A stretch of DNA of 64,000 bases, from contig NZ_CP047602.1 of NCBI RefSeq assembly GCF_009905255.1, positions 1,302,001-1,366,000 on the forward strand, read 5' to 3'. Under the pieces are notes generated by a model. It did no database searches. It worked only from the letters and a program-made list of their open reading frames with translations, and was not told the DNA's origin. Origin of the DNA: Thermoanaerobacterium aotearoense (GTDB lineage Bacteria; Bacillota; Thermoanaerobacteria; Thermoanaerobacterales; Thermoanaerobacteraceae). Position 1 is the stretch's first letter. Every line of letters starts with the position of its first letter. This document shows, piece by piece, positions 1 to 64,000 of the stretch. A program made the position numbers and the translations under genes.

Positions 1-2
1 TG

Positions 3-176
3 AGGAAATACGGGAGCATGTCACAGACTGACATATATCGGAAAATATTTGGTTGCAACGTAAGTGCCGATAAAATTAAACATGCACTTCAACGATTATC
101 AGCTAAAGGGCTGATTTCTGAAAATACAAATCATGATGGTCGGAGCAAGAAGACCATCATTTGGAAATTGAAATAG
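3..176 (+). CDS. C-terminal fragment of a mobile-element replication (primase/helicase-like) protein, partial
   Basis: Frame 3 is open from the window edge to a TAG at 174-176 and encodes about 57 residues of a protein that starts outside the window. The visible part reads as a winged-helix tail: a helix around DIYRKIFG, a recognition helix around KIKHALQRLSAKGLI, a short wing rich in N/D/G/R/K, and a final strand ending in IIWKLK. Such tails are common at the C-terminus of large primase/helicase-like replication proteins of phages and integrative elements. The family is inferred from this tail and the element context only; the catalytic part is not visible. Confidence 0.5.
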   Translation, partial: RKYGSMSQTDIYRKIFGCNVSADKIKHALQRLSAKGLISENTNHDGRSKKTIIWKLK

Positions 177-184
177 CTTATCCT

Positions 185-383
185 TACGTAATAAACGTAT
201 TTACGTATTAAATGTTTACTTTGGCTTGAAATCAAGGTTAATTAATACGTAATCGCCTACGTATTAATTACGTATTATATATCAATTGATAGGTGAATTA
301 ATAAATACGTAATTAATACGTAATTAATACGTTCCCGCAAACCCGCATGAATACTGCAAATACGTAAATACGTAAAATACGTA
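185..383. repeat. Cluster of ten TACGTA palindromes (iteron-like or operator array)
   Basis: Perfect TACGTA occurs at 185, 202, 246, 258, 269, 306, 317, 361, 369 and 378, with near copies (TACGTT at 328, AACGTA at 194). Many sit in a longer AATTAATACGTAATTAA context and several are 8-12 bp apart, about one helical turn. In DNA of this composition fewer than one copy is expected in 200 bp. The array fills the gap between the replication-protein tail and the next gene at 410. It is probably a protein-binding array: an origin with iterons, or an operator for the downstream element genes. The binding protein is unknown. Confidence 0.75.
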
Positions 384-409
384 AGGATATAAAAAGAAGG
401 TGGTAAAAG

Positions 410-829
410 ATGGAACAGCATGAGAGTTATTGGAATTATGATAATTTGCTAGATAAAATAAAACGGAAGTACAGAGAGCTAAACCAATGGAGCGAGGAAA
501 AGGCGTTTAAATATATTCAAGATAAATTACACGAGATAGAAGAAAAGCATAAAGGTGGCGATACCTTTGGCATTGAGTGGGTTGAAAAACATCACCAACC
601 CCTAAATAGGAAGCATAATGAAGCCATTGAAAAAATCAATCGTTCCTTTAAAGTTAAAGACATGACACTTCTTTGTAATAGTATGGCAGAATTTGAAGGC
701 GTGATAAGCGAGATTGTAGAAGCCTGTAAAAAGGCGAAGCAGTTGGCGGAGAAGTATGAAGTAGATATAAATTCTATCTATTGGGACGAAGCACAGCAAG
801 CCTATGTAATAAAATACAATCAGAAGTAA
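410..829 (+). CDS. Hypothetical helical protein of the integrated element (139 aa)
   Basis: The ATG at 410 follows an AAGAAGGTGG ribosome-binding site, and the gene starts about 30 bp after the last TACGTA repeat. The protein is highly charged and predicted helical, rich in E, K and Q, with no signal peptide or membrane segment and no motif I recognise. It ends 12 bp before the next gene, so the two are probably co-transcribed. Its place directly after the palindrome array suggests a small accessory or regulatory protein of the element, but no function can be read from the sequence. Confidence 0.6.
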   Translation: MEQHESYWNYDNLLDKIKRKYRELNQWSEEKAFKYIQDKLHEIEEKHKGGDTFGIEWVEKHHQPLNRKHNEAIEKINRSFKVKDMTLLCNSMAEFEGVISEIVEACKKAKQLAEKYEVDINSIYWDEAQQAYVIKYNQK

Positions 830-841
830 GGGGGAAACACA

Positions 842-1450
842 ATGAACGCAAGTTTTGCAATATATAAAAAAGCTTATGTTAATACCTTAAAGGCATATCA
901 AATAGGTCAAGACACATTGCCTATTATAAAAAAGGCTATATTTTACGGTGTTAAGATGATTAATACAATGAAAGATGAGATCATAGGCGAGGATTTAATA
1001 TGTAATTTTAAACTGATAAATTCAATAATTGATATGATGTCAACAATAACGCCAAAGGAGTTTATCAATATATTCCCGATAAAAAAGGACTATAAAGGCT
1101 ATAAATTCGATACAAAAGATTACTTTTATACAATAGATTATTTAAAAACACTTGACCTTGATACATCTATAGGGGATAAGATATTGGACTTCTTATGGGA
1201 ATATGTGAATGACGATATTCACGAATTTGTTGTGAAAATGTTATTAACTATGAGCCATTTAAGGCAGATGGAAGGACAGCCTTCAATTGCGGAAGAATTC
1301 GCTAACATGATGGGCATTAAGACCTATAAAGTTTATACAGACAATAAAGGCAAGAAGTTTTTATATGATAGTGAAACAGGAAAAACAATGCCGATTAAAG
1401 ATAAAAAATCGTTTAAGATCATTAAAAGCAATAGTGTGAAAGTGGGGTGA
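842..1450 (+). CDS. Hypothetical protein of the integrated element (202 aa)
   Basis: The start at 842 is preceded by AAGGGGGAAACACA, a strong ribosome-binding site. The protein is soluble and of mixed charge, with runs of hydrophobic helices in the first two thirds. The C-terminal 45 residues are basic and include a short YxDxxGKKFLYDSETG stretch that looks like a beta-hairpin. I do not recognise a family. It lies in a compact run of small genes (410-829, 842-1450, 1455-1589) that probably forms one transcript of the element. Confidence 0.6.
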   Translation: MNASFAIYKKAYVNTLKAYQIGQDTLPIIKKAIFYGVKMINTMKDEIIGEDLICNFKLINSIIDMMSTITPKEFINIFPIKKDYKGYKFDTKDYFYTIDYLKTLDLDTSIGDKILDFLWEYVNDDIHEFVVKMLLTMSHLRQMEGQPSIAEEFANMMGIKTYKVYTDNKGKKFLYDSETGKTMPIKDKKSFKIIKSNSVKVG

Positions 1451-1454
1451 GAGT

Positions 1455-1589
1455 ATGGTGGATCATCAAAGATTAGAAAAGCTACTGAAAGAGATTGAAA
1501 AACTATCAGATGACGACCTTGATGCCTTGCTAAAAGTGATTGATGAAAGACGATGGGAAATGTTTTTCGGAAGAAATAACAATAAATAA
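1455..1589 (+). CDS. Small charged ORF (44 aa), element cargo
   Basis: The ATG at 1455 is 4 bp after the stop of the preceding gene, with GGGGTGAGAGT as ribosome-binding site. The product is 44 residues and strongly amphipathic: a helix of the pattern LEKLLKEIEKL, then DDDLDALLKVIDERR, and an RNNNK end. This is typical of small element proteins that form helical hairpins. No family is recognised. The tight coupling and good ribosome-binding site support translation. Confidence 0.5.
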   Translation: MVDHQRLEKLLKEIEKLSDDDLDALLKVIDERRWEMFFGRNNNK

Positions 1590-1604
1590 ATTGGCGAAAT
1601 ATTC

Positions 1605-1840
1605 TTAAAAATGTCAAGAAATGTCATAAAAATAGAGGTCTTAAAAATCATGAAACACAGTTGTATCAGGCATTTGAAGAATTTTGCTATTCAAAAGTTT
1701 AACATGTAAGTGCCATAAGTATAAAAGCGGTCAATTTGTCCGAATTTTTTAAGAAAGTTTACAAAAGTTTACAAAATCGGGGGCTTTTAAATCGATGAAA
1801 ACCACATATATCAAGCCTTCAAGGAGAATGGAAGCAATAA
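1605..1840 (+). repeat. Two diverged copies of a ~80-nt segment in an otherwise gene-poor stretch
   Basis: The stretch 1590-1947 has no convincing gene. Two segments, about 1605-1690 and 1752-1840, resemble each other: each has an ATG/GTTTACAAAA-type start, a G-rich step, then TTAAA, ATGAAA and a (T)ATCA(A/G)GC(C/A)TT core. In one frame they could encode related peptides (cores LYQAFEEF and IYQAFKEN), but both frames are closed by nearby stops. They look like decayed remnants of a duplicated coding sequence. Identity is moderate and was judged by eye. Confidence 0.35.
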
Positions 1841-1905
1841 GAGTGTAACATTTGAAAGCGTAAAAATTTTTTTAATCTGACTTTTCTGACGCTATAAAAA
1901 AAGCT

Positions 1906-1925
1906 GCTAGTATTTTTATACTAGC
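1906..1925 (-). terminator. Perfect 8-bp hairpin, possible minus-strand terminator
   Basis: The arms GCTAGTAT (1906-1913) and ATACTAGC (1918-1925) pair perfectly around TTTT. On the plus strand no T-run follows. On the minus strand the stem is followed, after a few bases, by a run of T (A-run at 1896-1902 on plus), so it fits a terminator for leftward transcription, perhaps from the excisionase-like gene at 2402-2572. Confidence 0.4.
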
Positions 1926-1947
1926 ACCTAAAAAGAGGCGGTTTTAA

Positions 1948-2070
1948 ATGGGCTATAAAGGGCGGTTGATAATTAGGGCGATATTAAAATATGCCAAAAG
2001 ATTTTATCGATGCTTTTATGCCCTTTTAATGGGGCTAATTCACTTTTGGTTTAATCCGTGGAGGTGCTAA
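1948..2070 (+). CDS. Small basic aromatic-rich ORF (40 aa), element
   Basis: The ATG at 1948 is preceded by AAAGAGGCGG with 5-6 nt spacing. The 40-residue product is rich in R, K, Y, F and W, with a central hydrophobic stretch (FYALLMGLIHFWF) that could insert in a membrane. It is followed 25 bp later by another small ORF with its own ribosome-binding site. No family is recognised. The good ribosome-binding site is the main support. Confidence 0.35.
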   Translation: MGYKGRLIIRAILKYAKRFYRCFYALLMGLIHFWFNPWRC

Positions 2071-2095
2071 AATAACTTTAGTACGAGGTGAGGCT

Positions 2096-2239
2096 ATGTG
2101 GATAAAAATCCACGCAGTTTTGGATCGAGCAATTTTCCGAACCAATGAAGGGGGGCATTTTATGGAGCATGCCTTAATAAAAAGTGCGCCAATGGATCGG
2201 TTTTTAAAGAATAGAATATATTACAAGTCAAAAATTTAA
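2096..2239 (+). CDS. Small ORF (47 aa), element
   Basis: The ATG at 2096 follows CGAGGTGAGGCT, a good ribosome-binding site. The product is 47 residues and basic near its end (DRFLKNRIYYKSK). It lies 25 bp after the 40-residue ORF at 1948-2070 and may be translated from the same message. No family is recognised; translation is inferred from the start region only. The stretch 2240-2401 after it shows only A/T-rich direct repeats (TTATAATAAA units around 2355-2395). Confidence 0.35.
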   Translation: MWIKIHAVLDRAIFRTNEGGHFMEHALIKSAPMDRFLKNRIYYKSKI

Positions 2240-2401
2240 CAAAATATTATTATCCTAGTAGGCATGGATGAATAATCAAAAAACCTGTAAAGCCTTGATA
2301 TACCAGCCTTACAGGGGAATAAAGATCTAATTATACGAAATGAAGATTTAGTATAATACATTATAATAAATTATAATAAATTATAATACAACATAATAAA
2401 A

Positions 2402-2572
2402 CTATATATTTTTATTCTCATTTAGTATTCGATTTATTTCAGTTTCAGATATGCGCCAAGTATCGCCAAGTTTAACAGCTTTTATTTTTCCTTGATTAAT
2501 CCATTTATATATCGTCATAATGTTAAGTTTTAATTTTTCAGCTACTTCTTTGACTGTAAAATATTCATCCAA
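2402..2572 (-). CDS. Excisionase-family (MerR-like) small DNA-binding protein
   Basis: This 56-residue minus-strand gene starts at a TTG (2570-2572) with GAGGTG six bases upstream and stops at TAG (2402-2404). The protein opens DEYFTVKEVAEKLKLN, the first helix and turn of a winged helix, then MTIYKWINQGKIKAVKLG, the recognition helix and wing, and ends in a short helix. This is the compact form of Xis/'excisionase family' domains, which bend attachment-site DNA and steer the integrase toward excision. It diverges from the integrase unit, so the pair probably shares a control region at 2573-2738. It is the most likely directionality factor for the integrase at 2908. Confidence 0.85.
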   Translation of the reverse strand: MDEYFTVKEVAEKLKLNIMTIYKWINQGKIKAVKLGDTWRISETEINRILNENKNI

Positions 2573-2649
2573 AGTAATCACCTCATTTAATATGATAGCA
2601 TAGGTTATAATTCATAGCAATAAAAATTAATAAAATTGAATAAAGCATA

Positions 2650-2677
2650 TTGACATATAGATATAAAAGATTATAAT
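2650..2677 (+). promoter_or_regulatory. Sigma-A promoter for the integrase unit
   Basis: TTGACA at 2650-2655 and TATAAT at 2672-2677 are both perfect consensus boxes with a 16-bp spacer, about 60 bp upstream of the 2739 start. The following stretch 2672-2715 contains repeated TAATAAAACT units that may bind a regulator. A strong promoter for an integrase unit implies repression when the element is quiescent. Confidence 0.75.
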
Positions 2678-2738
2678 AAATTTTAATAAAACTTAATAAA
2701 ACTTAATTAGTTATATTAAGTTAAGGAGATGGTTGTGA

Positions 2739-2933
2739 ATGACCAAAATTGACCAGCAAATAGAAGCCCTAAAATGGCAATTAGCTCATGATACAAACGA
2801 CAAAGACAGAGCAATACATTGGCAAGCGTTGAAGATATTACGAGATATAAAAAATGGCAAATGCACATATCAAATATTATACACGTTAGCTAAAAGGGGG
2901 TTTTGTAATGGTGAGACAAAGAGGATCGGTTAA
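2739..2933 (+). CDS. Small hypothetical protein preceding the integrase (64 aa)
   Basis: The ATG at 2739 has AAGGAGATGG upstream. The product is a 64-residue, charged, helical protein with the central sequence DKDRAIHWQALKIL. Its last 26 nt overlap the start of the integrase gene in another frame, so the two are translationally coupled. Small proteins coupled to integrases are often control or excision factors, but nothing in this sequence proves that here. Confidence 0.55.
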   Translation: MTKIDQQIEALKWQLAHDTNDKDRAIHWQALKILRDIKNGKCTYQILYTLAKRGFCNGETKRIG

Positions 2934-4035
2934 AGAAATTGTAAAAGGGAAAAAATACAAAATAAGCTTTTATATTGGAACTGATGCTAATGGGAAGCGA
3001 AAATATCATGTTGAAACTATTGAAGCCAAAAACAAGGCAGAAGCACAAAAATATTTAGCTAAAAAGTTAGTAGAATTTGATACAGGAGCATTACCTACAG
3101 GCGAGGCAAACACGACATTAAAAGATTATTTGAATGAATGGCTAAAAGTAAAAAAATCCTCAGTAGGACTTAAAACATACGCCACTTATGAATATTATTT
3201 AAAAGAATATATTATTCCCAGCCTAGGAGATTATAAAATTAAAAAGTTAGTGCCATTAATAATCCAAAGTGCATATAATGATTTAGAAGCTGCTGGTTTA
3301 AAAGGCAGTACAATACGATATATTCATAATCTACTTAATCAAGCTTTAGAACAGGCTGTAACATGGCAAATGATTAATAGAAATCCATGTAAAAATTTAG
3401 TATTGCCAAAAGCAGTTGAAAGAGAAATGAAAGTATTAACGCCAGAGCAAGCCAGAAAGTTTTTGGAAGCTTGTATTTATGATAGATTTGGCGTATTGTT
3501 TGAACTACTTCTAACATCAGGAATGAGACCAAGTGAAGTATTAGGGCTTAAATGGGAAGATGTTGATTGGAAAAATAACCGAATTACAATTAAAAGAACA
3601 TTATCCCGAGTAGGGAAGACATGGCTTTTTAAAGAAACCAAAACAAAGAATAGCCGAAGGACAATTATTTTACCATGCGAAGTTATGGAAGATTTGAAAG
3701 AACACAGAAAAAAACAAGCACAAGAAAAGCTAGAAGCTGAGGAATATAATGATTATGGGCTTGTCTTTGCGTGCAGTAATGGCAATCCATTAGGCATAAC
3801 AAATATTAAGCAACATTTTAAAGCATTACTTAAAGATACAGGATTACCAGATTTACGGCTGTACGATTTACGGCATAGCTGTGCAACACTACTGCTAGCG
3901 GCAGGCGAAAATCCAAAAGTAACAAGTGAACGATTAGGGCATAGTAACGTTGCAATAACATTAAATATTTATAGCCATGTTTTGCCTAGCATGCAGGAAG
4001 AAGCCGCAATGAAACTTGAAAATTTGCTATTTTAA
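2908..4035 (+). CDS. int: Tyrosine recombinase (integrase) of the integrated element
   Basis: This 375-residue site-specific recombinase has the three-domain Tn916/phage form: an N-terminal arm-binding domain (about 1-62), a core-binding helical domain (about 70-160, ending in RNPCKNL), and a catalytic domain (about 175-375). Catalytic residues seen are Arg207 (SGMRPSE), the lysine of the beta hairpin near 244-248, Arg322 in YDLRHS, His345 in LGHS and the Tyr355 nucleophile in IYSHV. The usual His of the HxxR box is Tyr319, a change that is tolerated in related integrases. The start has a GGGGG ribosome-binding site. The gene sits at the element edge, about 190 bp before sigK, so the attachment site should lie within 4036-4225. 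Confidence 0.95.
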   Translation: MVRQRGSVKEIVKGKKYKISFYIGTDANGKRKYHVETIEAKNKAEAQKYLAKKLVEFDTGALPTGEANTTLKDYLNEWLKVKKSSVGLKTYATYEYYLKEYIIPSLGDYKIKKLVPLIIQSAYNDLEAAGLKGSTIRYIHNLLNQALEQAVTWQMINRNPCKNLVLPKAVEREMKVLTPEQARKFLEACIYDRFGVLFELLLTSGMRPSEVLGLKWEDVDWKNNRITIKRTLSRVGKTWLFKETKTKNSRRTIILPCEVMEDLKEHRKKQAQEKLEAEEYNDYGLVFACSNGNPLGITNIKQHFKALLKDTGLPDLRLYDLRHSCATLLLAAGENPKVTSERLGHSNVAITLNIYSHVLPSMQEEAAMKLENLLF

Positions 4036-4037
4036 TT

Positions 4038-4058
4038 TTGATTGCGAGTTGATTGCGA
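4038..4058 (+). repeat. Direct repeats TTGATTGCGA x2, likely integrase arm sites
   Basis: TTGATTGCGA is at 4038-4047 and again at 4049-4058, 11 bp apart, directly after the integrase stop codon. Closely spaced direct repeats here are typical arm-type binding sites for the integrase N-terminal domain. The core attachment site itself could not be located, because the other end of the element is outside the window. Confidence 0.55.
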
Positions 4059-4225
4059 ACTGAAAAAAACTTAATAAATTTAATGGCATATAATAAAAGT
4101 TATGAGGTGGCTGAAAGCCTTATAAAATCAAGTCTTATAGTACTTTAGATAATTTTAACAATTCTCATTAAAAGTAGGCAAATCTATCTATTTAATATGT
4201 GACTTAAAATGTGGAGGTGGCGCTT

Positions 4226-4921
4226 ATGTGGGCAGCGCTTATAGCGCTTGTTACATCAATCGTGAAAGACATAATAAATTTCGGCTATTTAACAAATGCT
4301 AATTCATTTCCCCAACCTCTCACAGCAGAAGAAGAAAAAAAGTATTTTGAAGCCTTTAAAAACGGTGATGAAGAAGCGAAAAATATTTTGATAGAAAGAA
4401 ATTTAAGGCTTGTAGCTCATGTTGTAAAGAAGTACAGCAATACGGGCAAAGATGTAGATGATTTAATATCCATAGGTACAATAGGTCTTATTAAGGCGAT
4501 TTTAACCTACGATTCCTCAAAAGGAACTCATTTAGCCACATATGCTGCTCGATGCATTGAAAACGAAATATTGATGTCATTGCGAGCAGAAAAGAAGATA
4601 AAATCTGAAATATCTCTACATGATCCTATAGGAGTTGATAAAGAAGGCAATGAGATCTCGCTAATAGATATTTTAGGGACTGAGACAGATGAGGTAAGTG
4701 ATCAAGTAGAATTAAGAATGCAAGTAAAAAAACTGTACCACAAGTTAAATAGTGTCCTTAAAAACAGGGAAAAATTAATAATTGAATTAAGATATGGCCT
4801 CTTAAATGGCGGTGCAAAAACTCAACGAGAAATAGCAAAAATGTTAGGAATTTCAAGATCTTATGTGTCGAGGATAGAAAAAAAGGCATTAAACAAATTA
4901 TTTAAGGAAATGACGATGTAA
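4226..4921 (+). CDS. sigK: Pro-sigma-K, late mother-cell sporulation sigma factor
   Basis: The protein directs RNA polymerase in the mother cell late in sporulation. With the ATG at 4226 (GGAGGTGG at 4213-4220) it has 231 residues. A hydrophobic pro-sequence of 20 residues precedes Tyr21 of YLTNANSFPQPL, matching the known SpoIVFB processing position. An upstream in-frame GTG at 4211 overlaps the ribosome-binding site and is rejected. Region 2 (LRLVAHVVKKY, then the DLISIGTIGLI motif) and region 4 (REIAKMLGISRSYVSRIEKKAL) are complete. The gene is not split by a skin-type element, although an integrase ends only 190 bp upstream. Confidence 0.96.
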   Translation: MWAALIALVTSIVKDIINFGYLTNANSFPQPLTAEEEKKYFEAFKNGDEEAKNILIERNLRLVAHVVKKYSNTGKDVDDLISIGTIGLIKAILTYDSSKGTHLATYAARCIENEILMSLRAEKKIKSEISLHDPIGVDKEGNEISLIDILGTETDEVSDQVELRMQVKKLYHKLNSVLKNREKLIIELRYGLLNGGAKTQREIAKMLGISRSYVSRIEKKALNKLFKEMTM

Positions 4922-4949
4922 ATGTGAACTAAAGGTTTTAACCCAAATG

Positions 4950-4977
4950 CTGTCTGTATTGACAGTTTATTTTTTTG
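4950..4977 (+). terminator. Weak terminator after sigK
   Basis: CTGTC (4950-4954) and GACAG (4961-4965) form a 5-bp stem with a 6-nt loop, followed by TTTATTTTTTT. The stem is short but the T-run is good. Confidence 0.5.
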
Positions 4978-5012
4978 TAAAGTATAATTAAAGTAAGTTT
5001 GGGGTGAATTTG

Positions 5013-5498
5013 TTGTATAAAAAATTGATACCAGATATGTATGCTAATTCAATATACGATATAGACTTTGAAAAGTTAAAAGAAAGAGGAATAACATCAT
5101 TGATTTTTGATATTGACAATACGCTTGTACCACAAAAGGTTTTAAATCCTGATCGAAAGGTGATTAACTTCTTTAAATTTTTGAAGTCAAAAGGTTTTAA
5201 AGTTTGCCTCATATCAAACAATACGACAAAGAGAGTCAATAATTTTACTAAAGGTACAGGTGTAAAAGGAATATCATGGGCTATAAAGCCGAGAAAGTCC
5301 GCTTTTTATAAGGCGTTGGAAATGCTTGATTCTACGCCTGATGAAACTGCTGTTGTTGGCGACCAAATTTTCACCGATATACTTGGTGGACATAGAGTTG
5401 GACTTTTTACAATACTTGTAAGGCCTTTGTCGAACGAAGAGTTTGGATGGACTAAAATCATGAGAAAATTAGAAAAAAAGGTTCTGAAAAAGGTGTGA
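5013..5498 (+). CDS. yqeG: YqeG-family HAD-type phosphatase
   Basis: This HAD-superfamily hydrolase has motif I DIDNTLVP, motif II SNN, and motif III VGDQIFTDILGG. YqeG proteins (about 165-170 residues) belong to the HAD class IIIA phosphatases; the physiological substrate is not settled. I chose the TTG at 5013, because GGGGTG at 5001-5006 then sits 6 nt upstream and the N-terminus (YKKLIPDMY) aligns with relatives. In-frame GTG 5004 and TTG 5010 are alternatives. It stops 4 bp before aroE, so the two are co-transcribed, an order known from other Clostridia. Confidence 0.88.
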   Translation: MYKKLIPDMYANSIYDIDFEKLKERGITSLIFDIDNTLVPQKVLNPDRKVINFFKFLKSKGFKVCLISNNTTKRVNNFTKGTGVKGISWAIKPRKSAFYKALEMLDSTPDETAVVGDQIFTDILGGHRVGLFTILVRPLSNEEFGWTKIMRKLEKKVLKKV

Positions 5499-5502
5499 AG
5501 AG

Positions 5503-6354
5503 ATGGATATCAATTCTAAGACAGGTATTTTTGGTATAATAGGACATCCTATAGGGCACAGCCTATCGCCTTTGATACATAATAATGCTTTTGAAAATCT
5601 CGACTTTAATTCGGTTTACGTTTCTTTTGATGTAAAGCAAGAGGATTTAAAAGATGCAATTATGGGTGTAAAAGCATTGGGAATAAAAGGCCTTAACGTT
5701 ACTGTTCCTCATAAAGAAAGTGTGATAAAGTATCTTGATCGTATTTCAGATGAAGCAAAACTTATTGGAGCAGTGAATACAATAAGAAATAACGCTGGTT
5801 TATTAGAAGGGTATAATACTGATGTGACAGGTTTTATGGAATCACTAAAAGAACACAATGTAGATGTTGAAGGTAAGAATGCGGTTATTTTAGGTGCTGG
5901 TGGTGCTGCCAAAGCTGTGGCCACAGGATTAGCGCTTTTAGGAGCTAAGTCCATATATGTATGCAATAGATCGATAGACAAAGCAAATGAACTTAGCATT
6001 CACATAGAAAATAATTTTAACATTAAAAGCCGTGGGATTGCGTATAATGATTTAAATATGTTAGATGAGATTGATATGCTGATAAATGCAACCAGCGTTG
6101 GTATGCATCCGAATGTAGATGTGTCTCCAATCGAAGAAGATGTAGTTGCAAAAGCAAAATTTGTCTATGATATTATCTACAATCCTGAAAAGACGCTATT
6201 TCTAAGTTATGCGGAGAAATACCAGATAAGATACATTAATGGGCTTGATATGCTTGTCAATCAAGCGAATGATTCATTTAAAATTTGGACTGGAGTAAAT
6301 TTCGATAAAAAAATTATTTTAAATTTTCTTAAAAAGAAGGATTTTGTTAAATAA
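5503..6354 (+). CDS. aroE: Shikimate dehydrogenase
   Basis: AroE reduces 3-dehydroshikimate to shikimate with NADPH in aromatic amino acid synthesis. The 283-residue protein shows the substrate loop GHPIGHSLSPLIHN, the catalytic-lysine motif NVTVPHKE, the NADP-binding glycine motif LGAGGAAKAV and the C-terminal NGLDMLVNQA. Length and motifs are normal. The ATG at 5503 follows AGAG. The -35 box of the promoter for the pilus operon lies in the last codons of this gene. aroK and aroQ occur further along (16633, 19575), so the shikimate genes flank the pilus operon rather than forming one unit. Confidence 0.96.
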   Translation: MDINSKTGIFGIIGHPIGHSLSPLIHNNAFENLDFNSVYVSFDVKQEDLKDAIMGVKALGIKGLNVTVPHKESVIKYLDRISDEAKLIGAVNTIRNNAGLLEGYNTDVTGFMESLKEHNVDVEGKNAVILGAGGAAKAVATGLALLGAKSIYVCNRSIDKANELSIHIENNFNIKSRGIAYNDLNMLDEIDMLINATSVGMHPNVDVSPIEEDVVAKAKFVYDIIYNPEKTLFLSYAEKYQIRYINGLDMLVNQANDSFKIWTGVNFDKKIILNFLKKKDFVK

Positions 6355-6362
6355 TGTAGAAT
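6338..6362 (+). promoter_or_regulatory. Sigma-H-type promoter for the type IV pilus operon
   Basis: AGGATTT (6338-6344), 14 nt, GAAT (6359-6362) within TGTAGAATATAAT match the sigma-H consensus RNAGGAWWW/RNNGAATWW. The same box pair with the same 14-nt spacing precedes spo0A and spoIIAA in this window, both known sigma-H targets in Bacillus. Transcription would start just upstream of the riboswitch aptamer at 6413. Confidence 0.75.
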
Positions 6363-6412
6363 ATAATTTATGTGTGATTTTTATTTTCATAAATTTGGAT
6401 TTGATTGAGATA

Positions 6413-6477
6413 GATGATGTGAGTCTATATTTGGGCGCTTTATGACTCATTGATATAGTGGCGCAACCGGCATCATT
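6413..6477 (+). ncRNA. Class II cyclic-di-GMP riboswitch aptamer
   Basis: The leader contains the conserved parts of c-di-GMP-II aptamers: UUGGGCGCUU, GACUCAUU, and GUGGCGCAACCG. The closing helix pairs ATGATG (6414-6419) with CATCAT (6471-6476). The internal helix pairs CTATAT (6424-6429) with ATATAG. The pseudoknot pairs GCGC with GCGC where Clostridium acetobutylicum-type examples have GCAC with GUGC, a compensated change. It sits between a sigma-H-type promoter and pilB. Class II aptamers upstream of pilus genes are established in Clostridioides difficile. The family was recognised from memory of its consensus, not by a covariance search. Confidence 0.85.
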
Positions 6478-6494
6478 GTCGGGTTTATTTATTT
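6464..6494 (+). terminator. Riboswitch expression platform: alternative hairpin and U-rich run
   Basis: AACCG (6464-6468), part of the aptamer core, can instead pair with CGGGTT (6480-6485) with one bulge; this is followed by TATTTATTTT. The hairpin and aptamer are mutually exclusive, because AACCG and the 3' strand of the closing helix are shared. This predicts that c-di-GMP binding prevents the hairpin and turns expression on. The stem is short, so this is inference. Confidence 0.5.
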
Positions 6495-6507
6495 TGGAGG
6501 GGCCTTG

Positions 6508-8202
6508 ATGATAAAAAAGAAATTGGGAGATCTTCTTGTAGAAGTTGGTCTTTTAGATGAGAGTCAGCTCAATAATGCAATTAAGATACAAAAAAAGACT
6601 GGTGAAAAGTTAGGTAAAATTCTTGTAAAAGAAGGATATCTGACAGAGGAGCAAATTATCGAGGCTTTGGAGTTTCAATTGGGCATACCGCATATAGACA
6701 TGAAAAAGGTATTTATAGATGCTAATGTGGCAAAGCTTATACCTGAATCAATGGCTAAAAGGCATGTTGCCATACCTATAAAAAAAGAAAACAACAGCAT
6801 ATTTGTTGCAATGGCAGATCCGCTAAATATCTTTGCTATTGATGATATTAAACTTGTCACAAAACTTGATGTGAAGCCATTGATTGCTTCCGAAGATGGT
6901 ATACTGAAGGCCATTGACAGAGTTTTTGGAAAAGAAGAAGCTGAAAGGGCTGTCCAAGACTTTAAAAAAGAGCTAAGCCATGATAGCGCTGAAGACGACG
7001 GCAATTTATTAAGGGATATTTCAGAAGATGAGATTAACAATGCTCCTGCAGTAAGATTAGTAAATTCCATTATCGAGCAAGCGGTGAAAAACCGAGCATC
7101 TGATGTACATATAGAGCCTACTGAAAATGACTTAAGAATAAGGTTTAGAATCGATGGTGAATTGCATGAGGCAATGAGGGTATTTAAAAGCACCCAAGGG
7201 CCAGTTATCACCAGAATAAAAATCATGGCCAATATGAATATTGCTGAAAGAAGGATACCTCAAGACGGTAAGATTGAAATGAATGCAGGCGGCAAAAATA
7301 TCGATATAAGAGTTTCCTCTTTGCCTACAATCTATGGCGAAAAGCTTGTGCTCAGGATATTGGATAAAAGTGGTTATATAATCACAAAAGATAAATTGGG
7401 GTTAGGCAATGATGACTTGAAACTATTTGATAATTTGCTTAAACATCCAAATGGCATAATCCTTCTTACTGGGCCTACAGGAAGTGGGAAAACCACGACT
7501 CTTTATGCTATGTTAAACGAGCTTAATAAGCCTGATAAAAATATAATAACTGTGGAAGACCCTGTCGAATACACTCTTGAGGGATTAAATCAAGTTCAAG
7601 TCAATGAAAAAGCTGGCCTTACATTTGCTTCTGCTTTAAGATCTATACTAAGGCAGGACCCGGACATAATAATGATTGGCGAAATAAGGGATAGAGAGAC
7701 CGCTGAAATAGCTATAAGGTCTTCCATAACGGGTCATCTTGTATTATCAACATTGCACACGAATGATTCTGCAGGCGCGATAACGAGGCTCATTGATATG
7801 GGGATTGAGCCATATCTTGTTTCTTCATCTGTTGTAGGTGTCATAGCTCAAAGGTTGGCGAGAAAAATATGCGATAACTGTAAAATAGAGTATGATGCCA
7901 GCAAGAGAGAAAAGATAATTTTAGGAATTGATGCCGATGAATCTCTTAAATTATATAGATCAAAAGGATGTGCTGTTTGCAATAAAACTGGTTATCGCGG
8001 CAGAGTTCCTATATATGAGATAATGATGATGACTCCTAAGATAAAAGAGCTTACAAATGAGAAAGCTCCGGCAGATGTGATTTTGAATGAGGCTGTATCA
8101 AATGGTATGAGTACGCTTAAAGAAAGTGCTAAAAAGCTTGTCTTATCAGGTGTAACTACTGTAGATGAGATGTTACGTCTTACATACGATGATGCTTATT
8201 AA
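6508..8202 (+). CDS. pilB: Type IV pilus extension ATPase
   Basis: PilB powers pilus assembly at the inner face of the membrane. The protein (564 aa from the ATG at 6508, GGAGG at 6496-6500) has an N-terminal GspE_N domain (about 1-150, LGDLLVEVGLL opening). The ATPase core has Walker A GPTGSGKTT near residue 322, the Asp boxes EDPVEYT, Walker B IIMIGEIRD and the His box TLHTND. Four cysteines in CDNC and CAVC form the zinc site typical of PilB. It is first in an operon reaching at least pilO and controlled by the upstream sigma-H promoter and riboswitch. The TTG at 6505 is a less likely start. Confidence 0.96.
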   Translation: MIKKKLGDLLVEVGLLDESQLNNAIKIQKKTGEKLGKILVKEGYLTEEQIIEALEFQLGIPHIDMKKVFIDANVAKLIPESMAKRHVAIPIKKENNSIFVAMADPLNIFAIDDIKLVTKLDVKPLIASEDGILKAIDRVFGKEEAERAVQDFKKELSHDSAEDDGNLLRDISEDEINNAPAVRLVNSIIEQAVKNRASDVHIEPTENDLRIRFRIDGELHEAMRVFKSTQGPVITRIKIMANMNIAERRIPQDGKIEMNAGGKNIDIRVSSLPTIYGEKLVLRILDKSGYIITKDKLGLGNDDLKLFDNLLKHPNGIILLTGPTGSGKTTTLYAMLNELNKPDKNIITVEDPVEYTLEGLNQVQVNEKAGLTFASALRSILRQDPDIIMIGEIRDRETAEIAIRSSITGHLVLSTLHTNDSAGAITRLIDMGIEPYLVSSSVVGVIAQRLARKICDNCKIEYDASKREKIILGIDADESLKLYRSKGCAVCNKTGYRGRVPIYEIMMMTPKIKELTNEKAPADVILNEAVSNGMSTLKESAKKLVLSGVTTVDEMLRLTYDDAY

Positions 8203-8230
8203 CATTAAATAATTTGCTAAAGGTGATACG

Positions 8231-9283
8231 ATGAAAACAAGTGAACTTCTGGCTATGGTTGTAGAAAAAGGCGCATCTGATTTGCATATAACAGTTGGCG
8301 TTCCTCCAGTTCTCAGGATTAATGGTCAACTTATAAAACTGAATTTACCTCAATTAACACCTCAAGATACGGAAGAAATTACAAAAGATTTGCTTTCAAG
8401 CGATGAATTAAAAAAGCTTGAAGATATGGGTGACATTGATTTGTCGTATTCAGTAAAAGGGCTTGGAAGGTTTAGAATAAATGCGTATAAGCAGAGAGGA
8501 ACATATAGCCTTGCCATAAGATCTGTCGCTTTGAGAATTCCCACAATTGATGAATTAGGACTTCCAGAAGTGATTAAAGAACTTGCGCTTAAAACCCGTG
8601 GTCTCATAATTGTTACAGGGCCTACAGGCAGCGGAAAATCTACGACATTAGCATCTATGATCGACTTAATAAACGAAGAACGCAATTGTCATATATTGAC
8701 ACTTGAAGACCCTATTGAATATTTGCATAAGCATAAAAAGAGCATAGTAAATCAAAGAGAAATTGGACATGACGCTGCGTCATACGCCAGTGCATTAAGG
8801 GCAGCATTAAGAGAAGACCCTGATGTGATACTTGTGGGGGAGATGAGAGATCTTGAGACGATACAGATAGCTATAACAGCAGCTGAGACAGGGCATCTCG
8901 TGTTATCCACTTTACATACTATAGGTTCAGCAAAGACTATTGATAGGATTATAGATGTTTTTCCACCGCATCAACAGCAACAGATAAAAGTACAGCTTTC
9001 AAATGTGTTAGAAGGGATTGTGTCTCAACAATTGCTGCCTAAAATAGACAATTCAGGGCGAGTCGTCGCTGTAGAAGTCATGATAGCCACACCTGCAATA
9101 AGAAACCTAATAAGAGAAGGTAAGTCATTTCAAATTCAATCGATGGTGCAAACCGGAAATAAATTTGGAATGGTGACAATGGACATGTGGATATCACAGT
9201 TATTAAAGAGGAATTTGATTTCTATGGATGATGCGCTTACGTATTGCGTTGACAGAGAAAACTTTTCTCGATTAGTAGTATAA
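8231..9283 (+). CDS. pilT: Type IV pilus retraction ATPase
   Basis: PilT depolymerises pili and drives twitching and DNA uptake. At 350 residues it is of normal length. It has the PilT-type N-terminus (LLAMVVEKGASDLHITVGVPP), Walker A GPTGSGKST near residue 130, LEDPIEYLH, Walker B VILVGEMRD, the His box TLHT and the PilT signature AIRNLIREGK near the C-terminus. It lies 28 bp after pilB. Having both extension and retraction motors argues for dynamic pili rather than a static pseudopilus. Confidence 0.96.
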   Translation: MKTSELLAMVVEKGASDLHITVGVPPVLRINGQLIKLNLPQLTPQDTEEITKDLLSSDELKKLEDMGDIDLSYSVKGLGRFRINAYKQRGTYSLAIRSVALRIPTIDELGLPEVIKELALKTRGLIIVTGPTGSGKSTTLASMIDLINEERNCHILTLEDPIEYLHKHKKSIVNQREIGHDAASYASALRAALREDPDVILVGEMRDLETIQIAITAAETGHLVLSTLHTIGSAKTIDRIIDVFPPHQQQQIKVQLSNVLEGIVSQQLLPKIDNSGRVVAVEVMIATPAIRNLIREGKSFQIQSMVQTGNKFGMVTMDMWISQLLKRNLISMDDALTYCVDRENFSRLVV

Positions 9284-9309
9284 GATAATGGCTTGAAAGG
9301 GTGGCTTAG

Positions 9310-10524
9310 ATGCCAACTTATACATACAAAGTAAAGGATATGGATGGAAATCTTATAACAGGCACTATGGAACTTGATACATTGTCTTCGTGTGTAGATA
9401 GCTTAAAGCAGAAAAATTATTACATATTAGATGTTAAGGAAAAAGTGGAGAAGAAGGATATTTTTGAAAGTATCAATTCTTCTCGTAAAGTGAAGGTAAA
9501 AGATATAGCTGTGTTTTGCAGGCAGTTTTCGGTTCTCATAAATGCAGGTATTCCTATTGTTGCATCACTTGCAACTTTGTCTGAGCAACTTGAAAATAAA
9601 CGGCTTAAGAAGGCCTTGAATGAAGTATATGAGGATGTGCAGAAAGGAAAAACTCTTTCCGAATCAATGAGAAAGCATCCAGATGCATTTCCGATGCTTC
9701 TATTTAACATGATAGAAGCGGGAGAAGTAAGCGGTACCTTAGACAAAGTATTAAATGAAATGGCTGAACATTTTGAGAAAGAAAATAATTTAAACCAAAA
9801 AATAAAATCAGCTTTAGCATATCCTGCAATTGTATCCATTGTTGCAGTATTGGTAGTCATATTTCTTGTCACAAACGTCCTTCCTACATTTGTAGGCATG
9901 TTTAAAAATGCGGGAGCTCAATTGCCGATGCCTACATTGATACTTTTAGGTTTAAGTGATTCTATAGCGCATTATTGGTACATATATTTGGGGAATTTCG
10001 TATTTTTGATCTTTTTGCTTTTAAGAACTATAAAGACAGATAGAGGAAAAGAGTTGTTTGATTTTTTGATGCTAAAGATGCCAATATTTGGTCCACTGAA
10101 TGTGAAGATCATCACATCAAGGTTTACGCGGACGCTGTCAACCCTTATAGGTTCAGGGATTCCACTAATGGAATCATTGTTAGTTGTAGAAAAGGTGGTA
10201 GGTAATACTGTTGTGGCAAATGGCTTAAAAAAAGCGGAAGAAGAAATAAAAAGGGGAAATGGGCTTGCATTGCCTTTGAAGAAAATCGATATATTTCCAC
10301 CAATGGTTATTCAAATGATAAAAGTGGGAGAGGATTCGGGATCATTGGACAGCATATTAAAGAAAACAGCGGATTTTTACGACAGCGAAGTCGATACAGC
10401 CGTATCGCAGATGACTACATTGATTGAACCGCTAATAATAGTTTTCTTGGCATCAATAGTCGGCTTTATAGTAGTGTCTATAGTGATGCCTATGTTCCAG
10501 ATGTACAACTTTATAGGGCAATGA
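9310..10524 (+). CDS. pilC: Type IV pilus inner-membrane platform protein
   Basis: PilC/GspF anchors the pilus machine and couples the ATPases to pilin assembly. The 404-residue protein has two T2SSF cytoplasmic domains (about 68-190 and 270-390), each followed by hydrophobic segments, including VSIVAVLVVIFLVTNVLP and the C-terminal IIVFLASIVGFIVVSIVMPM. The motif FCRQFSVLINAGIPI is typical of the family. The gene follows pilT by 26 bp and precedes the major pilin. Confidence 0.95.
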   Translation: MPTYTYKVKDMDGNLITGTMELDTLSSCVDSLKQKNYYILDVKEKVEKKDIFESINSSRKVKVKDIAVFCRQFSVLINAGIPIVASLATLSEQLENKRLKKALNEVYEDVQKGKTLSESMRKHPDAFPMLLFNMIEAGEVSGTLDKVLNEMAEHFEKENNLNQKIKSALAYPAIVSIVAVLVVIFLVTNVLPTFVGMFKNAGAQLPMPTLILLGLSDSIAHYWYIYLGNFVFLIFLLLRTIKTDRGKELFDFLMLKMPIFGPLNVKIITSRFTRTLSTLIGSGIPLMESLLVVEKVVGNTVVANGLKKAEEEIKRGNGLALPLKKIDIFPPMVIQMIKVGEDSGSLDSILKKTADFYDSEVDTAVSQMTTLIEPLIIVFLASIVGFIVVSIVMPMFQMYNFIGQ

Positions 10525-10549
10525 GATATTATGGGAAGGGGGTGAAAAA

Positions 10550-10939
10550 ATGGCATGGTTCGTGAAGGCATTAAATAAAGATGAAAAAGGTTTTACATTG
10601 ATTGAATTGATTGTAGTAATAGCAATACTTGGAATACTCGCAGCAATCGCAGTACCAAGATATACAGGTACTCTAAATCAGGCGAAAGTTAATGCTGATA
10701 AAGCAACGGCACAAACCATTGCAGAAGCGGCAGCCAGATACATAACAGATACTGGAGATACGAACGTGACTTTTACCAAATTAGTTCAGAATAAGTATTT
10801 AGATGCACAACCTACACCACAATCTGATAAAACAAATGGTTTTGTAATTAATGTAGATACAACCAATAATGTTGTAAATGTGTCTATTGGGCCCAATGGA
10901 AGCACTTTAGCTTCAGTTAAATATGAAATAATTCAGTAA
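10550..10939 (+). CDS. pilA: Major type IV pilin
   Basis: A short basic leader ending in Gly14 precedes the mature N-terminus FTLIELIVVIAILGILAAIA; Glu at mature position 5 (Glu19) is present. The mature protein is about 115 residues, with the usual hydrophobic helix and a small, threonine- and asparagine-rich globular part. A GGGGGTGA ribosome-binding site lies upstream. Placement directly after pilC and before the peptidase, and a stable hairpin after the stop codon, suggest that this is the main structural subunit. Confidence 0.93.
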   Translation: MAWFVKALNKDEKGFTLIELIVVIAILGILAAIAVPRYTGTLNQAKVNADKATAQTIAEAAARYITDTGDTNVTFTKLVQNKYLDAQPTPQSDKTNGFVINVDTTNNVVNVSIGPNGSTLASVKYEIIQ

Positions 10940-10943
10940 TTTT

Positions 10944-10962
10944 CGGGCACCATTGGTGCCCG
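10944..10962 (+). other. Stable hairpin after the major pilin gene
   Basis: CGGGCACC (10944-10951) pairs perfectly with GGTGCCCG (10955-10962) around ATT. It lacks a T-run, so it is more likely an RNA-stability or partial-attenuation element that raises pilin mRNA over downstream genes than a full terminator. Confidence 0.6.
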
Positions 10963-10988
10963 CACATACCTATATTAAGGAGGCAGAA

Positions 10989-11744
10989 ATGTTTATTCTA
11001 TACGTACTTGTTTTTATATTTGGCACAATAATTGGTAGTTTTCTAAATGCAGTCATATACAGGGTCCCCAGGAATGAGTCAATCGTATATCCTCCATCAC
11101 ATTGTGCAAATTGTCAACATGAGTTAAAGCCTTATGATTTGATTCCTATAGTAAGTTATATTGTCTTAAGAGGCAAATGCAGGTATTGTGGAAATAGAAT
11201 TTCCATAAGATATCCTATTGTTGAGCTTTTAACAGGACTTATATATCTTATTTTATTTGTATATTTTGGAATATCCATAAAGTCGCTGTCATATGCATTT
11301 TTGGCGTCATTATTGATTGTCATATCGTTTATAGATATGGAACATAAGATAATACCAAACAAAATAATATTGATAGGATTGATAGTTGGAGCATCATTTA
11401 GGTTGATTACGATTAATTACGGCGTATGGGACTATATTGTAGGCTTTTTAGTTGGCGGTGGAGTGCTTCTTTTAATATCTTTATTGTCAGGAGGTGGTAT
11501 GGGTGGCGGAGATATAAAGCTTATGGCTATGATCGGACTTTTTGTAGGATGGAAACTCACTGTATCAACGCTTTTTCTGGCAGTTGTATTAGGTGCTATT
11601 GGTGGTGTCGCCTTGATTTTGTTTAAAATTAAGACGAGAAAAGATTACATACCTTTTGGGCCCTATATAAGCATTGGTTGTGTGATTTCTATTTTATATG
11701 GATATGATTTGTTGAACCTGTATATAAAACTTATAAGAGGTTGA
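10989..11744 (+). CDS. pilD: Prepilin peptidase / N-methyltransferase
   Basis: This membrane aspartyl protease cleaves prepilin leaders and methylates the new N-terminus. The start at 10989 has AAGGAGG upstream; an in-frame GTG-type extension to 10953 overlaps the hairpin and is rejected. The 251-residue protein has the GSFLNAVIYRVP motif, the four-cysteine cytoplasmic loop (CANC and CRYC), and the two catalytic aspartates in SFIDMEHKIIPN and GGGDIKLMAM. About seven membrane helices are visible. It serves the pilin and the four minor pilins encoded next to it. Confidence 0.95.
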   Translation: MFILYVLVFIFGTIIGSFLNAVIYRVPRNESIVYPPSHCANCQHELKPYDLIPIVSYIVLRGKCRYCGNRISIRYPIVELLTGLIYLILFVYFGISIKSLSYAFLASLLIVISFIDMEHKIIPNKIILIGLIVGASFRLITINYGVWDYIVGFLVGGGVLLLISLLSGGGMGGGDIKLMAMIGLFVGWKLTVSTLFLAVVLGAIGGVALILFKIKTRKDYIPFGPYISIGCVISILYGYDLLNLYIKLIRG

Positions 11745-11748
11745 AACA

Positions 11749-12222
11749 ATGCGTTGTGTAAAAACAGATGAAAATGGATTGACTTTGATAGAGTTGATAA
11801 CGGTAGTGTCGATATTTTCTATTATCGTATTGATGGCAGTTCCAAAGACAGACTTTTTCAATGCAAAAACTTCGGAAATGCGTTTAAGAATGGTGGCATA
11901 TGAGCTTATAAGCGATATAAGGTATGTCCAGTATAAAAATATCTATGAAAATGAAAGCTTGTATTTAATGCTACAATCGGACCACAAAGAATACAGCATA
12001 TATAAGCCTGGTACAATGGTTAAAAGAATAAAGACAAAAAAATTACCTGATGGTATCAATATATATTGGAATATTCCAGAAAATATTTTAAAAATATCAT
12101 TTTCAAATCAAGGTGCTCCAATACCTGGTGGCTGTACTATAAGCTTATTAAATTCAAACAAGAGGTTAGACATAACCGTTTTGCCTGCTACAGGAAGAGT
12201 AATGATAAAAGGGAATTATTGA
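11749..12222 (+). CDS. Minor pilin, GspH-like
   Basis: This 157-residue protein has a class III prepilin signal: Gly10 then LTLIELITVVSIFSIIVLMAV, with Glu at mature position 5. The rest is a small globular domain with beta-strands (YSIYKPG, ITVLPATGRVMIKG) in the style of GspH/FimT minor pilins. It starts 4 bp after pilD. Minor pilins of this class prime pilus assembly at the tip. The FimT/GspH assignment rests on the signal and length. Confidence 0.82.
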   Translation: MRCVKTDENGLTLIELITVVSIFSIIVLMAVPKTDFFNAKTSEMRLRMVAYELISDIRYVQYKNIYENESLYLMLQSDHKEYSIYKPGTMVKRIKTKKLPDGINIYWNIPENILKISFSNQGAPIPGGCTISLLNSNKRLDITVLPATGRVMIKGNY

Positions 12223-12233
12223 GGTGAAGCAAG

Positions 12234-12971
12234 TTGAAATATTTAAAAAATGCATTGGGCATGACACTTATTGAAGTTCTTGTAGCAATAGCGCTATTTT
12301 CGATTGCGGCTATACCTCTTTTAGGCGTTTTTCATGAATCAGTAATTACAAATGCAGATTCCAAAATCAGAACAAAAGAAGCTACTATTGCACAAAGTAT
12401 TGCGGAGGACATAAAGGCGGGAAATATAAAGAATAACGACGATTTACAAAAAAAAGTATTTCCAGAAATTCAAGAGGGATATTATTTATCTGTGCCTGAA
12501 AATCCTCAATCTATCGGAAATGGACTTATGAAATATAAGTTTCAAGTCAATTATCGGTACAAGACCAATTTAGTATATACGCTTTACGTAGTTGCACCAG
12601 CAACAAATGTTACTGCATACACACCACCGACTGTTAATATCCCAGGTGGAAGTACTATTAATTATAGAGATATATCTAATATATTTACTGTTTTTGCGTG
12701 GGGTGCATTAGCTGCATTATTATTCTTATATCCTATTGTAAAATTGGATTTAATTAGTGCATTTGGCACAGTGTTTGGGGCTATTTTTGATGCTATTGAT
12801 ATTTGGAAAATATTTAATTTTCCGTATATATTGAAAGATGGCTATACTTTAAAGACAATTGCAGATGAGATATCTGCTAAAATTAGGAATATAAACTTTC
12901 CACCAGCATTGCAGTGGTGGGATCCAAATTTCGACTGGAGATGGTTATTTGATCCTACGAAATGGAAATAA
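12234..12971 (+). CDS. Minor pilin with an unusual hydrophobic C-terminal region (PilV-like N-terminus)
   Basis: The prepilin signal is Gly9 then MTLIEVLVAIALFSIAAIPLL, with Glu at mature position 5, as in PilV/GspI proteins. Residues 40-135 form the expected globular part. From about residue 148 the protein departs from the family: a second hydrophobic stretch (FAWGALAALLFLYPIV), a further amphipathic part (LISAFGTVFGAIFDAI) and a tryptophan-rich end. At 245 residues it is long for this class. The extension may be a second membrane anchor or a bulky tip domain. The gene overlaps the next by 23 nt. Confidence 0.78.
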   Translation: MKYLKNALGMTLIEVLVAIALFSIAAIPLLGVFHESVITNADSKIRTKEATIAQSIAEDIKAGNIKNNDDLQKKVFPEIQEGYYLSVPENPQSIGNGLMKYKFQVNYRYKTNLVYTLYVVAPATNVTAYTPPTVNIPGGSTINYRDISNIFTVFAWGALAALLFLYPIVKLDLISAFGTVFGAIFDAIDIWKIFNFPYILKDGYTLKTIADEISAKIRNINFPPALQWWDPNFDWRWLFDPTKWK

Positions 12972-13413
12972 AGGTTTTACGTTAATTGAACTTTTGGTTG
13001 TATTATCCTTAATAGGCTTGATAGTGTCGATATATGCCACATTGTATTATTCTGGATATAAAACATACTCAAATGTTGTTAATAATTCTGATGTAGAACA
13101 GAATGTTAGATATGCTATGACGTACATTATGAATAAGGTTAATCAATGTTCTGATAAGAGTAAAATTGCTCCTTATAGCATTAATGGATATACAGGAATA
13201 AAAATCGATGATAAAAACATTATTCTCTACAATAGTCAATTACATAAGCTGTTTGATTATTTAAACAATGGAAACGAAATAGCTACAAATATATATGATT
13301 TTTCTGTTACTCCTTCTACTGATGGAACTATTATTAATGTTAAAATAGTTGGTCAGAAAAGCGATGGTACCGGTAAGATTACATTGGAGTCAGATATATA
13401 CTTAAGGAAGTGA
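12949..13413 (+). CDS. Minor pilin, PilW/GspJ-like
   Basis: The TTG start at 12949 lies inside the end of the previous gene, with GGAGATGG upstream. The 154-residue product has the prepilin signal Gly9 then FTLIELLVVLSLIGLIVSIYA, with Glu at mature position 5, and a globular domain carrying NNSDVEQNVRYAMTYI, the conserved region of PilW/GspJ. The 23-nt overlap indicates translational coupling, presumably for equal amounts of the two minor pilins. Confidence 0.82.
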   Translation: MILRNGNKGFTLIELLVVLSLIGLIVSIYATLYYSGYKTYSNVVNNSDVEQNVRYAMTYIMNKVNQCSDKSKIAPYSINGYTGIKIDDKNIILYNSQLHKLFDYLNNGNEIATNIYDFSVTPSTDGTIINVKIVGQKSDGTGKITLESDIYLRK

Positions 13414-13423
13414 AATAATTTTA

Positions 13424-14026
13424 ATGAATGATAAAGGTTCTGCCTTAATATTCACTTTGATTATAATACTTATATTGTCTGTGCTTGCGTTGTCTATTTT
13501 AGATATCTCTTTATTTGAATACAAAACTTCTTATGCATATGGCAATTCAATCACAGTAGATAATGCTGCAGAGGCTGGATTAGACACAGCAAAGGGTGTG
13601 TTTAATAAAAGTTTATTTGATAATTTAAATAATTTGATAAATAATACAGCTAATACATTAATAAATGAATATAATTCTTTGATTCCTCCTCAAACAGTTC
13701 CAAAAGAGGTTATGTATGAAGCGATATATCAGGCAGTTAGGCAATATCTTGAAAACAATGTTTTTAATGCGTATCAAAATTATCAATTTTATTTAGATGA
13801 TAAAAATACGATCTCTGTAACTATTTCATATATTAAAATAACTGATTTTCAGCCTTTTGACGGGACAAATATTTTGCCTAAGTATACAATAAGAATAGAA
13901 ACTATAGGAAATTTTAAAAATTTAAAAAGATACGGTCATGCTTTTATTGTTCTTGATTTAAATAAATCTGGCAATCCAATTTCAATAAGCAGTTGGGTTA
14001 TCGATAATACACCACCATCAAGCTAA
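13424..14026 (+). CDS. PilX-like minor pilin/assembly protein
   Basis: The N-terminus MNDKGSALIFTLIIILILSVL gives a short leader ending at Gly5 and a membrane helix. Mature position 5 is not Glu, as is common in PilX and GspK proteins. The motif DNAAEAGLDTAKGVF in the next 50 residues is the typical PilX_N region. Length is 200 residues. It closes the minor-pilin block before comFB. Confidence 0.8.
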   Translation: MNDKGSALIFTLIIILILSVLALSILDISLFEYKTSYAYGNSITVDNAAEAGLDTAKGVFNKSLFDNLNNLINNTANTLINEYNSLIPPQTVPKEVMYEAIYQAVRQYLENNVFNAYQNYQFYLDDKNTISVTISYIKITDFQPFDGTNILPKYTIRIETIGNFKNLKRYGHAFIVLDLNKSGNPISISSWVIDNTPPSS

Positions 14027-14040
14027 AGGAGAGATGATAA

Positions 14041-14316
14041 ATGGAGTTAAAAAATTTTATGGAAGAAGCAGTGAAAGATGTCATTGATAATGTATTAAAA
14101 GATTTAGATGTATGCAAGTGCGATAAATGTAAACTCGATATAATGGCATTAACCCTAAACAATTTGCCTCCTAAATATTACGACACAGAAAAAGGTGAGG
14201 TGTATACAAAAGTCAATGAATTAAAAAGGCAATTTGAGGTAGATATCATTAGTCAAATCACAAGATCAGCTTTTTACGTTAATCAACATAGGCGCCATGG
14301 AGAGGATATTAAATGA
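14041..14316 (+). CDS. comFB: ComFB-family protein, possible cyclic-di-nucleotide receptor
   Basis: The 91-residue protein matches the late-competence ComFB family: NFMEEAVKDVIDNVL, then CKCDKCKLDIMALTLNNLPP, then KYYDTEKGEVYTKVNEL. The three cysteines in CxCxxC and the LPPKYY motif are diagnostic. ComFB proteins have recently been reported as cyclic-dinucleotide receptors that affect competence and motility. Its place between minor pilins and pilM, in an operon headed by a c-di-GMP riboswitch, supports a role in signal-dependent pilus control; this is inference. Its stop overlaps the pilM start by 4 nt. Confidence 0.88.
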   Translation: MELKNFMEEAVKDVIDNVLKDLDVCKCDKCKLDIMALTLNNLPPKYYDTEKGEVYTKVNELKRQFEVDIISQITRSAFYVNQHRRHGEDIK

Positions 14317-15272
14317 TAGGCATTGATATAGGCAGCTTTTACACTAAGATTGGCAGTTGCGATAAAAAAAATGATAAATTAAATAATATGGTGATAGAAA
14401 GAACACCTCAAAATTGCATTAGAAATGGATATTTGAGCGATATAAATGTATTATCTGATTTCCTTAATGAAATATTAAAGAAGAAATTTGCAAAGGAAAA
14501 GAAGCTATCCTTTTGCATTTCAAGCACAGATATAATAATTAGAGAAATAGTAATGCCATTTATGAAAGATGATGAATTAAAGAATGCCTTAAAATATGAA
14601 ATTGTTCAGTATATACCTAATTCAGACGACTATGTTGTTGATTATAAGCAAATTGGGCATGATGAAGATGATAAAAAGATAAGGACAATTATTGTGGCAG
14701 CACCGAAAGAAATGATTTCAGGGTATTTGAACTTAGCTAAAACATTGAAATTGAGATTGGAAATCATAGATATATATAGCAATTGCATTTATAAGTCGAT
14801 AAAAAAATTATGTAAACCAACAGGAAGTGTATCGGTGATTAATATTGGTGCAGAGTATGCAGATATTACGATAATAAATGAAGGCAAATATGCATTTAGC
14901 AGAATAGTAAAATTCGGAGGAAATGATATAAATGAAATAATTGCCAATATGTTTAATACAGATTTTAAAACTGCTGAAGAATATAAAAGGGGAAAACCTT
15001 TTTTTATAGATGATGAAAATTATGCGAGTCTTAGAGAGAATACAGAGAAATATGTAAGCATTAAATTGAGTGAAATATCGAGGGTTTTTGATTTTTTTGA
15101 ATCATCTTACCATAAAAGCATAAACGAAATTTTTCTAATTGGCGGAACGTCAAGGCTTACGGGGCTTAAAAGATATATAGAAGATTATTTTAAAATACCT
15201 GTTTCAGGCAATGATGACGATCTATATACATATTTTATGCCTGCATTTGGCTCTTTGATTAGGGGGGAGTAA
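14313..15272 (+). CDS. pilM: Type IV pilus assembly protein PilM (actin-like ATPase)
   Basis: PilM binds the N-terminus of PilN on the cytoplasmic face and helps organise the alignment complex. The 319-residue protein has the actin-fold phosphate-1 motif MIGIDIGSFYTKIG, the second phosphate motif VINIGAEYADITII and the adenosine motif IFLIGGTSRLTGLK. It is translationally coupled to comFB and followed closely by pilN. Confidence 0.92.
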   Translation: MIGIDIGSFYTKIGSCDKKNDKLNNMVIERTPQNCIRNGYLSDINVLSDFLNEILKKKFAKEKKLSFCISSTDIIIREIVMPFMKDDELKNALKYEIVQYIPNSDDYVVDYKQIGHDEDDKKIRTIIVAAPKEMISGYLNLAKTLKLRLEIIDIYSNCIYKSIKKLCKPTGSVSVINIGAEYADITIINEGKYAFSRIVKFGGNDINEIIANMFNTDFKTAEEYKRGKPFFIDDENYASLRENTEKYVSIKLSEISRVFDFFESSYHKSINEIFLIGGTSRLTGLKRYIEDYFKIPVSGNDDDLYTYFMPAFGSLIRGE

Positions 15273-15273
15273 T

Positions 15274-15804
15274 TTGAAAGATATTAATCTTATACCCGAT
15301 GAGATAAAATTACTTGACGAAAAAAGGAAAAAGAATACCGTTGCCATGATAGGCGTTTTGATTGCGACTTTTGCGCTTATTTTTATTTTACTTTTGCCAA
15401 ATATGTATATCAACAATTTAGAAAAGCAAAAGTCTGCTTTAAACATCCAATTAAGCAGTTTAAAAGCAAAGAAAGATATGTATTCAACTATTAAAAGTAA
15501 AGAAGATTATTATTCAGAAAAAGAAAAAATAATAAAAGATTTGTCTAATAAAAAATTGAACATGACGGAAATGCTCAATGATATTTCGTCTAATATTCCA
15601 GAAAATGTTTCAATAACGGACATAAAATTTAATGGAAGTATGTTAGAAATAACAGGCGATTCTTATATGAATAAATACTTATCTGATTTCATGATGAATC
15701 TGAGAAAGTTAAAATATGTAGATGATGTTGATCTCTTAGATACAAAAAAATCTGATAACGGTTTGATTCAATATACTTTGCAAATTAAGATTAAGGTGGT
15801 ATAA
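15274..15804 (+). CDS. pilN: Type IV pilus assembly protein PilN
   Basis: The TTG start at 15274 has GGGGGGAGT upstream. The 176-residue protein begins KDINLIPDEI, the conserved PilN peptide that docks into PilM (INLLP-type motif). One membrane helix (about 25-45), a coiled coil and a small ferredoxin-like domain follow. Its position between pilM and pilO confirms the assignment. Confidence 0.9.
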   Translation: MKDINLIPDEIKLLDEKRKKNTVAMIGVLIATFALIFILLLPNMYINNLEKQKSALNIQLSSLKAKKDMYSTIKSKEDYYSEKEKIIKDLSNKKLNMTEMLNDISSNIPENVSITDIKFNGSMLEITGDSYMNKYLSDFMMNLRKLKYVDDVDLLDTKKSDNGLIQYTLQIKIKVV

Positions 15805-15808
15805 TTAT

Positions 15809-16600
15809 ATGAAACTGACCACGAGAGAAAAAATGCTAATAGGGGTATTGTTTATTGTCGCCTTCGTTGGCTTATATTATCAGTTTGTTTTAACAAAACA
15901 ACTGGCAATAGTAGATAAATTAAGACATGACATCATGACGTTACAGACAGAGGTGAATGATTACAATACATTAAGTGTAGATAAAATGAAAAACCGTTTA
16001 TCAGAGCTTGATAGGCAAATTGAAACATGCAATGAAGAACTTCCTGACAATGAAAATATTGAAAGCTTTGTAGTTTTGCTTGATGATGCAATCGCAAAGA
16101 CTGGTGTAAATTTTGAAGAGTTGAATTTTAATTCAACCGATAATCAATCGCAGAGTCCTGAAAATCAAACAAATAATAACAAAACCAGCAAGACAAAATA
16201 TGTAGAGATTCCTGTCAATATAAAAGTTGCAGGCGACTATTCAAAATTATCGAGTTTTATTGAAGAACTACAATCAATGCAAAGGCTTAGCAATATAAAA
16301 TCATTTGAGATAAGTAAAGATAATGAATCTAATAATTTACTGTTAAATATAGATATTGCGATATATTCCATGAGCAAAAAGGGTGGAAGCAATTTGAATC
16401 CATTTGAGGAAAGTGGGAAAAGTGATCCTTTTAAATCATTAGTTGAAGCGAATAAAGAAAATCAAAATACAAACGTTAATTCAAACAATCAGAATTCTTT
16501 GCAAGGAATTGACATAAACAAAATTATTTCAGATAGTATAAACAGTGCAATAAATAATGTTTCTAAAATTGCACCACCTACAGCAGCAAATAAGCAGTAA
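15809..16600 (+). CDS. pilO: Type IV pilus assembly protein PilO
   Basis: The 263-residue protein has one N-terminal membrane helix (about 8-27), a coiled coil (about 30-75), and a ferredoxin-like domain with [20 protein letters not shown], the conserved PilO signature. The last 60 residues are low-complexity and asparagine-rich ([16 protein letters not shown]). It heterodimerises with PilN. It is the last pilus gene; no secretin or lipoprotein (PilQ, PilP) follows, as expected for a Gram-positive envelope. Confidence 0.9.
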
Positions 16601-16632
16601 GAAAGTTATGCGTATTGGAGGATAAAATTTTA

Positions 16633-17148
16633 ATGAAGAACATCGCATTAACCGGATTTATGGCTACAGGAAAGACAGTTGTTGGCAAAAGAGTTGCTGA
16701 TATTTTAAGCTTCAGCTTTATTGATACTGATGATTTGATTGAAAAAATTTCTGGCATGAAGATTCCGGAAATTTTTGATAAATACGGTGAAAAATATTTT
16801 AGAGGAATTGAAAAAATTGCTGTTGCAAGAGCTTCCAGATTAAAAAATCATGTCATATCGACTGGTGGTGGTGTTGTATTAAATCCTTCTAATATAGTAC
16901 AATTGAGAAAACATGGCGTAGTTATATGCTTAAAGGCAAATCCAGAGGTAATTTTGAGAAATATTGGAGATAATGACAAAAGACCAATACTTGCTACTGG
17001 TGACGTTTATGAAAAGATAAAAGCTCTTTTAGCAGAAAGACAGCACTATTATGAATTTGCAGATTATACTATTGATGTTTCAAATATGTCTATAAATGAT
17101 GTGGCTTTGACAGTAGTAGATGTATATTCGAAATTAAAAACAAGATAA
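16633..17148 (+). CDS. aroK: Shikimate kinase
   Basis: AroK phosphorylates shikimate with ATP. From the ATG at 16633 (GGAGG at 16617-16621) it has 171 residues. Seen are the P-loop [12 protein letters not shown], the shikimate-binding DTDDLIE and FRGIEKIA, and the STGGGVV motif. An in-frame TTG at 16615 overlaps the ribosome-binding site and is not the start. It follows pilO by about 30 bp and may be read from the pilus transcript, with proB next. Confidence 0.95.
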
Positions 17149-17162
17149 AAAGTCGAGGGCAG

Positions 17163-18263
17163 ATGAATATGAAAATTGTCGTAAAAGTCGGAACAAGCAC
17201 ATTGACTTATGAAAACGGAAAATTGAATTTAGAAATGATGGAAAAAATTGTACGTCAAATATCTAATTTGCAAAACAAAGGCGATAAAGTTGTTCTTGTG
17301 ACATCTGGTGCAATTGGAGCTGGAATGGGAAAACTAAATATTTTGAAAAGACCTAAGACACTACCGGAAAAACAATCGTTGGCGGCAATTGGACAAGGAT
17401 TGCTGATTGGACTATATGAAAAATTTTTTAATGAATATGGGAAGACTACAGCTCAGCTTTTACTTACAAAGGACGATTTTTCTATAAGAGAAAGGTACTT
17501 AAACATAAGCTATACATTATCAAACTTATTAAGGTATAATGTAGTTCCAATCATAAATGAAAATGATACTGTTACTGTAGATGAAATAAAAATAGGTGAC
17601 AATGATACTCTATCAGCACTTGTAGCAAGCATTGTAGAAGCGGATCTTTTAATTATATTGACTGATATTGATGGGCTATATGATAGAGATCCTAAAGCAG
17701 ATGGAGCTAAGCTGATAGATGTAGTTTATGATTTTTCTGATGCGCTTTTTGAAATTGCTGGTGGCTCTGGCACAGATTTTGGCACAGGTGGTATGTATAC
17801 GAAGATTCAAGCGGCAAAAATTTGTTACAACTCAGGTGTCAAAATGGTAATTGCCAATGGCAAGCTTGATAATGTTTTAAACAAGATTGTAGCAGGTGAA
17901 AGAATAGGGACAGTTTTTATGCCTGCTAAAAATCCTATCAGCAATAGAAAGGTATGGATCGCGTTCAATGCACAATTATCAGGTAAGCTGACTATTGATG
18001 ATGGGGCAAGACAGGCCATACTTGAAAATGGAAAAAGCTTATTGCCAAGTGGTATTATATCAACTGATGGAGAATATTCTGTAGGGGATTGTGTATCAAT
18101 ATATGATGAGCATGGAAAAGAGATTGCAAGAGGTTTGATTAATTATACATCTGACGAAGTTAGCAAAATAAAGGGTTTAAAATCAACTGAAATAGACAAA
18201 GTTTTAGGATATAAAAATTACGATGAAGTTGTCCACAGAGACAATTTAGTTGTCATAGTTTAA
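17163..18263 (+). CDS. proB: Glutamate 5-kinase
   Basis: ProB makes gamma-glutamyl phosphate, the first step of proline synthesis, and is normally feedback-inhibited by proline. The 366-residue protein has the amino-acid kinase domain (VVKVGTSTLT; VTSGAIGAGMGKL; INENDTVTVDE; TDIDGLYDRDP; the GTGGMYTKIQAA motif) and a C-terminal PUA domain from about residue 270 (SGIISTDGEYSVGDCVSI). The two-domain form is typical. proA follows after 44 bp. Confidence 0.96.
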   Translation: MNMKIVVKVGTSTLTYENGKLNLEMMEKIVRQISNLQNKGDKVVLVTSGAIGAGMGKLNILKRPKTLPEKQSLAAIGQGLLIGLYEKFFNEYGKTTAQLLLTKDDFSIRERYLNISYTLSNLLRYNVVPIINENDTVTVDEIKIGDNDTLSALVASIVEADLLIILTDIDGLYDRDPKADGAKLIDVVYDFSDALFEIAGGSGTDFGTGGMYTKIQAAKICYNSGVKMVIANGKLDNVLNKIVAGERIGTVFMPAKNPISNRKVWIAFNAQLSGKLTIDDGARQAILENGKSLLPSGIISTDGEYSVGDCVSIYDEHGKEIARGLINYTSDEVSKIKGLKSTEIDKVLGYKNYDEVVHRDNLVVIV

Positions 18264-18279
18264 CTTAATAGTGTATAAT
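18250..18279 (+). promoter_or_regulatory. Candidate sigma-A promoter for proA
   Basis: TTGTCA (18250-18255) and TATAAT (18274-18279) are separated by 18 bp at the proB/proA junction. The -10 box is perfect. It would allow proA to be expressed separately from proB. Confidence 0.45.
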
Positions 18280-18307
18280 AAAATGTTGTGTAAGGAGGAC
18301 TAAAAAT

Positions 18308-19552
18308 ATGGAAGTCGATTTAAAAGCCGATGCTGCCAAGAAGGCGTCAAGGATACTTGCAATTCTTGATGAAAACATTAAAAATGAAGCGCTTAAAAAT
18401 ATGGCTTTGAAGCTTGTGGAAAATAAGCGCGAAATATTAGAGGCAAATGAAAAAGACGTTTCGATTGCAAAGGCGAAGGGAGTAAAGGAATCATTAATTG
18501 ATAGGCTTAAGTTAAACGAAAAGCGAATAGAAGGTATGGCAAATGGGCTTAGAGAGATAGCCATGCTTCCTGATCCTGTTGGAAATATAGAAGAAATGTG
18601 GAAAAGGCCCAATGGTCTTCAAATCGGGAAAATGCGCTGCCCAATCGGAGTCATAGGCATAATTTACGAATCGAGGCCAAATGTAACAGCCGATGCTGCA
18701 GGGTTATGCTTGAAATCAGGAAATGCAGTTATTTTAAAAGGTGGCAGTGATGCAATAAACTCCAATATAGCCATTGTTAAGGTTATTTCAAGCGCGGCAG
18801 AAGAATGCGGCATTCCAAAAGGAGCCATTCAACTTATTGAGAATACAGACAGAGAAGAAGTAAATCGCATGATGAAGTTAAATGGTAAGATAGATTTAAT
18901 TATACCAAGGGGTGGTGCAAATCTAATACAAAATGTTATACAAAATTCAACGGTACCTGTTATTGAAACTGGAGTAGGAAATTGTCACGTGTTTGTTGAT
19001 TCAGATGCTGATTTGGAAAAGGCTATTAATATCATTGTGAATGCTAAAACTCAAAGACCTGGTGTATGTAACGCTATTGAAACAGTTCTTATCCATAAAG
19101 ACTTGGCGGAAGATTTTTTGCCTGTTATGGTGGATAAACTTGCATCTTTGGGGGTAGAAATACGAGGCTGCAATATGACAAAATCCATCTGCCCTAATGT
19201 AAAAGAAGCGACTGAAGACGATTGGAAAACAGAGTACTTAGATTTGATACTGGCTGTTAAAGTTGTGGAAAGCATTGATGAAGCGATTGACCACATAGCT
19301 AAATATTCTTCTGGTCATTCTGAAAGCATTATTACAGAAAACTATACAAATGCAATGAAATTTTTGAAAGCAGTTGATTCAGCAGCTGTATATGTAAATG
19401 CATCTACAAGATTTACTGACGGAGGAGAGTTTGGATTTGGTGCAGAAATAGGCATTAGCACACAAAAAATGCATGCAAGAGGCCCCATGGGGCTTAAAGA
19501 ATTGACCACATACAAATATGTAATTTTAGGAAATGGTCAAATAAGAGAATAA
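18308..19552 (+). CDS. proA: Gamma-glutamyl phosphate reductase
   Basis: ProA reduces gamma-glutamyl phosphate to glutamate semialdehyde with NADPH. The 414-residue protein is of normal length. The aldehyde-dehydrogenase fold shows GVIGIIYESRPNVT, the motif LKSGNAVILKGGSDA, the catalytic cysteine in QRPGVCNAIET and the C-terminal FGFGAEIGISTQKMHARGPM. AAGGAGGAC lies ahead of the ATG. It pairs with proB. Confidence 0.97.
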   Translation: MEVDLKADAAKKASRILAILDENIKNEALKNMALKLVENKREILEANEKDVSIAKAKGVKESLIDRLKLNEKRIEGMANGLREIAMLPDPVGNIEEMWKRPNGLQIGKMRCPIGVIGIIYESRPNVTADAAGLCLKSGNAVILKGGSDAINSNIAIVKVISSAAEECGIPKGAIQLIENTDREEVNRMMKLNGKIDLIIPRGGANLIQNVIQNSTVPVIETGVGNCHVFVDSDADLEKAINIIVNAKTQRPGVCNAIETVLIHKDLAEDFLPVMVDKLASLGVEIRGCNMTKSICPNVKEATEDDWKTEYLDLILAVKVVESIDEAIDHIAKYSSGHSESIITENYTNAMKFLKAVDSAAVYVNASTRFTDGGEFGFGAEIGISTQKMHARGPMGLKELTTYKYVILGNGQIRE

Positions 19553-19574
19553 ATTTTAAAGTGAGGTTTTTAAT

Positions 19575-20021
19575 ATGAAGAGAGTTCTTATTATACATGG
19601 GCCGAATTTGAATCTGACTGGTAGCAGAGAGATAAGCATTTACGGAGAGGTAAGTTTTGATGAAATAAACAATATAATTAAGAGAGAAGCTTCGAAACTT
19701 GAGTTGGCTGTCAAAATTCAGCAGTCTAATAGCGAGGGTGAGATCATAGATTTTATTCATTCTGCAAAGAATAATTTTGATGCCATAATAATAAATCCTG
19801 GTGCTTACTCACATTATAGCTATGCAATAATGGATGCAATAGGTGCTATAGATATACCAGTAATAGAGGTGCATCTTTCAAACATACAAAAAAGGGAAGA
19901 TTTTCGGCATGTTTCTGTGACTGCTACTAAATGTCTTGGACAAATATCAGGTTTTGGACCTTTTAGCTATGTCTTGGCTTTAAATGCAGTTAAATTATTA
20001 GAAGACAATTTAAAGGAGTGA
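19575..20021 (+). CDS. aroQ: Type II 3-dehydroquinate dehydratase
   Basis: AroQ converts 3-dehydroquinate to 3-dehydroshikimate. The 148-residue dodecameric-type enzyme has the opening [14 protein letters not shown], the active-site tyrosine in [37 protein letters not shown] and [15 protein letters not shown]. All key residues are present. It lies 22 bp after proA and 4 bp before the peptidase gene. Confidence 0.97.
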
Positions 20022-20025
20022 TAGT

Positions 20026-21090
20026 TTGAAAAACAGATTAAATGAAGCTAAAAAATTGTTAAGTGAAAAAGGATTAGATAGCTTTTTGATTTTTAAACCC
20101 GTAAATGTCACATATTTGACTGGATTTACAGGCGACGATAGCGTTGCTATTGTAGGTCTCAATGAGTCATATTTTATCACAGACTCAAGGTATACTGAGC
20201 AGGCTTCCTATGAAGTTAAAGACTTTAAAATAGTAGAACACAAATCAGATATTTTTGAAGCAATAAGAGATTGCATATCAAATATGGGTGCTGATAGACT
20301 TGGATTTGAAGGAAACTACATAACTTTTGAACAGTACAATAAATTGAAAGACATTTTACAAATAGAGCTGAAATCTGAAAATGGCTTTGTGGAATCTTTA
20401 AGAGAGATAAAAGATGAAATAGAAATAGAAAATATCAAAAAGGCACAGTATATTACAGATGAAACCTTCAAATACTTTTTGAATTTTATAAAGCCTGGCA
20501 TGAAAGAAAAAGATGTGGCTTTAGAGATGGAATATTACATGAAAAAGCTTGGTGCAGAAGAAAAATCTTTTGATTTTATAGTTGCATCTGGCAAAAGATC
20601 TTCAATGCCACATGGAAAAGCTTCTGATAAAATCGTTGAATATGGCGATTTTGTAACATTCGATTATGGCTGCAAAGTAAATGGGTATTGTTCTGACATG
20701 ACAAGAACTGTTGTCGTTGGAAAAGCAAATGACAAGCAGCGAGAAATATACAATATAGTTTTAGAAGCACAGGTGAATGCAATCAGCAATTTAAAAGCGG
20801 GAATGATAGAAAAAGATGGTGACTATCTTGCAAGAAAGGTGATCATTGATAAAGGCTATGGTGATTATTTTGGTCATTCATTAGGTCATGGTGTAGGATT
20901 AGAGATACATGAAAATCCTTTTATGGGTCCTAAGAAGACAAATTTATTAAAAGCTGGAATGGTTGTTACAGTTGAACCAGGGATATATATTCCTAATTTC
21001 TCTGGCGTTAGAATAGAAGATATGGTATTATTAAAAGAGGATGGCGTTATAGATTTGACAAATTCGCCAAAGGAATTAATTGAAGTTTAA
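20026..21090 (+). CDS. M24-family Xaa-Pro aminopeptidase
   Basis: The 354-residue protein removes N-terminal residues ahead of proline. The N-terminal creatinase domain (about 1-125) is followed by a pita-bread M24 domain. The metal ligands are visible: FDYGCKVNGYCSDMTRT, HSLGHGVGLEIHE, VTVEPGIYIP and GVRIEDMVL. The TTG start at 20026 follows AAAGGAGTGATAG. Gene order aroQ-peptidase-efp is common in Firmicutes. Confidence 0.93.
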   Translation: MKNRLNEAKKLLSEKGLDSFLIFKPVNVTYLTGFTGDDSVAIVGLNESYFITDSRYTEQASYEVKDFKIVEHKSDIFEAIRDCISNMGADRLGFEGNYITFEQYNKLKDILQIELKSENGFVESLREIKDEIEIENIKKAQYITDETFKYFLNFIKPGMKEKDVALEMEYYMKKLGAEEKSFDFIVASGKRSSMPHGKASDKIVEYGDFVTFDYGCKVNGYCSDMTRTVVVGKANDKQREIYNIVLEAQVNAISNLKAGMIEKDGDYLARKVIIDKGYGDYFGHSLGHGVGLEIHENPFMGPKKTNLLKAGMVVTVEPGIYIPNFSGVRIEDMVLLKEDGVIDLTNSPKELIEV

Positions 21091-21111
21091 CTAATGATGG
21101 AGGGATTTTAA

Positions 21112-21669
21112 TTGGTATCAGCAGGAGAATTCAGAAAAGGGATGACTATTGACATTGATGGTCAAGTTTTTACGGTTGTAGATTTTCAACACGTAAAACC
21201 TGGGAAAGGAGCTGCTTTCGTCAGAACAAGGTTAAAAAACGTCATAACAGGTGCTGTTGTAGAGAGAACTTTTAACCCAACTGAAAAAGTTGATGAGGCA
21301 GTCATAGAAAGAAAAGATATGCAGTATCTTTACAATGATGGCAATCTATACTACTTCATGGATACTGAGACATACGAGCAGATTCCTTTGAATTACGAAA
21401 AAGTCGAAGATGCCATGAAATTTTTAAAAGAGAATATGATAGCAACAATAAAATTCTATAAAGGTGAGGCCTTTTCAGTAGAACCTCCTACTTTTGTAGA
21501 ATTAGAAGTTGTTGAGACGGAACCTGGATTTAAAGGTGATACCGCAACAGGTGGTTCGAAACCTGCTAAAGTTGAAACAGGAGCCATCATTCAAGTTCCG
21601 CTATTTGTAAATCAAGGTGATGTTATAAAGATTGATACGAGGACATCAGAGTATCTGGAAAGAGTATAG
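21112..21669 (+). CDS. efp: Elongation factor P
   Basis: EF-P relieves ribosome stalling at consecutive prolines. The 185-residue protein has three domains and the expected modification loop [12 protein letters not shown] with a lysine at the tip, and the C-terminal [21 protein letters not shown] start at 21112 has GGAGGG upstream. Length is normal. Confidence 0.97.
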
Positions 21670-21714
21670 TTTTGCACCTTTTAAAAAATAATAGTAAAGG
21701 AGGAGGTATGTAAG

Positions 21715-22113
21715 ATGGAGTATTTGTATGAGCGCATATCGTATTTAAGAGGCTTAGTAGATGGGTTGGATATTGACGAAAAATCAAAAGAAGGCAAAGT
21801 TTTAATTGCCATCATTGATGCGCTGGAAGACTTTGCAGATGCCATTAATGATCTTGAGGCCTCACAATCAGAGCTTGATGATTATGTAGGTGCCATTGAT
21901 GAAGATTTGTCAGAAGTAGAAGATGAAATATACGATGACGAATCTGATGATGAGTACGATTATGTTGAAGTTGAATGTCCCAACTGTCACATGCTTATGA
22001 GCGTGGAAGATGAGCTTTTAGACGATGAAGACGCGGAAATTGTTTGCCCCCATTGCAATGAGACAGTTAACGTAAAAGATGTAATAATATATGAAGATGA
22101 TGACAAAGAATAG
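21715..22113 (+). CDS. Acidic protein with C-terminal zinc ribbon (CD1247-N-domain type)
   Basis: The 132-residue protein begins MEYLYERISYLRGLVDGLDI, the opening of the clostridial CD1247 N-terminal domain family, followed by a very acidic linker (DEDLSEVEDEIYDDESDDEYD). A zinc-ribbon end carries CPNCHMLM and CPHCNET. No function is established for the family. A strong ribosome-binding site (AAGGAGGAGG) and a good terminator downstream suggest high expression. It closes the transcript before the spoIIIA operon. Confidence 0.75.
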   Translation: MEYLYERISYLRGLVDGLDIDEKSKEGKVLIAIIDALEDFADAINDLEASQSELDDYVGAIDEDLSEVEDEIYDDESDDEYDYVEVECPNCHMLMSVEDELLDDEDAEIVCPHCNETVNVKDVIIYEDDDKE

Positions 22114-22137
22114 CTATTAAAATCAAATAGCGTAAAA

Positions 22138-22171
22138 ATGCTCACTAAATTATTTAGTGGGCATTTTTTTA
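22138..22171 (+). terminator. Rho-independent terminator before spoIIIA
   Basis: The arms ATGCTCACTAAA (22138-22149) and TTTAGTGGGCAT (22153-22164) pair, with one G.T, around TTA and are followed by seven T. This is a strong terminator. Confidence 0.9.
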
Positions 22172-22224
22172 TTCATAAATATTTATACTCCTAAATATAA
22201 TTTTTGTAGAGAGGGGGACATGTA

Positions 22225-23229
22225 ATGATAAACAAAAGCAAAAATTACGATGATCTATTGTATTCTTTACCATTAAATATAAGAAACATAATCATAAAGT
22301 TAGATGAGTATTTAAAGGAAGGATTGGAGGAAATAAGGCTTAGAATCGATAAACCATTGATGGTTTACGTGAATAATCAAGAAAGGTTTTTATCTGCTGA
22401 TGGAAATATAGTTAATTCTCCAAATTTGGCGTATATAGTCACAAATGAAGATTGTGAAAAAGCATTGCAGCTTATTTCTAAATCATCCATATATGCTTTT
22501 GAGAATGAGCTTAGAAATGGATATATTACGATAAAAGGTGGATATAGAGTAGGAATATGTGGTAAATGTGTCATCGACGGTGAATCTGTAAAAACAATTG
22601 TAAACATATCTGGCTTTAATTACAGAATAATGCGGCAATGTATCGGTTCGTCAGATGAAATAATGAGGTACATTGTAAAATATCCAGACGTAGTGAATAA
22701 CACGTTGATAATTTCACCTCCACAATGTGGTAAAACAACGCTTATAAGAGATATAGCTCGCAATATTAGCAATGGAATGCCTGAATTGAATTTCCAAGGA
22801 GAGAAGGTATCAATTGTAGATGAAAGATCAGAAATAGCTGCATGTTTTAAAGGCATTCCGCAAAACGATGTTGGATACCGGACGGATGTACTGGATTTAT
22901 GTCCAAAACATATTGGCATTTTAATGATGATAAGATCTATGTCACCAAAAGTCATAATAACTGACGAAATAGGTAAAGTTGAGGATATATCGTCTATTCA
23001 CGAAGCACTTAATGCAGGAGTAAGCATAATTACGACAGTTCATGGAAACGGCATAGAAGATGTGGCGAGGAAAAAGTACATTGATGAAATGTTAAATAAT
23101 AGAGAGTTTGATAGGTATGTGATTTTAAGCCGCAAATTAGGAGCAGGTACTATAGAAGCCATTCTTGACAGAGATTTTAATGCGATTTTTAAAGGCCCTT
23201 ATAGAAAGGAATGTAAGACAATATGCTGA
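22225..23229 (+). CDS. spoIIIAA: Stage III sporulation protein AA (ATPase of the SpoIIIA-SpoIIQ channel)
   Basis: SpoIIIAA is the secretion-type ATPase of the feeding-tube channel between mother cell and forespore. The 334-residue protein has the clostridial N-terminal region (EEIRLRIDKPLMVYVN), Walker A PPQCGKTTLIRDIAR, IVDERSEIAACF, and Walker B VIITDEIGKVED. It starts the eight-gene spoIIIA operon; its last 7 nt overlap spoIIIAB. Sigma-E control is expected from Bacillus, but I could not identify a clear promoter. Confidence 0.96.
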   Translation: MINKSKNYDDLLYSLPLNIRNIIIKLDEYLKEGLEEIRLRIDKPLMVYVNNQERFLSADGNIVNSPNLAYIVTNEDCEKALQLISKSSIYAFENELRNGYITIKGGYRVGICGKCVIDGESVKTIVNISGFNYRIMRQCIGSSDEIMRYIVKYPDVVNNTLIISPPQCGKTTLIRDIARNISNGMPELNFQGEKVSIVDERSEIAACFKGIPQNDVGYRTDVLDLCPKHIGILMMIRSMSPKVIITDEIGKVEDISSIHEALNAGVSIITTVHGNGIEDVARKKYIDEMLNNREFDRYVILSRKLGAGTIEAILDRDFNAIFKGPYRKECKTIC

Positions 23230-23738
23230 AAATCGTTGGAATGGTTCTGGTTCTAATTTCATCTGCCATGATAGGTTATATGAAAGCACTTAAATATACA
23301 TTAAGACGACAAACATTAAGATCTTTTTTATCCAGCCTAAACTTGCTTATAACTGAAATAACCTACAGCCAAATAACATTGTCTGAAGCATTTGCAAAGT
23401 TATCTGAGACATCAGAATCAGGCGTCGGAAGATTTTTTTTATTGGTATCTCGAATTTTAAATTCAAATGAAGGGTATACGGCTGGTGAAGCATGGGAAAT
23501 TGCACTTGATAAAGTTGAAAACATAAATTTAAGCCAGGATGACATAAAAATACTAAAATCGTTCGGAAAAGGCCTCGGAAATTCAGACATATATAATCAA
23601 GAAAAGAATTTCAAATTAGCTTCCGAATTATTAAAAAAACAGCTTACTGATGCTGAGGAGTCAAGCAGAAAAAATGAAAGATTGTATAAAAGCCTTGGCA
23701 TATTGATAGGAATTGCTGTAGTTATCATATTTCTATAG
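23223..23738 (+). CDS. spoIIIAB: Stage III sporulation protein AB
   Basis: The 171-residue membrane protein has an N-terminal helix (VLISSAMIGYMKALKY), a helical domain with LLITEITYSQITLSEAFAKL, and a C-terminal helix (LGILIGIAVVIIFL). It resembles GspF-type platform proteins and works with SpoIIIAA in the channel. It overlaps spoIIIAA by 7 nt. Confidence 0.94.
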   Translation: MLKIVGMVLVLISSAMIGYMKALKYTLRRQTLRSFLSSLNLLITEITYSQITLSEAFAKLSETSESGVGRFFLLVSRILNSNEGYTAGEAWEIALDKVENINLSQDDIKILKSFGKGLGNSDIYNQEKNFKLASELLKKQLTDAEESSRKNERLYKSLGILIGIAVVIIFL

Positions 23739-23752
23739 AGGAGGTAGTGATT

Positions 23753-23950
23753 TTGAGCATAGATATAATTTTTAAAATTGCTGCAATCGGAATCTTAGTT
23801 ACTGTTCTTAATCAGATTCTTATAAGGTCTGGGAGAGAAGAACAAGCCATGATGGTTACATTGGCAGGAGTAGTAGTGGTATTGATGATGGTAATTACAA
23901 TGATAAACAATCTATTTACTGCCGTAAAAACGATATTCCAGTTGTATTGA
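23753..23950 (+). CDS. spoIIIAC: Stage III sporulation protein AC
   Basis: A 65-residue protein with two membrane helices. I chose the TTG at 23753, because GGAGG then lies about 8 nt upstream and the N-terminus (SIDIIFKIAAIGIL) aligns with the Bacillus protein; an in-frame GTG at 23747 is too near the ribosome-binding site. Function within the channel complex is not resolved in the family. Confidence 0.92.
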   Translation: MSIDIIFKIAAIGILVTVLNQILIRSGREEQAMMVTLAGVVVVLMMVITMINNLFTAVKTIFQLY

Positions 23951-23979
23951 ATATATTAACAAACGAAAGGAAATCTTTT

Positions 23980-24366
23980 ATGGAAATCATTCAGATTGTA
24001 GCAATTGGTATCATATGTGTAATAATTCTTTCACTGTTTAGAGAGAATTTTGAAGATGTCGCTATCATAATAAGTTTATCTGCCAGCATACTCATATTTT
24101 TTATCATTATTCCCAAAATCAGCAATATAATAACCGTTTTAAACACAATTGCGGATAAAAGCGGCATAAACAGCATCTACGTAAAAACAATTCTTAAAAT
24201 AATAGGAGTTGCATATATTGCAGAATTAGGAGTGCAGATTTCTAACGATGCAGATGAAAAAAATATAGCTACAAAGATCGAATTGGCAGGGAAAATAATA
24301 ATCATTTTTTTATCCCTCCCAATTATTATAGCATTGGTGGACACTATTGTCTCCATACTGCCGTGA
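23980..24366 (+). CDS. spoIIIAD: Stage III sporulation protein AD
   Basis: From the ATG at 23980 the protein has 128 residues, beginning MEIIQIVAIGII as in relatives; the longer frame from 23947 is rejected. Several membrane helices and the conserved ILKIIGVAYIAELGVQIS followed by KIELAGKIIIIF are visible. It sits between spoIIIAC and spoIIIAE, overlapping neither after start correction. Confidence 0.93.
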   Translation: MEIIQIVAIGIICVIILSLFRENFEDVAIIISLSASILIFFIIIPKISNIITVLNTIADKSGINSIYVKTILKIIGVAYIAELGVQISNDADEKNIATKIELAGKIIIIFLSLPIIIALVDTIVSILP

Positions 24367-24376
24367 GGTGATAAAC

Positions 24377-25540
24377 GTGAGAAAAACTTTATGTTTAATT
24401 TTTATATTGACGATAGTATCGATGTTTCCAATGAAGATTTACGCTGACACAAAAGACGATTTGTACAGCCAAATAAGCAGTGCAGATACAAGTCAAATTG
24501 ACTCATTGATCAAGGGAATAAATGAGAAGAATGGCAATGTGTTTCAGATAACAGACGTTAAAACATATTTGTATAATCTTTTAAATGGAAAGGAGACTTT
24601 TAGTGTTAAAAACATTGTTAATGGTATATTAAATATTTTTTTCAATGAAGTAAAAGCATCTGTTGAAATCTTGATACAGCTTATACTATTAGCAATTATC
24701 GGTGCTGTACTAACTAATTTAGAAAACTCTTTTGAAAATGGAGGCATAAGCCAAGTAGCCCATATGGCTGTCTACATTGTCTTAGTTATAGTTGCAATTA
24801 AAAGTTTTATGAGCGTCTTAAATATCGGCAAAGATGCGATAGATAGCATGGTTAATTTTATGCAAGCAATACTGCCAGTTTTAATTACCATGTTGGCTTC
24901 AGTTGGAGCTTTTGTATCTGCTTCCTTTTTTCAACCTGCATTGGTGATGATTGTTGAATTCACAGCCAAGGAAATAAGGGATTTTATTCTTCCTGCAATT
25001 TTATTTATGACAGCCATTAGGATAATAAGCCGAATTTCCGATAAATTTACTTTAAATAAGCTTGCCGATTTATTTAAGACAATTTGTACAGCGTCAATTT
25101 CAATATTATTAAGTATTTTTATAGGTGTTTTAACGATCCAAGGCATTACATCATCTTTAGCGGATGGAGTCATTTCGCGGACAACTAAATACGCAGTAGG
25201 AGCATTTCTGCCGGTTGTCGGCAGTATATTATCTGACAGCATAGATACAATTATGAGTGCATCGCTTCTAATAAAGGGTGCAATAAGCACTTTTGGATTG
25301 ATAGCCATAGTTTTGATGGCTATAGTACCCATTATAAAGATATTTTCAGTAATGATTATATACAAACTTTCTGCTGCAGTTGTGGAGCCCATTGCCGACA
25401 AAAAAATAGTCGATTTTTTGTCTGATATTTCAACATCTGTGGCGTATGTATTCGCTGCATTAGTATCTGTAACCGTAATGATGTTTTTAGCCATAACAGC
25501 CGTAATTAACGCATCAAGTATCAGCGTCATGATGCGATAG
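24377..25540 (+). CDS. spoIIIAE: Stage III sporulation protein AE
   Basis: The GTG at 24377 follows GAGGTGATAAAC and opens a signal peptide (RKTLCLIFILTIVSMFPMKIYA). The mature part has a short extracytoplasmic region followed by about seven or eight membrane helices from residue 95 on. At 387 residues it matches SpoIIIAE, the large membrane subunit of the channel. The upstream in-frame ATG at 24347 overlaps spoIIIAD and is rejected. Confidence 0.94.
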   Translation: MRKTLCLIFILTIVSMFPMKIYADTKDDLYSQISSADTSQIDSLIKGINEKNGNVFQITDVKTYLYNLLNGKETFSVKNIVNGILNIFFNEVKASVEILIQLILLAIIGAVLTNLENSFENGGISQVAHMAVYIVLVIVAIKSFMSVLNIGKDAIDSMVNFMQAILPVLITMLASVGAFVSASFFQPALVMIVEFTAKEIRDFILPAILFMTAIRIISRISDKFTLNKLADLFKTICTASISILLSIFIGVLTIQGITSSLADGVISRTTKYAVGAFLPVVGSILSDSIDTIMSASLLIKGAISTFGLIAIVLMAIVPIIKIFSVMIIYKLSAAVVEPIADKKIVDFLSDISTSVAYVFAALVSVTVMMFLAITAVINASSISVMMR

Positions 25541-25552
25541 GCTACAAAGGGG

Positions 25553-26137
25553 ATGGATTTCTTGGATGAAGTAAAAAGTTGGATAATTCAAATAGCATAT
25601 ATTTCAATATTAGCTATAATATTTGAACTTTTGATACCATCATCAAGCATGAAAAAATACGTAAAGGTAGTAATAGGTCTAACAATCATGATTGCAATAA
25701 TAAATCCAGTATTAGGATTTATTAAAAGCGGCATCAATATAAATAATGCTTTGGAAAAAGAGTATAACTATAACAATGTAGACATAAGTGGAATGACCAA
25801 ACAAGCGGAGATGGAAAGAAATAAGCTTATAGTCGATGAGTATAAAAAAAGGCTAAATGATCAGATAAAAGAGAGAATATTATCTATGGTAAATGCCTCA
25901 GATGTAGAGGTGGAATCATCAATAGTTGATGATTTAAATGATAAGAGCTTTGGATTAGTAAAAGAAATCAAGATAACAATCTTTAATGACAAGAATGAAT
26001 CATCGAACAACAGTGGAAATATTTCAATTGAGGTGAGTAAAGCAAATGAAAAAACGAGTGAAATTGATAACATCAAAAACGATTTAAGTAAATTCTATAA
26101 TGTGCCATTAAAGAATATAACTATAGAGGAAAGATAA
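25553..26137 (+). CDS. spoIIIAF: Stage III sporulation protein AF
   Basis: The 194-residue protein has two N-terminal membrane helices, with the family motif LIPSSSMKKYVKVVIGLTIM, then a soluble ring-building-type domain ending in the LKNITIEE motif. ATG 25553 is used; TTG 25562 is a possible alternative given an AAAGGGG site just upstream. Confidence 0.92.
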   Translation: MDFLDEVKSWIIQIAYISILAIIFELLIPSSSMKKYVKVVIGLTIMIAIINPVLGFIKSGININNALEKEYNYNNVDISGMTKQAEMERNKLIVDEYKKRLNDQIKERILSMVNASDVEVESSIVDDLNDKSFGLVKEIKITIFNDKNESSNNSGNISIEVSKANEKTSEIDNIKNDLSKFYNVPLKNITIEER

Positions 26138-26157
26138 AATGAAAGGGGGATAAAATT

Positions 26158-26733
26158 GTGGATTTTAATAAACTAAAGCAAAAAATTTTAAAAGCTGATA
26201 ATAAGACTATACAAGATTTGACTGTAATTTTCATTATTGGTTTGATTATCTTGATTGGGGCCAGCATCTTTTTTAAGCCTAAACCAACAAATAAAAGTTC
26301 AGATAAACAAATGGTTGAAACGCAAATTACAAATGAGGATTATGCAAGTAAATTGGAATCTGAATTAAAAGAAATACTATCCAAAATCCACGGAGCTGGC
26401 AATGTAGATGTGCTTGTCACTTTAGATTCTGATGAAGAAGTAGTAGCAGCTATGGATACAGTACAATCAGAAACCACTACCAACGAAAAGGACAGCAATG
26501 GAGGCACGAGAACAACCATTCAAAGTGAGACGGATAATAAAATCGTTACTTCACAAAACACCAGTGGAGAAAATCAACCAATGATATTAAAAAAAGTGAT
26601 GCCTGAGGTAAGGGGTGTTGTCGTCGTTGCTGATGGTGCAAAAGATCCAAATGTTCAATATGAACTTATGACGGCTGTAGAGACGGCATTAGGCATTCCT
26701 GCATATAAAGTTAAAGTCGTATCTTCAAAATAA
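26158..26733 (+). CDS. spoIIIAG: Stage III sporulation protein AG
   Basis: A GTG start follows GGGGGATAAAATT. The 191-residue protein has one membrane helix (about 22-42) and a C-terminal ring-building domain (ELKEILSKIHGAGNVDVLVTL, then MPEVRGVVVVADGA), the large-ring component of the channel in Bacillus. Between them is a serine/threonine/asparagine-rich insertion. Confidence 0.95.
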   Translation: MDFNKLKQKILKADNKTIQDLTVIFIIGLIILIGASIFFKPKPTNKSSDKQMVETQITNEDYASKLESELKEILSKIHGAGNVDVLVTLDSDEEVVAAMDTVQSETTTNEKDSNGGTRTTIQSETDNKIVTSQNTSGENQPMILKKVMPEVRGVVVVADGAKDPNVQYELMTAVETALGIPAYKVKVVSSK

Positions 26734-26751
26734 AATTTAGGAGGGTCTATT

Positions 26752-27309
26752 ATGATGTATTTAAAGAAAAAATCTATAGCAATAGCATCATTGGTCTTGC
26801 TTATAGCGATAGCTTTTGTAATCAATTATAATTATCAAAATGGAATTAATAAAAATGCTTCAAGCAAAAACAGTTTAAATTCACAATTGATAGACAATAG
26901 CAAAGTTTCCACTTCCTCATCTGCCAATGAACAGACTGAAGCGACAACAACATTATCCAGTGGTTTATTTGCTTCATATAGACAGGACAGAGATATTAAC
27001 AGAAGCCGTAGTTTAGAGGCATTGCAAGAAATAGTAAATAACAAGAATACAAGCCAGGAAACTCGGGATGAAGCTCAAAAACAAATTATCAAATTGACAG
27101 AGACGAATCAAAAGGAATTGATATTAGAGAATTTGATTAAAGCAAAAGGATTTCAAGATGCCATAGTTTTGATTGACAACAATACTGCAAATGTCATAGT
27201 ACAAGCTGATAAATTATCGGCACAGGAAGTCGCAAAAATACAAGATGTTGTATCTCAGCAAACAGGTTTTCCTCTCGATAACATAAAAATAATGAATAGA
27301 ATGAATTAG
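26752..27309 (+). CDS. spoIIIAH: Stage III sporulation protein AH
   Basis: SpoIIIAH spans the mother-cell membrane and binds SpoIIQ of the forespore. The 185-residue protein has one membrane helix (about 10-27) and a YscJ/FliF-like domain with YRQDRDINRSRSLEALQEIV, the conserved family motif, and the C-terminal QTGFPLDNIKIMNR. It is the last gene of the operon. Confidence 0.95.
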   Translation: MMYLKKKSIAIASLVLLIAIAFVINYNYQNGINKNASSKNSLNSQLIDNSKVSTSSSANEQTEATTTLSSGLFASYRQDRDINRSRSLEALQEIVNNKNTSQETRDEAQKQIIKLTETNQKELILENLIKAKGFQDAIVLIDNNTANVIVQADKLSAQEVAKIQDVVSQQTGFPLDNIKIMNRMN

Positions 27310-27315
27310 TCATAA

Positions 27316-27344
27316 TTGTAAAATATTTGATTGTCTGATATAAT
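27316..27344 (+). promoter_or_regulatory. Sigma-A promoter for the Asp23-family gene
   Basis: TTGTAA (27316-27321), a 17-bp spacer and TATAAT (27339-27344) lie 24 bp upstream of the ATG at 27368, in the short gap after spoIIIAH. A vegetative promoter here separates the housekeeping block from the sporulation operon. Confidence 0.65.
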
Positions 27345-27367
27345 ATCTATTGAAAGGAAGTGTTATT

Positions 27368-27763
27368 ATGGAGGAAAATATAAGCCAAGAACTTGAATTT
27401 GGAACGATTAAAATATCAGATGATGTTGTTGCTGTTATAGCGGGATTAGCTGCTACAGAAGTTCCTGGTGTCGCGGGAATGAGTGGTGGAGTTGTCAATG
27501 GAATAACCGAAATGTTAGGCCGAAAGAATTTATCAAAAGGTGTGAAGGTACAAGTTGGTGAAAAAGAAGCGGCCATTGATTTGTACATCGTAGTTGACTA
27601 TGGTGTCAGAATACCTGAAATAGCTTGGAATGTACAAGAAAATGTTAAGAAGGCAATAGAAACAATGACAGGACTTAAAGTTGTAGAAGTCAACATACAT
27701 ATTCAAGGAGTAAACATGGAAAAAGAACAAAAATCCAAAGAACCTCCAAAAGAAAATAAATGA
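27368..27763 (+). CDS. Asp23/Gls24 (DUF322) family protein
   Basis: The 131-residue soluble protein has the family pattern GTIKISDDVVAVIAGLAATEV, then GVAGMSGG and KGVKVQVGEKEAAIDLYIVVDYG, then VNIHIQGV near the end. Asp23/Gls24 proteins of Firmicutes are abundant, membrane-associated and stress-linked; exact roles differ. The start at 27368 follows AAAGGAAGTG; the frame extends to 27350 without a fitting start. Asp23-nusB-folD-xseAB order is typical of Clostridia. Confidence 0.9.
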   Translation: MEENISQELEFGTIKISDDVVAVIAGLAATEVPGVAGMSGGVVNGITEMLGRKNLSKGVKVQVGEKEAAIDLYIVVDYGVRIPEIAWNVQENVKKAIETMTGLKVVEVNIHIQGVNMEKEQKSKEPPKENK

Positions 27764-27769
27764 TATTTA

Positions 27770-27796
27770 AACCCTCTTAATGCAGAGGGTTAATTT
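27770..27796 (+). terminator. Hairpin after the Asp23-family gene
   Basis: AACCCTCT (27770-27777) pairs with AGAGGGTT (27784-27791) around a 6-nt loop, followed by AATTTTA. The stem is strong but the T-run weak, so read-through into nusB is likely. Confidence 0.6.
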
Positions 27797-27844
27797 TAAT
27801 GGATAAAATGCAATTAGCAAATTACGATTAAGGAGTTGAAAAAT

Positions 27845-28264
27845 GTGAACAGAACGCAAGCTCGAGAGTGGTTAGTAAAACTATTATATCAATACGATAT
27901 ATCAAAGTTGGAGCCTCAAAAAATTTTCGATAAATTCCTTGAGGACAATGATCCAGGAGATGAGAAAGACTATATAGAAAATACGCTTTTTGGAGTAATT
28001 AAAAATCTTGATAATATTGATGAAAAAATTAAAAAGTATCTTAAGAATTGGGATATTAATAGAATAGCAAAAATTGATTTAGCAATAATGCGCTGCAGTT
28101 TTTACGAAATACTATATTCTGCTGACATACCAAGCAGTGTTTCTATTAATGAAGCGGTGGAAATTGCCAAAAAGTACAGCACCGAGAAATCGCCGGCTTT
28201 TATAAATGGAATTCTGGGGAATTTGGTAAGGGATATTATTGGCGGTGATGTAAATGGTGATTGA
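27845..28264 (+). CDS. nusB: Transcription antitermination factor NusB
   Basis: NusB joins the antitermination complex on rRNA operons. I chose the GTG at 27845: AAGGAG is 9 nt upstream and the N-terminus [17 protein letters not shown] fits the family; TTG 27836 is the alternative. The 139-residue helical protein ends with the conserved [15 protein letters not shown] and the PAFINGILG motif. It overlaps folD by 11 nt. Confidence 0.95.
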
Positions 28265-29102
28265 TGGTAGAAATATTGCGAAATCAATAAGAGAAAAAGT
28301 AAAATCTGAAATACTTGAAAAAAATTACCATCCAAAACTTGCGATTCTCGTTGCTGGAAATGATGAAGCTTCGTTGATATATGCAAATACTAAACTTAAA
28401 GCTTGTGCGAATGTGGGCATTGATGCTTATACATATTTCTTTAACGATGATGAGGAAGATAAATTTTTAGAAAAATTAAATGAGCTAAATACAGACGATA
28501 GCATTCATGGTATAATGATAGAAATGCCTCTTCCAAAGTCATATAATGCACAAAGAATTTACGATCTTATCAATCCTATAAAAGATGTAGATTGTATATC
28601 GACATACAATATGGGACGCTTATTTTCGGGTAATCCTCTCTACTTGCCATGTACACCTTATGCAATATTGACGATTTTAAAAAGTTTAGATGTTGATTAC
28701 ACTGGAAAACATGCTGTTGTCGTTGGAAGAAGCAATATATTGGGAAAACCGGTTGCTAAATTGATGCTGGATCTTGATATGACGGTTACTCAATGCCATT
28801 CGAAAACATTGAATTTAGAGGAGTATACCAAAACAGCGGATGTGTTAGTATTAGCAGTAGGTAGGAGAAATCTTGTAGATGGTCAAATGGTAAAAAAAGG
28901 CACTATACTGATTGATGCTGGAATAAATGAATACAATGGAGAAATATACGGTGACTGTGATTTTCAAAGTGTAGAGGGTTTATGCAGCTATATAACACCA
29001 GTTCCTGGTGGAGTTGGTCCTGTAACGACGTCTATAGTCTTATCAAATACATTGGAGGCATATAAAAATGCTATTAAAAACTCTCACGGTCAAACAAGTT
29101 AA
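28254..29102 (+). CDS. folD: Methylenetetrahydrofolate dehydrogenase/cyclohydrolase
   Basis: FolD interconverts 5,10-methylene- and 10-formyl-tetrahydrofolate. The 282-residue protein has [17 protein letters not shown], the [10 protein letters not shown] loop, [34 protein letters not shown] and [14 protein letters not shown]. All are standard. It overlaps nusB at its start and xseA by 35 nt at its end. Confidence 0.97.
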
Positions 29103-30291
29103 TGATTATTTAAAAAACATAGTTACAGGTGACATAATATTAAAACATGTAATGGTAAAAGGCGAAATATCAAATTTGTATTTTAGAGGACAAGCACTGT
29201 ATTTTACATTAGTTGATGAGTATTCCTCTTTAAAATGCGTTGTCTTTGAAGATTATATCGATAACATAAATGTAGAAGTAAAAAATGGCATGTCTGTAAT
29301 TGTAACAGGTAGAGTTTACGTTTATGAGAAAAGCAGTTCGTTTCAATTGCATGTTTTTAACATTGAGGTTGAAGGATTAGGTTCTCTTTTTTTATCTTTT
29401 GAGAGATTAAAGCAAAAGCTTAAAAGTGAAGGTTTATTTGATTTAGATAAGAAAAAGAATCTACCTAAAAACCCAAAAAAAGTTGCGGTGATTACATCAC
29501 CTTCAGGTGCGGCTGTTCACGATATTATAAATATTTTAAGAAGGAGAAAGCCGTCGATAGATATAATGGTGGTCCCCATATTAGTTCAGGGGACTAAAGC
29601 TTCCTCAGAAATTGTGGAAGCTATTATAAAGGTTAATAAAAGAAGCGATGTTGATTTGATCATTTTAGGTAGAGGCGGCGGATCATTTGAAGATCTTTAT
29701 CCTTTTAATGAGGAGATAGTAGCAAGAGCCATTTATAATTCCGAAATACCTGTAATATCTGCTGTAGGACATGAGACTGATTTTACGATAGCTGACTTTG
29801 TTGCAGATTTAAGAGCGCCAACGCCATCTGCAGCAGCAGAATTGGCAGTAACTGATGTTAATTTTTACAACGAAAAAATTAAAAACTATAAAAGAAGTTT
29901 ATATCGTTATATGTTGTCAATAATTGATAAAAAGAGATATCGCCTCGATAATCTGAAGAAACTTGTAATAGGCAAAAACCCAATTATCAAAAATCAGCAG
30001 ATGAAAGAACGCTTAAATACTTTAAATAGAATTATGGAGGATAGTATCTACAAAATATTAAAAGACAAAAAGAACAAGTATATAAGCCTTGTAGAGAAGC
30101 TAAATGCTTTGAGTCCGCTAAATGTCTTAAAGCGAGGATACACAATGACGATGGATAAAGACAAAATCAATTTAGTTACAAAGGCTAATGATATTTCATC
30201 AGATGATAAAATATACCTTTTGTTTGAAGATGGCGAAGCACTTTGTACTGTCAATGAGGTGATGAGATATGAGCGAAAATATGGACTTTGA
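29068..30291 (+). CDS. xseA: Exodeoxyribonuclease VII large subunit
   Basis: XseA with XseB forms a single-strand exonuclease. The 407-residue protein has an N-terminal OB fold ([22 protein letters not shown]), the catalytic domain with [32 protein letters not shown] and [23 protein letters not shown], and a C-terminal coiled coil. It overlaps both neighbours, indicating tight translational coupling. Confidence 0.97.
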
Positions 30292-30499
30292 GGAAAGTAT
30301 GGACAAGTTAGATGATATTGTAAAAAAATTAGAAGATGGCAATCTGTCTTTAGAAGAATCTTTTAAACTATTCAAAGAAGGCCTTGAATTATCCCAAAAA
30401 TTGAATAAAGCGCTAAACGATATTGAAGGTAAAATAACAATGCTCATTAACGAAAATGAAGAAATACCATTTAATTTTGAGGAGGACAAAGATGTTTGA
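30269..30499 (+). CDS. xseB: Exodeoxyribonuclease VII small subunit
   Basis: The 76-residue protein has the conserved [19 protein letters not shown] followed by [16 protein letters not shown], a helical hairpin that wraps the large subunit. GAGGTGATGAGAT precedes the ATG. It overlaps xseA by 23 nt and ispA by 8 nt. Confidence 0.96.
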
Positions 30500-31373
30500 T
30501 GACATTCTTAGAGAAAAGATAGAATATATTAATAAAGGGTTAAATGAATTTTTATCATTAACTGATAGGCCAGAAGTCTTGTTTGAAGCTATGAGGTACA
30601 GTGTCTTTGCTGGTGGCAAAAGGCTTCGACCTGTACTTTGCATATCTACTTGCGAATTAGTTGGCGGGAATAAAGAAGATGCACTGGCAGTTGCGTGTGC
30701 AATAGAATTTATACATACATATTCGCTGATTCACGATGATTTGCCTGCAATGGACAATGATGATTTAAGGCGTGGAAAACCTACAAATCACAAAGTCTAT
30801 GGTGAAGCGATTGCGATTCTTGCGGGTGATGCTTTGCTAAATTATGGATTTGAAGTGTTGATTCAGCAAGCACTGAATTCAAGTAAAAGTCAAAACATTT
30901 TAAAGGCCGCTGACGAAATCGCGCGTGCGGCAGGATGTCGTGGAATGATAGCGGGGCAAGTTGTAGATTTACTATCAGAAAACAGAGAAATTGGCGTAGA
31001 CGATTTGAAATTCATGCATGACCATAAAACAGGTGCTTTAATAAGAGCTTCAATTTTAGCAGGAGCGATAATGGGTGGTGCAGATGATGATACTTTAAAA
31101 AAATTAAGCAGTTACGCAGAATATTTAGGATTTGCATTTCAGGTAAAAGATGATATTTTAGATATTTTAGGAGACGAAATGAAAATTGGAAAAGATATTG
31201 GCAGTGATATGGTTAATGGAAAATCCACGTTTGTAAGCGTACTGGGATTACAACGTTCTGTAGATCTTATAAATGAGTTGACTGAAAAAGCAATTAATAT
31301 ATTAGACGGCTTTGGAGAAAAGGGTGAATTCTTAAAAAATCTTACTCAGTACATGGCAGAGAGAGATAGTTAG
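30492..31373 (+). CDS. ispA: Polyprenyl (farnesyl/geranylgeranyl) diphosphate synthase
   Basis: The enzyme condenses isopentenyl units onto allylic diphosphates. From the ATG at 30492 (GGAGG 8 nt upstream) it has 293 residues. The first aspartate-rich motif is [15 protein letters not shown] and the second [19 protein letters not shown] and DHKTGALI are also seen. The two-residue insertion in the first motif is that of bacterial farnesyl-type synthases. OLE RNA, oapA and dxs follow, so isoprenoid genes flank the RNA. Confidence 0.95.
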
Positions 31374-31466
31374 AGCATAAAACAGCATAAATTAAATTAA
31401 TATGTGCAGCATGTTATTATGCAATACATTTAGCCCTTAGTAACAAAACTTGAACAATTATTATAT

Positions 31467-31495
31467 TTGATACAAATACATAAAAATGCTATAAT
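31467..31495 (+). promoter_or_regulatory. Sigma-A promoter of the OLE RNA
   Basis: TTGATA (31467-31472), 17 bp, TATAAT (31490-31495). Transcription would start near 31502, a few bases before the closing helix of OLE RNA at 31507. The RNA can therefore be made independently of ispA. Confidence 0.8.
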
Positions 31496-31506
31496 CAATA
31501 TCGACA

Positions 31507-32078
31507 TGAAGTGGTGCAGTATCCTAGTCGGTATTGTTAATTCCGAAGACGGGCCTAAAAATCCGTTAAAGGCATATCGATGAAGTTCCTGGTGCTGGCT
31601 TTTGATGCCCAATCGAGGGCTTGTGCTGGGAGTTAAGAAAAGAGGGGCAACCTGCAATGGCATGTGGGCATTGACCCCCTTTTCGTGGAGACCTATTCCC
31701 GTGGCATAATGTGCTACGGCATAGGGTGAACCTACCATGCGGTAATAAAGCTGTGGGTAGTGTAGCCTGCCTTGAGTGATTAAGGTGGCTATCAGACTGA
31801 ACTTTAACTTAATGAGCTCTTAAGTTAAAGCTATTGCTGATGAAACCTTAGTTGCAAAAGAGGATAGGAATTAACAAACCGTCGAGGAAAGCTCCTAGGC
31901 TGCTCGAAGGAGGCATATTGAGGATTACAGTGTGGACTAAGTGGTAATCCAGTCATACTTTTGGCGACAAAGTAGATTCAGGCTTAAAGGGAAACCGCCA
32001 AATGGCGACAGTTGGTGCCTGAAGGGGAAACCCTGCTGGACCTAAGCCACAAAATTTACTCAATATGCTACCACTTCA
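31507..32078 (+). ncRNA. ole: OLE RNA (ornate, large, extremophilic)
   Basis: A 690-bp gap between ispA and the next gene is G+C-richer than its surroundings and full of helices. The closing helix pairs TGAAGTGGT (31507-31515) with ACCACTTCA (32070-32078). Inside, CTTTAACTTAA (31802-31812) pairs with TTAAGTTAAAG (31820-31830), GGATTAC (31922-31928) with GTAATCC (31944-31950), and GACGGGCCTAAAAATCCG is unpaired-rich as in OLE. The size (~570 nt), the isoprenoid-gene setting and the oapA gene directly downstream identify OLE RNA. OLE forms a membrane ribonucleoprotein with OapA and is tied to magnesium, alcohol and cold stress in Halalkalibacterium halodurans. There is no protein-coding reading here. 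Confidence 0.93.
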
Positions 32079-32100
32079 AGTACATAGGAGGATTTTATTA

Positions 32101-32679
32101 ATGAAATCTAAAAAGTTTAACATAAATTACAAGTGGACTATAAATGCCTTCATTTTTAGCTTTATTTTTGCTGTGATATTGAATTTTTCATCGGATGTTT
32201 TGTTAAAGAAAAGCAATATAATAATTGCTTTTTTTGTATTGTTGGTTATAGTATTGATAGGAGTTTTATCTGACATAATTGGCATAGCTGTTGCAACAGG
32301 AACCGAAGAACCTTTTCATTCTATGGCATCAAATAAGGTTTTTGGAGCTAAGCAATCGATTAAATTGATACGAAATGCAAATATCGTTACAAATATTTGC
32401 AATGACATAATTGGCGATATAAGTGGAATAGTATCTGGTGCTGCATTAAGCAGCATAATTGCTAAGTTGTCAATTTCCAGCACTAAAAGCACTATTTATG
32501 CGACTATTTTTGGAGGAATACTATCAGCGGTTACAATTGGTGGTAAATCTTTAGGGAAAAATTTAGGAATGTATAAAAGCCAATCAATCATTTTTGCTGT
32601 TGGCATACTTTTGGCGTGGTTTGAAAAAAATACAGGTATAGAATTTTTCCCATCTAATTCTAAGAAAAATAAAAAATAG
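32101..32679 (+). CDS. oapA: OLE-associated protein A (membrane)
   Basis: OapA recruits OLE RNA to the membrane as a dimer. The ATG at 32101 has AGGAGG 9 nt upstream and lies 22 bp after the closing helix of OLE, so RNA and protein may come from one transcript. The 192-residue protein has about four membrane helices (roughly 14-33, 40-63, 110-130, 140-160). A conserved cytoplasmic loop reads GIAVATGTEEPFHSMASNKV, then FGAKQSIKLIRNAN, resembling DUF21/CNNM-type loops. The C-terminus is basic (SNSKKNKK), fitting RNA binding. Confidence 0.92.
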   Translation: MKSKKFNINYKWTINAFIFSFIFAVILNFSSDVLLKKSNIIIAFFVLLVIVLIGVLSDIIGIAVATGTEEPFHSMASNKVFGAKQSIKLIRNANIVTNICNDIIGDISGIVSGAALSSIIAKLSISSTKSTIYATIFGGILSAVTIGGKSLGKNLGMYKSQSIIFAVGILLAWFEKNTGIEFFPSNSKKNKK

Positions 32680-32695
32680 AAAGTGAGTGGGCACT

Positions 32696-34549
32696 GTGCT
32701 CGAAAAAATTTCTACGCCTAATGATATAAAAAAATGCAGTTTGACTGAATTAGAAGAGCTTTCAAGTGATATACGCAGTTTTTTGATAAACAATATTTCT
32801 AAGACAGGCGGGCATTTAGCGTCAAATCTCGGAGTAGTGGAATTGACTATTGCACTTCATTACGTTTTTGAATCGCCTAAGGACAAGATTATTTGGGATG
32901 TAGGGCATCAAAGCTATGTGCACAAGATATTAACAGGAAGACGAGATCTCTTTAATACATTGAGAAAATTTGGTGGCTTGTCGGGATTTCCCAAGAGAAA
33001 TGAAAGCGTGCATGATGTTTTCGAAACGGGACACAGCAGCACATCTATATCTGCTGCCTTGGGAATAGCAAAGGCACGAGATCTAAATAATGAAAAATAT
33101 TCAGTAATTTCTGTAATAGGCGATGGAGCGCTTACTGGTGGAATGGCTTTTGAGGCTTTAAATGATGCAGGCAGATCTAAGACAAATCTCATAGTAATAT
33201 TAAATCACAATGAGATGTCTATATCAAAAAATGTAGGTAGTCTTTCACTTTATTTAAGTAGGTTAAGAACGGATCCAAGCTATTTTAGGTTAAAGAAAGA
33301 TTTAGAGAATATCTTAAACATAATACCGCCTATTGGGAAAAGCATCCATAAATCAATCGAAAAAATAAAGGATTCCATCAAACAATTAATTGTACCTGGA
33401 ATGTTTTTTGAGGAAATGGGGTTTACATATTTAGGACCAATTGACGGTCATGATCTGGATTCCTTAATTGACGTATTAAAAAGAGCTAAAAAAATGAACG
33501 GACCTATTTTAATTCACGTGATAACGAAAAAGGGTAAGGGATATGTATTTGCAGAAGATAATCCTGATAAATTTCATTCCGCTGGAATTTTTGATATAGG
33601 AACAGGAGAGTTTAAGAAAAAGGCCGACACGTATTCGGATGTATTCGGTAAAACATTGACTCATTTGGCTGAAAATAATAAAAAGATAGTTGCAATAACT
33701 GCCGCAATGCCGGATGGAACAGGATTAAATTACTTTGCTGAAAAGTTTCCAAACAGATTTTATGATGTAGGCATTGCAGAGCAACACGCTGCGACTTTTG
33801 CTGCTGGTATGGCAGTAAATGGGTATAAGCCTTATTTTGCGGTGTATTCGACTTTTTTGCAAAGAGCATTTGACCAAGTAATACACGATATATGTATTCA
33901 AAATCTTCCAGTTGTCTTAGCAGTAGATAGAGCTGGCCTTGTAGGAGAAGATGGAGAAACGCATCAAGGTGTGTTTGATATATCGTATTTAAGAATGATA
34001 CCAAACATGATTGTTATGGCTCCTAAGGACGCTGATGAATTGGTTGAAATGATAAAATTATCAGGCTTGATAAATGGACCTTGTGCAATACGATACCCAA
34101 AAGGAAAAGCCGAAAATTACGATGTCAATAAAGAACCAAATTTTACATTAGGAGAAGCTGAAGTCATTAATGCTGGCTCTAACGTAGCGATTTTTGCCCT
34201 CGGCAAGATGGTGAAAATTGCATTAAGTGCGTCTTTAAGGCTTAAATACAATTCTATAAACCCCTACATAGTGAATTTAAGGTTTGCTAAGCCTTTAGAT
34301 GTGGATACAATTATAACAATTTCGAAAAAAGTTGATTATATATTTACATTAGAAGACAATGTACTTATAGGTGGCGTTGGAAGTGCAATATTGGAGCTAT
34401 TAAATGAAAATAATATATGCAAGAAGTTCTACAGATTTGGATTTCCTGATAAATTCATAGAACATGGCGATGTAGAAAGTTTATTTAAAAAATATGGATT
34501 GGACAGTGATTCTGTGGCAGAAAAAATAATAGAATTGGTGATGTCATGA
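32696..34549 (+). CDS. dxs: 1-deoxy-D-xylulose-5-phosphate synthase
   Basis: DXS makes the first intermediate of the non-mevalonate isoprenoid pathway from pyruvate and glyceraldehyde-3-phosphate with thiamine diphosphate. The protein has 617 residues from the GTG at 32696 (MLEKISTPNDIKK fits relatives; GTG 32687 is the alternative). Seen are GHQSYVHKILTGR, the thiamine-binding GDGALTGG to LNHNEMSIS stretch, YLGPIDGHD, DVGIAEQHA and DRAGLVGEDGETHQG. It overlaps tlyA by 4 nt. Confidence 0.97.
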   Translation: MLEKISTPNDIKKCSLTELEELSSDIRSFLINNISKTGGHLASNLGVVELTIALHYVFESPKDKIIWDVGHQSYVHKILTGRRDLFNTLRKFGGLSGFPKRNESVHDVFETGHSSTSISAALGIAKARDLNNEKYSVISVIGDGALTGGMAFEALNDAGRSKTNLIVILNHNEMSISKNVGSLSLYLSRLRTDPSYFRLKKDLENILNIIPPIGKSIHKSIEKIKDSIKQLIVPGMFFEEMGFTYLGPIDGHDLDSLIDVLKRAKKMNGPILIHVITKKGKGYVFAEDNPDKFHSAGIFDIGTGEFKKKADTYSDVFGKTLTHLAENNKKIVAITAAMPDGTGLNYFAEKFPNRFYDVGIAEQHAATFAAGMAVNGYKPYFAVYSTFLQRAFDQVIHDICIQNLPVVLAVDRAGLVGEDGETHQGVFDISYLRMIPNMIVMAPKDADELVEMIKLSGLINGPCAIRYPKGKAENYDVNKEPNFTLGEAEVINAGSNVAIFALGKMVKIALSASLRLKYNSINPYIVNLRFAKPLDVDTIITISKKVDYIFTLEDNVLIGGVGSAILELLNENNICKKFYRFGFPDKFIEHGDVESLFKKYGLDSDSVAEKIIELVMS

Positions 34550-35370
34550 AAGATAAAGAAAGAGCAGATTTATTATTGGTACAAAAAGGTTTTTTCACAT
34601 CAAGAGAAAAAGCTAAAGCTTCTATAATGGCAGGAGAGGTTTTTGCAGACGGAAAGAAGATAAATAAGGCTGGAGATATTATAAGCGTTTATTCAAGTTT
34701 AGAAATAAAAGCGAAAAGCAACCCTTACGTAAGTCGAGGCGGTCTGAAGCTTGAAAAGGCAATCAAATACTTTAATATTGATGTTAAAGACAAAATAGCA
34801 ATGGATGTGGGCGCATCAACTGGTGGATTTACAGATTGCCTTCTAAAAAATGGAGCAAAAAAAGTTTATGCTATAGATGTAGGGTATGGTCAGCTTGATT
34901 GGAGTTTAAGAAACGATGAGAGAGTTATAAACATGGAAAGAACAAATATTCGCTATCTCGATGATTTGCCTGATATTGTCGATATAATTACAATAGATGT
35001 GTCATTTATATCGCTTGCGATAGTTATACCATCTGTAAAAAAGTTTCTAAAAAATGGTGGTGAATTAGTATCTCTTATAAAACCACAATTTGAAGCTGGA
35101 AGAGAGAAAGTTGGGAAAAATGGGGTTGTAAGAGATAAAAGTGTCCATATAGAAGTGATAAATAAAATAATAGATGTTTTAAAAGATCTGTCATTTAGTG
35201 TGAAAGGCATTACTTTTTCACCTATAAAAGGACCAGAAGGCAATATAGAATATTTGATTTATGCAAAAAATGAAAAAGATGTAGATTCTGATCTTGATGT
35301 AGAAGGATTAGTAGAGTTGTCTCATGATACTCTTAATGAAAATAAAAAGCAAAATAAAGAAGGAAAATAA
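34546..35370 (+). CDS. tlyA: TlyA-family rRNA 2'-O-methyltransferase
   Basis: The 274-residue protein has an N-terminal S4 RNA-binding domain (RADLLLVQKGFFTSREKAK to ADGKKI) and an FtsJ-type methyltransferase domain with SRGGLKLEKAI, the AdoMet motif DVGASTGGFTDCLL and KPQFEAGREKVGK. TlyA proteins methylate rRNA riboses; some are called hemolysins for historical reasons. It begins inside the end of dxs. The -35 box of the sigma-H-type promoter for nadK lies in its last codons. Confidence 0.95.
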   Translation: MKDKERADLLLVQKGFFTSREKAKASIMAGEVFADGKKINKAGDIISVYSSLEIKAKSNPYVSRGGLKLEKAIKYFNIDVKDKIAMDVGASTGGFTDCLLKNGAKKVYAIDVGYGQLDWSLRNDERVINMERTNIRYLDDLPDIVDIITIDVSFISLAIVIPSVKKFLKNGGELVSLIKPQFEAGREKVGKNGVVRDKSVHIEVINKIIDVLKDLSFSVKGITFSPIKGPEGNIEYLIYAKNEKDVDSDLDVEGLVELSHDTLNENKKQNKEGK

Positions 35371-35385
35371 AAAGTTTTGTAGAAT
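35361..35385 (+). promoter_or_regulatory. Sigma-H-type promoter upstream of nadK
   Basis: AGGAAAA (35361-35367), 14 nt, GAAT (35382-35385) within TTGTAGAATTATG have the same boxes and spacing as the spo0A and spoIIAA sites in this window. The nadK start is 35 bp downstream. Confidence 0.6.
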
Positions 35386-35419
35386 TATGAATTTATGATA
35401 CTATTTATGTGGTGATTAA

Positions 35420-36283
35420 ATGAAGAACATTTGTGTTATACCGAATATTCATAAGGACAAAAATTTGAGGACTACGAGAAGTTTAGTCGAGTGGATCATC
35501 CAGCATGGATATAAACCAATACTAAACGAGGTTGTCGCACAGAAAATCGGCTTTTTTGAATATGGTAAAAGCGGAACAGAGATTTTTGAAAACAGTGATT
35601 TTATCGTGGCTTTAGGGGGAGATGGGACAATTCTAAACGTTGCCAGACAATGTGCATCTTTTTCTACGCCTATCCTTGGCGTAAATTTGGGACATTTAGG
35701 TTTTTTAGCGGAAGTTGATGCCGAAAATGTAATTGAAGCAGTAGAAAAGATTGTTAACGATGAATTTTTTATAGACAAAAGGATGATGTTGGAAGCGAGC
35801 ATAATCAAAGAGAATATGGAGGCGGTTAATCTTATAGCTTTAAATGACATTGTGGTGACGAGAGGCTCTTTTTCCAGAATGGTCAAATTAAAAGTATTTG
35901 TGAATGAACAGTACGTTAATACATATCTTGCTGATGGGATAATTATATCTAGCCCTACAGGTTCAACAGCGTATTCTTTGTCAGCAGGTGGACCGATAGT
36001 GTACCCTAATCTGGAGTTGTTTGTAATAACGCCTATATGCCCTCATACACTGCATTCAAGGTCTATTATAGTATCAGAAAAAGACAAAGTAAAGCTTGTT
36101 ATAGTAGGGGAAAATCAAGATGTAATGGCGACAACAGACGGACAACAAGGCTACAAACTAAACAGTGGTGATACAATTTATGTAAAAAAAAGCAATAGAT
36201 ACACTAATTTGATACGCTTAAAAAGCATGAACTTTTTCGAACTTCTGCGCAGTAAATTATCAGAGAGGAATTTCAACATTTAA
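35420..36283 (+). CDS. nadK: NAD kinase
   Basis: NadK phosphorylates NAD to NADP. The 287-residue protein shows the catalytic GGDGT at 66-70, GVNLGHLGFLAEV, the NE/D-type TRGSFSRMVKL region and TGSTAYSLSAGGPIV. All are standard. A sigma-H-type promoter upstream suggests a rise in NADP supply at entry to stationary phase; this is inference. argR and recN follow. Confidence 0.96.
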   Translation: MKNICVIPNIHKDKNLRTTRSLVEWIIQHGYKPILNEVVAQKIGFFEYGKSGTEIFENSDFIVALGGDGTILNVARQCASFSTPILGVNLGHLGFLAEVDAENVIEAVEKIVNDEFFIDKRMMLEASIIKENMEAVNLIALNDIVVTRGSFSRMVKLKVFVNEQYVNTYLADGIIISSPTGSTAYSLSAGGPIVYPNLELFVITPICPHTLHSRSIIVSEKDKVKLVIVGENQDVMATTDGQQGYKLNSGDTIYVKKSNRYTNLIRLKSMNFFELLRSKLSERNFNI

Positions 36284-36298
36284 TGAGGAGTGTTGTTG

Positions 36299-36751
36299 AT
36301 GATGAAATTAGCAAGACATGCAAAGATTCTTGAAATAATAAGTAAAAATGAAATTGAAACACAGGAAGAATTGGCAGATGCCCTTCAAAAAGAAGGCATA
36401 AAAGTCACACAAGCGACAGTATCCAGGGATATAAAAGAGCTAAGACTTATAAAAGTATTGAGTGCAGACGGCAAAAAGTACAAATATGCGCCAATGAAAA
36501 ACCAAGATACCAAAGTAACTGACAAATTGGTTGCGCTTCTATCTGGAATAGTAGGAATAGATTATGCTGGAAATACTATAGTAATTAAAACACTTTCTGG
36601 AACTGCACCTGCTGCTGCAGAAGCTTTGGATACATTAAATTGGAATGAGGTAGTAGGAACTCTTGCAGGAGATAATACTATATTTATGCTTGTGAGATCG
36701 GAAGATGCCGTCAAAGAAATTATAGACAGGATTAATGAATTGATTAAATGA
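36299..36751 (+). CDS. argR: Arginine repressor
   Basis: ArgR is the arginine-sensing regulator of arginine synthesis and breakdown. The protein has about 150 residues. The N-terminal winged helix ([21 protein letters not shown], with [12 protein letters not shown] as recognition part) and the C-terminal hexamerisation/arginine-binding domain with [14 protein letters not shown] are complete. ATG 36299 has GGAG 8 nt upstream; ATG 36302 is the alternative. The argR-recN order is standard in Firmicutes. Confidence 0.96.
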
Positions 36752-36773
36752 ATGTTTTTTAAGGGGGATTACG

Positions 36774-38480
36774 ATGATCCTTACATTGAACATAAAAAAT
36801 ATAGCTTTAATCGATGAGGCTGAGATTGATTTTGACGATGGCTTAAACATTCTTACTGGAGAGACAGGTGCTGGTAAATCTATAGTTATAGATTCAATGA
36901 TGCTTTTGCTGGGTGGGAGAGCAAACAAAGACATTATCCGGAATGGTGCTCAAAAGGCTACAGTTGAAGGTGTTTTTTTAGTAGATTCAAATACTGATGT
37001 TATACATAAGATTTTAGATGAAGCAGGTATTGAACATGAAGATGATGATACTCTGATTATCAGTAGAGACATAACAGAAAACGGAAGAAACTACTGTAGA
37101 GTTAATGGCAGAATAGTGCCTTTATCTTTTTTAAGCAAATTGGGAACGTATTTGGTTGACATATTAGGTCAACACGAGCATCAGTTTCTGTTAGATAGCA
37201 GTAAGCATTTGTCAATATTAGACAATTTTCAAGATAAGAATTTTTTTGATTTAAAAGGCACGTTAAGGGATTTATTAAGTGAATACAATATTCTCAATAA
37301 AAGGCTAAAGGAATTTTATTCAGATGACAAAGAAAAGATGTCAAAAATAGATCTTCTTAAGTATCAGATAAATGAAATAGAATCTGCAAAGATAAAAAAA
37401 GGAGAAGAAGAAAATTTACTTGAAAGGCGAAACATATTAATAAATTCAGAAAAATTATTTAATTCTATGAATGAATGCTACAATTTGCTTTATAAAGGTA
37501 TTAATGACAACACATCAGTTTTAGACAATCTCAGTGTAGTTTTAAAAAATTTAGATGTCTCGTATAAAATAGATCGAAGGCTTGAGAAATTGAAAGAAAT
37601 GATTCAAAGTGCTTTATATACATTAGATGATTGTTCTATTCAAATCAGAGATTACATTGAAAATATTAATTTTGATGCAAATGAGTTAAATGAAATTGAA
37701 AAAAGATTGGACATACTGGGGAATTTAAAGAGAAAATACGGAAGGACGATTGAAGAAATAATTAGATATAAAGAAGAGAAAAATGATGAACTTACAAAGT
37801 TGTTAAACGCGGAAGAAGAAATACATAAGATAAACAAAGAAAAAGAAGAAATCATGCAGAAAATAAAAATGATTTCCGATGAAATACATGAAATGAGAAA
37901 AAATGTAGCAGATTTTCTTGAAAAGAAAATAAGTGATGTCTTGAGTGAGTTAAATATGCCCAATACGATTTTTAAAGTCGATATTAGAAAGAAAGATGTG
38001 GCAAATGAAAACGGCATGGACGAAGTAGAGTTTTTAATATCGACTAATATCGGTGAACCTTTAAAGCCACTTGATAAAATAGCGTCTGGCGGTGAGTTAT
38101 CGAGAATTATGTTGGCTTTAAAGACTATTTTAGCTGATTTTGATGGCATATCTACATTAATATTCGATGAAGTAGATACAGGAATAAGTGGCAAAGCGGC
38201 ACAATCTGTGGCACAGAAAATAGCTTTGATTTCAAGAAATCGCCAAGTTATATGCGTTACTCATCTACCTCAAATAACATCCATGGCTGATTCGCATTTT
38301 AAAATTTCAAAGGAATTTGACGAAGACAAAACTTACATAAAAATTGAAAAATTGGATTATGAAGGAAAAATAAAAGAACTATCGAGAATAATCAGCGGTT
38401 CTGTTGTTACAAACACTACTTACAGTCATTCGAAGGAGCTAATTGAATTAGCAGAAAACTACAAAAAAAGTTTAATTTAA
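36774..38480 (+). CDS. recN: DNA repair protein RecN
   Basis: RecN is an SMC-like ATPase acting at double-strand breaks. The 568-residue protein has an N-terminal half-ATPase (LNIKNIALIDEAEIDF, Walker A GETGAGKSIVIDSM), DILGQHEHQFLL, a central coiled coil (about 160-380), the signature IASGGELSRIMLALK and Walker B STLIFDEVDTGISG. The end is VTHLPQITSMAD and a helix. A strong terminator follows. Confidence 0.97.
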   Translation: MILTLNIKNIALIDEAEIDFDDGLNILTGETGAGKSIVIDSMMLLLGGRANKDIIRNGAQKATVEGVFLVDSNTDVIHKILDEAGIEHEDDDTLIISRDITENGRNYCRVNGRIVPLSFLSKLGTYLVDILGQHEHQFLLDSSKHLSILDNFQDKNFFDLKGTLRDLLSEYNILNKRLKEFYSDDKEKMSKIDLLKYQINEIESAKIKKGEEENLLERRNILINSEKLFNSMNECYNLLYKGINDNTSVLDNLSVVLKNLDVSYKIDRRLEKLKEMIQSALYTLDDCSIQIRDYIENINFDANELNEIEKRLDILGNLKRKYGRTIEEIIRYKEEKNDELTKLLNAEEEIHKINKEKEEIMQKIKMISDEIHEMRKNVADFLEKKISDVLSELNMPNTIFKVDIRKKDVANENGMDEVEFLISTNIGEPLKPLDKIASGGELSRIMLALKTILADFDGISTLIFDEVDTGISGKAAQSVAQKIALISRNRQVICVTHLPQITSMADSHFKISKEFDEDKTYIKIEKLDYEGKIKELSRIISGSVVTNTTYSHSKELIELAENYKKSLI

Positions 38481-38483
38481 AAG

Positions 38484-38507
38484 ATACGGTTCAAGCCGTA
38501 TTTTTTT
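38484..38507 (+). terminator. Terminator after recN
   Basis: ATACGG (38484-38489) pairs with CCGTAT (38496-38501) around TTCAAG and runs into TTTTTTT. Confidence 0.9.
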
Positions 38508-38629
38508 ATTTTTTGCATTAGAAAAAAAGTCATTAATTGACTTAGAAATCTAACTTTTTATTGACAGTATATAAATCATTCTAAAAGGTTAATTTAATCA
38601 TAGCAAATTTATTTGAGGGAGTGATTAAA

Positions 38630-39940
38630 TTGAATCGCAATAAGATTAAATATTTAATTTTTGCTTTTTTATCCGCTTTAATAATATATATAAATTATAC
38701 ACCTGCAATTAAGAGTGTTTACCAGACTCCCAACTATTATAAATTTTTTGAAGGAGAAAAAGTAAAATTTAATTTTAATTTACCACTTAAAGTAGGCTTT
38801 TATACAGATAGACAAGGTATTGTAAAAATAGATAATGATGAAAGTGGCAATAATATTTTAAATCTTGACAAGCCATTTTCTGTCGAAACTCTAAACCGTG
38901 GGAAAGTAAATATAAACTTCAGGTTATTTGGGATATTTCCAATAAAAAGTATTTATGTTGATGTTATTCCAACAATAAAGGTAATTCCTGGTGGCGATTC
39001 AATTGGAGTTAAGCTTAACACAAAAGGAGCCCTTGTAGTAGGGTATTCTGATATAATAGGAACAGATGATAAAATTTACAGTCCATACCGAGAAGGAAAA
39101 ATACAAATAGGTGATATAATTCTTGAAGTTAACAACATAAAGATTAATTCTGCTGATGACATTACAGACATTATAAATAAGCAAAAAGATACAATGGTAA
39201 CACTTAAAATAAGTAGAAAAGGCAATATTGTTTATTCAAAATTACATCCGGTTTTGGCTAAAGATGATCAAAAGTATAAGCTGGGATTATGGGTAAGAGA
39301 TCATACGGCAGGTATTGGAACGTTGACATTTTACACTGAAGATAAAAAATATTATGCTGCTTTAGGACATGCTATTACCGATATAGACACAGGAGATATT
39401 CTGTCGGTTAACAACGGACAAATAATGAAGTCCAAAATAACATCTGTAAGTAAAGGGAAAAGAAGTAGTCCTGGAGAGCTTAGAGGTATTTTTTTAGAAG
39501 AAGTTGACACAATAGGTGATATTGAAAAAAATACTGAATATGGCATATATGGAAAGATAATTAATCCAAATGGTATAAATTTAAAACCAATGCCAATAGG
39601 TTATCAATCACAAGTTATTGAAGGACCGGCAAAAATCCTTACGACAATAGACAATACAGGAGTAAAGGAATTTGACATTCAGATAATAAAGAAAGTTGAA
39701 CAAAAGAATCCAAATCAAAAAGGAATGATAATAAAAATTGTAGACAAGGAATTGTTGGATAAAACAGGCGGTATTGTTCAAGGAATGAGTGGAAGTCCAA
39801 TTATACAAAATGGCAAGCTTATAGGTGCTGTAACGCATGTTTTTGTCAATGATCCAACTAAAGGATATGCAGTATATGCTGAATGGATGATAAATGAGAT
39901 GGAAAATTTACACCATGACGAAAATGTGTTTAAAAATTAG
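38630..39940 (+). CDS. spoIVB: SpoIVB serine peptidase (sporulation signalling protease)
   Basis: SpoIVB is secreted from the forespore and triggers pro-sigma-K processing in the mother cell. I chose the TTG at 38630 (GAGGGAG 9 nt upstream); an in-frame GTG at 38621 directly abuts the ribosome-binding site. The 436-residue protein has an N-terminal signal anchor (IKYLIFAFLSALIIYI), a PDZ domain (about 120-205, GDIILEVNNIKINSADDI) and an S55 peptidase domain with the His in ALGHAITD and the Ser in QGMSGSPI. It forms the usual pair with spo0A. A -10-like CATTCTA (38577-38583) lies upstream without a matching -35. Confidence 0.95.
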   Translation: MNRNKIKYLIFAFLSALIIYINYTPAIKSVYQTPNYYKFFEGEKVKFNFNLPLKVGFYTDRQGIVKIDNDESGNNILNLDKPFSVETLNRGKVNINFRLFGIFPIKSIYVDVIPTIKVIPGGDSIGVKLNTKGALVVGYSDIIGTDDKIYSPYREGKIQIGDIILEVNNIKINSADDITDIINKQKDTMVTLKISRKGNIVYSKLHPVLAKDDQKYKLGLWVRDHTAGIGTLTFYTEDKKYYAALGHAITDIDTGDILSVNNGQIMKSKITSVSKGKRSSPGELRGIFLEEVDTIGDIEKNTEYGIYGKIINPNGINLKPMPIGYQSQVIEGPAKILTTIDNTGVKEFDIQIIKKVEQKNPNQKGMIIKIVDKELLDKTGGIVQGMSGSPIIQNGKLIGAVTHVFVNDPTKGYAVYAEWMINEMENLHHDENVFKN

Positions 39941-39966
39941 GGATTACATTTTTCCCTAATTTTTTT
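39935..39966 (+). terminator. Terminator overlapping the end of spoIVB
   Basis: AATTAGGGA (39935-39943) pairs with TCCCTAATT (39953-39961), followed by T; the spoIVB stop codon lies in the 5' arm. Confidence 0.9.
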
Positions 39967-39978
39967 ATTGTTAAAAGA

Positions 39979-40003
39979 AGGAAATTCTAATTTTATGTAG
40001 AAT
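39979..40003 (+). promoter_or_regulatory. Sigma-H promoter of spo0A
   Basis: AGGAAAT (39979-39985), 14 nt, GAAT (40000-40003) in TGTAGAATATTAT. spo0A has a known sigma-H promoter in Bacillus, which supports the call. Confidence 0.85.
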
Positions 40004-40053
40004 ATTATAAAGTAGATTTGTTTTTTATAAAATGGCATAAGGAGGGGCGTTTG

Positions 40054-40836
40054 TTGTTAAAGAAAATTAAATTAGGAATTTGTGATGATAATAAGGAATT
40101 TGTCGGTATAATGGTTGACTACCTGTCATCAAAAGAAAATATCGAAATTGTAGGTGTTGCAAATGATGGCAATCAAGCAGTAAAACTTATTCAAGATAAT
40201 GATTTAGATCTTTTAATCTTGGATATCATAATGCCGTATTTAGATGGCATTGGAGTCTTAGAAAAAGTCAATGAACTAAAGAAAAAGAGACCTAAAATAA
40301 TCATTTTATCGGCGGTAGGTCAGGAAAAAATTACACAAAGAGCAATAAGTCTTGGTGCAGATTATTACATCTTAAAACCGTTTGATTTAGAATTGCTTTC
40401 TAAAAGAATAACAGAGATAATGGAGTATCAGCCTGATGTGGTGTCAAAGGCTGTCATGCCTATAATTGGAGACAAAAAATCTGTCGACTTAGAAACTCTT
40501 ATAACACAGGTTATCCATGATGTGGGAATACCTGCACACATAAAAGGTTATCTGTATTTAAGAGATGCCATAACGTTAGTAATAAGTAATATTGAATATT
40601 TAAATTCTGTAACGAAGCTTTTGTATCCCAAGATAGCTGAAAAATATGAGACTACGCCCAGTAGAGTAGAAAGGGCTATAAGACATGCGATTGAAGTTGC
40701 ATGGAGCAGAGGTAAAGTCGATGTTTTAAATGATCTATTTGGCTATACAATTAACGATGAAAAGGGGAAACCGACCAATTCAGAGTTTATCGCGCTTATT
40801 GCTGACAAATTAAGATTGAGTTTAAAGGCAAACTGA
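40054..40836 (+). CDS. spo0A: Spo0A, master response regulator of sporulation
   Basis: From the TTG at 40054 (AAGGAGGGG, 6 nt spacing; TTG 40051 is possible) the protein has 260 residues. The receiver domain has the acidic pair Asp11-Asp12, phosphoacceptor Asp57 in LLILDIIMP and a conserved lysine in ILKPFD. The C-terminal Spo0A DNA-binding domain shows [32 protein letters not shown] and the final [16 protein letters not shown]. It is followed by a terminator and so forms its own unit. Confidence 0.97.
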
Positions 40837-40839
40837 AAA

Positions 40840-40867
40840 ATGCGGTGAGTGGTTCACCGTATTTTTT
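40840..40867 (+). terminator. Terminator after spo0A
   Basis: ATGCGGTGA (40840-40848) pairs with TCACCGTAT (40854-40862), one G.T, and is followed by TTTTTT. Confidence 0.88.
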
Positions 40868-40869
40868 GT

Positions 40870-40897
40870 TTTACCTTGTAGAAAATTGTGCTATAAT
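40870..40897 (+). promoter_or_regulatory. Candidate sigma-A promoter for steA
   Basis: A perfect TATAAT at 40892-40897 lies 31 bp before the steA ATG; the best -35 is TTTACC at 40870-40875 with 16 bp spacing, a weak match. The preceding terminator supports a new start here. Confidence 0.45.
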
Positions 40898-40928
40898 AAA
40901 CAAAGAAAAGATGTATGGAGGTTTTACC

Positions 40929-42050
40929 ATGCAAATTACCGGCACAGTTAAAATGGACAAAAGAACAAAAAATCTGGCAAAGCGCATAGGTCCTGGAGAA
41001 ATCGCTGTAATAGATCATGTTGACATCGACGAAATTGGCGCTGAATCTTTGATAGAAAAGAAGATTTTGGCTGTTATAAATGCCAATAAATCGATAAGCG
41101 GCAGATATCCTAATTTAGGCCCTTCTATTATAGATAAGGCTGGTATTCCTATTATAGATGAAGTTGGCGAAGATATATTTGATCTGCTAAAAGAGAATGA
41201 TAAGATTACTATAATCGACAATGAAATATATAAAGATGGCAAATTGATAAAAAGAGGAAAATTGCTTACACATGATGTCATTAATTACAAAATGGAAGAG
41301 TGCAAGGAAAATCTCGAAGTCGAATTGGATAAGTTCATTGAGAATACACTTGAATATGCTAAAAAAGAAAAATCGTTTATTTTAGGTGATATTGAAATAC
41401 CAGACGTAAAGACAAAATTTAAAGATAGACAAGCGCTGGTTGTTGTAAGGGGAAAAGACTATAAGGAAGACTTATATACTATTAGGCAGTATATAACAGA
41501 TGTAAAACCCATATTGATAGGAGTAGATGGTGGTGCAGATGCAATACTGGAATTTGGCTTGACTCCTGATATCATAATTGGAGACATGGATAGTGTAAGC
41601 GATAAAGCTTTGAAAAAAGCAAAGGAGATAGTAGTTCATGCCTATCCAAATGGCAAGTCTCCTGGGTTAGAAAGAGTTAAATCATTAGGACTTGATGCAC
41701 ATATATTTAAAGCGCCAGGAACAAGTGAAGATATTGCTATGCTTTTAGCATATGAAAAGGGTGCAGATTTAATAGTGGCTGTTGGCACTCATTCCAGTAT
41801 GATCGATTTTTTAGAAAAAGGAAGGAAAGGAATGTCCAGCACATTTCTCGTAAGATTGAAGATTGGATCGAAGCTTATTGATGCTAAAGGGGTTAATAAA
41901 CTATACAGAGAAAATTTTAGGCTTTCATATGTTTTTAGTATTATATTTGCTGCAATGGTTCCACTTAGTGTAATAGCTTATTTTTCACCACCTATGCAAC
42001 AGCTTTTAAAACTTTTGCAGCTGAGGATAAGGCTTTTAATAGGATTTTAG
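40929..42050 (+). CDS. steA: SteA-like cytokinetic-ring protein with thiamine-pyrophosphokinase-like fold
   Basis: The ATG at 40929 (GGAGG upstream) gives a 373-residue protein; the longer frame runs through the promoter and is rejected. The middle of the protein carries a TPK-like fold (ILIGVDGGADAILEFG, then DIIIGDMDSVSD) without evident thiamine-specific residues, and two C-terminal membrane helices (SYVFSIIFAAMVPLSVIAYF). This is the form of SteA, which in Corynebacterium acts with SteB in cell separation. The next gene is SteB-like, so the pair is conserved here next to spo0A. Confidence 0.85.
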   Translation: MQITGTVKMDKRTKNLAKRIGPGEIAVIDHVDIDEIGAESLIEKKILAVINANKSISGRYPNLGPSIIDKAGIPIIDEVGEDIFDLLKENDKITIIDNEIYKDGKLIKRGKLLTHDVINYKMEECKENLEVELDKFIENTLEYAKKEKSFILGDIEIPDVKTKFKDRQALVVVRGKDYKEDLYTIRQYITDVKPILIGVDGGADAILEFGLTPDIIIGDMDSVSDKALKKAKEIVVHAYPNGKSPGLERVKSLGLDAHIFKAPGTSEDIAMLLAYEKGADLIVAVGTHSSMIDFLEKGRKGMSSTFLVRLKIGSKLIDAKGVNKLYRENFRLSYVFSIIFAAMVPLSVIAYFSPPMQQLLKLLQLRIRLLIGF

Positions 42051-42060
42051 GAGGAGATCT

Positions 42061-42987
42061 ATGAACGTAAATATTAGATATTATGTGTTGACGATAGCAG
42101 CAATTTTTATGGCATTGGGTATCGGCATATTTATAGGCTTCATGCTGGACGGACAAAAAGTTTTTTCTGAACAGCAGGAAACGATCATAAATCAGTTAGA
42201 GCAAAAATTTAAAGATATCCAAACTGAAAATTCCAATTTAAAGGACAATGTACAAAGTTTGAATAAGCAACTTGACTATATGAACCAATACGGGAAAATT
42301 GTCTTTCCTGAGCTTGTAAAAGGACGCTTAAATGGTGTAAAAGTTGCAATAATTGAAACAAACAATGATTTTATCTATCCAGGCTTAAGGAATGCTTTGA
42401 TGAAGGCAGGTGCAACAATATCATCTGTTACAATATTTAAAGATGATTTGAATAATTTAGATCAGTCTGAGAAAGATGATTTAATAACGAATTTGTCTAA
42501 ATACGGCAATGTTGATAGCAATCATCTTATAGAATCTTTATCTGAAAAGTTAACTGAAGTTCTTGTTACCGGACAAGATGGAGAATTGATAACTTATTTA
42601 AAAGATAAAGGTTACATCGACTTTACTGGTACACCTGGAAATACAGATTTTATTGTTTTGGCAGGTGGCAGCAATCTTAAAAATAACAATTTAAATATAG
42701 TAGATATTCCAATAATAAAGCAATCGAAAATCTTAAATGTGCCGATTGTTGGGGTCGAGCAAAGCGATGTGAAATATTCTTACATGGATGCGTACAGAAA
42801 ACAACACTTGTCAACTGTTGATAACATAGATACGATTATAGGACAAACTTCTTTGATAATGGTGATGCAAGGCAAAGATGGTAATTATGGGATAAAAACT
42901 GGAGATACATCGATTATGCCCGATTCTTTTATAGAATATCAACAGAATCAAAATCAAAATAAGACAAATTCAAACGAGGTGAAATGA
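42061..42987 (+). CDS. SteB/MctB-like membrane protein (copper-transporter-family name)
   Basis: The 308-residue protein has one N-terminal membrane helix (YYVLTIAAIFMALGIGIFIGFM), a coiled coil (about 38-75, IINQLEQKFKDIQTENSNLK) and an extracytoplasmic domain with FIVLAGGSN and VPIVGVEQSD. Databases often name the family 'copper transporter' after MctB; the linkage to steA suggests a division or envelope role instead. No metal-binding cysteines are seen. It overlaps the next gene by a base or more. Confidence 0.8.
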   Translation: MNVNIRYYVLTIAAIFMALGIGIFIGFMLDGQKVFSEQQETIINQLEQKFKDIQTENSNLKDNVQSLNKQLDYMNQYGKIVFPELVKGRLNGVKVAIIETNNDFIYPGLRNALMKAGATISSVTIFKDDLNNLDQSEKDDLITNLSKYGNVDSNHLIESLSEKLTEVLVTGQDGELITYLKDKGYIDFTGTPGNTDFIVLAGGSNLKNNNLNIVDIPIIKQSKILNVPIVGVEQSDVKYSYMDAYRKQHLSTVDNIDTIIGQTSLIMVMQGKDGNYGIKTGDTSIMPDSFIEYQQNQNQNKTNSNEVK

Positions 42988-43661
42988 TGGCTGTAAGTGT
43001 TTTAATACCGGCATACAATGAGGGCAAGAGAATCGTTGATACAATAAAAGGTATGGAGAATATAGAAGAAATTGATGAGATCATTGTTATAAATGATGGT
43101 TCTACAGACGATACAGCAGATAAAGCTAAAAAAGCAGGAGCAAAATTGGTGAACTTAAAAAATAATTCTGGTAAAGGAAGAGCTTTAAAAGAAGGATTAA
43201 AGTACGTTAAAAATGATGTTATCGCTTTTATTGACGCAGATGTTGGTTTAACTTCTCGAGAGGTAATCAAATTAATAAGTCCTGTTTTAAATGGCGATGC
43301 GGATGTTACTGTAGCCAGATTTCCTAAAGTCAATGTTAAATCAGGGTTTGGATTTGTAAAGAGATTAGCAAAATACGGTGTAAAACTGCTTACTGGTCAT
43401 GATTTTGATTCTACACTCTCTGGCCAAAGAGTTTTTAAAAAAGAAGTGCTTGACAACATAAAAAAATTTTATGGTGGTTATGGCATAGAAGTCGGTATGA
43501 CAATCGACATATTTAATTTAGGATATAAGATTAAAGAAGTAGATGTTGATATGACGCATTCCGTTACATTAAGAGATATTAAAGGTTTTATTCACAGAGG
43601 CAGACAATTTCTCGATATACTTAAGGTTTTATTAATAAAAGCGATATTTAAGGACCGGTGA
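42987..43661 (+). CDS. GT2-family glycosyltransferase
   Basis: The 224-residue enzyme has the GT-A nucleotide-binding start SVLIPAYNEGKRI, the DGSTDDTADKA motif and the metal-binding DADVGLT in place of DxD. LSGQRVFKKEVL and GYGIEVGMTIDI resemble polyprenyl-phosphate or glucosylglycerate-type transferases. ATG 42987 is preferred over 42984 by ribosome-binding-site spacing. It is soluble except for the C-terminal helix. It lies in a steA-steB-GT2-GT4 block that probably makes or modifies an envelope polymer; the substrate is unknown. Confidence 0.85.
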   Translation: MAVSVLIPAYNEGKRIVDTIKGMENIEEIDEIIVINDGSTDDTADKAKKAGAKLVNLKNNSGKGRALKEGLKYVKNDVIAFIDADVGLTSREVIKLISPVLNGDADVTVARFPKVNVKSGFGFVKRLAKYGVKLLTGHDFDSTLSGQRVFKKEVLDNIKKFYGGYGIEVGMTIDIFNLGYKIKEVDVDMTHSVTLRDIKGFIHRGRQFLDILKVLLIKAIFKDR

Positions 43662-43665
43662 TAAA

Positions 43666-44475
43666 GTGTCATTATTAATAATTTTTATCATATCTTTTTT
43701 ACTAATGATAGTAATTCAAAAATTTATAATTCAGATATTAGACAAAGATGTGTGTTTAAAGCCTAATTATAAAAATGTTTTGATTCCAGTATGTGGCGGA
43801 ATAGCTTTTGTTCCAACTATATTTGTTGCAACGATTATCTCAAAGTTTGTTGGGCTTTCTGATGAAATGACACCGATTTTTTTAGTTTCTATTATATTGA
43901 TGTCTTATGTAGGTTTAATCGATGATTTATTAGGAGACAGGAGTGTGACAGGATTAAAAGGTCATATTAAATCGCTTTTGAACATGAAATTGACAACAGG
44001 AGGTTTAAAAGCAGTAATAGGTGTTATAGTATCATTTTATATAAGCATAAATATCAGCAACAGATTAGCTGATATAATAGTTAACACAATATTGATATCT
44101 TTATTTACTAATTTTTTGAATTTACTTGATTTAAGGCCTGGAAGAGCTTGTAAAGCGTTCTTTTTTATATCCATAATTTTCTTATTAGCAGGCACCGGAA
44201 ACTTTTTGATTTTACTGATTGTTCTGGGAGCTGCGATTGCCTTTATGCCGCTGGATTTAAAAGCAAAAATTATGTTGGGTGATACTGGCTCTAATATTCT
44301 TGGTCTTACATTAGGGATATCAAGTGTTTTATTGTTTAATTTCAATATAAAGTTAATTATTTTAGGATTTTTAATTTTAATTCATATTATTACTGAAAAA
44401 TATTCATTGTCTAAAATAATAGAAAGGAATAAGTTTTTGAATTATTTAGACATGATTGGCAGAGGACGTGATTAG
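43666..44475 (+). CDS. Membrane glycosyl-1-phosphate transferase-like protein (MraY/WecA family)
   Basis: The 269-residue protein has about eight to nine membrane helices. It has family motifs YVGLIDDLLGDRSVTGLKGH (a DD pair on the first cytoplasmic loop), TNFLNLLDLRPGRACK (NxxNxxD-like) and LGDTGSNILGL (the catalytic Asp loop). MraY/WecA enzymes transfer sugar-1-phosphate to undecaprenyl phosphate. It is somewhat short, lacking the usual C-terminal His loop, so activity is uncertain. It follows the GT2 gene by 4 bp. Confidence 0.82.
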   Translation: MSLLIIFIISFLLMIVIQKFIIQILDKDVCLKPNYKNVLIPVCGGIAFVPTIFVATIISKFVGLSDEMTPIFLVSIILMSYVGLIDDLLGDRSVTGLKGHIKSLLNMKLTTGGLKAVIGVIVSFYISINISNRLADIIVNTILISLFTNFLNLLDLRPGRACKAFFFISIIFLLAGTGNFLILLIVLGAAIAFMPLDLKAKIMLGDTGSNILGLTLGISSVLLFNFNIKLIILGFLILIHIITEKYSLSKIIERNKFLNYLDMIGRGRD

Positions 44476-44477
44476 CT

Positions 44478-45554
44478 GTGATTTCAATTAAAAAAGGGAT
44501 TGTAAAAAAGATTATATCAGAAAAGGCTGATATATGCTTTGTAGAGGTTGATGTAGAAGGAATTGTTTCAAAGGCGGTAAATTATAATAAAATTACAGGC
44601 ATAATAAATGTTGATGATGTGGTTTATGTAAATCAAACGGCTAGAAATCTACAATTGGGTACTGGCGGGTATGACTTTGTCGTATTGAATACAAGATATG
44701 ATACGTTTGAATATAAAAACATAGGGCATATAATGAAAATGCGCTATGCTCCAATGCAGATTAATGTGCTTTCGGTAGAAGAACAAGATAGTCCATACCA
44801 TGATGTTTTTAATGACTTTAAAGGATTAGAGGGTATGCCTGTAATAGTAGCTGAACTCCACAGCATGTTGGCTCCTACTGCAATAGTACTGAAGAAACTA
44901 AGACCGTCGGCTAAAATATCATATATAATGACTGATTCTGCTTGCCTGCCTATATATTTCAGCAATACTGTCCATTATTTAAAAGAAAATAATTTTATCG
45001 ATACCACAATTACTATTGGCCATGCTTTTGGAGGAGATTTTGAGGCTGTTAATATTTATTCGGCATTAATATGTGCAAAGGAAGTAGCCAAAAGCGACGT
45101 TACAATTGTGGCTATGGGGCCAGGCATAGTTGGGACAGGAACAAAATATGGATTTTCAGGCATTGATCAAGCCGCGATTATAGATGCGATTAATAAGATA
45201 AATGGCAATCCTATATTGATACCCAGGATTAGTTTTAATGATTCAAGAGAAAGGCACAACGGCATAAGTCATCATACTGTCACAGTAGTAGAACTTGTAA
45301 ATAGCACATGTACTATTGTAGTCCCAAAACTGAAACATGAAAAACAGCTTATAATAAAAAAACAATTAGAAAATAATGCGTTTGACAAAATGAATAAACG
45401 CTTTATTGATATTGAAAAATATAGAGAGTTGTTGCACAATGTAAAAGATATTAAATTCACTACTATGGGAAGAGGACTTGATGAAGAAAGCGAGTTTTTC
45501 GATGCTTGTATTGCTGCAGCAGTTTATTGTTCGGATCTATTAATGGTTGATTAA
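44478..45554 (+). CDS. DUF3866-family protein
   Basis: The 358-residue soluble protein belongs to DUF3866, found near spo0A and nudF in Clostridia. Recognisable parts are GTGGYDFVVLNTR, the central VAELHSMLAPTAIVLKKL, and GPGIVGTGTKYGFSGI. No catalytic motif can be named. It starts 2 bp after the previous stop; its 3' end overlaps a tiny minus-strand gene by 15 bp, so the plus-strand operon ends here. Confidence 0.82.
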   Translation: MISIKKGIVKKIISEKADICFVEVDVEGIVSKAVNYNKITGIINVDDVVYVNQTARNLQLGTGGYDFVVLNTRYDTFEYKNIGHIMKMRYAPMQINVLSVEEQDSPYHDVFNDFKGLEGMPVIVAELHSMLAPTAIVLKKLRPSAKISYIMTDSACLPIYFSNTVHYLKENNFIDTTITIGHAFGGDFEAVNIYSALICAKEVAKSDVTIVAMGPGIVGTGTKYGFSGIDQAAIIDAINKINGNPILIPRISFNDSRERHNGISHHTVTVVELVNSTCTIVVPKLKHEKQLIIKKQLENNAFDKMNKRFIDIEKYRELLHNVKDIKFTTMGRGLDEESEFFDACIAAAVYCSDLLMVD

Positions 45555-45656
45555 CTCATAAAGCGTTTTGTACTTAGAAGAAAGTTCATTTAAAAGCTTT
45601 AAAAGCTGGCGAAATTTGCCTGTAAAATAAATTTTGTTTTCGTATATGATCATCAC
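45540..45656 (-). CDS. Candidate MciZ-like FtsZ inhibitor microprotein (38 aa)
   Basis: A minus-strand ORF starts at GTG 45656-45654 (or ATG 45653-45651), with AAAGGAG about 6 nt upstream, and ends at TAA 45540-45542. The product is 38 residues, with the central pattern IYFTGKFRQLLKLLNELS and a final YKTLYELINH. The spacing of hydrophobic residues, the GK pair, the helix and the Y..L..LI end match Bacillus MciZ (about 40 residues), which blocks FtsZ in the mother cell. In Bacillus mciZ lies beside nudF, and here nudF starts at 45727, divergently. The identity is inference from a very short protein. Confidence 0.55.
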   Translation of the reverse strand: MMIIYENKIYFTGKFRQLLKLLNELSSKYKTLYELINH

Positions 45657-45726
45657 ATTCATCTCCTTTAATGTTATCTTATGCAAGTTAAGTAAAAAAT
45701 ATACTGATTAGAAAGGATCGTATAAA

Positions 45727-46251
45727 ATGGAGTTAACTGAAGTAACGAAGAATTCAAATATTATATTTTCGGGTAAAATAATAAACTTAAGAGTAGATGA
45801 TGTTGTTTTGCCAAACGGAAAGATAACAACAAGAGAAATTGTTGAACACAATGGTGGTGTTTCGATATTAGCGATAAACAAAAGCGGTAAAATAATCATG
45901 GTGGAGCAATACAGAAAACCTGCAGAGAAGATGTTGTTGGAGATACCTGCTGGAAAATTAAATATTGGAGAAGAACCTATAGAATGTGCAAAAAGAGAGC
46001 TAATGGAGGAAACAGGGTATATAGCGAAAGAGCTTAAACACTTGTTTTCATTTTATCCATCGCCTGGCTTTTCCACAGAAATTTTGCATCTATTTTTGGC
46101 GAATGATTTAGAAAAGGGTGTATCAAATACAGATCCAGATGAATTTTTGAACGTCCATGAGTATACAGTCGATGAGATAAAAGGTATAATGCAAAAAGGC
46201 TTGATTGAAGATGCAAAAACACTTATTGCGTTATTGTATTATATAAAGTGA
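45727..46251 (+). CDS. nudF: ADP-ribose pyrophosphatase (Nudix)
   Basis: The 174-residue enzyme hydrolyses ADP-ribose to AMP and ribose-5-phosphate. The Nudix box is GKLNIGEEPIECAKRELMEE then TGYIA, with all glutamates present. The N-terminal dimer strand and VEQYRKPAEKMLLEIPAG are typical of the ADPRase subfamily. AAAGGATCG precedes the ATG. Confidence 0.93.
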   Translation: MELTEVTKNSNIIFSGKIINLRVDDVVLPNGKITTREIVEHNGGVSILAINKSGKIIMVEQYRKPAEKMLLEIPAGKLNIGEEPIECAKRELMEETGYIAKELKHLFSFYPSPGFSTEILHLFLANDLEKGVSNTDPDEFLNVHEYTVDEIKGIMQKGLIEDAKTLIALLYYIK

Positions 46252-46264
46252 AAAGGAGTTTAAA

Positions 46265-47431
46265 ATGTACTATAATGCAGATTTACACGTTCACATAGGA
46301 AGGACTAAAAATGGTAGACCTGTTAAGATCACCGCTTCACCAAACCTAACGATTGAAAATATATTAAATAAATGCATTGAGAAAGGCATAGATATCGTTG
46401 GAATTGTTGATTGTGCCGCTCCAGAAATTTTAGATGAAATAGAGCAACTGCTTGAAACTGAATGTGAATTGTATGAAGAACTTGGGGGTGGCGGGATTTT
46501 ATTTAAGCAAAAGGTATCATTGCTGTTGGTAAGTGAAATAGAGGTTGGTGGTGAATTGCGTGGTTCACCGCATTTGCTGTGTTTTTTGAAAGATATAAAA
46601 TCAATGAGGAAGTTTTCTAAAGTCTTATCTAAACATATTAATAATTTAAATTTAAGCACACAAAGATGCAATTTAAATAGCGTGGAAATATTAAAAATTA
46701 TAAAAGACTTAGGCGGATTTGTTGTACCTGCTCACATATTTACGCCATATAAAAGTTATTATGGAAATACGACAGATAGGTTAAATCATATATTTAATGA
46801 ATATTTTGAAGAAATCGATGCTGTCGAGCTCGGATTAAGCTCTGATACTTTTTTGGCAGATATGATAAGTGAATTGAAAGGTAAAACTTTTTTAAGCAAT
46901 TCCGATGCTCATTCTCTACAAAAGATTGGCAGAGAATTTAACGTATTTGACTTGCCTAAACCTGATTTTTTAAGCTTAAAAGCTGCATTACAATCCATGA
47001 AAGGAGTCATAAGAAATTATGGACTAAATCCTGCATTAGGCAAATATCATAGGACATTCTGTCTTGATTGCAATAAAGTTGCTAACGTAGATCCGCCTGC
47101 ATATAAATGTACTTATTGCAACAGCAAGAATATAGTATTTGGGGTTTTAGACAGAATATACGAGATAAAAGATCAAGAAATGCTGCACCCACCATTTAGA
47201 CCAGAATACGTATATCAGATCCCATTGGAATTTTTGCCTGGCATCGGGCCAAAAACAATCAAGAAGCTTACAAGAGAAGTTGGAAGCGAAATATACGTCA
47301 CACATGAAGCGCCTTTTGAAGAATTAAAAAATGCAGTAGGTGAAAAAATAGCAAAGAATATCATAGATGCAAGATATGGCAATTTAAAAATTGAAACAGG
47401 AGGCGGCGGTATCTACGGGAAAATAATTTGA
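46265..47431 (+). CDS. PHP-domain endonuclease-Q-like protein
   Basis: The 388-residue protein combines a PHP domain (metal ligands in NADLHVHIG, GIVDCAAPEI, VVPAHIFTPY and SNSDAHSLQKIGREFN), a zinc finger (CLDC ... CTYC near 260-280) and a helix-hairpin-helix (LEFLPGIGPKTIKKL). This is the form of the TIGR00375/endonuclease Q group, which cut DNA at deaminated bases in archaea and some Firmicutes. It follows nudF by 13 bp, pairing nucleotide hygiene with DNA repair. A function in repair is inferred from the family. Confidence 0.85.
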   Translation: MYYNADLHVHIGRTKNGRPVKITASPNLTIENILNKCIEKGIDIVGIVDCAAPEILDEIEQLLETECELYEELGGGGILFKQKVSLLLVSEIEVGGELRGSPHLLCFLKDIKSMRKFSKVLSKHINNLNLSTQRCNLNSVEILKIIKDLGGFVVPAHIFTPYKSYYGNTTDRLNHIFNEYFEEIDAVELGLSSDTFLADMISELKGKTFLSNSDAHSLQKIGREFNVFDLPKPDFLSLKAALQSMKGVIRNYGLNPALGKYHRTFCLDCNKVANVDPPAYKCTYCNSKNIVFGVLDRIYEIKDQEMLHPPFRPEYVYQIPLEFLPGIGPKTIKKLTREVGSEIYVTHEAPFEELKNAVGEKIAKNIIDARYGNLKIETGGGGIYGKII

Positions 47432-47436
47432 GGTAG

Positions 47437-47465
47437 TCATAATGTCCTTCTCCATGGCATAAATT
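47437..47465 (+). promoter_or_regulatory. Sigma-E-type promoter of spoIIM
   Basis: TCATAAT (47437-47443), 14 nt, CATAAATT (47458-47465) closely match the sigma-E consensus KMATATT/CATACAHT. spoIIM is sigma-E dependent in Bacillus. The start codon is 35 bp downstream. Confidence 0.6.
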
Positions 47466-47499
47466 AAAATATAATTTGAGGCAGGAGGAGGACGTTGCC

Positions 47500-48126
47500 T
47501 TGAAATATTTAAAAGAAAAGACATCTAAACACATTAGAGACAATTCGATATTATATATCATTATTTTAATGTCATTTATGATTGGCATAGCATCTGGTTC
47601 TTTTACAATAAATACGTTAAATGATGTACAAAAAGAAAATATGATGAAATACATAAAAAATTTTTATGTAATTATTAGTCAGATGAAAATAGTTCCAATT
47701 GAAATATTTAAACAATCTGTTTTAAATAATTTTGAAACGACGTTTGTATTGTGGCTTCTTGGAGCAACAATTATCGGAATTCCATTCATATTTATCGTTA
47801 TTGGCATAAGAGGATTTTTATTAGGTTTTTCAGTTGGCTTTCTGATAAACCAATTGAAATACAAAGGAATTCTTTTTACGTTAGTTGCCATATTGCCTCA
47901 GAATATTCTTGTTTTAATTTCATTATTTTTTATTTCGGCAACGGCCGTCAATTTTTCGATGTATATATTAAAAAACCGAAGATTCAATATTAATGATTTA
48001 TTTTCTCAATTTGTGACATATACTTTGTTGGTTTATTTTGCATTTTCGCTGATGATAGTTAGCGGGATATTTGAAGCATATATTACACCTAAAATACTCT
48101 ATTTTTTAAAAAATATTATACAATAG
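47500..48126 (+). CDS. spoIIM: Stage II sporulation protein M
   Basis: SpoIIM is a membrane component of the SpoIIDMP machine for septal peptidoglycan remodelling in engulfment. The TTG at 47500 lies 8 nt after GGAGG; the longer frame from TTG 47476 includes the ribosome-binding site. The 208-residue protein has five or six membrane helices, the ETTFVLWLLGATIIGIPFIF motif, and GFLLGFSVGFLINQL. The XerD-like gene follows 60 bp later under its own promoter. Confidence 0.93.
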   Translation: MKYLKEKTSKHIRDNSILYIIILMSFMIGIASGSFTINTLNDVQKENMMKYIKNFYVIISQMKIVPIEIFKQSVLNNFETTFVLWLLGATIIGIPFIFIVIGIRGFLLGFSVGFLINQLKYKGILFTLVAILPQNILVLISLFFISATAVNFSMYILKNRRFNINDLFSQFVTYTLLVYFAFSLMIVSGIFEAYITPKILYFLKNIIQ

Positions 48127-48132
48127 GTAAGA

Positions 48133-48157
48133 AGGAAAAATAAAAAATATGTTGAAT
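48133..48157 (+). promoter_or_regulatory. Sigma-H-type promoter of the XerD-like gene
   Basis: AGGAAAA (48133-48139), 14 nt, GAAT (48154-48157) in TGTTGAATATT. It has the same geometry as the spo0A site; one base differs in the TGTA extension. Confidence 0.55.
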
Positions 48158-48192
48158 ATTAAAATATAACTAAAATAATAGGGGTAATGCAG

Positions 48193-49059
48193 ATGGAAAG
48201 TATTGTACAAGCTTTCATTGATTTTTTAAAAAATGACAAAAAGCTAAGCGATAATACGATTGAATCTTATAAAAGAGATATAACACAGTTTATGGAGCAC
48301 TTAAAAGAAAACAACATCGAATATTACGATGTTAATAAAATAACAATCATTAGCTATTTAAATTTTTTAAAACATAAAAATATGTCGCAATCCACTATTT
48401 CTCGTCACCTATCATCCATAAAATCTTTTTACCAATACTTATTTATGAACAAGTTTATTGATAAAGAACCGGCGTATACTTTAGATGCACCAAAAATAGA
48501 GAAAAAAGTTCCTCTAACATTATCAGTAGAACAGGTTGACAAGCTTTTATCTCATGAATTCGAGAATAGTGAAAAAGGATTGAGGGATAAAGCGATATTA
48601 GAGGTATTGTATGCAACTGGGCTCAAAGTATCAGAGCTGATATCTCTGCGTGTAAAAGATGTAAATCTCAATTATGGGTATATCTATTGCAAAAGCTCAA
48701 AGGAAAGATTTATACCAATTGGAAATTCAGCTTCAAATGCACTTCAAAACTACATTTCTGTAAGGAGAAAAATAGATCAAGATGAATTCCTGTTTTTAAA
48801 TTTAAGAGGTGAACCGTTAACTCGCCAGGGATGTTGGAAAATCATTAAAGAATATACCGATATAGTAAATCCTGGTTTTGACATAACGCCAAGCATATTG
48901 AGAAAATCTTTTGCAAAGCACATGTTGGAAAATGGAGCTGACATAAGAAGTGTACAGGAAATTCTTGGGTACAAATCTTTTAACCAAGGTGATTTGATTT
49001 CACTGATTTCAAAGTCAAAAATAAAAGAAGTCTACAAAAAATCGCATCCAAGAGCTTAA
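48193..49059 (+). CDS. XerD-like tyrosine recombinase lacking catalytic residues
   Basis: The fold is that of XerC/XerD: a core-binding SAM-like domain (about 1-90, SYKRDITQFMEHL; TISRHLSSIKSFYQYL) and a catalytic domain ending in the XerD-type SHPRA tail. From ATG 48193 it has 288 residues. The catalytic set is mostly lost: Arg I is Lys145 (TGLKVSE), the HxxR His is Ser234, the second RH is RK, His III is Tyr260 (LGYK), and the nucleophile Tyr is Ile269. Only Arg237 and the hairpin Lys167 remain. The frame is intact, so the protein is probably made but cannot cut DNA. It occupies the xerD slot before dacF-spoIIA known from Bacillus. Confidence 0.88.
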   Translation: MESIVQAFIDFLKNDKKLSDNTIESYKRDITQFMEHLKENNIEYYDVNKITIISYLNFLKHKNMSQSTISRHLSSIKSFYQYLFMNKFIDKEPAYTLDAPKIEKKVPLTLSVEQVDKLLSHEFENSEKGLRDKAILEVLYATGLKVSELISLRVKDVNLNYGYIYCKSSKERFIPIGNSASNALQNYISVRRKIDQDEFLFLNLRGEPLTRQGCWKIIKEYTDIVNPGFDITPSILRKSFAKHMLENGADIRSVQEILGYKSFNQGDLISLISKSKIKEVYKKSHPRA

Positions 49060-49116
49060 AAATTTAAGAATAATAATCCCTCCATTAGAAAAAATAATTT
49101 TAAGAGGAGGGATAAA

Positions 49117-50271
49117 ATGTTGAAAAAAACACTATCATTTACATTAATATTTGTGCTTATATGTTCAGTGCTATTACAAAATTTTGCATATGCTGACAAT
49201 TTTAATCTCAAGTCAAAATCTGCAATTCTTATGGACGCCAATACAGGTAAAGTTCTATATGAAAAAAATAGTCATGAAGAGCTACCTCCTGCCAGTGTTA
49301 CAAAAGTAATGACTATGCTTTTAGTTATGGAAGCATTGGATTCTGGTAAAATCAAAACTACTGACAAAGTTGTGACAAGCGAACATGCTTATGATATGGG
49401 TGGCACACAAATTTATTTAGAGGTCGGCGAAGAAATGACGGTGGATGATCTGTTGAAATCTGTCGCGATGAATTCTGCAAACGACGCCTCAGTCGCATTG
49501 GCTGAATATATTTCAGGCAGTGAGGAAAAATTTGTGGAAGAAATGAACAAAAGAGCTAAAGAGTTGGGCGCAAAAAATACAAATTTTAAGAATGCATCAG
49601 GCTTACCTGAAGAGGGACACTATACTTCTGTTTATGATATGGCGCTAATATCCAGAGAACTTGTAAAACATAAAAATATATTTAAATATTTAACTGATAA
49701 AATTGATTCTGTCAGAAATGGTAAGTTTAGTTTAGCTAATACTAATAAGCTTCTTTGGAACTATCAAGGCGCAGATGGAATAAAAACAGGCTCTACTTCA
49801 GAAGCGTTGTATTGTTTATCTGCAACCGCCAAAAGAGGCGATACAAGATTTATAGCGGTGGTATTTGGAGCACCAGATTCTGCTACTCGCTTCAAAGAAG
49901 CTTCAAAATTATTAGATTATGGTTTTGCTAATTTTGAAACAAAAAAAGTCGTTGAAGCAGGCAAAGTATATGGCAACATAAAAGTTTTAAAAGGCCAACA
50001 AGATTACGTAAATGCTATTTCCAAAAATGATGAATATGTATTATTGAAGAAGGGTGAATCAAAAAATATAAAGCAAATAGTAAGCTTAAATAAATATGTC
50101 GATGCACCTGTGAAAGCCGGTTCAGAAATAGGAACAGTAAAAATATACGACGGCAATAATCTGATAAAGACAGTATCATTAATAGCTGATAAAAGTGTAA
50201 AAAGAACAAATTTAATAAATACTTTTGAAAAAATCTATAAATCGTGGGTAAAAAATACTAAAAGCTTATAA
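49117..50271 (+). CDS. dacF: D-alanyl-D-alanine carboxypeptidase (DacF-type)
   Basis: This low-molecular-weight penicillin-binding protein trims cross-link sites in peptidoglycan. The 384-residue protein has a signal peptide (ending near YA-DNF, residue 27), SxxK in PPASVTKVM, SxN in MNSANDAS, KTG in DGIKTGST, and a C-terminal PBP5-like domain with a basic amphipathic tail (KIYKSWVKN). It sits just upstream of spoIIAA, as dacF does in Bacillus. Confidence 0.95.
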   Translation: MLKKTLSFTLIFVLICSVLLQNFAYADNFNLKSKSAILMDANTGKVLYEKNSHEELPPASVTKVMTMLLVMEALDSGKIKTTDKVVTSEHAYDMGGTQIYLEVGEEMTVDDLLKSVAMNSANDASVALAEYISGSEEKFVEEMNKRAKELGAKNTNFKNASGLPEEGHYTSVYDMALISRELVKHKNIFKYLTDKIDSVRNGKFSLANTNKLLWNYQGADGIKTGSTSEALYCLSATAKRGDTRFIAVVFGAPDSATRFKEASKLLDYGFANFETKKVVEAGKVYGNIKVLKGQQDYVNAISKNDEYVLLKKGESKNIKQIVSLNKYVDAPVKAGSEIGTVKIYDGNNLIKTVSLIADKSVKRTNLINTFEKIYKSWVKNTKSL

Positions 50272-50289
50272 GCTTTTAGTATTTTTTTA
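50255..50289 (+). terminator. Terminator at the end of dacF
   Basis: A 13-bp perfect stem (arms 50255-50267 and 50270-50282, ATACTAAAAGCTT type) includes the dacF stop codon and runs into TTTTTTT. It separates dacF from spoIIAA, unlike the read-through known in Bacillus. Confidence 0.92.
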
Positions 50290-50321
50290 AAATTTTCTAT
50301 AGAAAAAAATTACAAATAAGG

Positions 50322-50346
50322 AGGAAATTGAGCTATGATGTAGAAT
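50322..50346 (+). promoter_or_regulatory. Sigma-H promoter of the spoIIA operon
   Basis: AGGAAAT (50322-50328), 14 nt, GAAT (50343-50346) in TGTAGAATAAT. This is the best-established sigma-H target in spore formers and defines the motif used for the other sites. Confidence 0.85.
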
Positions 50347-50368
50347 AATATATTATGGAGGGATGAAT

Positions 50369-50713
50369 ATGGGAATAAAATTTGTAGAAAAAAATGACAC
50401 CTTAATAGTAAAGATAAAAGGGGAATTAGATCATCATACATCGGATATTTTTAAAGATGCTATAAATACTGAATACCAGAAAGGATTTAAAAATATTATA
50501 TTGGATTTTGAAAAATTGAATTTTATGGATAGTTCCGGCATTGGAATGATTCTTGGAAGGTATAAAATGGCTAAAGATAATGATGGCAAATTGGCGATTG
50601 TATGTGCTAATTCTCGACTTTTAAAAGTCATTGAATTATCAGGAATTTTAAGGATAATAAATTGCTATGATACAATAGAAGAAGCTATTAAAAACATGCA
50701 AAGGGGGATATAA
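50369..50713 (+). CDS. spoIIAA: Anti-sigma-F factor antagonist SpoIIAA
   Basis: SpoIIAA in its unphosphorylated form frees sigma-F in the forespore. The ATG at 50369 lies 6 nt after GGAGGG; ATG 50363 abuts it. The 114-residue STAS-domain protein has the phosphorylated serine in FMDSSGIGMILGRY. It is the first gene of a three-gene operon, stopping right before spoIIAB. Confidence 0.96.
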   Translation: MGIKFVEKNDTLIVKIKGELDHHTSDIFKDAINTEYQKGFKNIILDFEKLNFMDSSGIGMILGRYKMAKDNDGKLAIVCANSRLLKVIELSGILRIINCYDTIEEAIKNMQRGI

Positions 50714-51145
50714 ATGAGTTATTCAAATAAAATGGAGTTAAAATTTTTAAGCAAGTCACAAAATGAGTCTTTTGCACGGACCGTTATTGCTGCTTTTGCA
50801 GCTCAATTAGATCCGACTGTAGAAGAAATAGCAGATATCAAGACGGCGGTGTCTGAAGCTGTCACAAATTCCATAATTCACGGCTATGAAGGCAAAATTG
50901 ATTATATAATATTAAAAGCAGAGATAGAAGGTAACAAGTTAACAGTCGAAGTTATTGACAATGGTGTTGGGATAGAGGACATTGAAAAAGCGATGGAACC
51001 TTTATATACTACAAAACCTGATGAAGATAGATCAGGAATGGGTTTTACTGTGATGCAGACTTTTATGGATGAATTGGTTGTTGAATCAGAAAAAGGAAAA
51101 GGTACTAAGGTTAGAATGACCAAATACATCAATTCAGGTAAATGA
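50714..51145 (+). CDS. spoIIAB: Anti-sigma-F factor and kinase SpoIIAB
   Basis: SpoIIAB binds sigma-F and phosphorylates SpoIIAA. The 143-residue GHKL ATPase has the N box ([15 protein letters not shown]), G1 ([10 protein letters not shown]) and G2 ([15 protein letters not shown]). It is adjacent to spoIIAA with no gap and 9 bp before sigF. Confidence 0.97.
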
Positions 51146-51154
51146 GGTGCTGCT

Positions 51155-51898
51155 ATGATTGATAAAGATAATGAAAGGAATGAAGATGTAAATGAACTTA
51201 TAAGAAAATCTAAAAATAATGACAAGTCTTCGATGGAGAAATTGCTGAAAGAAAATAGCGGCCTTATTTGGAGCATAGTGAAGAAATTTTCTTACAGAGG
51301 ATATGAGGCGGAAGATCTTTATCAGATTGGATGTATAGGGTTTGTAAAAGCCATTAATAAGTTTGATGAATCCTATAATGTGAAATTATCCACGTATGCA
51401 GTGCCAATTATAATAGGCGAAATAAAAAGGTTTTTGAGAGATGATGGACTTATCAAAGTTAGCCGGTCATTAAAAGAATTATCAAATAAAGCTTATTTTA
51501 TGAAAGACAAATTGGAAAAGGAATTAAATAGAGAACCAACAATTCAAGAAATTGCTTCAAAGCTTAATGTTTCGGCAGAAGAAGTTGCAATGGCATTTGA
51601 ATCTACTGCCGCTGCTGAATATTTGTATGATAATTCCAATCATAATGAGGATGACAATTTGCTTTTGATAGAAAAAATAGGGATCGAAGAACAGGAATAC
51701 GAAATTGAAGATAGGTTGGCTTTAAGAATGGTTTTAAAAAATTTAAATTCTCGTGAAAGACAGATAATTGTTTTGCGGTATTTTAAAGACATGACGCAGA
51801 CAGAAGTATCGAAAATCTTAGGCATATCTCAAGTGCAGGTATCAAGAATTGAAAAAAAGGTTTTAAAAAAACTAAAGGAACAGTTGCAAGAAGTGTAA
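51155..51898 (+). CDS. sigF: RNA polymerase sigma-F factor
   Basis: Sigma-F is the first forespore-specific sigma factor. The 247-residue protein has region 2 (LIWSIVKKFSYRGYEAEDLYQ then IGCIGFVKAINKFD), region 3 (SRSLKELSNKAYFMKDKLEKE) and region 4 (MTQTEVSKILGISQVQVSRI). The order spoIIAA-AB-sigF and coupled starts are standard. A terminator overlaps the stop codon. Confidence 0.97.
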   Translation: MIDKDNERNEDVNELIRKSKNNDKSSMEKLLKENSGLIWSIVKKFSYRGYEAEDLYQIGCIGFVKAINKFDESYNVKLSTYAVPIIIGEIKRFLRDDGLIKVSRSLKELSNKAYFMKDKLEKELNREPTIQEIASKLNVSAEEVAMAFESTAAAEYLYDNSNHNEDDNLLLIEKIGIEEQEYEIEDRLALRMVLKNLNSRERQIIVLRYFKDMTQTEVSKILGISQVQVSRIEKKVLKKLKEQLQEV

Positions 51899-51918
51899 AG
51901 TTATTTGCACTTCTTTTT
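51890..51918 (+). terminator. Terminator at the end of sigF
   Basis: GAAGTGTAAA (51890-51899) pairs with TTTGCACTTC (51904-51913) around GTTA, with one G.T, followed by TTTTT. Confidence 0.9.
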
Positions 51919-51947
51919 GTATGAAAAAAACATATTGTCACATAATA
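51919..51947 (+). promoter_or_regulatory. Sigma-G-type promoter before the small ORF-dodecin-spoVA unit
   Basis: GTATG (51919-51923), 17 nt, CATAATA (51941-51947) fit the forespore sigma-G consensus GHATR/CATWHTA. spoVA genes are sigma-G dependent in Bacillus, and no other promoter-like site precedes them here. Confidence 0.55.
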
Positions 51948-51969
51948 TTACTGTACCGAGGTGTTACAA

Positions 51970-52104
51970 ATGAGAAAGCTTATTATAATTTTCTCAATAA
52001 TTATATTTACTTTATCTGCTATTTACTTTTTAAAATTTAGCGCCAAAAAAGTACCAGATAGTGCTATACTTGTTTATTTAAAGGAGGAATTAGAATGGCT
52101 GTAG
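51970..52104 (+). CDS. Small membrane peptide (44 aa) overlapping dodecin
   Basis: The ATG at 51970 has CGAGGTG 6-7 nt upstream. The 44-residue product has one hydrophobic helix (LIIIFSIIIFTLSAIYFL) followed by a charged tail. Its last 10 nt overlap the dodecin start, so translation is coupled. No family is recognised. Under the sigma-G-type promoter it would be a forespore membrane peptide; this is inference. Confidence 0.45.
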   Translation: MRKLIIIFSIIIFTLSAIYFLKFSAKKVPDSAILVYLKEELEWL

Positions 52105-52298
52105 TTAAAATTTTAAATGTCGTTGGAGATTCAACTAAAAGCTGGGATGATGCTATACAAAATGCTGTTGCAGAAGCTGCAAAAACTGTAAACAATATAT
52201 CTGGGATAGAAGTGTTAAACCAGACTGCCAATGTAAAAGACGGTAAAATTGTGGAATATAAAGCAAATATTCAGATAGCATTTAGAGTAGACAGATAA
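52095..52298 (+). CDS. Dodecin (flavin-storage protein)
   Basis: The 67-residue protein matches the dodecin family in full: VVKILNVVGDSTKSWDDAIQN, VAEAAKTVNNISGIEV, then a beta-strand end IVEYKANIQIAFRVD. Dodecins form 12-mers that bind flavins or CoA. AAAGGAGGAATTAGA is a strong ribosome-binding site. Its position between sigF and spoVAC, in the same direction, suggests forespore expression and a role in protecting or storing flavin in the spore; this is inference. Confidence 0.93.
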   Translation: MAVVKILNVVGDSTKSWDDAIQNAVAEAAKTVNNISGIEVLNQTANVKDGKIVEYKANIQIAFRVDR

Positions 52299-52300
52299 AA

Positions 52301-52325
52301 AGTGGGCAACCATAAGGTGCCCACT
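52301..52325 (+). other. Hairpin between dodecin and spoVAC
   Basis: AGTGGGCA pairs with TGCCCACT around ACCATAAGG, extended by two inner C-G pairs. No T-run follows, so it probably adjusts mRNA stability or read-through into spoVAC. Confidence 0.5.
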
Positions 52326-52351
52326 GTATATCAATTTATGGAGGTATTGAA

Positions 52352-52801
52352 ATGGAAAAAGATATAAAAAAGCAACAAGAATACAAAGATATTGCACAAA
52401 AATATGAACCAAAGCCAACTCTTTTGAAAAATGTTTTATGGGCTTTTGTGGTAGGTGGGTTAATCTGCGATGTTGGTCAATTTTTTTTAAATTTGTTTGT
52501 AAAACGTGGAATGACTCCTGAACAAGCTGGAACTCCTGTTGCAATTATAATGGTTTTTTTAGGCTCATTTTTAACTGGAATTGGTATTTACGATGATATT
52601 GGACGTTTTGCAGGAGCTGGCTCTGTTGTCCCGATAACTGGTTTTGCAAATTCTATTGTTTCACCAGCTATGGAGTTTAAGAGAGAAGGATTTGTATTTG
52701 GAGCAGCTTCGAGAATGTTTAACATTGCAGGACCGGTCATAGTTTATGGTGTTGGTACTTCTATTATCGTAGGGATCATATACTATTTTCTAAAAGGGTG
52801 A
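52352..52801 (+). CDS. spoVAC: Stage V sporulation protein AC
   Basis: SpoVAC is a membrane channel component for dipicolinic acid. The 149-residue protein has about four membrane helices and the conserved NVLWAFVVGGLICDVGQ, IGIYDDIGRFAGAGSVVPITGF and ANSIVSPAMEF. GGAGG precedes the ATG. The reduced clostridial set AC-AD-AE is present. Confidence 0.95.
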   Translation: MEKDIKKQQEYKDIAQKYEPKPTLLKNVLWAFVVGGLICDVGQFFLNLFVKRGMTPEQAGTPVAIIMVFLGSFLTGIGIYDDIGRFAGAGSVVPITGFANSIVSPAMEFKREGFVFGAASRMFNIAGPVIVYGVGTSIIVGIIYYFLKG

Positions 52802-52806
52802 TTACT

Positions 52807-53820
52807 ATGGCAATAAAAAAAGTTGGATCGCAAACTGTGAAATTCGCAAATCCGCCTTCTATTATATCGTCTGGCACAATAGTTGGACCAAAAGAAGGGC
52901 AAGGACCTTTAAAAGATTATTTTGACATGATTTTGACTGATGATACTTACGGTGAAAAAAGTTGGGAAAAAGCTGAATGTAAAATGTTTCAGGATTCTGT
53001 TAACTTAGCACTTAAAAAAGCAAGTTTAAATATTTCAGATATTGATTATTTGATAGGGGGAGATCTTTTAAACCAAATAATTACTTCTAGTTTTGCTGCC
53101 AGGCAATTTAATGTGCCTACATTTGGATTATATGGAGCTTGTTCCACAATGGCTGAAGGATTGTCGATAGCTTCTATGCTAATAGATGGAGGATTTGCAG
53201 ATCATATTGTTGTTACAACATCTAGTCATTTTTCTACTGCAGAAAGACAATACAGATTTCCATTAGAGCAAGGTGTCCAAAGGCCATTCACATCCCAGTG
53301 GACGGTTACAGGATCTGGTTCATCGTTGTTGTCATCCAATGGCACAGGTCCATATATAACACATGTTACCACAGGGAAAGTTGTTGATTTGGGAATGAAA
53401 GACGCAAACAACATGGGTGCTGCTATGGCACCTGCTGCAGCAGATACAATTTTGACACATTTTAATGATACTGGTTTTACAATAGACGATTATGATTTGA
53501 TAATAACTGGAGATATGGCGAGAGTTGGGAAAAGCATCCTAATGGAGTTGCTTAGAAAAGAAGGCATGAACATTGAAAATAAATACAAAGATTGCGGAAT
53601 AGAAATATATGATGAGTCGCAAGATGTACATTCCGGCGGAAGTGGGGCAGGATGTTCTGCAGTAGTTTTAAATGGTTGGCTACTTCAACAGATAAAAAGC
53701 GGAATTTACAATAGGGTTTTATTTATCGCTACAGGGGCTTTGCTATCGCCAACAAGTACGCAACAAGGCGAGTCAATACCTGGTATAGCACATGCAGTCA
53801 CAATTTCAAATTACGCGTAG
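52807..53820 (+). CDS. spoVAD: Stage V sporulation protein AD
   Basis: SpoVAD is a thiolase-fold protein that binds dipicolinic acid for uptake into the forespore. From the ATG at 52807 it has 337 residues. Family motifs are IISSGTIVGPKEGQGPL, FGLYGACSTMAEGLSIA, QWTVTGSGSSLL and DVHSGGSGAGCSAVVL. The longer frame from GTG 52798 overlaps spoVAC and abuts the ribosome-binding site. Confidence 0.96.
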   Translation: MAIKKVGSQTVKFANPPSIISSGTIVGPKEGQGPLKDYFDMILTDDTYGEKSWEKAECKMFQDSVNLALKKASLNISDIDYLIGGDLLNQIITSSFAARQFNVPTFGLYGACSTMAEGLSIASMLIDGGFADHIVVTTSSHFSTAERQYRFPLEQGVQRPFTSQWTVTGSGSSLLSSNGTGPYITHVTTGKVVDLGMKDANNMGAAMAPAAADTILTHFNDTGFTIDDYDLIITGDMARVGKSILMELLRKEGMNIENKYKDCGIEIYDESQDVHSGGSGAGCSAVVLNGWLLQQIKSGIYNRVLFIATGALLSPTSTQQGESIPGIAHAVTISNYA

Positions 53821-53835
53821 AGGAGGTTGATACAA

Positions 53836-54192
53836 TTGGATTATTTACGGGCTTTTCTCGTAGGCGGAATAATTTGCGTGATTGCTCAATTATTAATGGA
53901 TAAAACAAAGCTTACACCTGCGAGAATTTTAGTTTTGTATGTTACAGTAGGAGCTATATTAGGTGGTATAGGAATATACAAAAAAATAATAGATTTTGGA
54001 GGAGCTGGTGCCACTGTTCCACTTCTTGGTTTTGGAAATTCTTTAGCACAAGGGGCAATCAAAGCAGTAAAAAAAGATGGCATTACTGGCGCTTTTACAG
54101 GTGGTTTGACGGCAACAGCAGGTGGTATTGCTGCAGCAATTTTTTTTGGTTATTTGTTTTCCATAATATTTAATCCTCGTACTAAAAAATAA
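53836..54192 (+). CDS. spoVAE: Stage V sporulation protein AE (AEb)
   Basis: The TTG at 53836 lies 9 nt after AGGAGG and gives the usual N-terminus DYLRAFLVGGIICVIAQ. The 118-residue membrane protein shares the GGAGATVPLLGFGNSLAQG loop with SpoVAC. It ends the spoVA unit. Confidence 0.95.
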   Translation: MDYLRAFLVGGIICVIAQLLMDKTKLTPARILVLYVTVGAILGGIGIYKKIIDFGGAGATVPLLGFGNSLAQGAIKAVKKDGITGAFTGGLTATAGGIAAAIFFGYLFSIIFNPRTKK

Positions 54193-54204
54193 TCATTTAT
54201 AGAA

Positions 54205-54237
54205 AAGCATAATTCATGGGATTATGCTTATTTTTTT
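54205..54237 (+). terminator. Terminator after spoVAE
   Basis: AAGCATAAT (54205-54213) pairs with ATTATGCTT (54221-54229), followed by A and seven T. Confidence 0.9.
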
Positions 54238-54246
54238 GTGCAAATA

Positions 54247-54255
54247 TGGTATAAT
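54247..54255 (+). promoter_or_regulatory. Extended -10 promoter for cca
   Basis: TGG-TATAAT (54247-54255) is an extended -10 element just after the spoVA terminator; no good -35 is seen. It starts the cca-M50-scpA-scpB unit. Confidence 0.5.
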
Positions 54256-54323
54256 AATTAAAGCATATTAGCGAGAAAGAGGGAGTTTTTATAGATAGAG
54301 ATATACTTTTAATTTTAAAAGAT

Positions 54324-55475
54324 ATGTCGGAGAAAATTGGAGTAAATGCGTATATTGTGGGAGGATACGTAAGAGACAAATTGTTAAATTTAGAAAGCGA
54401 CGATATTGATATTACGGTAGAAGGCGATGGAATAAAATTTGCTTTTATGCTCAATGAAATTTTAAATGGTGAGATGGAAGTACATGACAAATTTGAGACT
54501 GCCAAAATAAAAACAAAAGATTTTGAGTTGGATATTGTGTCTGCAAGAAAGGAACGTTATGAACGTCCTGGAATGTTGCCAGTCGTACAACGAGCCAGTC
54601 TTGCTGATGATATTAAAAGAAGAGATTTTACGATAAATATGCTGGCATTAGATGTAAAAACAAATCAAATCATTGATATATATAACGGTGGAAACGACAT
54701 AAAAAATAAATTAATTAGAGTCGTGCATGATAAAAGTTTTGTTGACGATCCAACGAGGATTTTTAGAGCAATAAGATACAGCGGAAGATTAGGTTTTAAA
54801 ATAGAGCAACATACTGAACGGTTGTTGAGGAAGTCTATATCTGACGGTGATATTTTTAATGTATCTGCCGATAGAATTATGAATGAAATTTATTTGATAT
54901 TAAAAGAAAAGAAACCTGAACCTATAGTAGAGTTGATGAAGTATTATCAGATTAATAAGGAATTATTTTGCGGCATAAAGATTAATGCAACAAATTTGAA
55001 TACAAGCCCTAAAGAAGGCGATATATTATTGTATAGATTTTTGTTGCTTTTCTACAATGCCACAAAAGAAGATGCTGATTGTTTAATTAGAAAATACAAT
55101 TTAAAACGAGAATATTTAAGTGGATTATCTGATATTCTGAATATAAAGATGAATATGTCTAAGCTAAATGAAAATGCATCTATTTTTAATACATTAAAAG
55201 ATAAGAGGATAGAAGCAATATCTGCAGTACATATTATGGAAGACTTAAATACAAAACAAGCCATCGAAAAATATTATGATATGGTGAAATTAAAAAGATT
55301 AGAAATAAATGGCGACGATATAAAAAGATTAGGACTTCAGCCGTCACCAATTTACAAACAAATTTTAGATAAAATATTGCTGGATAAAATTTCAGGCAAG
55401 ATAAAAGATCGAGAAGATGAGATTAGGAGTCTATTACATTATGTAGAAAAAGTCAAAAGAGGTGAAAAGATTTGA
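54324..55475 (+). CDS. cca: CCA tRNA nucleotidyltransferase family protein
   Basis: The enzyme adds or repairs the 3' CCA of tRNA (or is a related nucleotidyltransferase). The head motif is AYIVGGYVRDKLL with the catalytic acid pair in DDIDITVEG, then RRDFTINMLA, the FVDDPTRIFRAIRYSGRLGF motif and the helical body. From the ATG at 54324 it has 383 residues, but that ATG has no ribosome-binding site. The frame is open upstream to 54258, and GAGGGAG at 54278-54285 points to a non-ATG start near 54291 (ATA). Its stop overlaps the M50 gene by 4 nt. Confidence 0.9.
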   Translation: MSEKIGVNAYIVGGYVRDKLLNLESDDIDITVEGDGIKFAFMLNEILNGEMEVHDKFETAKIKTKDFELDIVSARKERYERPGMLPVVQRASLADDIKRRDFTINMLALDVKTNQIIDIYNGGNDIKNKLIRVVHDKSFVDDPTRIFRAIRYSGRLGFKIEQHTERLLRKSISDGDIFNVSADRIMNEIYLILKEKKPEPIVELMKYYQINKELFCGIKINATNLNTSPKEGDILLYRFLLLFYNATKEDADCLIRKYNLKREYLSGLSDILNIKMNMSKLNENASIFNTLKDKRIEAISAVHIMEDLNTKQAIEKYYDMVKLKRLEINGDDIKRLGLQPSPIYKQILDKILLDKISGKIKDREDEIRSLLHYVEKVKRGEKI

Positions 55476-56086
55476 GTACATTATTAAGCTATTTAATTAG
55501 AATTCCGGCGCTGATAATCGCAATGAGTTTTCATGAATTTAGCCATGGATATGTAGCAGATAAATTAGGCGATCCTACGCCTAGGCAAAGCGGAAGACTT
55601 ACATTAAATCCACTGGCCCACATAGATCCTTTAGGACTAATTATGCTGTTTATTATATACTTTGGTTGGGCTAAGCCATTACCAATAAACCCATATTATT
55701 TTAAAGACAGAAGAAAAGGCGTTTTATATGTGGCTCTGGCTGGTCCCCTTTCTAACGTTTTTTTGGCTATAATAACGCGAATTCTGATGTTTTATGTTGG
55801 AAACATTCCTGTATTAGGACTTTTTTTGACTATACTATATCAATACAATTTGGTTTTTGCTGTGTTTAATATAATTCCTATTCCACCGTTAGATGGTTCA
55901 AAGGTTTTGTGGAGCATTCTTCCTCAGAAAGAAGCGTATATCTATTCGCAATATGAACAATATGGACAAATTGTTTTGCTATTGCTTCTATTTACAGGAA
56001 TAATTAATTTATTTATGACTCCGCTAATGATGGGATTAGATAGATTAATTTCTAAAATAATTTTGTTTCCGTTTGGAGTGGGATAA
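55472..56086 (+). CDS. M50 (site-2 protease) family membrane metalloprotease
   Basis: The 204-residue protein has the zinc motif HEFSH at residues 17-21 within the first membrane helix, GRLTLNPLAHIDPLG, and the second ligand motif IPIPPLDGSKVL. Five or so membrane helices are present. No PDZ or CBS domain is seen, so it belongs to the small minimal class next to scpA found in many Clostridia. The substrate is unknown. Confidence 0.92.
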   Translation: MSTLLSYLIRIPALIIAMSFHEFSHGYVADKLGDPTPRQSGRLTLNPLAHIDPLGLIMLFIIYFGWAKPLPINPYYFKDRRKGVLYVALAGPLSNVFLAIITRILMFYVGNIPVLGLFLTILYQYNLVFAVFNIIPIPPLDGSKVLWSILPQKEAYIYSQYEQYGQIVLLLLLFTGIINLFMTPLMMGLDRLISKIILFPFGVG

Positions 56087-56796
56087 TGTATAATATCAAA
56101 ATAGAATCTTTTGAAGGGCCTTTTGACCTTTTGTTTCATCTGATAGAAAAAAATGAAATAGATATAAAAGACATACCGATAGCATCTGTTTTTGATCAAT
56201 ACATGGAATATTTAAAGGCAATGCAAGAAATGGACTTGGATATTGCGACAGAGTTTATTTTAATGGCTGCTACATTGCTGGAGATAAAATCAAGTATGCT
56301 TTTGCCAAAGCAAAATGCCGAAGGGCAGCAAATGACAATAGCTGATGCAGATCCTCGAGAAGAATTGGTGGAAAAGCTGATTGAATATAAAAAATATAAA
56401 AGTATCGCAAACAGGCTGAAAGATTTAAATACATTAGGCACTAAATTTTTTAGAGATGAGCCTGAAATAAAATACGTTGATAAATCGCTTTGTCTTAATT
56501 ATTCAGCTATCGACTTAAAAAAAGCTTATATGAAGATTCTTCAAAAGTCCAACAACAATGTTATGCCAATTAGATATGCAAAAGATCAAATTACAATTGA
56601 TGACAAAATAAAGGAGATATTAAAGAAACTAATAGTTACCCCTGTGATTAAATTTGGCGATTTTTTAAAGAATTTACGTAAGTTGGAAAAAATTGTTTCG
56701 TTTGTAGCACTTTTAGAATTGATTAAATTAAATAAAGTTGCGGCTGAACAAAAAAAGACATTTGGAGACATAATTATAAAAAGTCTAAAGAGGTGA
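56086..56796 (+). CDS. scpA: Segregation and condensation protein A
   Basis: ScpA is the kleisin that bridges the Smc head domains. The 236-residue protein has the N-terminal YNIKIESFEGPFDLLFHLIE, central DIATEFILMAATLLEIKSSM and the C-terminal winged helix (IVSFVALLELIKLNKVAAEQ). It overlaps the protease gene by 1 nt and is followed 4 bp later by scpB. Confidence 0.96.
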   Translation: MYNIKIESFEGPFDLLFHLIEKNEIDIKDIPIASVFDQYMEYLKAMQEMDLDIATEFILMAATLLEIKSSMLLPKQNAEGQQMTIADADPREELVEKLIEYKKYKSIANRLKDLNTLGTKFFRDEPEIKYVDKSLCLNYSAIDLKKAYMKILQKSNNNVMPIRYAKDQITIDDKIKEILKKLIVTPVIKFGDFLKNLRKLEKIVSFVALLELIKLNKVAAEQKKTFGDIIIKSLKR

Positions 56797-56800
56797 AATA

Positions 56801-57307
56801 ATGGATATAGATTTCATAATAGAGTCCATACTATTTGCCGCTGGCAGACCTGTAAAGATAAAAACTTTAAGTGACGTATTGAATATATCTTCAAGGGATG
56901 TTATTGAATCTTTTAATAGGTTAAAAACCGGTTATGAAAGAGAAAATAGAGGTGTAAAAGTCTCAATGATAAATGATTCAATAGTGATGTCTTCAAATGA
57001 AGTATATGCAGACTATATAAAAAAGGCTTTAGGCCTTGATATAAAGCAAGGATTATCTCAAGCTGCTTTAGAAGTTTTGTCTATAATCGCTTATAATCAG
57101 CCTATTACAAGAATCGACATAGAAAAAATAAGAGGTGTAAAGTGCGAGAAAGCAATTAACACCTTATTAGATTTTAATTTAATCAAAGAAGATGGAAGAA
57201 TAAATGCTCCAGGCCGTGCAATACTTTATTCTACAACTGATGATTTTCTGAAGTATTTTAATTTGCCTTCTTTAAAAGATTTGCCCCCATTAGATGATAT
57301 TACTTAG
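56801..57307 (+). CDS. scpB: Segregation and condensation protein B
   Basis: ScpB dimerises and binds ScpA. The 168-residue protein has two winged helices, with IESILFAAGRPVKIKTL, LSQAALEVLSIIAYNQPIT, and DGRINAPGRAILYSTT. GAGGTGA precedes the ATG. Confidence 0.96.
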   Translation: MDIDFIIESILFAAGRPVKIKTLSDVLNISSRDVIESFNRLKTGYERENRGVKVSMINDSIVMSSNEVYADYIKKALGLDIKQGLSQAALEVLSIIAYNQPITRIDIEKIRGVKCEKAINTLLDFNLIKEDGRINAPGRAILYSTTDDFLKYFNLPSLKDLPPLDDIT

Positions 57308-57354
57308 TATTTTATTTTTATTATTGAAAACAATATATTTGAGAAGGTGAATTG

Positions 57355-58062
57355 ATGTTTTCTCTTTATATATTATTAATTTTGCTTGTAGTAATATTTA
57401 TTTTTATTTACCCTATGACTTTTAAAATGCACTATGACAATTATGGTGTAAATTTTATTTTGAATATATACATATACATTGTTCGATTTGCTAAGATTGC
57501 CAGCCTAAACGTTAATTATAAAAGAATTGATGAAAATGATAGAGTAGAGTTGTCATTAAAAATATTTGGAATTAGATTGATGAATGTAGTCGTTGATATT
57601 GTTAATTTTACTCTAAAAGACAATAGACCTGTAATAAAGTATGAAGTTCATAAGGCCTTTTTTTTAAAATTTCCCCAAAAATCAGAAAAGAGAAAAATGC
57701 TAAGTTTACATGATGTACATAGAATAATAGATTTATTTAATTCAAATAAGATTATGATTTATGAAATGAGCAAAAGCATTAAAAGGTCTATAGTAATTAG
57801 AAAATTAAGATTAAACATAGATGAGGGATTTAACGATGCAGCTTTTACATCCATTGTATATGGAATCATTAATTCTGTAATTTATACGCTAATTGTTCCT
57901 GTCTATTGCAATATAAAATTTTTAACTAAGCCTTACATATCTATAAACCCTCATTTTGGAGAAAATATTTTAAAAAGCGACTTTGATTGCATATTAGATT
58001 TTAGATATGGTAATATTATAGTTAATGGTATTAAATTCTTAAAAAATTTTAAACGGAGGTGA
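57355..58062 (+). CDS. DUF2953-family membrane-associated protein
   Basis: The 235-residue protein has a strong N-terminal membrane helix (LYILLILLVVIFIFIYPM) and a second hydrophobic part (AFTSIVYGIINSVIYTLIVP), with INPHFGENILKSDFDCIL near the end. DUF2953 proteins lie directly upstream of gerW/ytfJ in spore formers. The ATG at 57355 follows GAAGGTGA. The function is not known; context suggests a sporulation role. Confidence 0.82.
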   Translation: MFSLYILLILLVVIFIFIYPMTFKMHYDNYGVNFILNIYIYIVRFAKIASLNVNYKRIDENDRVELSLKIFGIRLMNVVVDIVNFTLKDNRPVIKYEVHKAFFLKFPQKSEKRKMLSLHDVHRIIDLFNSNKIMIYEMSKSIKRSIVIRKLRLNIDEGFNDAAFTSIVYGIINSVIYTLIVPVYCNIKFLTKPYISINPHFGENILKSDFDCILDFRYGNIIVNGIKFLKNFKRR

Positions 58063-58068
58063 TTTTGG

Positions 58069-58515
58069 ATGAGCGATCATCCTATTGAAGGATTAATGAA
58101 GACGACTATGGAGAGTCTTAAGGAAATGATAGACGTAAATACAATCGTTGGGGATGCGGTAGAAGCTCCGGACGGAACAGTGATCATTCCAATTTCAAGG
58201 GTAACATTTGGTTTTGCTGCTGGTGGTGGAGAATTTCAGATGACGCAAAATAAAGACAAAGAACAAAATCAAAATAATGGACAAACAAACATGCCATTTG
58301 GCGGTGGTAGTGGTGCAGGCGTTTCTTTGCAGCCAGTTGCATTTATGGTTGTAGGACAAGGACAGATAAGGCTTTTGCCGGTAAATCAAAATGCTATGGT
58401 TGAAAGAATAATCGATTTAGCACCTAAGTTGATGGAAGAACTTCAAAATGTTTTTAGCAAAAACAAGACTTATAAAAAATCAACTCCAATAACTGTAACA
58501 AATAACATAGATTGA
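58069..58515 (+). CDS. ytfJ: GerW/YtfJ-family spore protein
   Basis: The 148-residue protein has the family N-terminus HPIEGLMKTTMESLKEMIDV, the core TVIIPISRVTFGFAAGGGEF, a low-complexity loop rich in N, Q and G, and VSLQPVAFMVVGQGQIRLLP. GerW is required for spore germination in some species. GGAGGTGATTTTGG precedes the ATG. It lies 7 bp after the DUF2953 gene. Confidence 0.93.
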   Translation: MSDHPIEGLMKTTMESLKEMIDVNTIVGDAVEAPDGTVIIPISRVTFGFAAGGGEFQMTQNKDKEQNQNNGQTNMPFGGGSGAGVSLQPVAFMVVGQGQIRLLPVNQNAMVERIIDLAPKLMEELQNVFSKNKTYKKSTPITVTNNID

Positions 58516-58572
58516 TTTATTAGGTAGTAAGCGGGTCATAATGTGAGGTATTAACTTTCAAGGAGGACAGTA

Positions 58573-59718
58573 ATGAAGAAGATACTTTTATTCGTGCTTA
58601 TTTTTACTTTCCTTATGACCCCTATAAACATAGAAGCCGAAAATTTAAAGTCTCCTCAAATTGCTGCAAAAGCTGCAATTGTAATGGATCAGAGATCGGG
58701 CAGAATTCTTTTTGAAAAAAATATAAGTGAAAAACTTCCTATGGCAAGTACAACCAAAATCATGACATTGCTGTTGGCTTTAGAATACGGCAATTTAAAT
58801 GACATTGTAACCGTCAGCAAAAAAGCTGCAAGTGTAGGTGGGTCTTCAATATGGCTTTCGCCTGGAGAAAAAATTTCAATGATAAATTTATTGTACGGTT
58901 TGATGTTGAATTCAGGGAATGATGCTGCAACTGCGATTGCAGAACATATAAGCGGCAGTGTTGATAAGTTTGTGGAGCTTATGAACAAAAAAGCTAAAGA
59001 AATTGGAGCATATAATACAAATTTTGTCACACCTTCAGGTCTTGATATCGGAATAGACAACCATTATACAACTGCTTATGATTTAGCTTTAATTACAAGA
59101 TATGCTTTTAATAATTACAATAAATTTGCTGAAATAGTATCAACAAAAGAAAAGACGATTCCTTGGGATGGAAAAGGATACGACAGATATCTGCGAAATA
59201 AAAACAAGATGCTTTGGCAATATGAAGGAGCAGATGGAGTAAAAACAGGATTTACTAATAAGGCTGGTAGATGCTTAGTTGCTTCAGCAACGAGAAATGG
59301 TCAAAGGTTAATATCTGTAGTATTGAACAGCGGCCCAATGTGGGAAGACACGCAAAAAATTTTAGATTATTCTTTTGCAAACTATACTCCAATTAAAATC
59401 ATTTCGAAAGGTCAGATGGTAAAGACTATAAGTGTTGTCAATGGCAAGGGAAAATATCTGCCTCTTATATATAATAGTGATTTTATATTGCCAATTTCAA
59501 AAGATGAGGAGATAAATGTTAAAATTGATTATAGCCTACCTAAATCCGTAAAAGCACCGATAGGAATTGGAGAAAAGGTAGGAGTAGCAATTGTAAAATT
59601 GAATGATAATCAGATTGCGACTATCGATGTTGTTGCAGGCAAAAACGTTGATGAAAGAGATTACAAGTTTAATTTTAAAACCATCATAAAGAATTGGATT
59701 GACATACTCCAATATTAA
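58573..59718 (+). CDS. dacB: Second D-alanyl-D-alanine carboxypeptidase (DacB-type)
   Basis: The 381-residue protein has a signal peptide (KKILLFVLIFTFLMTPINIEA), SxxK in PMASTTKIMT, SxN as SGN in MLNSGNDAA, KTG in DGVKTGFTN, and a PBP5-like C-terminal domain with a final amphipathic helix. It lies after gerW in the position of dacB, which makes spore cortex in Bacillus. AAGGAGGACAGTA precedes the ATG. Confidence 0.93.
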   Translation: MKKILLFVLIFTFLMTPINIEAENLKSPQIAAKAAIVMDQRSGRILFEKNISEKLPMASTTKIMTLLLALEYGNLNDIVTVSKKAASVGGSSIWLSPGEKISMINLLYGLMLNSGNDAATAIAEHISGSVDKFVELMNKKAKEIGAYNTNFVTPSGLDIGIDNHYTTAYDLALITRYAFNNYNKFAEIVSTKEKTIPWDGKGYDRYLRNKNKMLWQYEGADGVKTGFTNKAGRCLVASATRNGQRLISVVLNSGPMWEDTQKILDYSFANYTPIKIISKGQMVKTISVVNGKGKYLPLIYNSDFILPISKDEEINVKIDYSLPKSVKAPIGIGEKVGVAIVKLNDNQIATIDVVAGKNVDERDYKFNFKTIIKNWIDILQY

Positions 59719-59746
59719 ACTCCTGGTACGTACCAGGAGTTTTTTG
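59717..59746 (+). terminator. Terminator after dacB
   Basis: A perfect 13-bp palindromic stem (arms 59717-59729 and 59730-59742; core GGTACGTACC) followed by T forms a strong terminator. Confidence 0.92.
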
Positions 59747-59806
59747 TAACCTTTTTTTTATTTGAGAATAACATAAATATGTAAAATTTCTTTAGGAGAT
59801 GGTTAA

Positions 59807-60775
59807 ATGATCAATCACAGGCTTGAATGCATTGACATTGGTAGTGATTACTGTCCTTGCTATTTAGCAGAATTAAACGAATGTATTGTTTGTTCTCAAT
59901 TGCAAGGAAAAGAATTTTGCGATTGCAATTGGAATGGTGTATGTGTATATCAAGATTTTATATGGTCAAAAAGAAAAGCGAAAGCAAAAAGGGAGACTAT
60001 TGTGGCAGATATAATTGATAAACAAAATATAAATAAAAATTTAATTATATTGACGCTATCTGTGCCTAATAAAATGGCAAGAGATTTAAATGAACCCGGA
60101 TCATATGTATTCTTAAGAAATGAATCAACTCCTTCTTTTTTCGACGCTCCAATGTCTGTAATGTACGCTGATGAGATAAATGGGATTATAAAAATTGCTG
60201 TACAGATTAACGGTCCTAAGACCAATGTAATTAATTCATGCGGTAAACGCGTTTTTTTAAGAGGCCCATATTGGAATGGATTGTTTGGACACAAATATAT
60301 AAAAGGCACCAGAAATTCAAAATGCCTTGTAATATTAAGGGGTATAGCACAAGCACCTGGAGCAATAATCATAAACAAGCTATACAATAACAACAATGAA
60401 ATAACTGTGATAATTGATAAGGGTAAAGTCGAAGAGTTTTTTATTTGGCAGTATATTAATAACTTTAATTTAAAAATAATTACGACAGATCTTTTAAGTA
60501 ACGACGGGCAAGATATTTTAAAAAAAGCAATTGCAGACAACGATATTAAATTAATTTACAGTGGAGGTTCTGATGAACAACATCTGAATATATTAAATTA
60601 TTTAGATTTACTTGATAGCAAAGCTTATTTTGCTGTATCAAACAATAATACAATATGCTGCGGAGAAGGCATTTGCGGCAGTTGTGAGGTCCAAATTGAT
60701 GGGCAAAAAATAAGGTCATGTAAAGTTCAATTAGATGTTAGAAAAGCCATTGAAAGGAGAGTATTACATGGTTAA
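59807..60775 (+). CDS. Flavin/[2Fe-2S] electron-transfer protein with N-terminal cysteine cluster
   Basis: The 322-residue protein resembles the electron-transfer subunit of dihydroorotate dehydrogenase B: a ferredoxin-reductase beta barrel (DLNEPGSYVFLRNE), a nucleotide-binding half (LVILRGIAQAPGAIII) and a C-terminal [2Fe-2S] motif CGEGICGSC with a fourth cysteine in IRSCK. The first 55 residues add at least seven cysteines (ECIVC, FCDC, VCVY), likely a further iron-sulfur cluster. No pyrimidine genes are near. It overlaps the next gene and probably passes electrons to it. The substrate is unknown. Confidence 0.82.
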   Translation: MINHRLECIDIGSDYCPCYLAELNECIVCSQLQGKEFCDCNWNGVCVYQDFIWSKRKAKAKRETIVADIIDKQNINKNLIILTLSVPNKMARDLNEPGSYVFLRNESTPSFFDAPMSVMYADEINGIIKIAVQINGPKTNVINSCGKRVFLRGPYWNGLFGHKYIKGTRNSKCLVILRGIAQAPGAIIINKLYNNNNEITVIIDKGKVEEFFIWQYINNFNLKIITTDLLSNDGQDILKKAIADNDIKLIYSGGSDEQHLNILNYLDLLDSKAYFAVSNNNTICCGEGICGSCEVQIDGQKIRSCKVQLDVRKAIERRVLHG

Positions 60776-62051
60776 GGTTGTTGTTATTGGAGGCGGCTGG
60801 GCAGGATGTGCAGCGGCTCTTACGGCAAAAAAAGCAGGAGCTGAAGTCGTATTGCTTGAAAAAACAGATATGTTGTTAGGCTGTGGTTTAGTAGGAGGAA
60901 TAATGCGAAACAATGGCAGGTTTACTGCCGCAGAAGAGCTGAAGTATTTAGGTGGACATGAATTGATTGAGATAACTGATATGTGTGCAAGGCATAGAAA
61001 TATTGAATTTCCAGGTCATAAACACGCAAATCTTTACGACATAACTAAGGTTGAGCCTGAAATAAGAAAAATGCTATTAAATAAAGGAATTAAAATTAAA
61101 TTTATATCTAGAGCGGCAGATGTAGTAATGGAAAACAAGACAAAAATCAAAGGTATTGTTTTAGACGATGAATCAGTTGAATATGGCGATGTATTTATAG
61201 AGACTACCGGTTCAACAGGGCCTATGGGAAATTGTTTAAGATACGGCAACGGTTGTTCAATGTGCATACTAAGATGTCCATCTTTTGGACCAAGGATAAG
61301 CATAAGTTACCGAGCAGGTGTTGAAGATATTTTAGGAATGAGATCTGATGAAGTTTATGGTGCCTTTAGCGGGTCTTGTAAGTTGAATAAAGATTCATTA
61401 AGCGATGAAATCAGAGAGAAGCTTGATAAAGAAGGTGTTGTCGTGTTACCAGTTCCTGAAGAAGATGTAAACATGGATAAACTGAATATAAAAGTATGTC
61501 AACAATATGCACTTCCAGAATACGCAAAGAATGTCATACTGCTTGATACTGGCCATGCTAAGCTGATGACCCCATTTTATCCTTTAGAAAAATTAAGAAA
61601 AATTCCGGGGCTTGAAAGAGCCAGGTTTGAAGATCCGTATTCTGGAGGAAAGGCTAATTCAATTAGATATCTCTCTATTGCTCCCAGGAACAATGGAATG
61701 AAAGTAAAAGGTCTTGATAATTTGCTTTGTGCAGGAGAAAAATCGGGGCTTTTTACTGGACATACAGAGGCTATGACTACCGGATGTCTGGCAGGGCACA
61801 ATAGTGTCAGGTTGTCATTAGGAATGCCGCTTTTAGAATTACCAAGAAATTTGGCATCGGGAGATCTTATCGCCTATGAAAATGAATGTATAGAAACAAA
61901 AGAAGGATTGAAAAATCGCTATACGTTTGCAGGTGGAATATATTTTGAGAGAATGAAATCATTAGGGTTGTATACTACAAATACTGATGTGATTAGAGAG
62001 AAGGTAGAAAGAGATAATCTTATAGGAATATATGATGAAAAATTAGTTTAG
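60768..62051 (+). CDS. FAD-dependent oxidoreductase with CxxCxxxCP motif
   Basis: The ATG at 60768 (AAGGAGAG upstream) overlaps the previous gene by 8 nt. The 427-residue protein has the FAD-binding Rossmann motif VIGGGWAGCAAALTAKKAG, then GCGLVGGIMRNNGRFTAAEE, and a second FAD region (NLLCAGEKSGLFTGHTEAM) as in GidA/TrmFO-type flavoproteins. The middle carries GNGCSMCILRCPSFGP, a CxxCxxxCP iron-sulfur-like motif. It is shorter than MnmG and lacks its C-terminal tRNA part. With the upstream gene it forms a two-component redox enzyme of unknown substrate. Confidence 0.83.
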   Translation: MVKVVVIGGGWAGCAAALTAKKAGAEVVLLEKTDMLLGCGLVGGIMRNNGRFTAAEELKYLGGHELIEITDMCARHRNIEFPGHKHANLYDITKVEPEIRKMLLNKGIKIKFISRAADVVMENKTKIKGIVLDDESVEYGDVFIETTGSTGPMGNCLRYGNGCSMCILRCPSFGPRISISYRAGVEDILGMRSDEVYGAFSGSCKLNKDSLSDEIREKLDKEGVVVLPVPEEDVNMDKLNIKVCQQYALPEYAKNVILLDTGHAKLMTPFYPLEKLRKIPGLERARFEDPYSGGKANSIRYLSIAPRNNGMKVKGLDNLLCAGEKSGLFTGHTEAMTTGCLAGHNSVRLSLGMPLLELPRNLASGDLIAYENECIETKEGLKNRYTFAGGIYFERMKSLGLYTTNTDVIREKVERDNLIGIYDEKLV

Positions 62052-62085
62052 GCAAGTTTAAAGCTTGCCTAAACTATTGTCTTTT
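62044..62085 (+). terminator. Terminator-like hairpin after the oxidoreductase pair
   Basis: TAGTTTAGGCAAG (62044-62056) pairs with CTTGCCTAAACTA (62064-62076), including the stop codon. The T-run after it is weak (TTGTCTTTTG). Confidence 0.75.
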
Positions 62086-62150
62086 GTATCAAAAAATGTT
62101 ATATTATATGCGTTGTGCTGGGTGTATAATAAATGTGAGTGTGAAGTGTC

Positions 62151-62858
62151 ATGGAAAGATTGCAAAAATATTTGGCTGAGTGCGGGATCGCGTCCAGAAG
62201 AAAATGCGAGCAATTGATTTTAGATGGAAAAGTTAAAGTCAATGGTGAAACTGTAAGAGAGCTTGGTGTCAAAGTTGACCCCAACAAGGATGTTATTGAA
62301 TACAATGGTAAAGTAGTCACTAAAGTCAATAAAAATATATACATCATGCTAAATAAACCTGTAGGATATATTACGACGGTTAAAGATCAATTTGATAGGC
62401 CTTCGGTAATAGACTTAGTTAATATTGATGACAGGGTGTATCCAATCGGTCGATTGGACTACGACACTTCAGGACTGCTTTTGCTTACGAATGACGGTGA
62501 TTTGGCAAATAAGCTCATGCATCCGAGGCATAATATTAACAAGGTATATATTGCGCAAATAAAAGGTGTGCCAGACAAAATGAAGTTGGATATGTTTAGA
62601 AACGGACTTCGCATTGATAATTATAAAACTGCCAAGGCTAAGATAGATATATTAAAAGTCGCAAACGGAAATTCTACCGTAAGAATAGTCATCCATGAGG
62701 GACGAAACAGGCAAATCAGAAAGATGTGTGAGTTAATTGGACATCCTGTATTAAAGTTAAAAAGAGTAAAAATAGGCAATTTGGATATTGGAAATTTAAA
62801 AACCGGACAATGGCGTTATCTATCTAAAGATGAAGTAGAATATCTAAAAAAATTATAG
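62151..62858 (+). CDS. rluB: 23S rRNA pseudouridine synthase (RluB/RsuA family)
   Basis: The 235-residue enzyme has an N-terminal S4 domain (RLQKYLAECGIASRRKCEQL) and the catalytic GRLDYDTSGLLLLTNDGDLA motif with the essential Asp. The end has HEGRNRQIRKMCELIGHPV. RluB modifies 23S rRNA near the peptidyl-transferase centre. In many spore formers spmA and spmB separate dacB from rluB; here the redox pair does. Confidence 0.94.
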   Translation: MERLQKYLAECGIASRRKCEQLILDGKVKVNGETVRELGVKVDPNKDVIEYNGKVVTKVNKNIYIMLNKPVGYITTVKDQFDRPSVIDLVNIDDRVYPIGRLDYDTSGLLLLTNDGDLANKLMHPRHNINKVYIAQIKGVPDKMKLDMFRNGLRIDNYKTAKAKIDILKVANGNSTVRIVIHEGRNRQIRKMCELIGHPVLKLKRVKIGNLDIGNLKTGQWRYLSKDEVEYLKKL

Positions 62859-62871
62859 GAAGAGATGGTTT

Positions 62872-63249
62872 ATGTTTAAAATCAAGTTTGCATTAGAAGA
62901 AGATTTAAAATATATAAAAGAAATTGCTGATTATTTTAAATTGCCTCTTTTGGTAGATCTAAGCAAATGTATCAATATGATAGCAACAGATGAAAAGCCT
63001 TTTGGCTTTATAACAATAAAAATAGATAATGATATAGCTTATATAATAGGACATGCTGTTTTGCCTGAATATCAGATGAAAGGTTATGGAACAATGCTTT
63101 TAAAGGTTGCATTGAACAACGTATATGACTTTGGAATTAAAAAGGCATGTATAAAAAATTCTATTAGAGATGATTTCTACATTGGAAATCATTTTAAAAA
63201 ATCTGACAATGGTTTATATGTTGACATAGAAGAATTATTTAAAAAATAA
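62872..63249 (+). CDS. GNAT-family acetyltransferase-like protein
   Basis: The 125-residue protein has the GNAT core: IGHAVLPEYQMKGYGTMLLK, with the acetyl-CoA pyrophosphate loop QMKGYG, and a downstream strand and helix (FGIKKACIKNSI). The first part is short. Its substrate is unknown. It follows rluB by 13 bp and precedes speE by 17 bp, which could hint at polyamine acetylation, but this is only position. Confidence 0.8.
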   Translation: MFKIKFALEEDLKYIKEIADYFKLPLLVDLSKCINMIATDEKPFGFITIKIDNDIAYIIGHAVLPEYQMKGYGTMLLKVALNNVYDFGIKKACIKNSIRDDFYIGNHFKKSDNGLYVDIEELFKK

Positions 63250-63266
63250 TTTAGGAGGAATGAAAA

Positions 63267-64000
63267 ATGGAACTATGGTTTACTGAACATCACAACGATT
63301 CTATAGGTTATTCATTAAAAGTAAATAGAACATTAAATTCTGAAAATACCCAGTATCAAAAGCTAGACGTAATAGAGTCTGAATTTTACGGTAGGGTATT
63401 GATTCTTGATGGAATTTTACAGACGACAGAGAAAGATGAGTTTGTGTATCATGAGATGATAGTGCATGTTCCACTTTTTACTCACAAAAATCCTAAAAGT
63501 GTTTTAATAGTAGGTGGTGGCGATGGTGGTGCCGTAAAAGAAATTTTGAAGCACGATTCAGTGGAAAGAGTTGTTCTCGCAGAGATCGATGATCGTGTTG
63601 TGGAAAATTCGAAAAAATATTTACCTACAATTAGCTGCGGATTATACGATGAAAAAGTAGAGATTATGATTGGTGATGGAATAAAATATGTGAGCGAACA
63701 CAAGAATGAATTTGATGTTGTAATTGTAGATTCAACAGATCCTATAGGCCCTGCGGTAGGGTTATTTACAGAGGATTTTTATAGATCTGTATATGAGTGC
63801 TTAAAGGAAGACGGAATTATAGTAGCACAGACGGAGTCACCTTTTATTTATGGTAGCTTAATAAATAAATTAAGTAAGATGTTTAAAAATATTTACCCAA
63901 TAGTAAAGCCATATATATGTACTATACCGACATATCCTGGGCATTTGTGGACTTTCACAATGGGTTCTAAGAAGTATGATCCAGAAGCTGTAGATGTGAA
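63267..64000 (+). CDS. speE: Spermidine synthase, partial (runs off the window)
   Basis: The ATG at 63267 follows TAGGAGGAATGAAAA. The 244 visible residues show the N-terminal strand domain ([43 protein letters not shown]), the AdoMet motif [16 protein letters not shown], the acidic [13 protein letters not shown] and the catalytic DSTDPIGPA loop. This is standard SpeE, transferring aminopropyl groups to putrescine. The C-terminus lies beyond the window edge. Confidence 0.96.

Follow-up and report, generated by a model that had tools for sequence, protein, structure and literature searches.

A 64,000-nucleotide stretch of the genome of Thermoanaerobacterium aotearoense, a thermophilic spore former (NZ_CP047602.1, positions 1,302,001 to 1,366,000; hereafter the window), carries aroE and, downstream of it, a type IV pilus operon that begins with pilB. 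The aroE stop is at 6354 and the pilB start codon ATG at 6508, leaving a gap of 153 nt. Along this leader we found, in order, a sigma-H-type promoter site, a c-di-GMP-II aptamer, a hairpin, a U-rich stretch, a Shine-Dalgarno sequence and pilB. The features are as follows.

6336-6364, plus strand: sigma-H-type promoter, with the −35 element GAAGGATTT (6336-6344), an 11-nt spacer and the −10 element GTAGAATAT (6356-6364)
6398-6479, plus strand: c-di-GMP-II riboswitch aptamer (RF01786, full length, 47.1 bits, E 3.4e-9, 601 bases searched)
6410-6412, plus strand: 5' strand of the short helix, AUA, pairing with 6454-6456 (UAU); compensatory A-U / G-C change between genera
6419-6425, plus strand: 5' strand of the main stem, GUGAGUC, pairing with 6444-6450 (GACUCAU)
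6435-6438, plus strand: pseudoknot strand, GCGC, pairing with 6461-6464 (GCGC); compensatory G-C / A-U change
6467-6482, plus strand: terminator-like hairpin CCGGCA-UCAU-UGUCGG, followed by a U-rich tract at 6484-6495
6508-8202, plus strand: pilB, extension ATPase with an N-terminal MshEN-type c-di-GMP-binding motif (T2SSE, 458 bits)
8231-16600, plus strand: remaining type IV pilus operon (Pfam and NCBIfam matches), with pilT, pilC, a pilA-type pilin, pilD, minor pilins, a PilX-like gene, ComFB, pilM, pilN and pilO
14041-14316, plus strand: ComFB-family gene, between the PilX-like gene and pilM (PF10719, 84.2 bits, cut-off 25)

A previous sequence-only reading of the window had placed the promoter and the aptamer between aroE and pilB, and the gene order aroE, leader, pilB, pilT, pilC, pilin, pilD, minor pilins, ComFB, pilM, pilN and pilO was confirmed. 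The start of pilB is probably ATG 6508, preceded by the Shine-Dalgarno sequence GGAGG at 6496-6500, and not TTG 6505. The genes at 8231-16600 are separated by gaps of −23 to 26 nt, and the type IV pilus set is all present, including the extension and retraction ATPases, the PilC platform, the prepilin peptidase, the pilins and PilM/N/O. PilB scored 643 bits with the equivalog model TIGR02538, slightly under its cut-off of 675.65.

Downstream of pilO, aroK, proB, proA and aroQ (window 16600-20021) follow with gaps of 14-44 nt, so that, in the absence of internal promoters, these housekeeping genes may be transcribed together with the pilus genes. On the other side of the locus, a tyrosine recombinase gene lies directly 5' of a sigma factor gene resembling sigK (236 aa; window 2908-4921), an arrangement that suggests an element inserted beside the sigK-like gene.

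The aptamer and its expression platform

As the sequence-only reading had anticipated, a covariance search with RF01786 gave a full-length match in the leader, yet the match does not reach the gathering score of 53.5, a shortfall for which the poor helix P1 is mainly responsible. A default Rfam scan therefore misses the aptamer, and the standard scan of the window gave OLE RNA only. That OLE RNA is full length, at 31495-32090 (517 bits).

The aptamer had been described as complete. This was borne out for the pseudoknot, the helices other than P1 and the conserved core (GAUGA, UGGGCRC and GYGCAACCGG), and was slightly generous in that P1 is poorly formed. By inspection, P1 is good in Thermoanaerobacter (AUAAAG/CUUUAU) and poor in Thermoanaerobacterium.

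Single-sequence folding of the leader was no better than that of shuffles (z −0.48); as this was uninformative, we used covariation instead. Among 12 distinct pilB leaders, standard pairs occupied 98.7% of the pair cells, compared with 23-54% when the partner was slid. One compensatory pair each was found in P2 (the short helix), in P3 (the main stem, 98.8% of cells paired, U-A / G-C) and in the pseudoknot (100% of cells paired), where GCGC/GCGC is, as claimed earlier, a true compensated counterpart of GCAC/GUGC in Thermoanaerobacter. The compensatory changes mostly track one split between the two genera, and thus represent few independent events. Judged by RF01786 and these three changes, the riboswitch is of the c-di-GMP-II class and is predicted to bind c-di-GMP.

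In the 3' part of the leader, a search for terminator-like hairpins found one, with 0.1 expected, and its 5' arm is the conserved CCGG at the aptamer 3' end. With its 5-6 pairs the hairpin is short, its energy at 60 °C is about −3 to −5 kcal/mol, and the U tract is interrupted. The copy in the window has −9.0 kcal/mol at 37 °C and −5.1 kcal/mol at 60 °C; the corresponding values in Thermoanaerobacter are −7.2 and −3.0 kcal/mol. Of the 12 distinct leaders counted, 11 have the hairpin and one, from a Thermoanaerobacter genome (G016), does not. Since the 5' arm is the aptamer's own CCGG, the bound aptamer and the hairpin should be mutually exclusive, which favours an ON switch. In C. difficile, all four of the four class II switches, pilA1 included, are ON (PMC6200980). 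We infer that the riboswitch before pilB is likewise of the ON type, acting through a hairpin that reuses the aptamer CCGG.

It is unlikely, in our view, that the riboswitch is mainly translational, so that in the ligand-free state GCCUC, the 3' strand of the main stem, pairs with the Shine-Dalgarno sequence GGAGG and the ligand sets it free. This pairing occurs in the minimum-energy folds of Thermoanaerobacter, and G016 keeps it though it has no terminator hairpin; however, the pairing is unavailable in Thermoanaerobacterium (GACUCA), where the conserved element is the terminator-like hairpin. A mixed transcriptional and translational mechanism is possible. An OFF switch, by which c-di-GMP would repress the pilus operon, seems quite improbable. 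With P1 weak, the platform can be read in more than one way, and class I c-di-GMP switches are OFF in C. difficile (PMC6200980), but the hairpin shares its CCGG with the conserved core of the aptamer and is therefore disfavoured when the ligand is bound, and the class II switches of C. difficile act in the opposite sense.

We give just as little credence to the view that the Thermoanaerobacterium pilB aptamer is decaying and no longer senses its ligand, leaving sigma-H control alone. The score under the Rfam cut-off and the weak P1 would fit such a decay, as would the altered GAUGA in one Thermoanaerobacterium genome (G004) and the core bases lost in one Thermoanaerobacter genome (G019), but nine species retain the core residues and, P1 apart, the helices, and there are compensatory changes between the genera.

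Conservation of the sigma-H-type promoter and the aptamer

The promoter was originally noticed as AGGATTT (6338-6344) and GAAT (6359-6362), 14 nt apart, and both elements fall within a site that matches the full consensus RNAGGAWWW-N11-RNNGAATWW at 18 of 18 positions. An exact site arose by chance in 371 of 200,000 Markov resamplings of the 300-nt region (~0.2%), and the genome contains 75 exact sites compared with 5 for the reversed control pattern. In the same window, exact sites precede spo0A (39977; TIGR02875, 406 bits) and spoIIAA (50320; TIGR02886). Further exact sites precede dnaG, parB-like, hpf, two copies of spoVS, hfq, HU, minC, ftsL-like, flgB and cheW genes, all named from their inspected translations; among the 75, none lies immediately before comEC (1196848). 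Because exact sites precede spo0A, spoIIAA, dnaG, hpf and spoVS, we read the motif as that of sigma-H, and the genome has a sigH gene (TIGR02859, 369 bits). By its other target genes and the presence of sigH, the sigma factor predicted to act at pilB is sigma-H.

The −35 element lies inside the last aroE codons, starting at the third codon position (phase 2) in Thermoanaerobacterium and at the first (phase 0) in Thermoanaerobacter. Its retention in two different aroE frames indicates that the DNA element, not the protein, is what is conserved. We also tested an ordinary sigma-A promoter, with TATAAT as the real −10 and the sigma-H resemblance incidental, and consider it very improbable: 8 of 9 Thermoanaerobacterium leaders have a perfect TATAAT across the sigma-H −10, with AGGATT 18 nt upstream of it, but no more than 2 of 6 positions of AGGATT agree with TTGACA, TATAAT is absent from Thermoanaerobacter, where AGGA and GAAT persist at 11-nt spacing, and the same two elements are retained at outgroup pilB genes.

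When relatives were searched with RF01786, all nine Thermoanaerobacterium genomes had two matches, one at pilB and a stronger one elsewhere, and 9 of 10 Thermoanaerobacter-group genomes had one match, before pilB. The Thermoanaerobacter pilB leaders reach up to 68 bits, and most exceed the gathering score. In these two genera, each of the 27 c-di-GMP-II leaders has an exact 18/18 sigma-H site just upstream; in Thermoanaerobacterium 9 of them belong to pilB and 9 to the second copy, and in Thermoanaerobacter 9 belong to pilB. Such a site is missing from all 64 c-di-GMP-II leaders taken from elsewhere in the phylum (two sets, 24 and 40). In Thermoanaerobacter the sigma-H −10 abuts the aptamer, placing the expected start, by inspection, at the first P1 bases.

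At outgroup pilB genes from two families (G020, G021, G022 and G023), the sigma-H site matches at 17-18 of 18 positions and there is no aptamer; L144, with the same PilB as G020, also has the site without an aptamer. An in-frame TGA noticed in outgroup pilB genes was the normal stop codon only. A third genus of the same family (G009) has a degenerate sigma-H site at pilB, and a Caldanaerobacter-like genome (G013/L146) has neither element there. Conversely, an aptamer without a sigma-H site precedes pilB in Clostridium caldaquaticum and one other Clostridia genome (L149, L151). Since outgroups have the sigma-H site and no riboswitch at pilB, the riboswitch appears to have been added second. Most simply, sigma-H control of pilB predates the riboswitch in this bacterial order, the riboswitch having been inserted later between promoter and gene.

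The second aptamer unit and the supply of c-di-GMP

The following features outside the window bear on the same signal.

G000:176926-177180 (L052 3427-3680): second aptamer unit
G000:176969-177052: second c-di-GMP-II aptamer, with a sigma-H site at 176926
G000:2304147-2305808 (with its sigma-H site, to 2305866; L127), minus strand: GAF-GGDEF diguanylate cyclase gene with a GGEEF site

The second aptamer unit is conserved in nine Thermoanaerobacterium genomes. Directly 3' of the aptamer is a terminator that, at −13.5 kcal/mol at 37 °C, is strong. After some 40 conserved bases comes another strong terminator, and no reading frame bearing a Shine-Dalgarno sequence was seen between the two. The only ATG frame of the unit is shifted among species, and the sequence beyond the unit differs between them. 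By its appearance it stands alone and is non-coding, which makes it a candidate for a small RNA gated by c-di-GMP. The merRNA of Bdellovibrio bacteriovorus is likewise a c-di-GMP aptamer transcript without a conserved downstream reading frame; it is 445 nt, massively expressed and proposed to store c-di-GMP (PMC3627812). Unlike merRNA, the unit described here has one terminator directly behind the aptamer and another further on.

As for the supply of c-di-GMP, the genome gave 4 GGDEF, 0 EAL and 5 HD_5 domain matches. The GAF-GGDEF gene listed above carries a sigma-H site at its start, which matches at 18/18 positions in 7 of 8 Thermoanaerobacterium genomes and at 17-18/18 in 5 of 5 Thermoanaerobacter-group genomes; it was not seen in the outgroup families examined.

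c-di-GMP may also be received by proteins of the operon. The PilB MshEN motif scored 69.6 bits with NF053729 (cut-off 38, residues 5-57), and the N terminus has two 24-residue motifs with a 5-residue spacer, in which 10 of 11 and 9 of 11 key positions are found in close relatives; the MshEN consensus has been widened to K at the first position (PMC11731258). The same two (R/K/L)LG motifs, similarly spaced, are known from the MshEN and GSPII ATPases V. cholerae MshE, C. perfringens PilB2 and T. thermophilus PilF (PMC11656802, PMC11731258). In those systems c-di-GMP acts on the protein, whereas here the same signal would act on the mRNA too. Cyanobacterial ComFB binds c-di-AMP and c-di-GMP (PMC12313861), and the ComFB of this operon is possibly a second cyclic-dinucleotide receptor. 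Elsewhere in the genome, a candidate c-di-GMP-I element (G000:445107-445156; L283 1501-1550) scored 34.0 bits (cut-off 35), about 300 nt 5' of a CheW-like gene.

A predicted two-input switch for the pilus operon

Both elements that the sequence-only reading had joined into a logical AND are real and conserved, and stand in the claimed order of promoter, riboswitch and pilB. We consider it likely that the leader is a two-input switch responding to sigma-H AND c-di-GMP, set in a coherent feed-forward loop, with an ON riboswitch that works through the hairpin. The AND-gate reading follows from the anatomy of the leader and is strengthened by the conserved sigma-H site on the diguanylate cyclase gene; with such sites at both places, a coherent feed-forward AND gate would result.

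In the proposed mechanism, sigma-H RNA polymerase, active in the transition state, would start transcription about 7-9 nt after 6364, and the nascent RNA would fold into the c-di-GMP-II aptamer with its putative ligand site. Without ligand, CCGG would pair forward into the short hairpin, followed by U-rich RNA, and transcription would stop; with c-di-GMP, the aptamer would retain CCGG and transcription would continue into pilB-pilO. Sigma-H would also drive the diguanylate cyclase gene, supplying the ligand with a delay, and the PilB motor, by way of its MshEN motif, is probably a second point of action for c-di-GMP. Pili would then be built only in transition-state cells that also hold c-di-GMP, and they could plausibly serve DNA uptake as well as surface attachment.

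Transcription running on from aroE could escape sigma-H control. In G004, a near-consensus sigma-A promoter (TTGTCA-17-TATAAT; L036 ~1000-1040) lies between the sigma-H site and the aptamer, and this, together with the TATAAT over the −10, suggests that gating there is less than strict. Early sporulation in C. difficile is inhibited by c-di-GMP (PMC8653836), so the period in which active sigma-H and high c-di-GMP overlap could be brief.

The riboswitch type was already known, as the sequence-only reading had pointed out, from the C. difficile pilA1 operon, where the class II aptamer Cdi-2-4 likewise lies in the 5' UTR of a type IV pilus operon and gives read-through and expression with c-di-GMP (PMC6200980). 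Unlike Cdi-2-4, the aptamer described here lies before pilB and behind a conserved sigma-H promoter, a pairing that we did not find described for C. difficile in the papers searched. In Staphylococcus aureus, SigH controls the comG and comE operons and so drives a type IV-pilus-like DNA-uptake machine (PMC3486894); no riboswitch is described there, whereas the operon here has the full type IV pilus set with PilT, PilM, PilN and PilO. Our literature search found no paper combining c-di-GMP-II, sigma-H and pili, nor one on a Thermoanaerobacterium riboswitch and c-di-GMP, but most subscription journals were outside its scope, so it is weak evidence of novelty. The leader thus appears to pair a sigma factor and a riboswitch class that are each already known, a combination for which we found no description and which is strongly conserved and mechanistically readable.

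More tentatively, and with somewhat more doubt than confidence, we suggest that in Thermoanaerobacterium all detected c-di-GMP-II switches are under sigma-H, which also drives the diguanylate cyclase, and that this loop would commit transition-state cells to pili and not to sporulation alone. As one of these switches would control a conserved non-coding RNA, the same gate may make or lengthen a small RNA.

Sporulating bacteria must choose among several transition-state programmes, and in this leader of 170 nt two global signals, the starvation-phase factor sigma-H and the surface signal c-di-GMP, would physically meet. Outgroups with the first input only indicate which part of the gate came first. 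Thermoanaerobacterium and Thermoanaerobacter include species that are reported to be naturally competent and are used in biofuel work, which gives the result a direct bearing on the timing of pilus formation in them.
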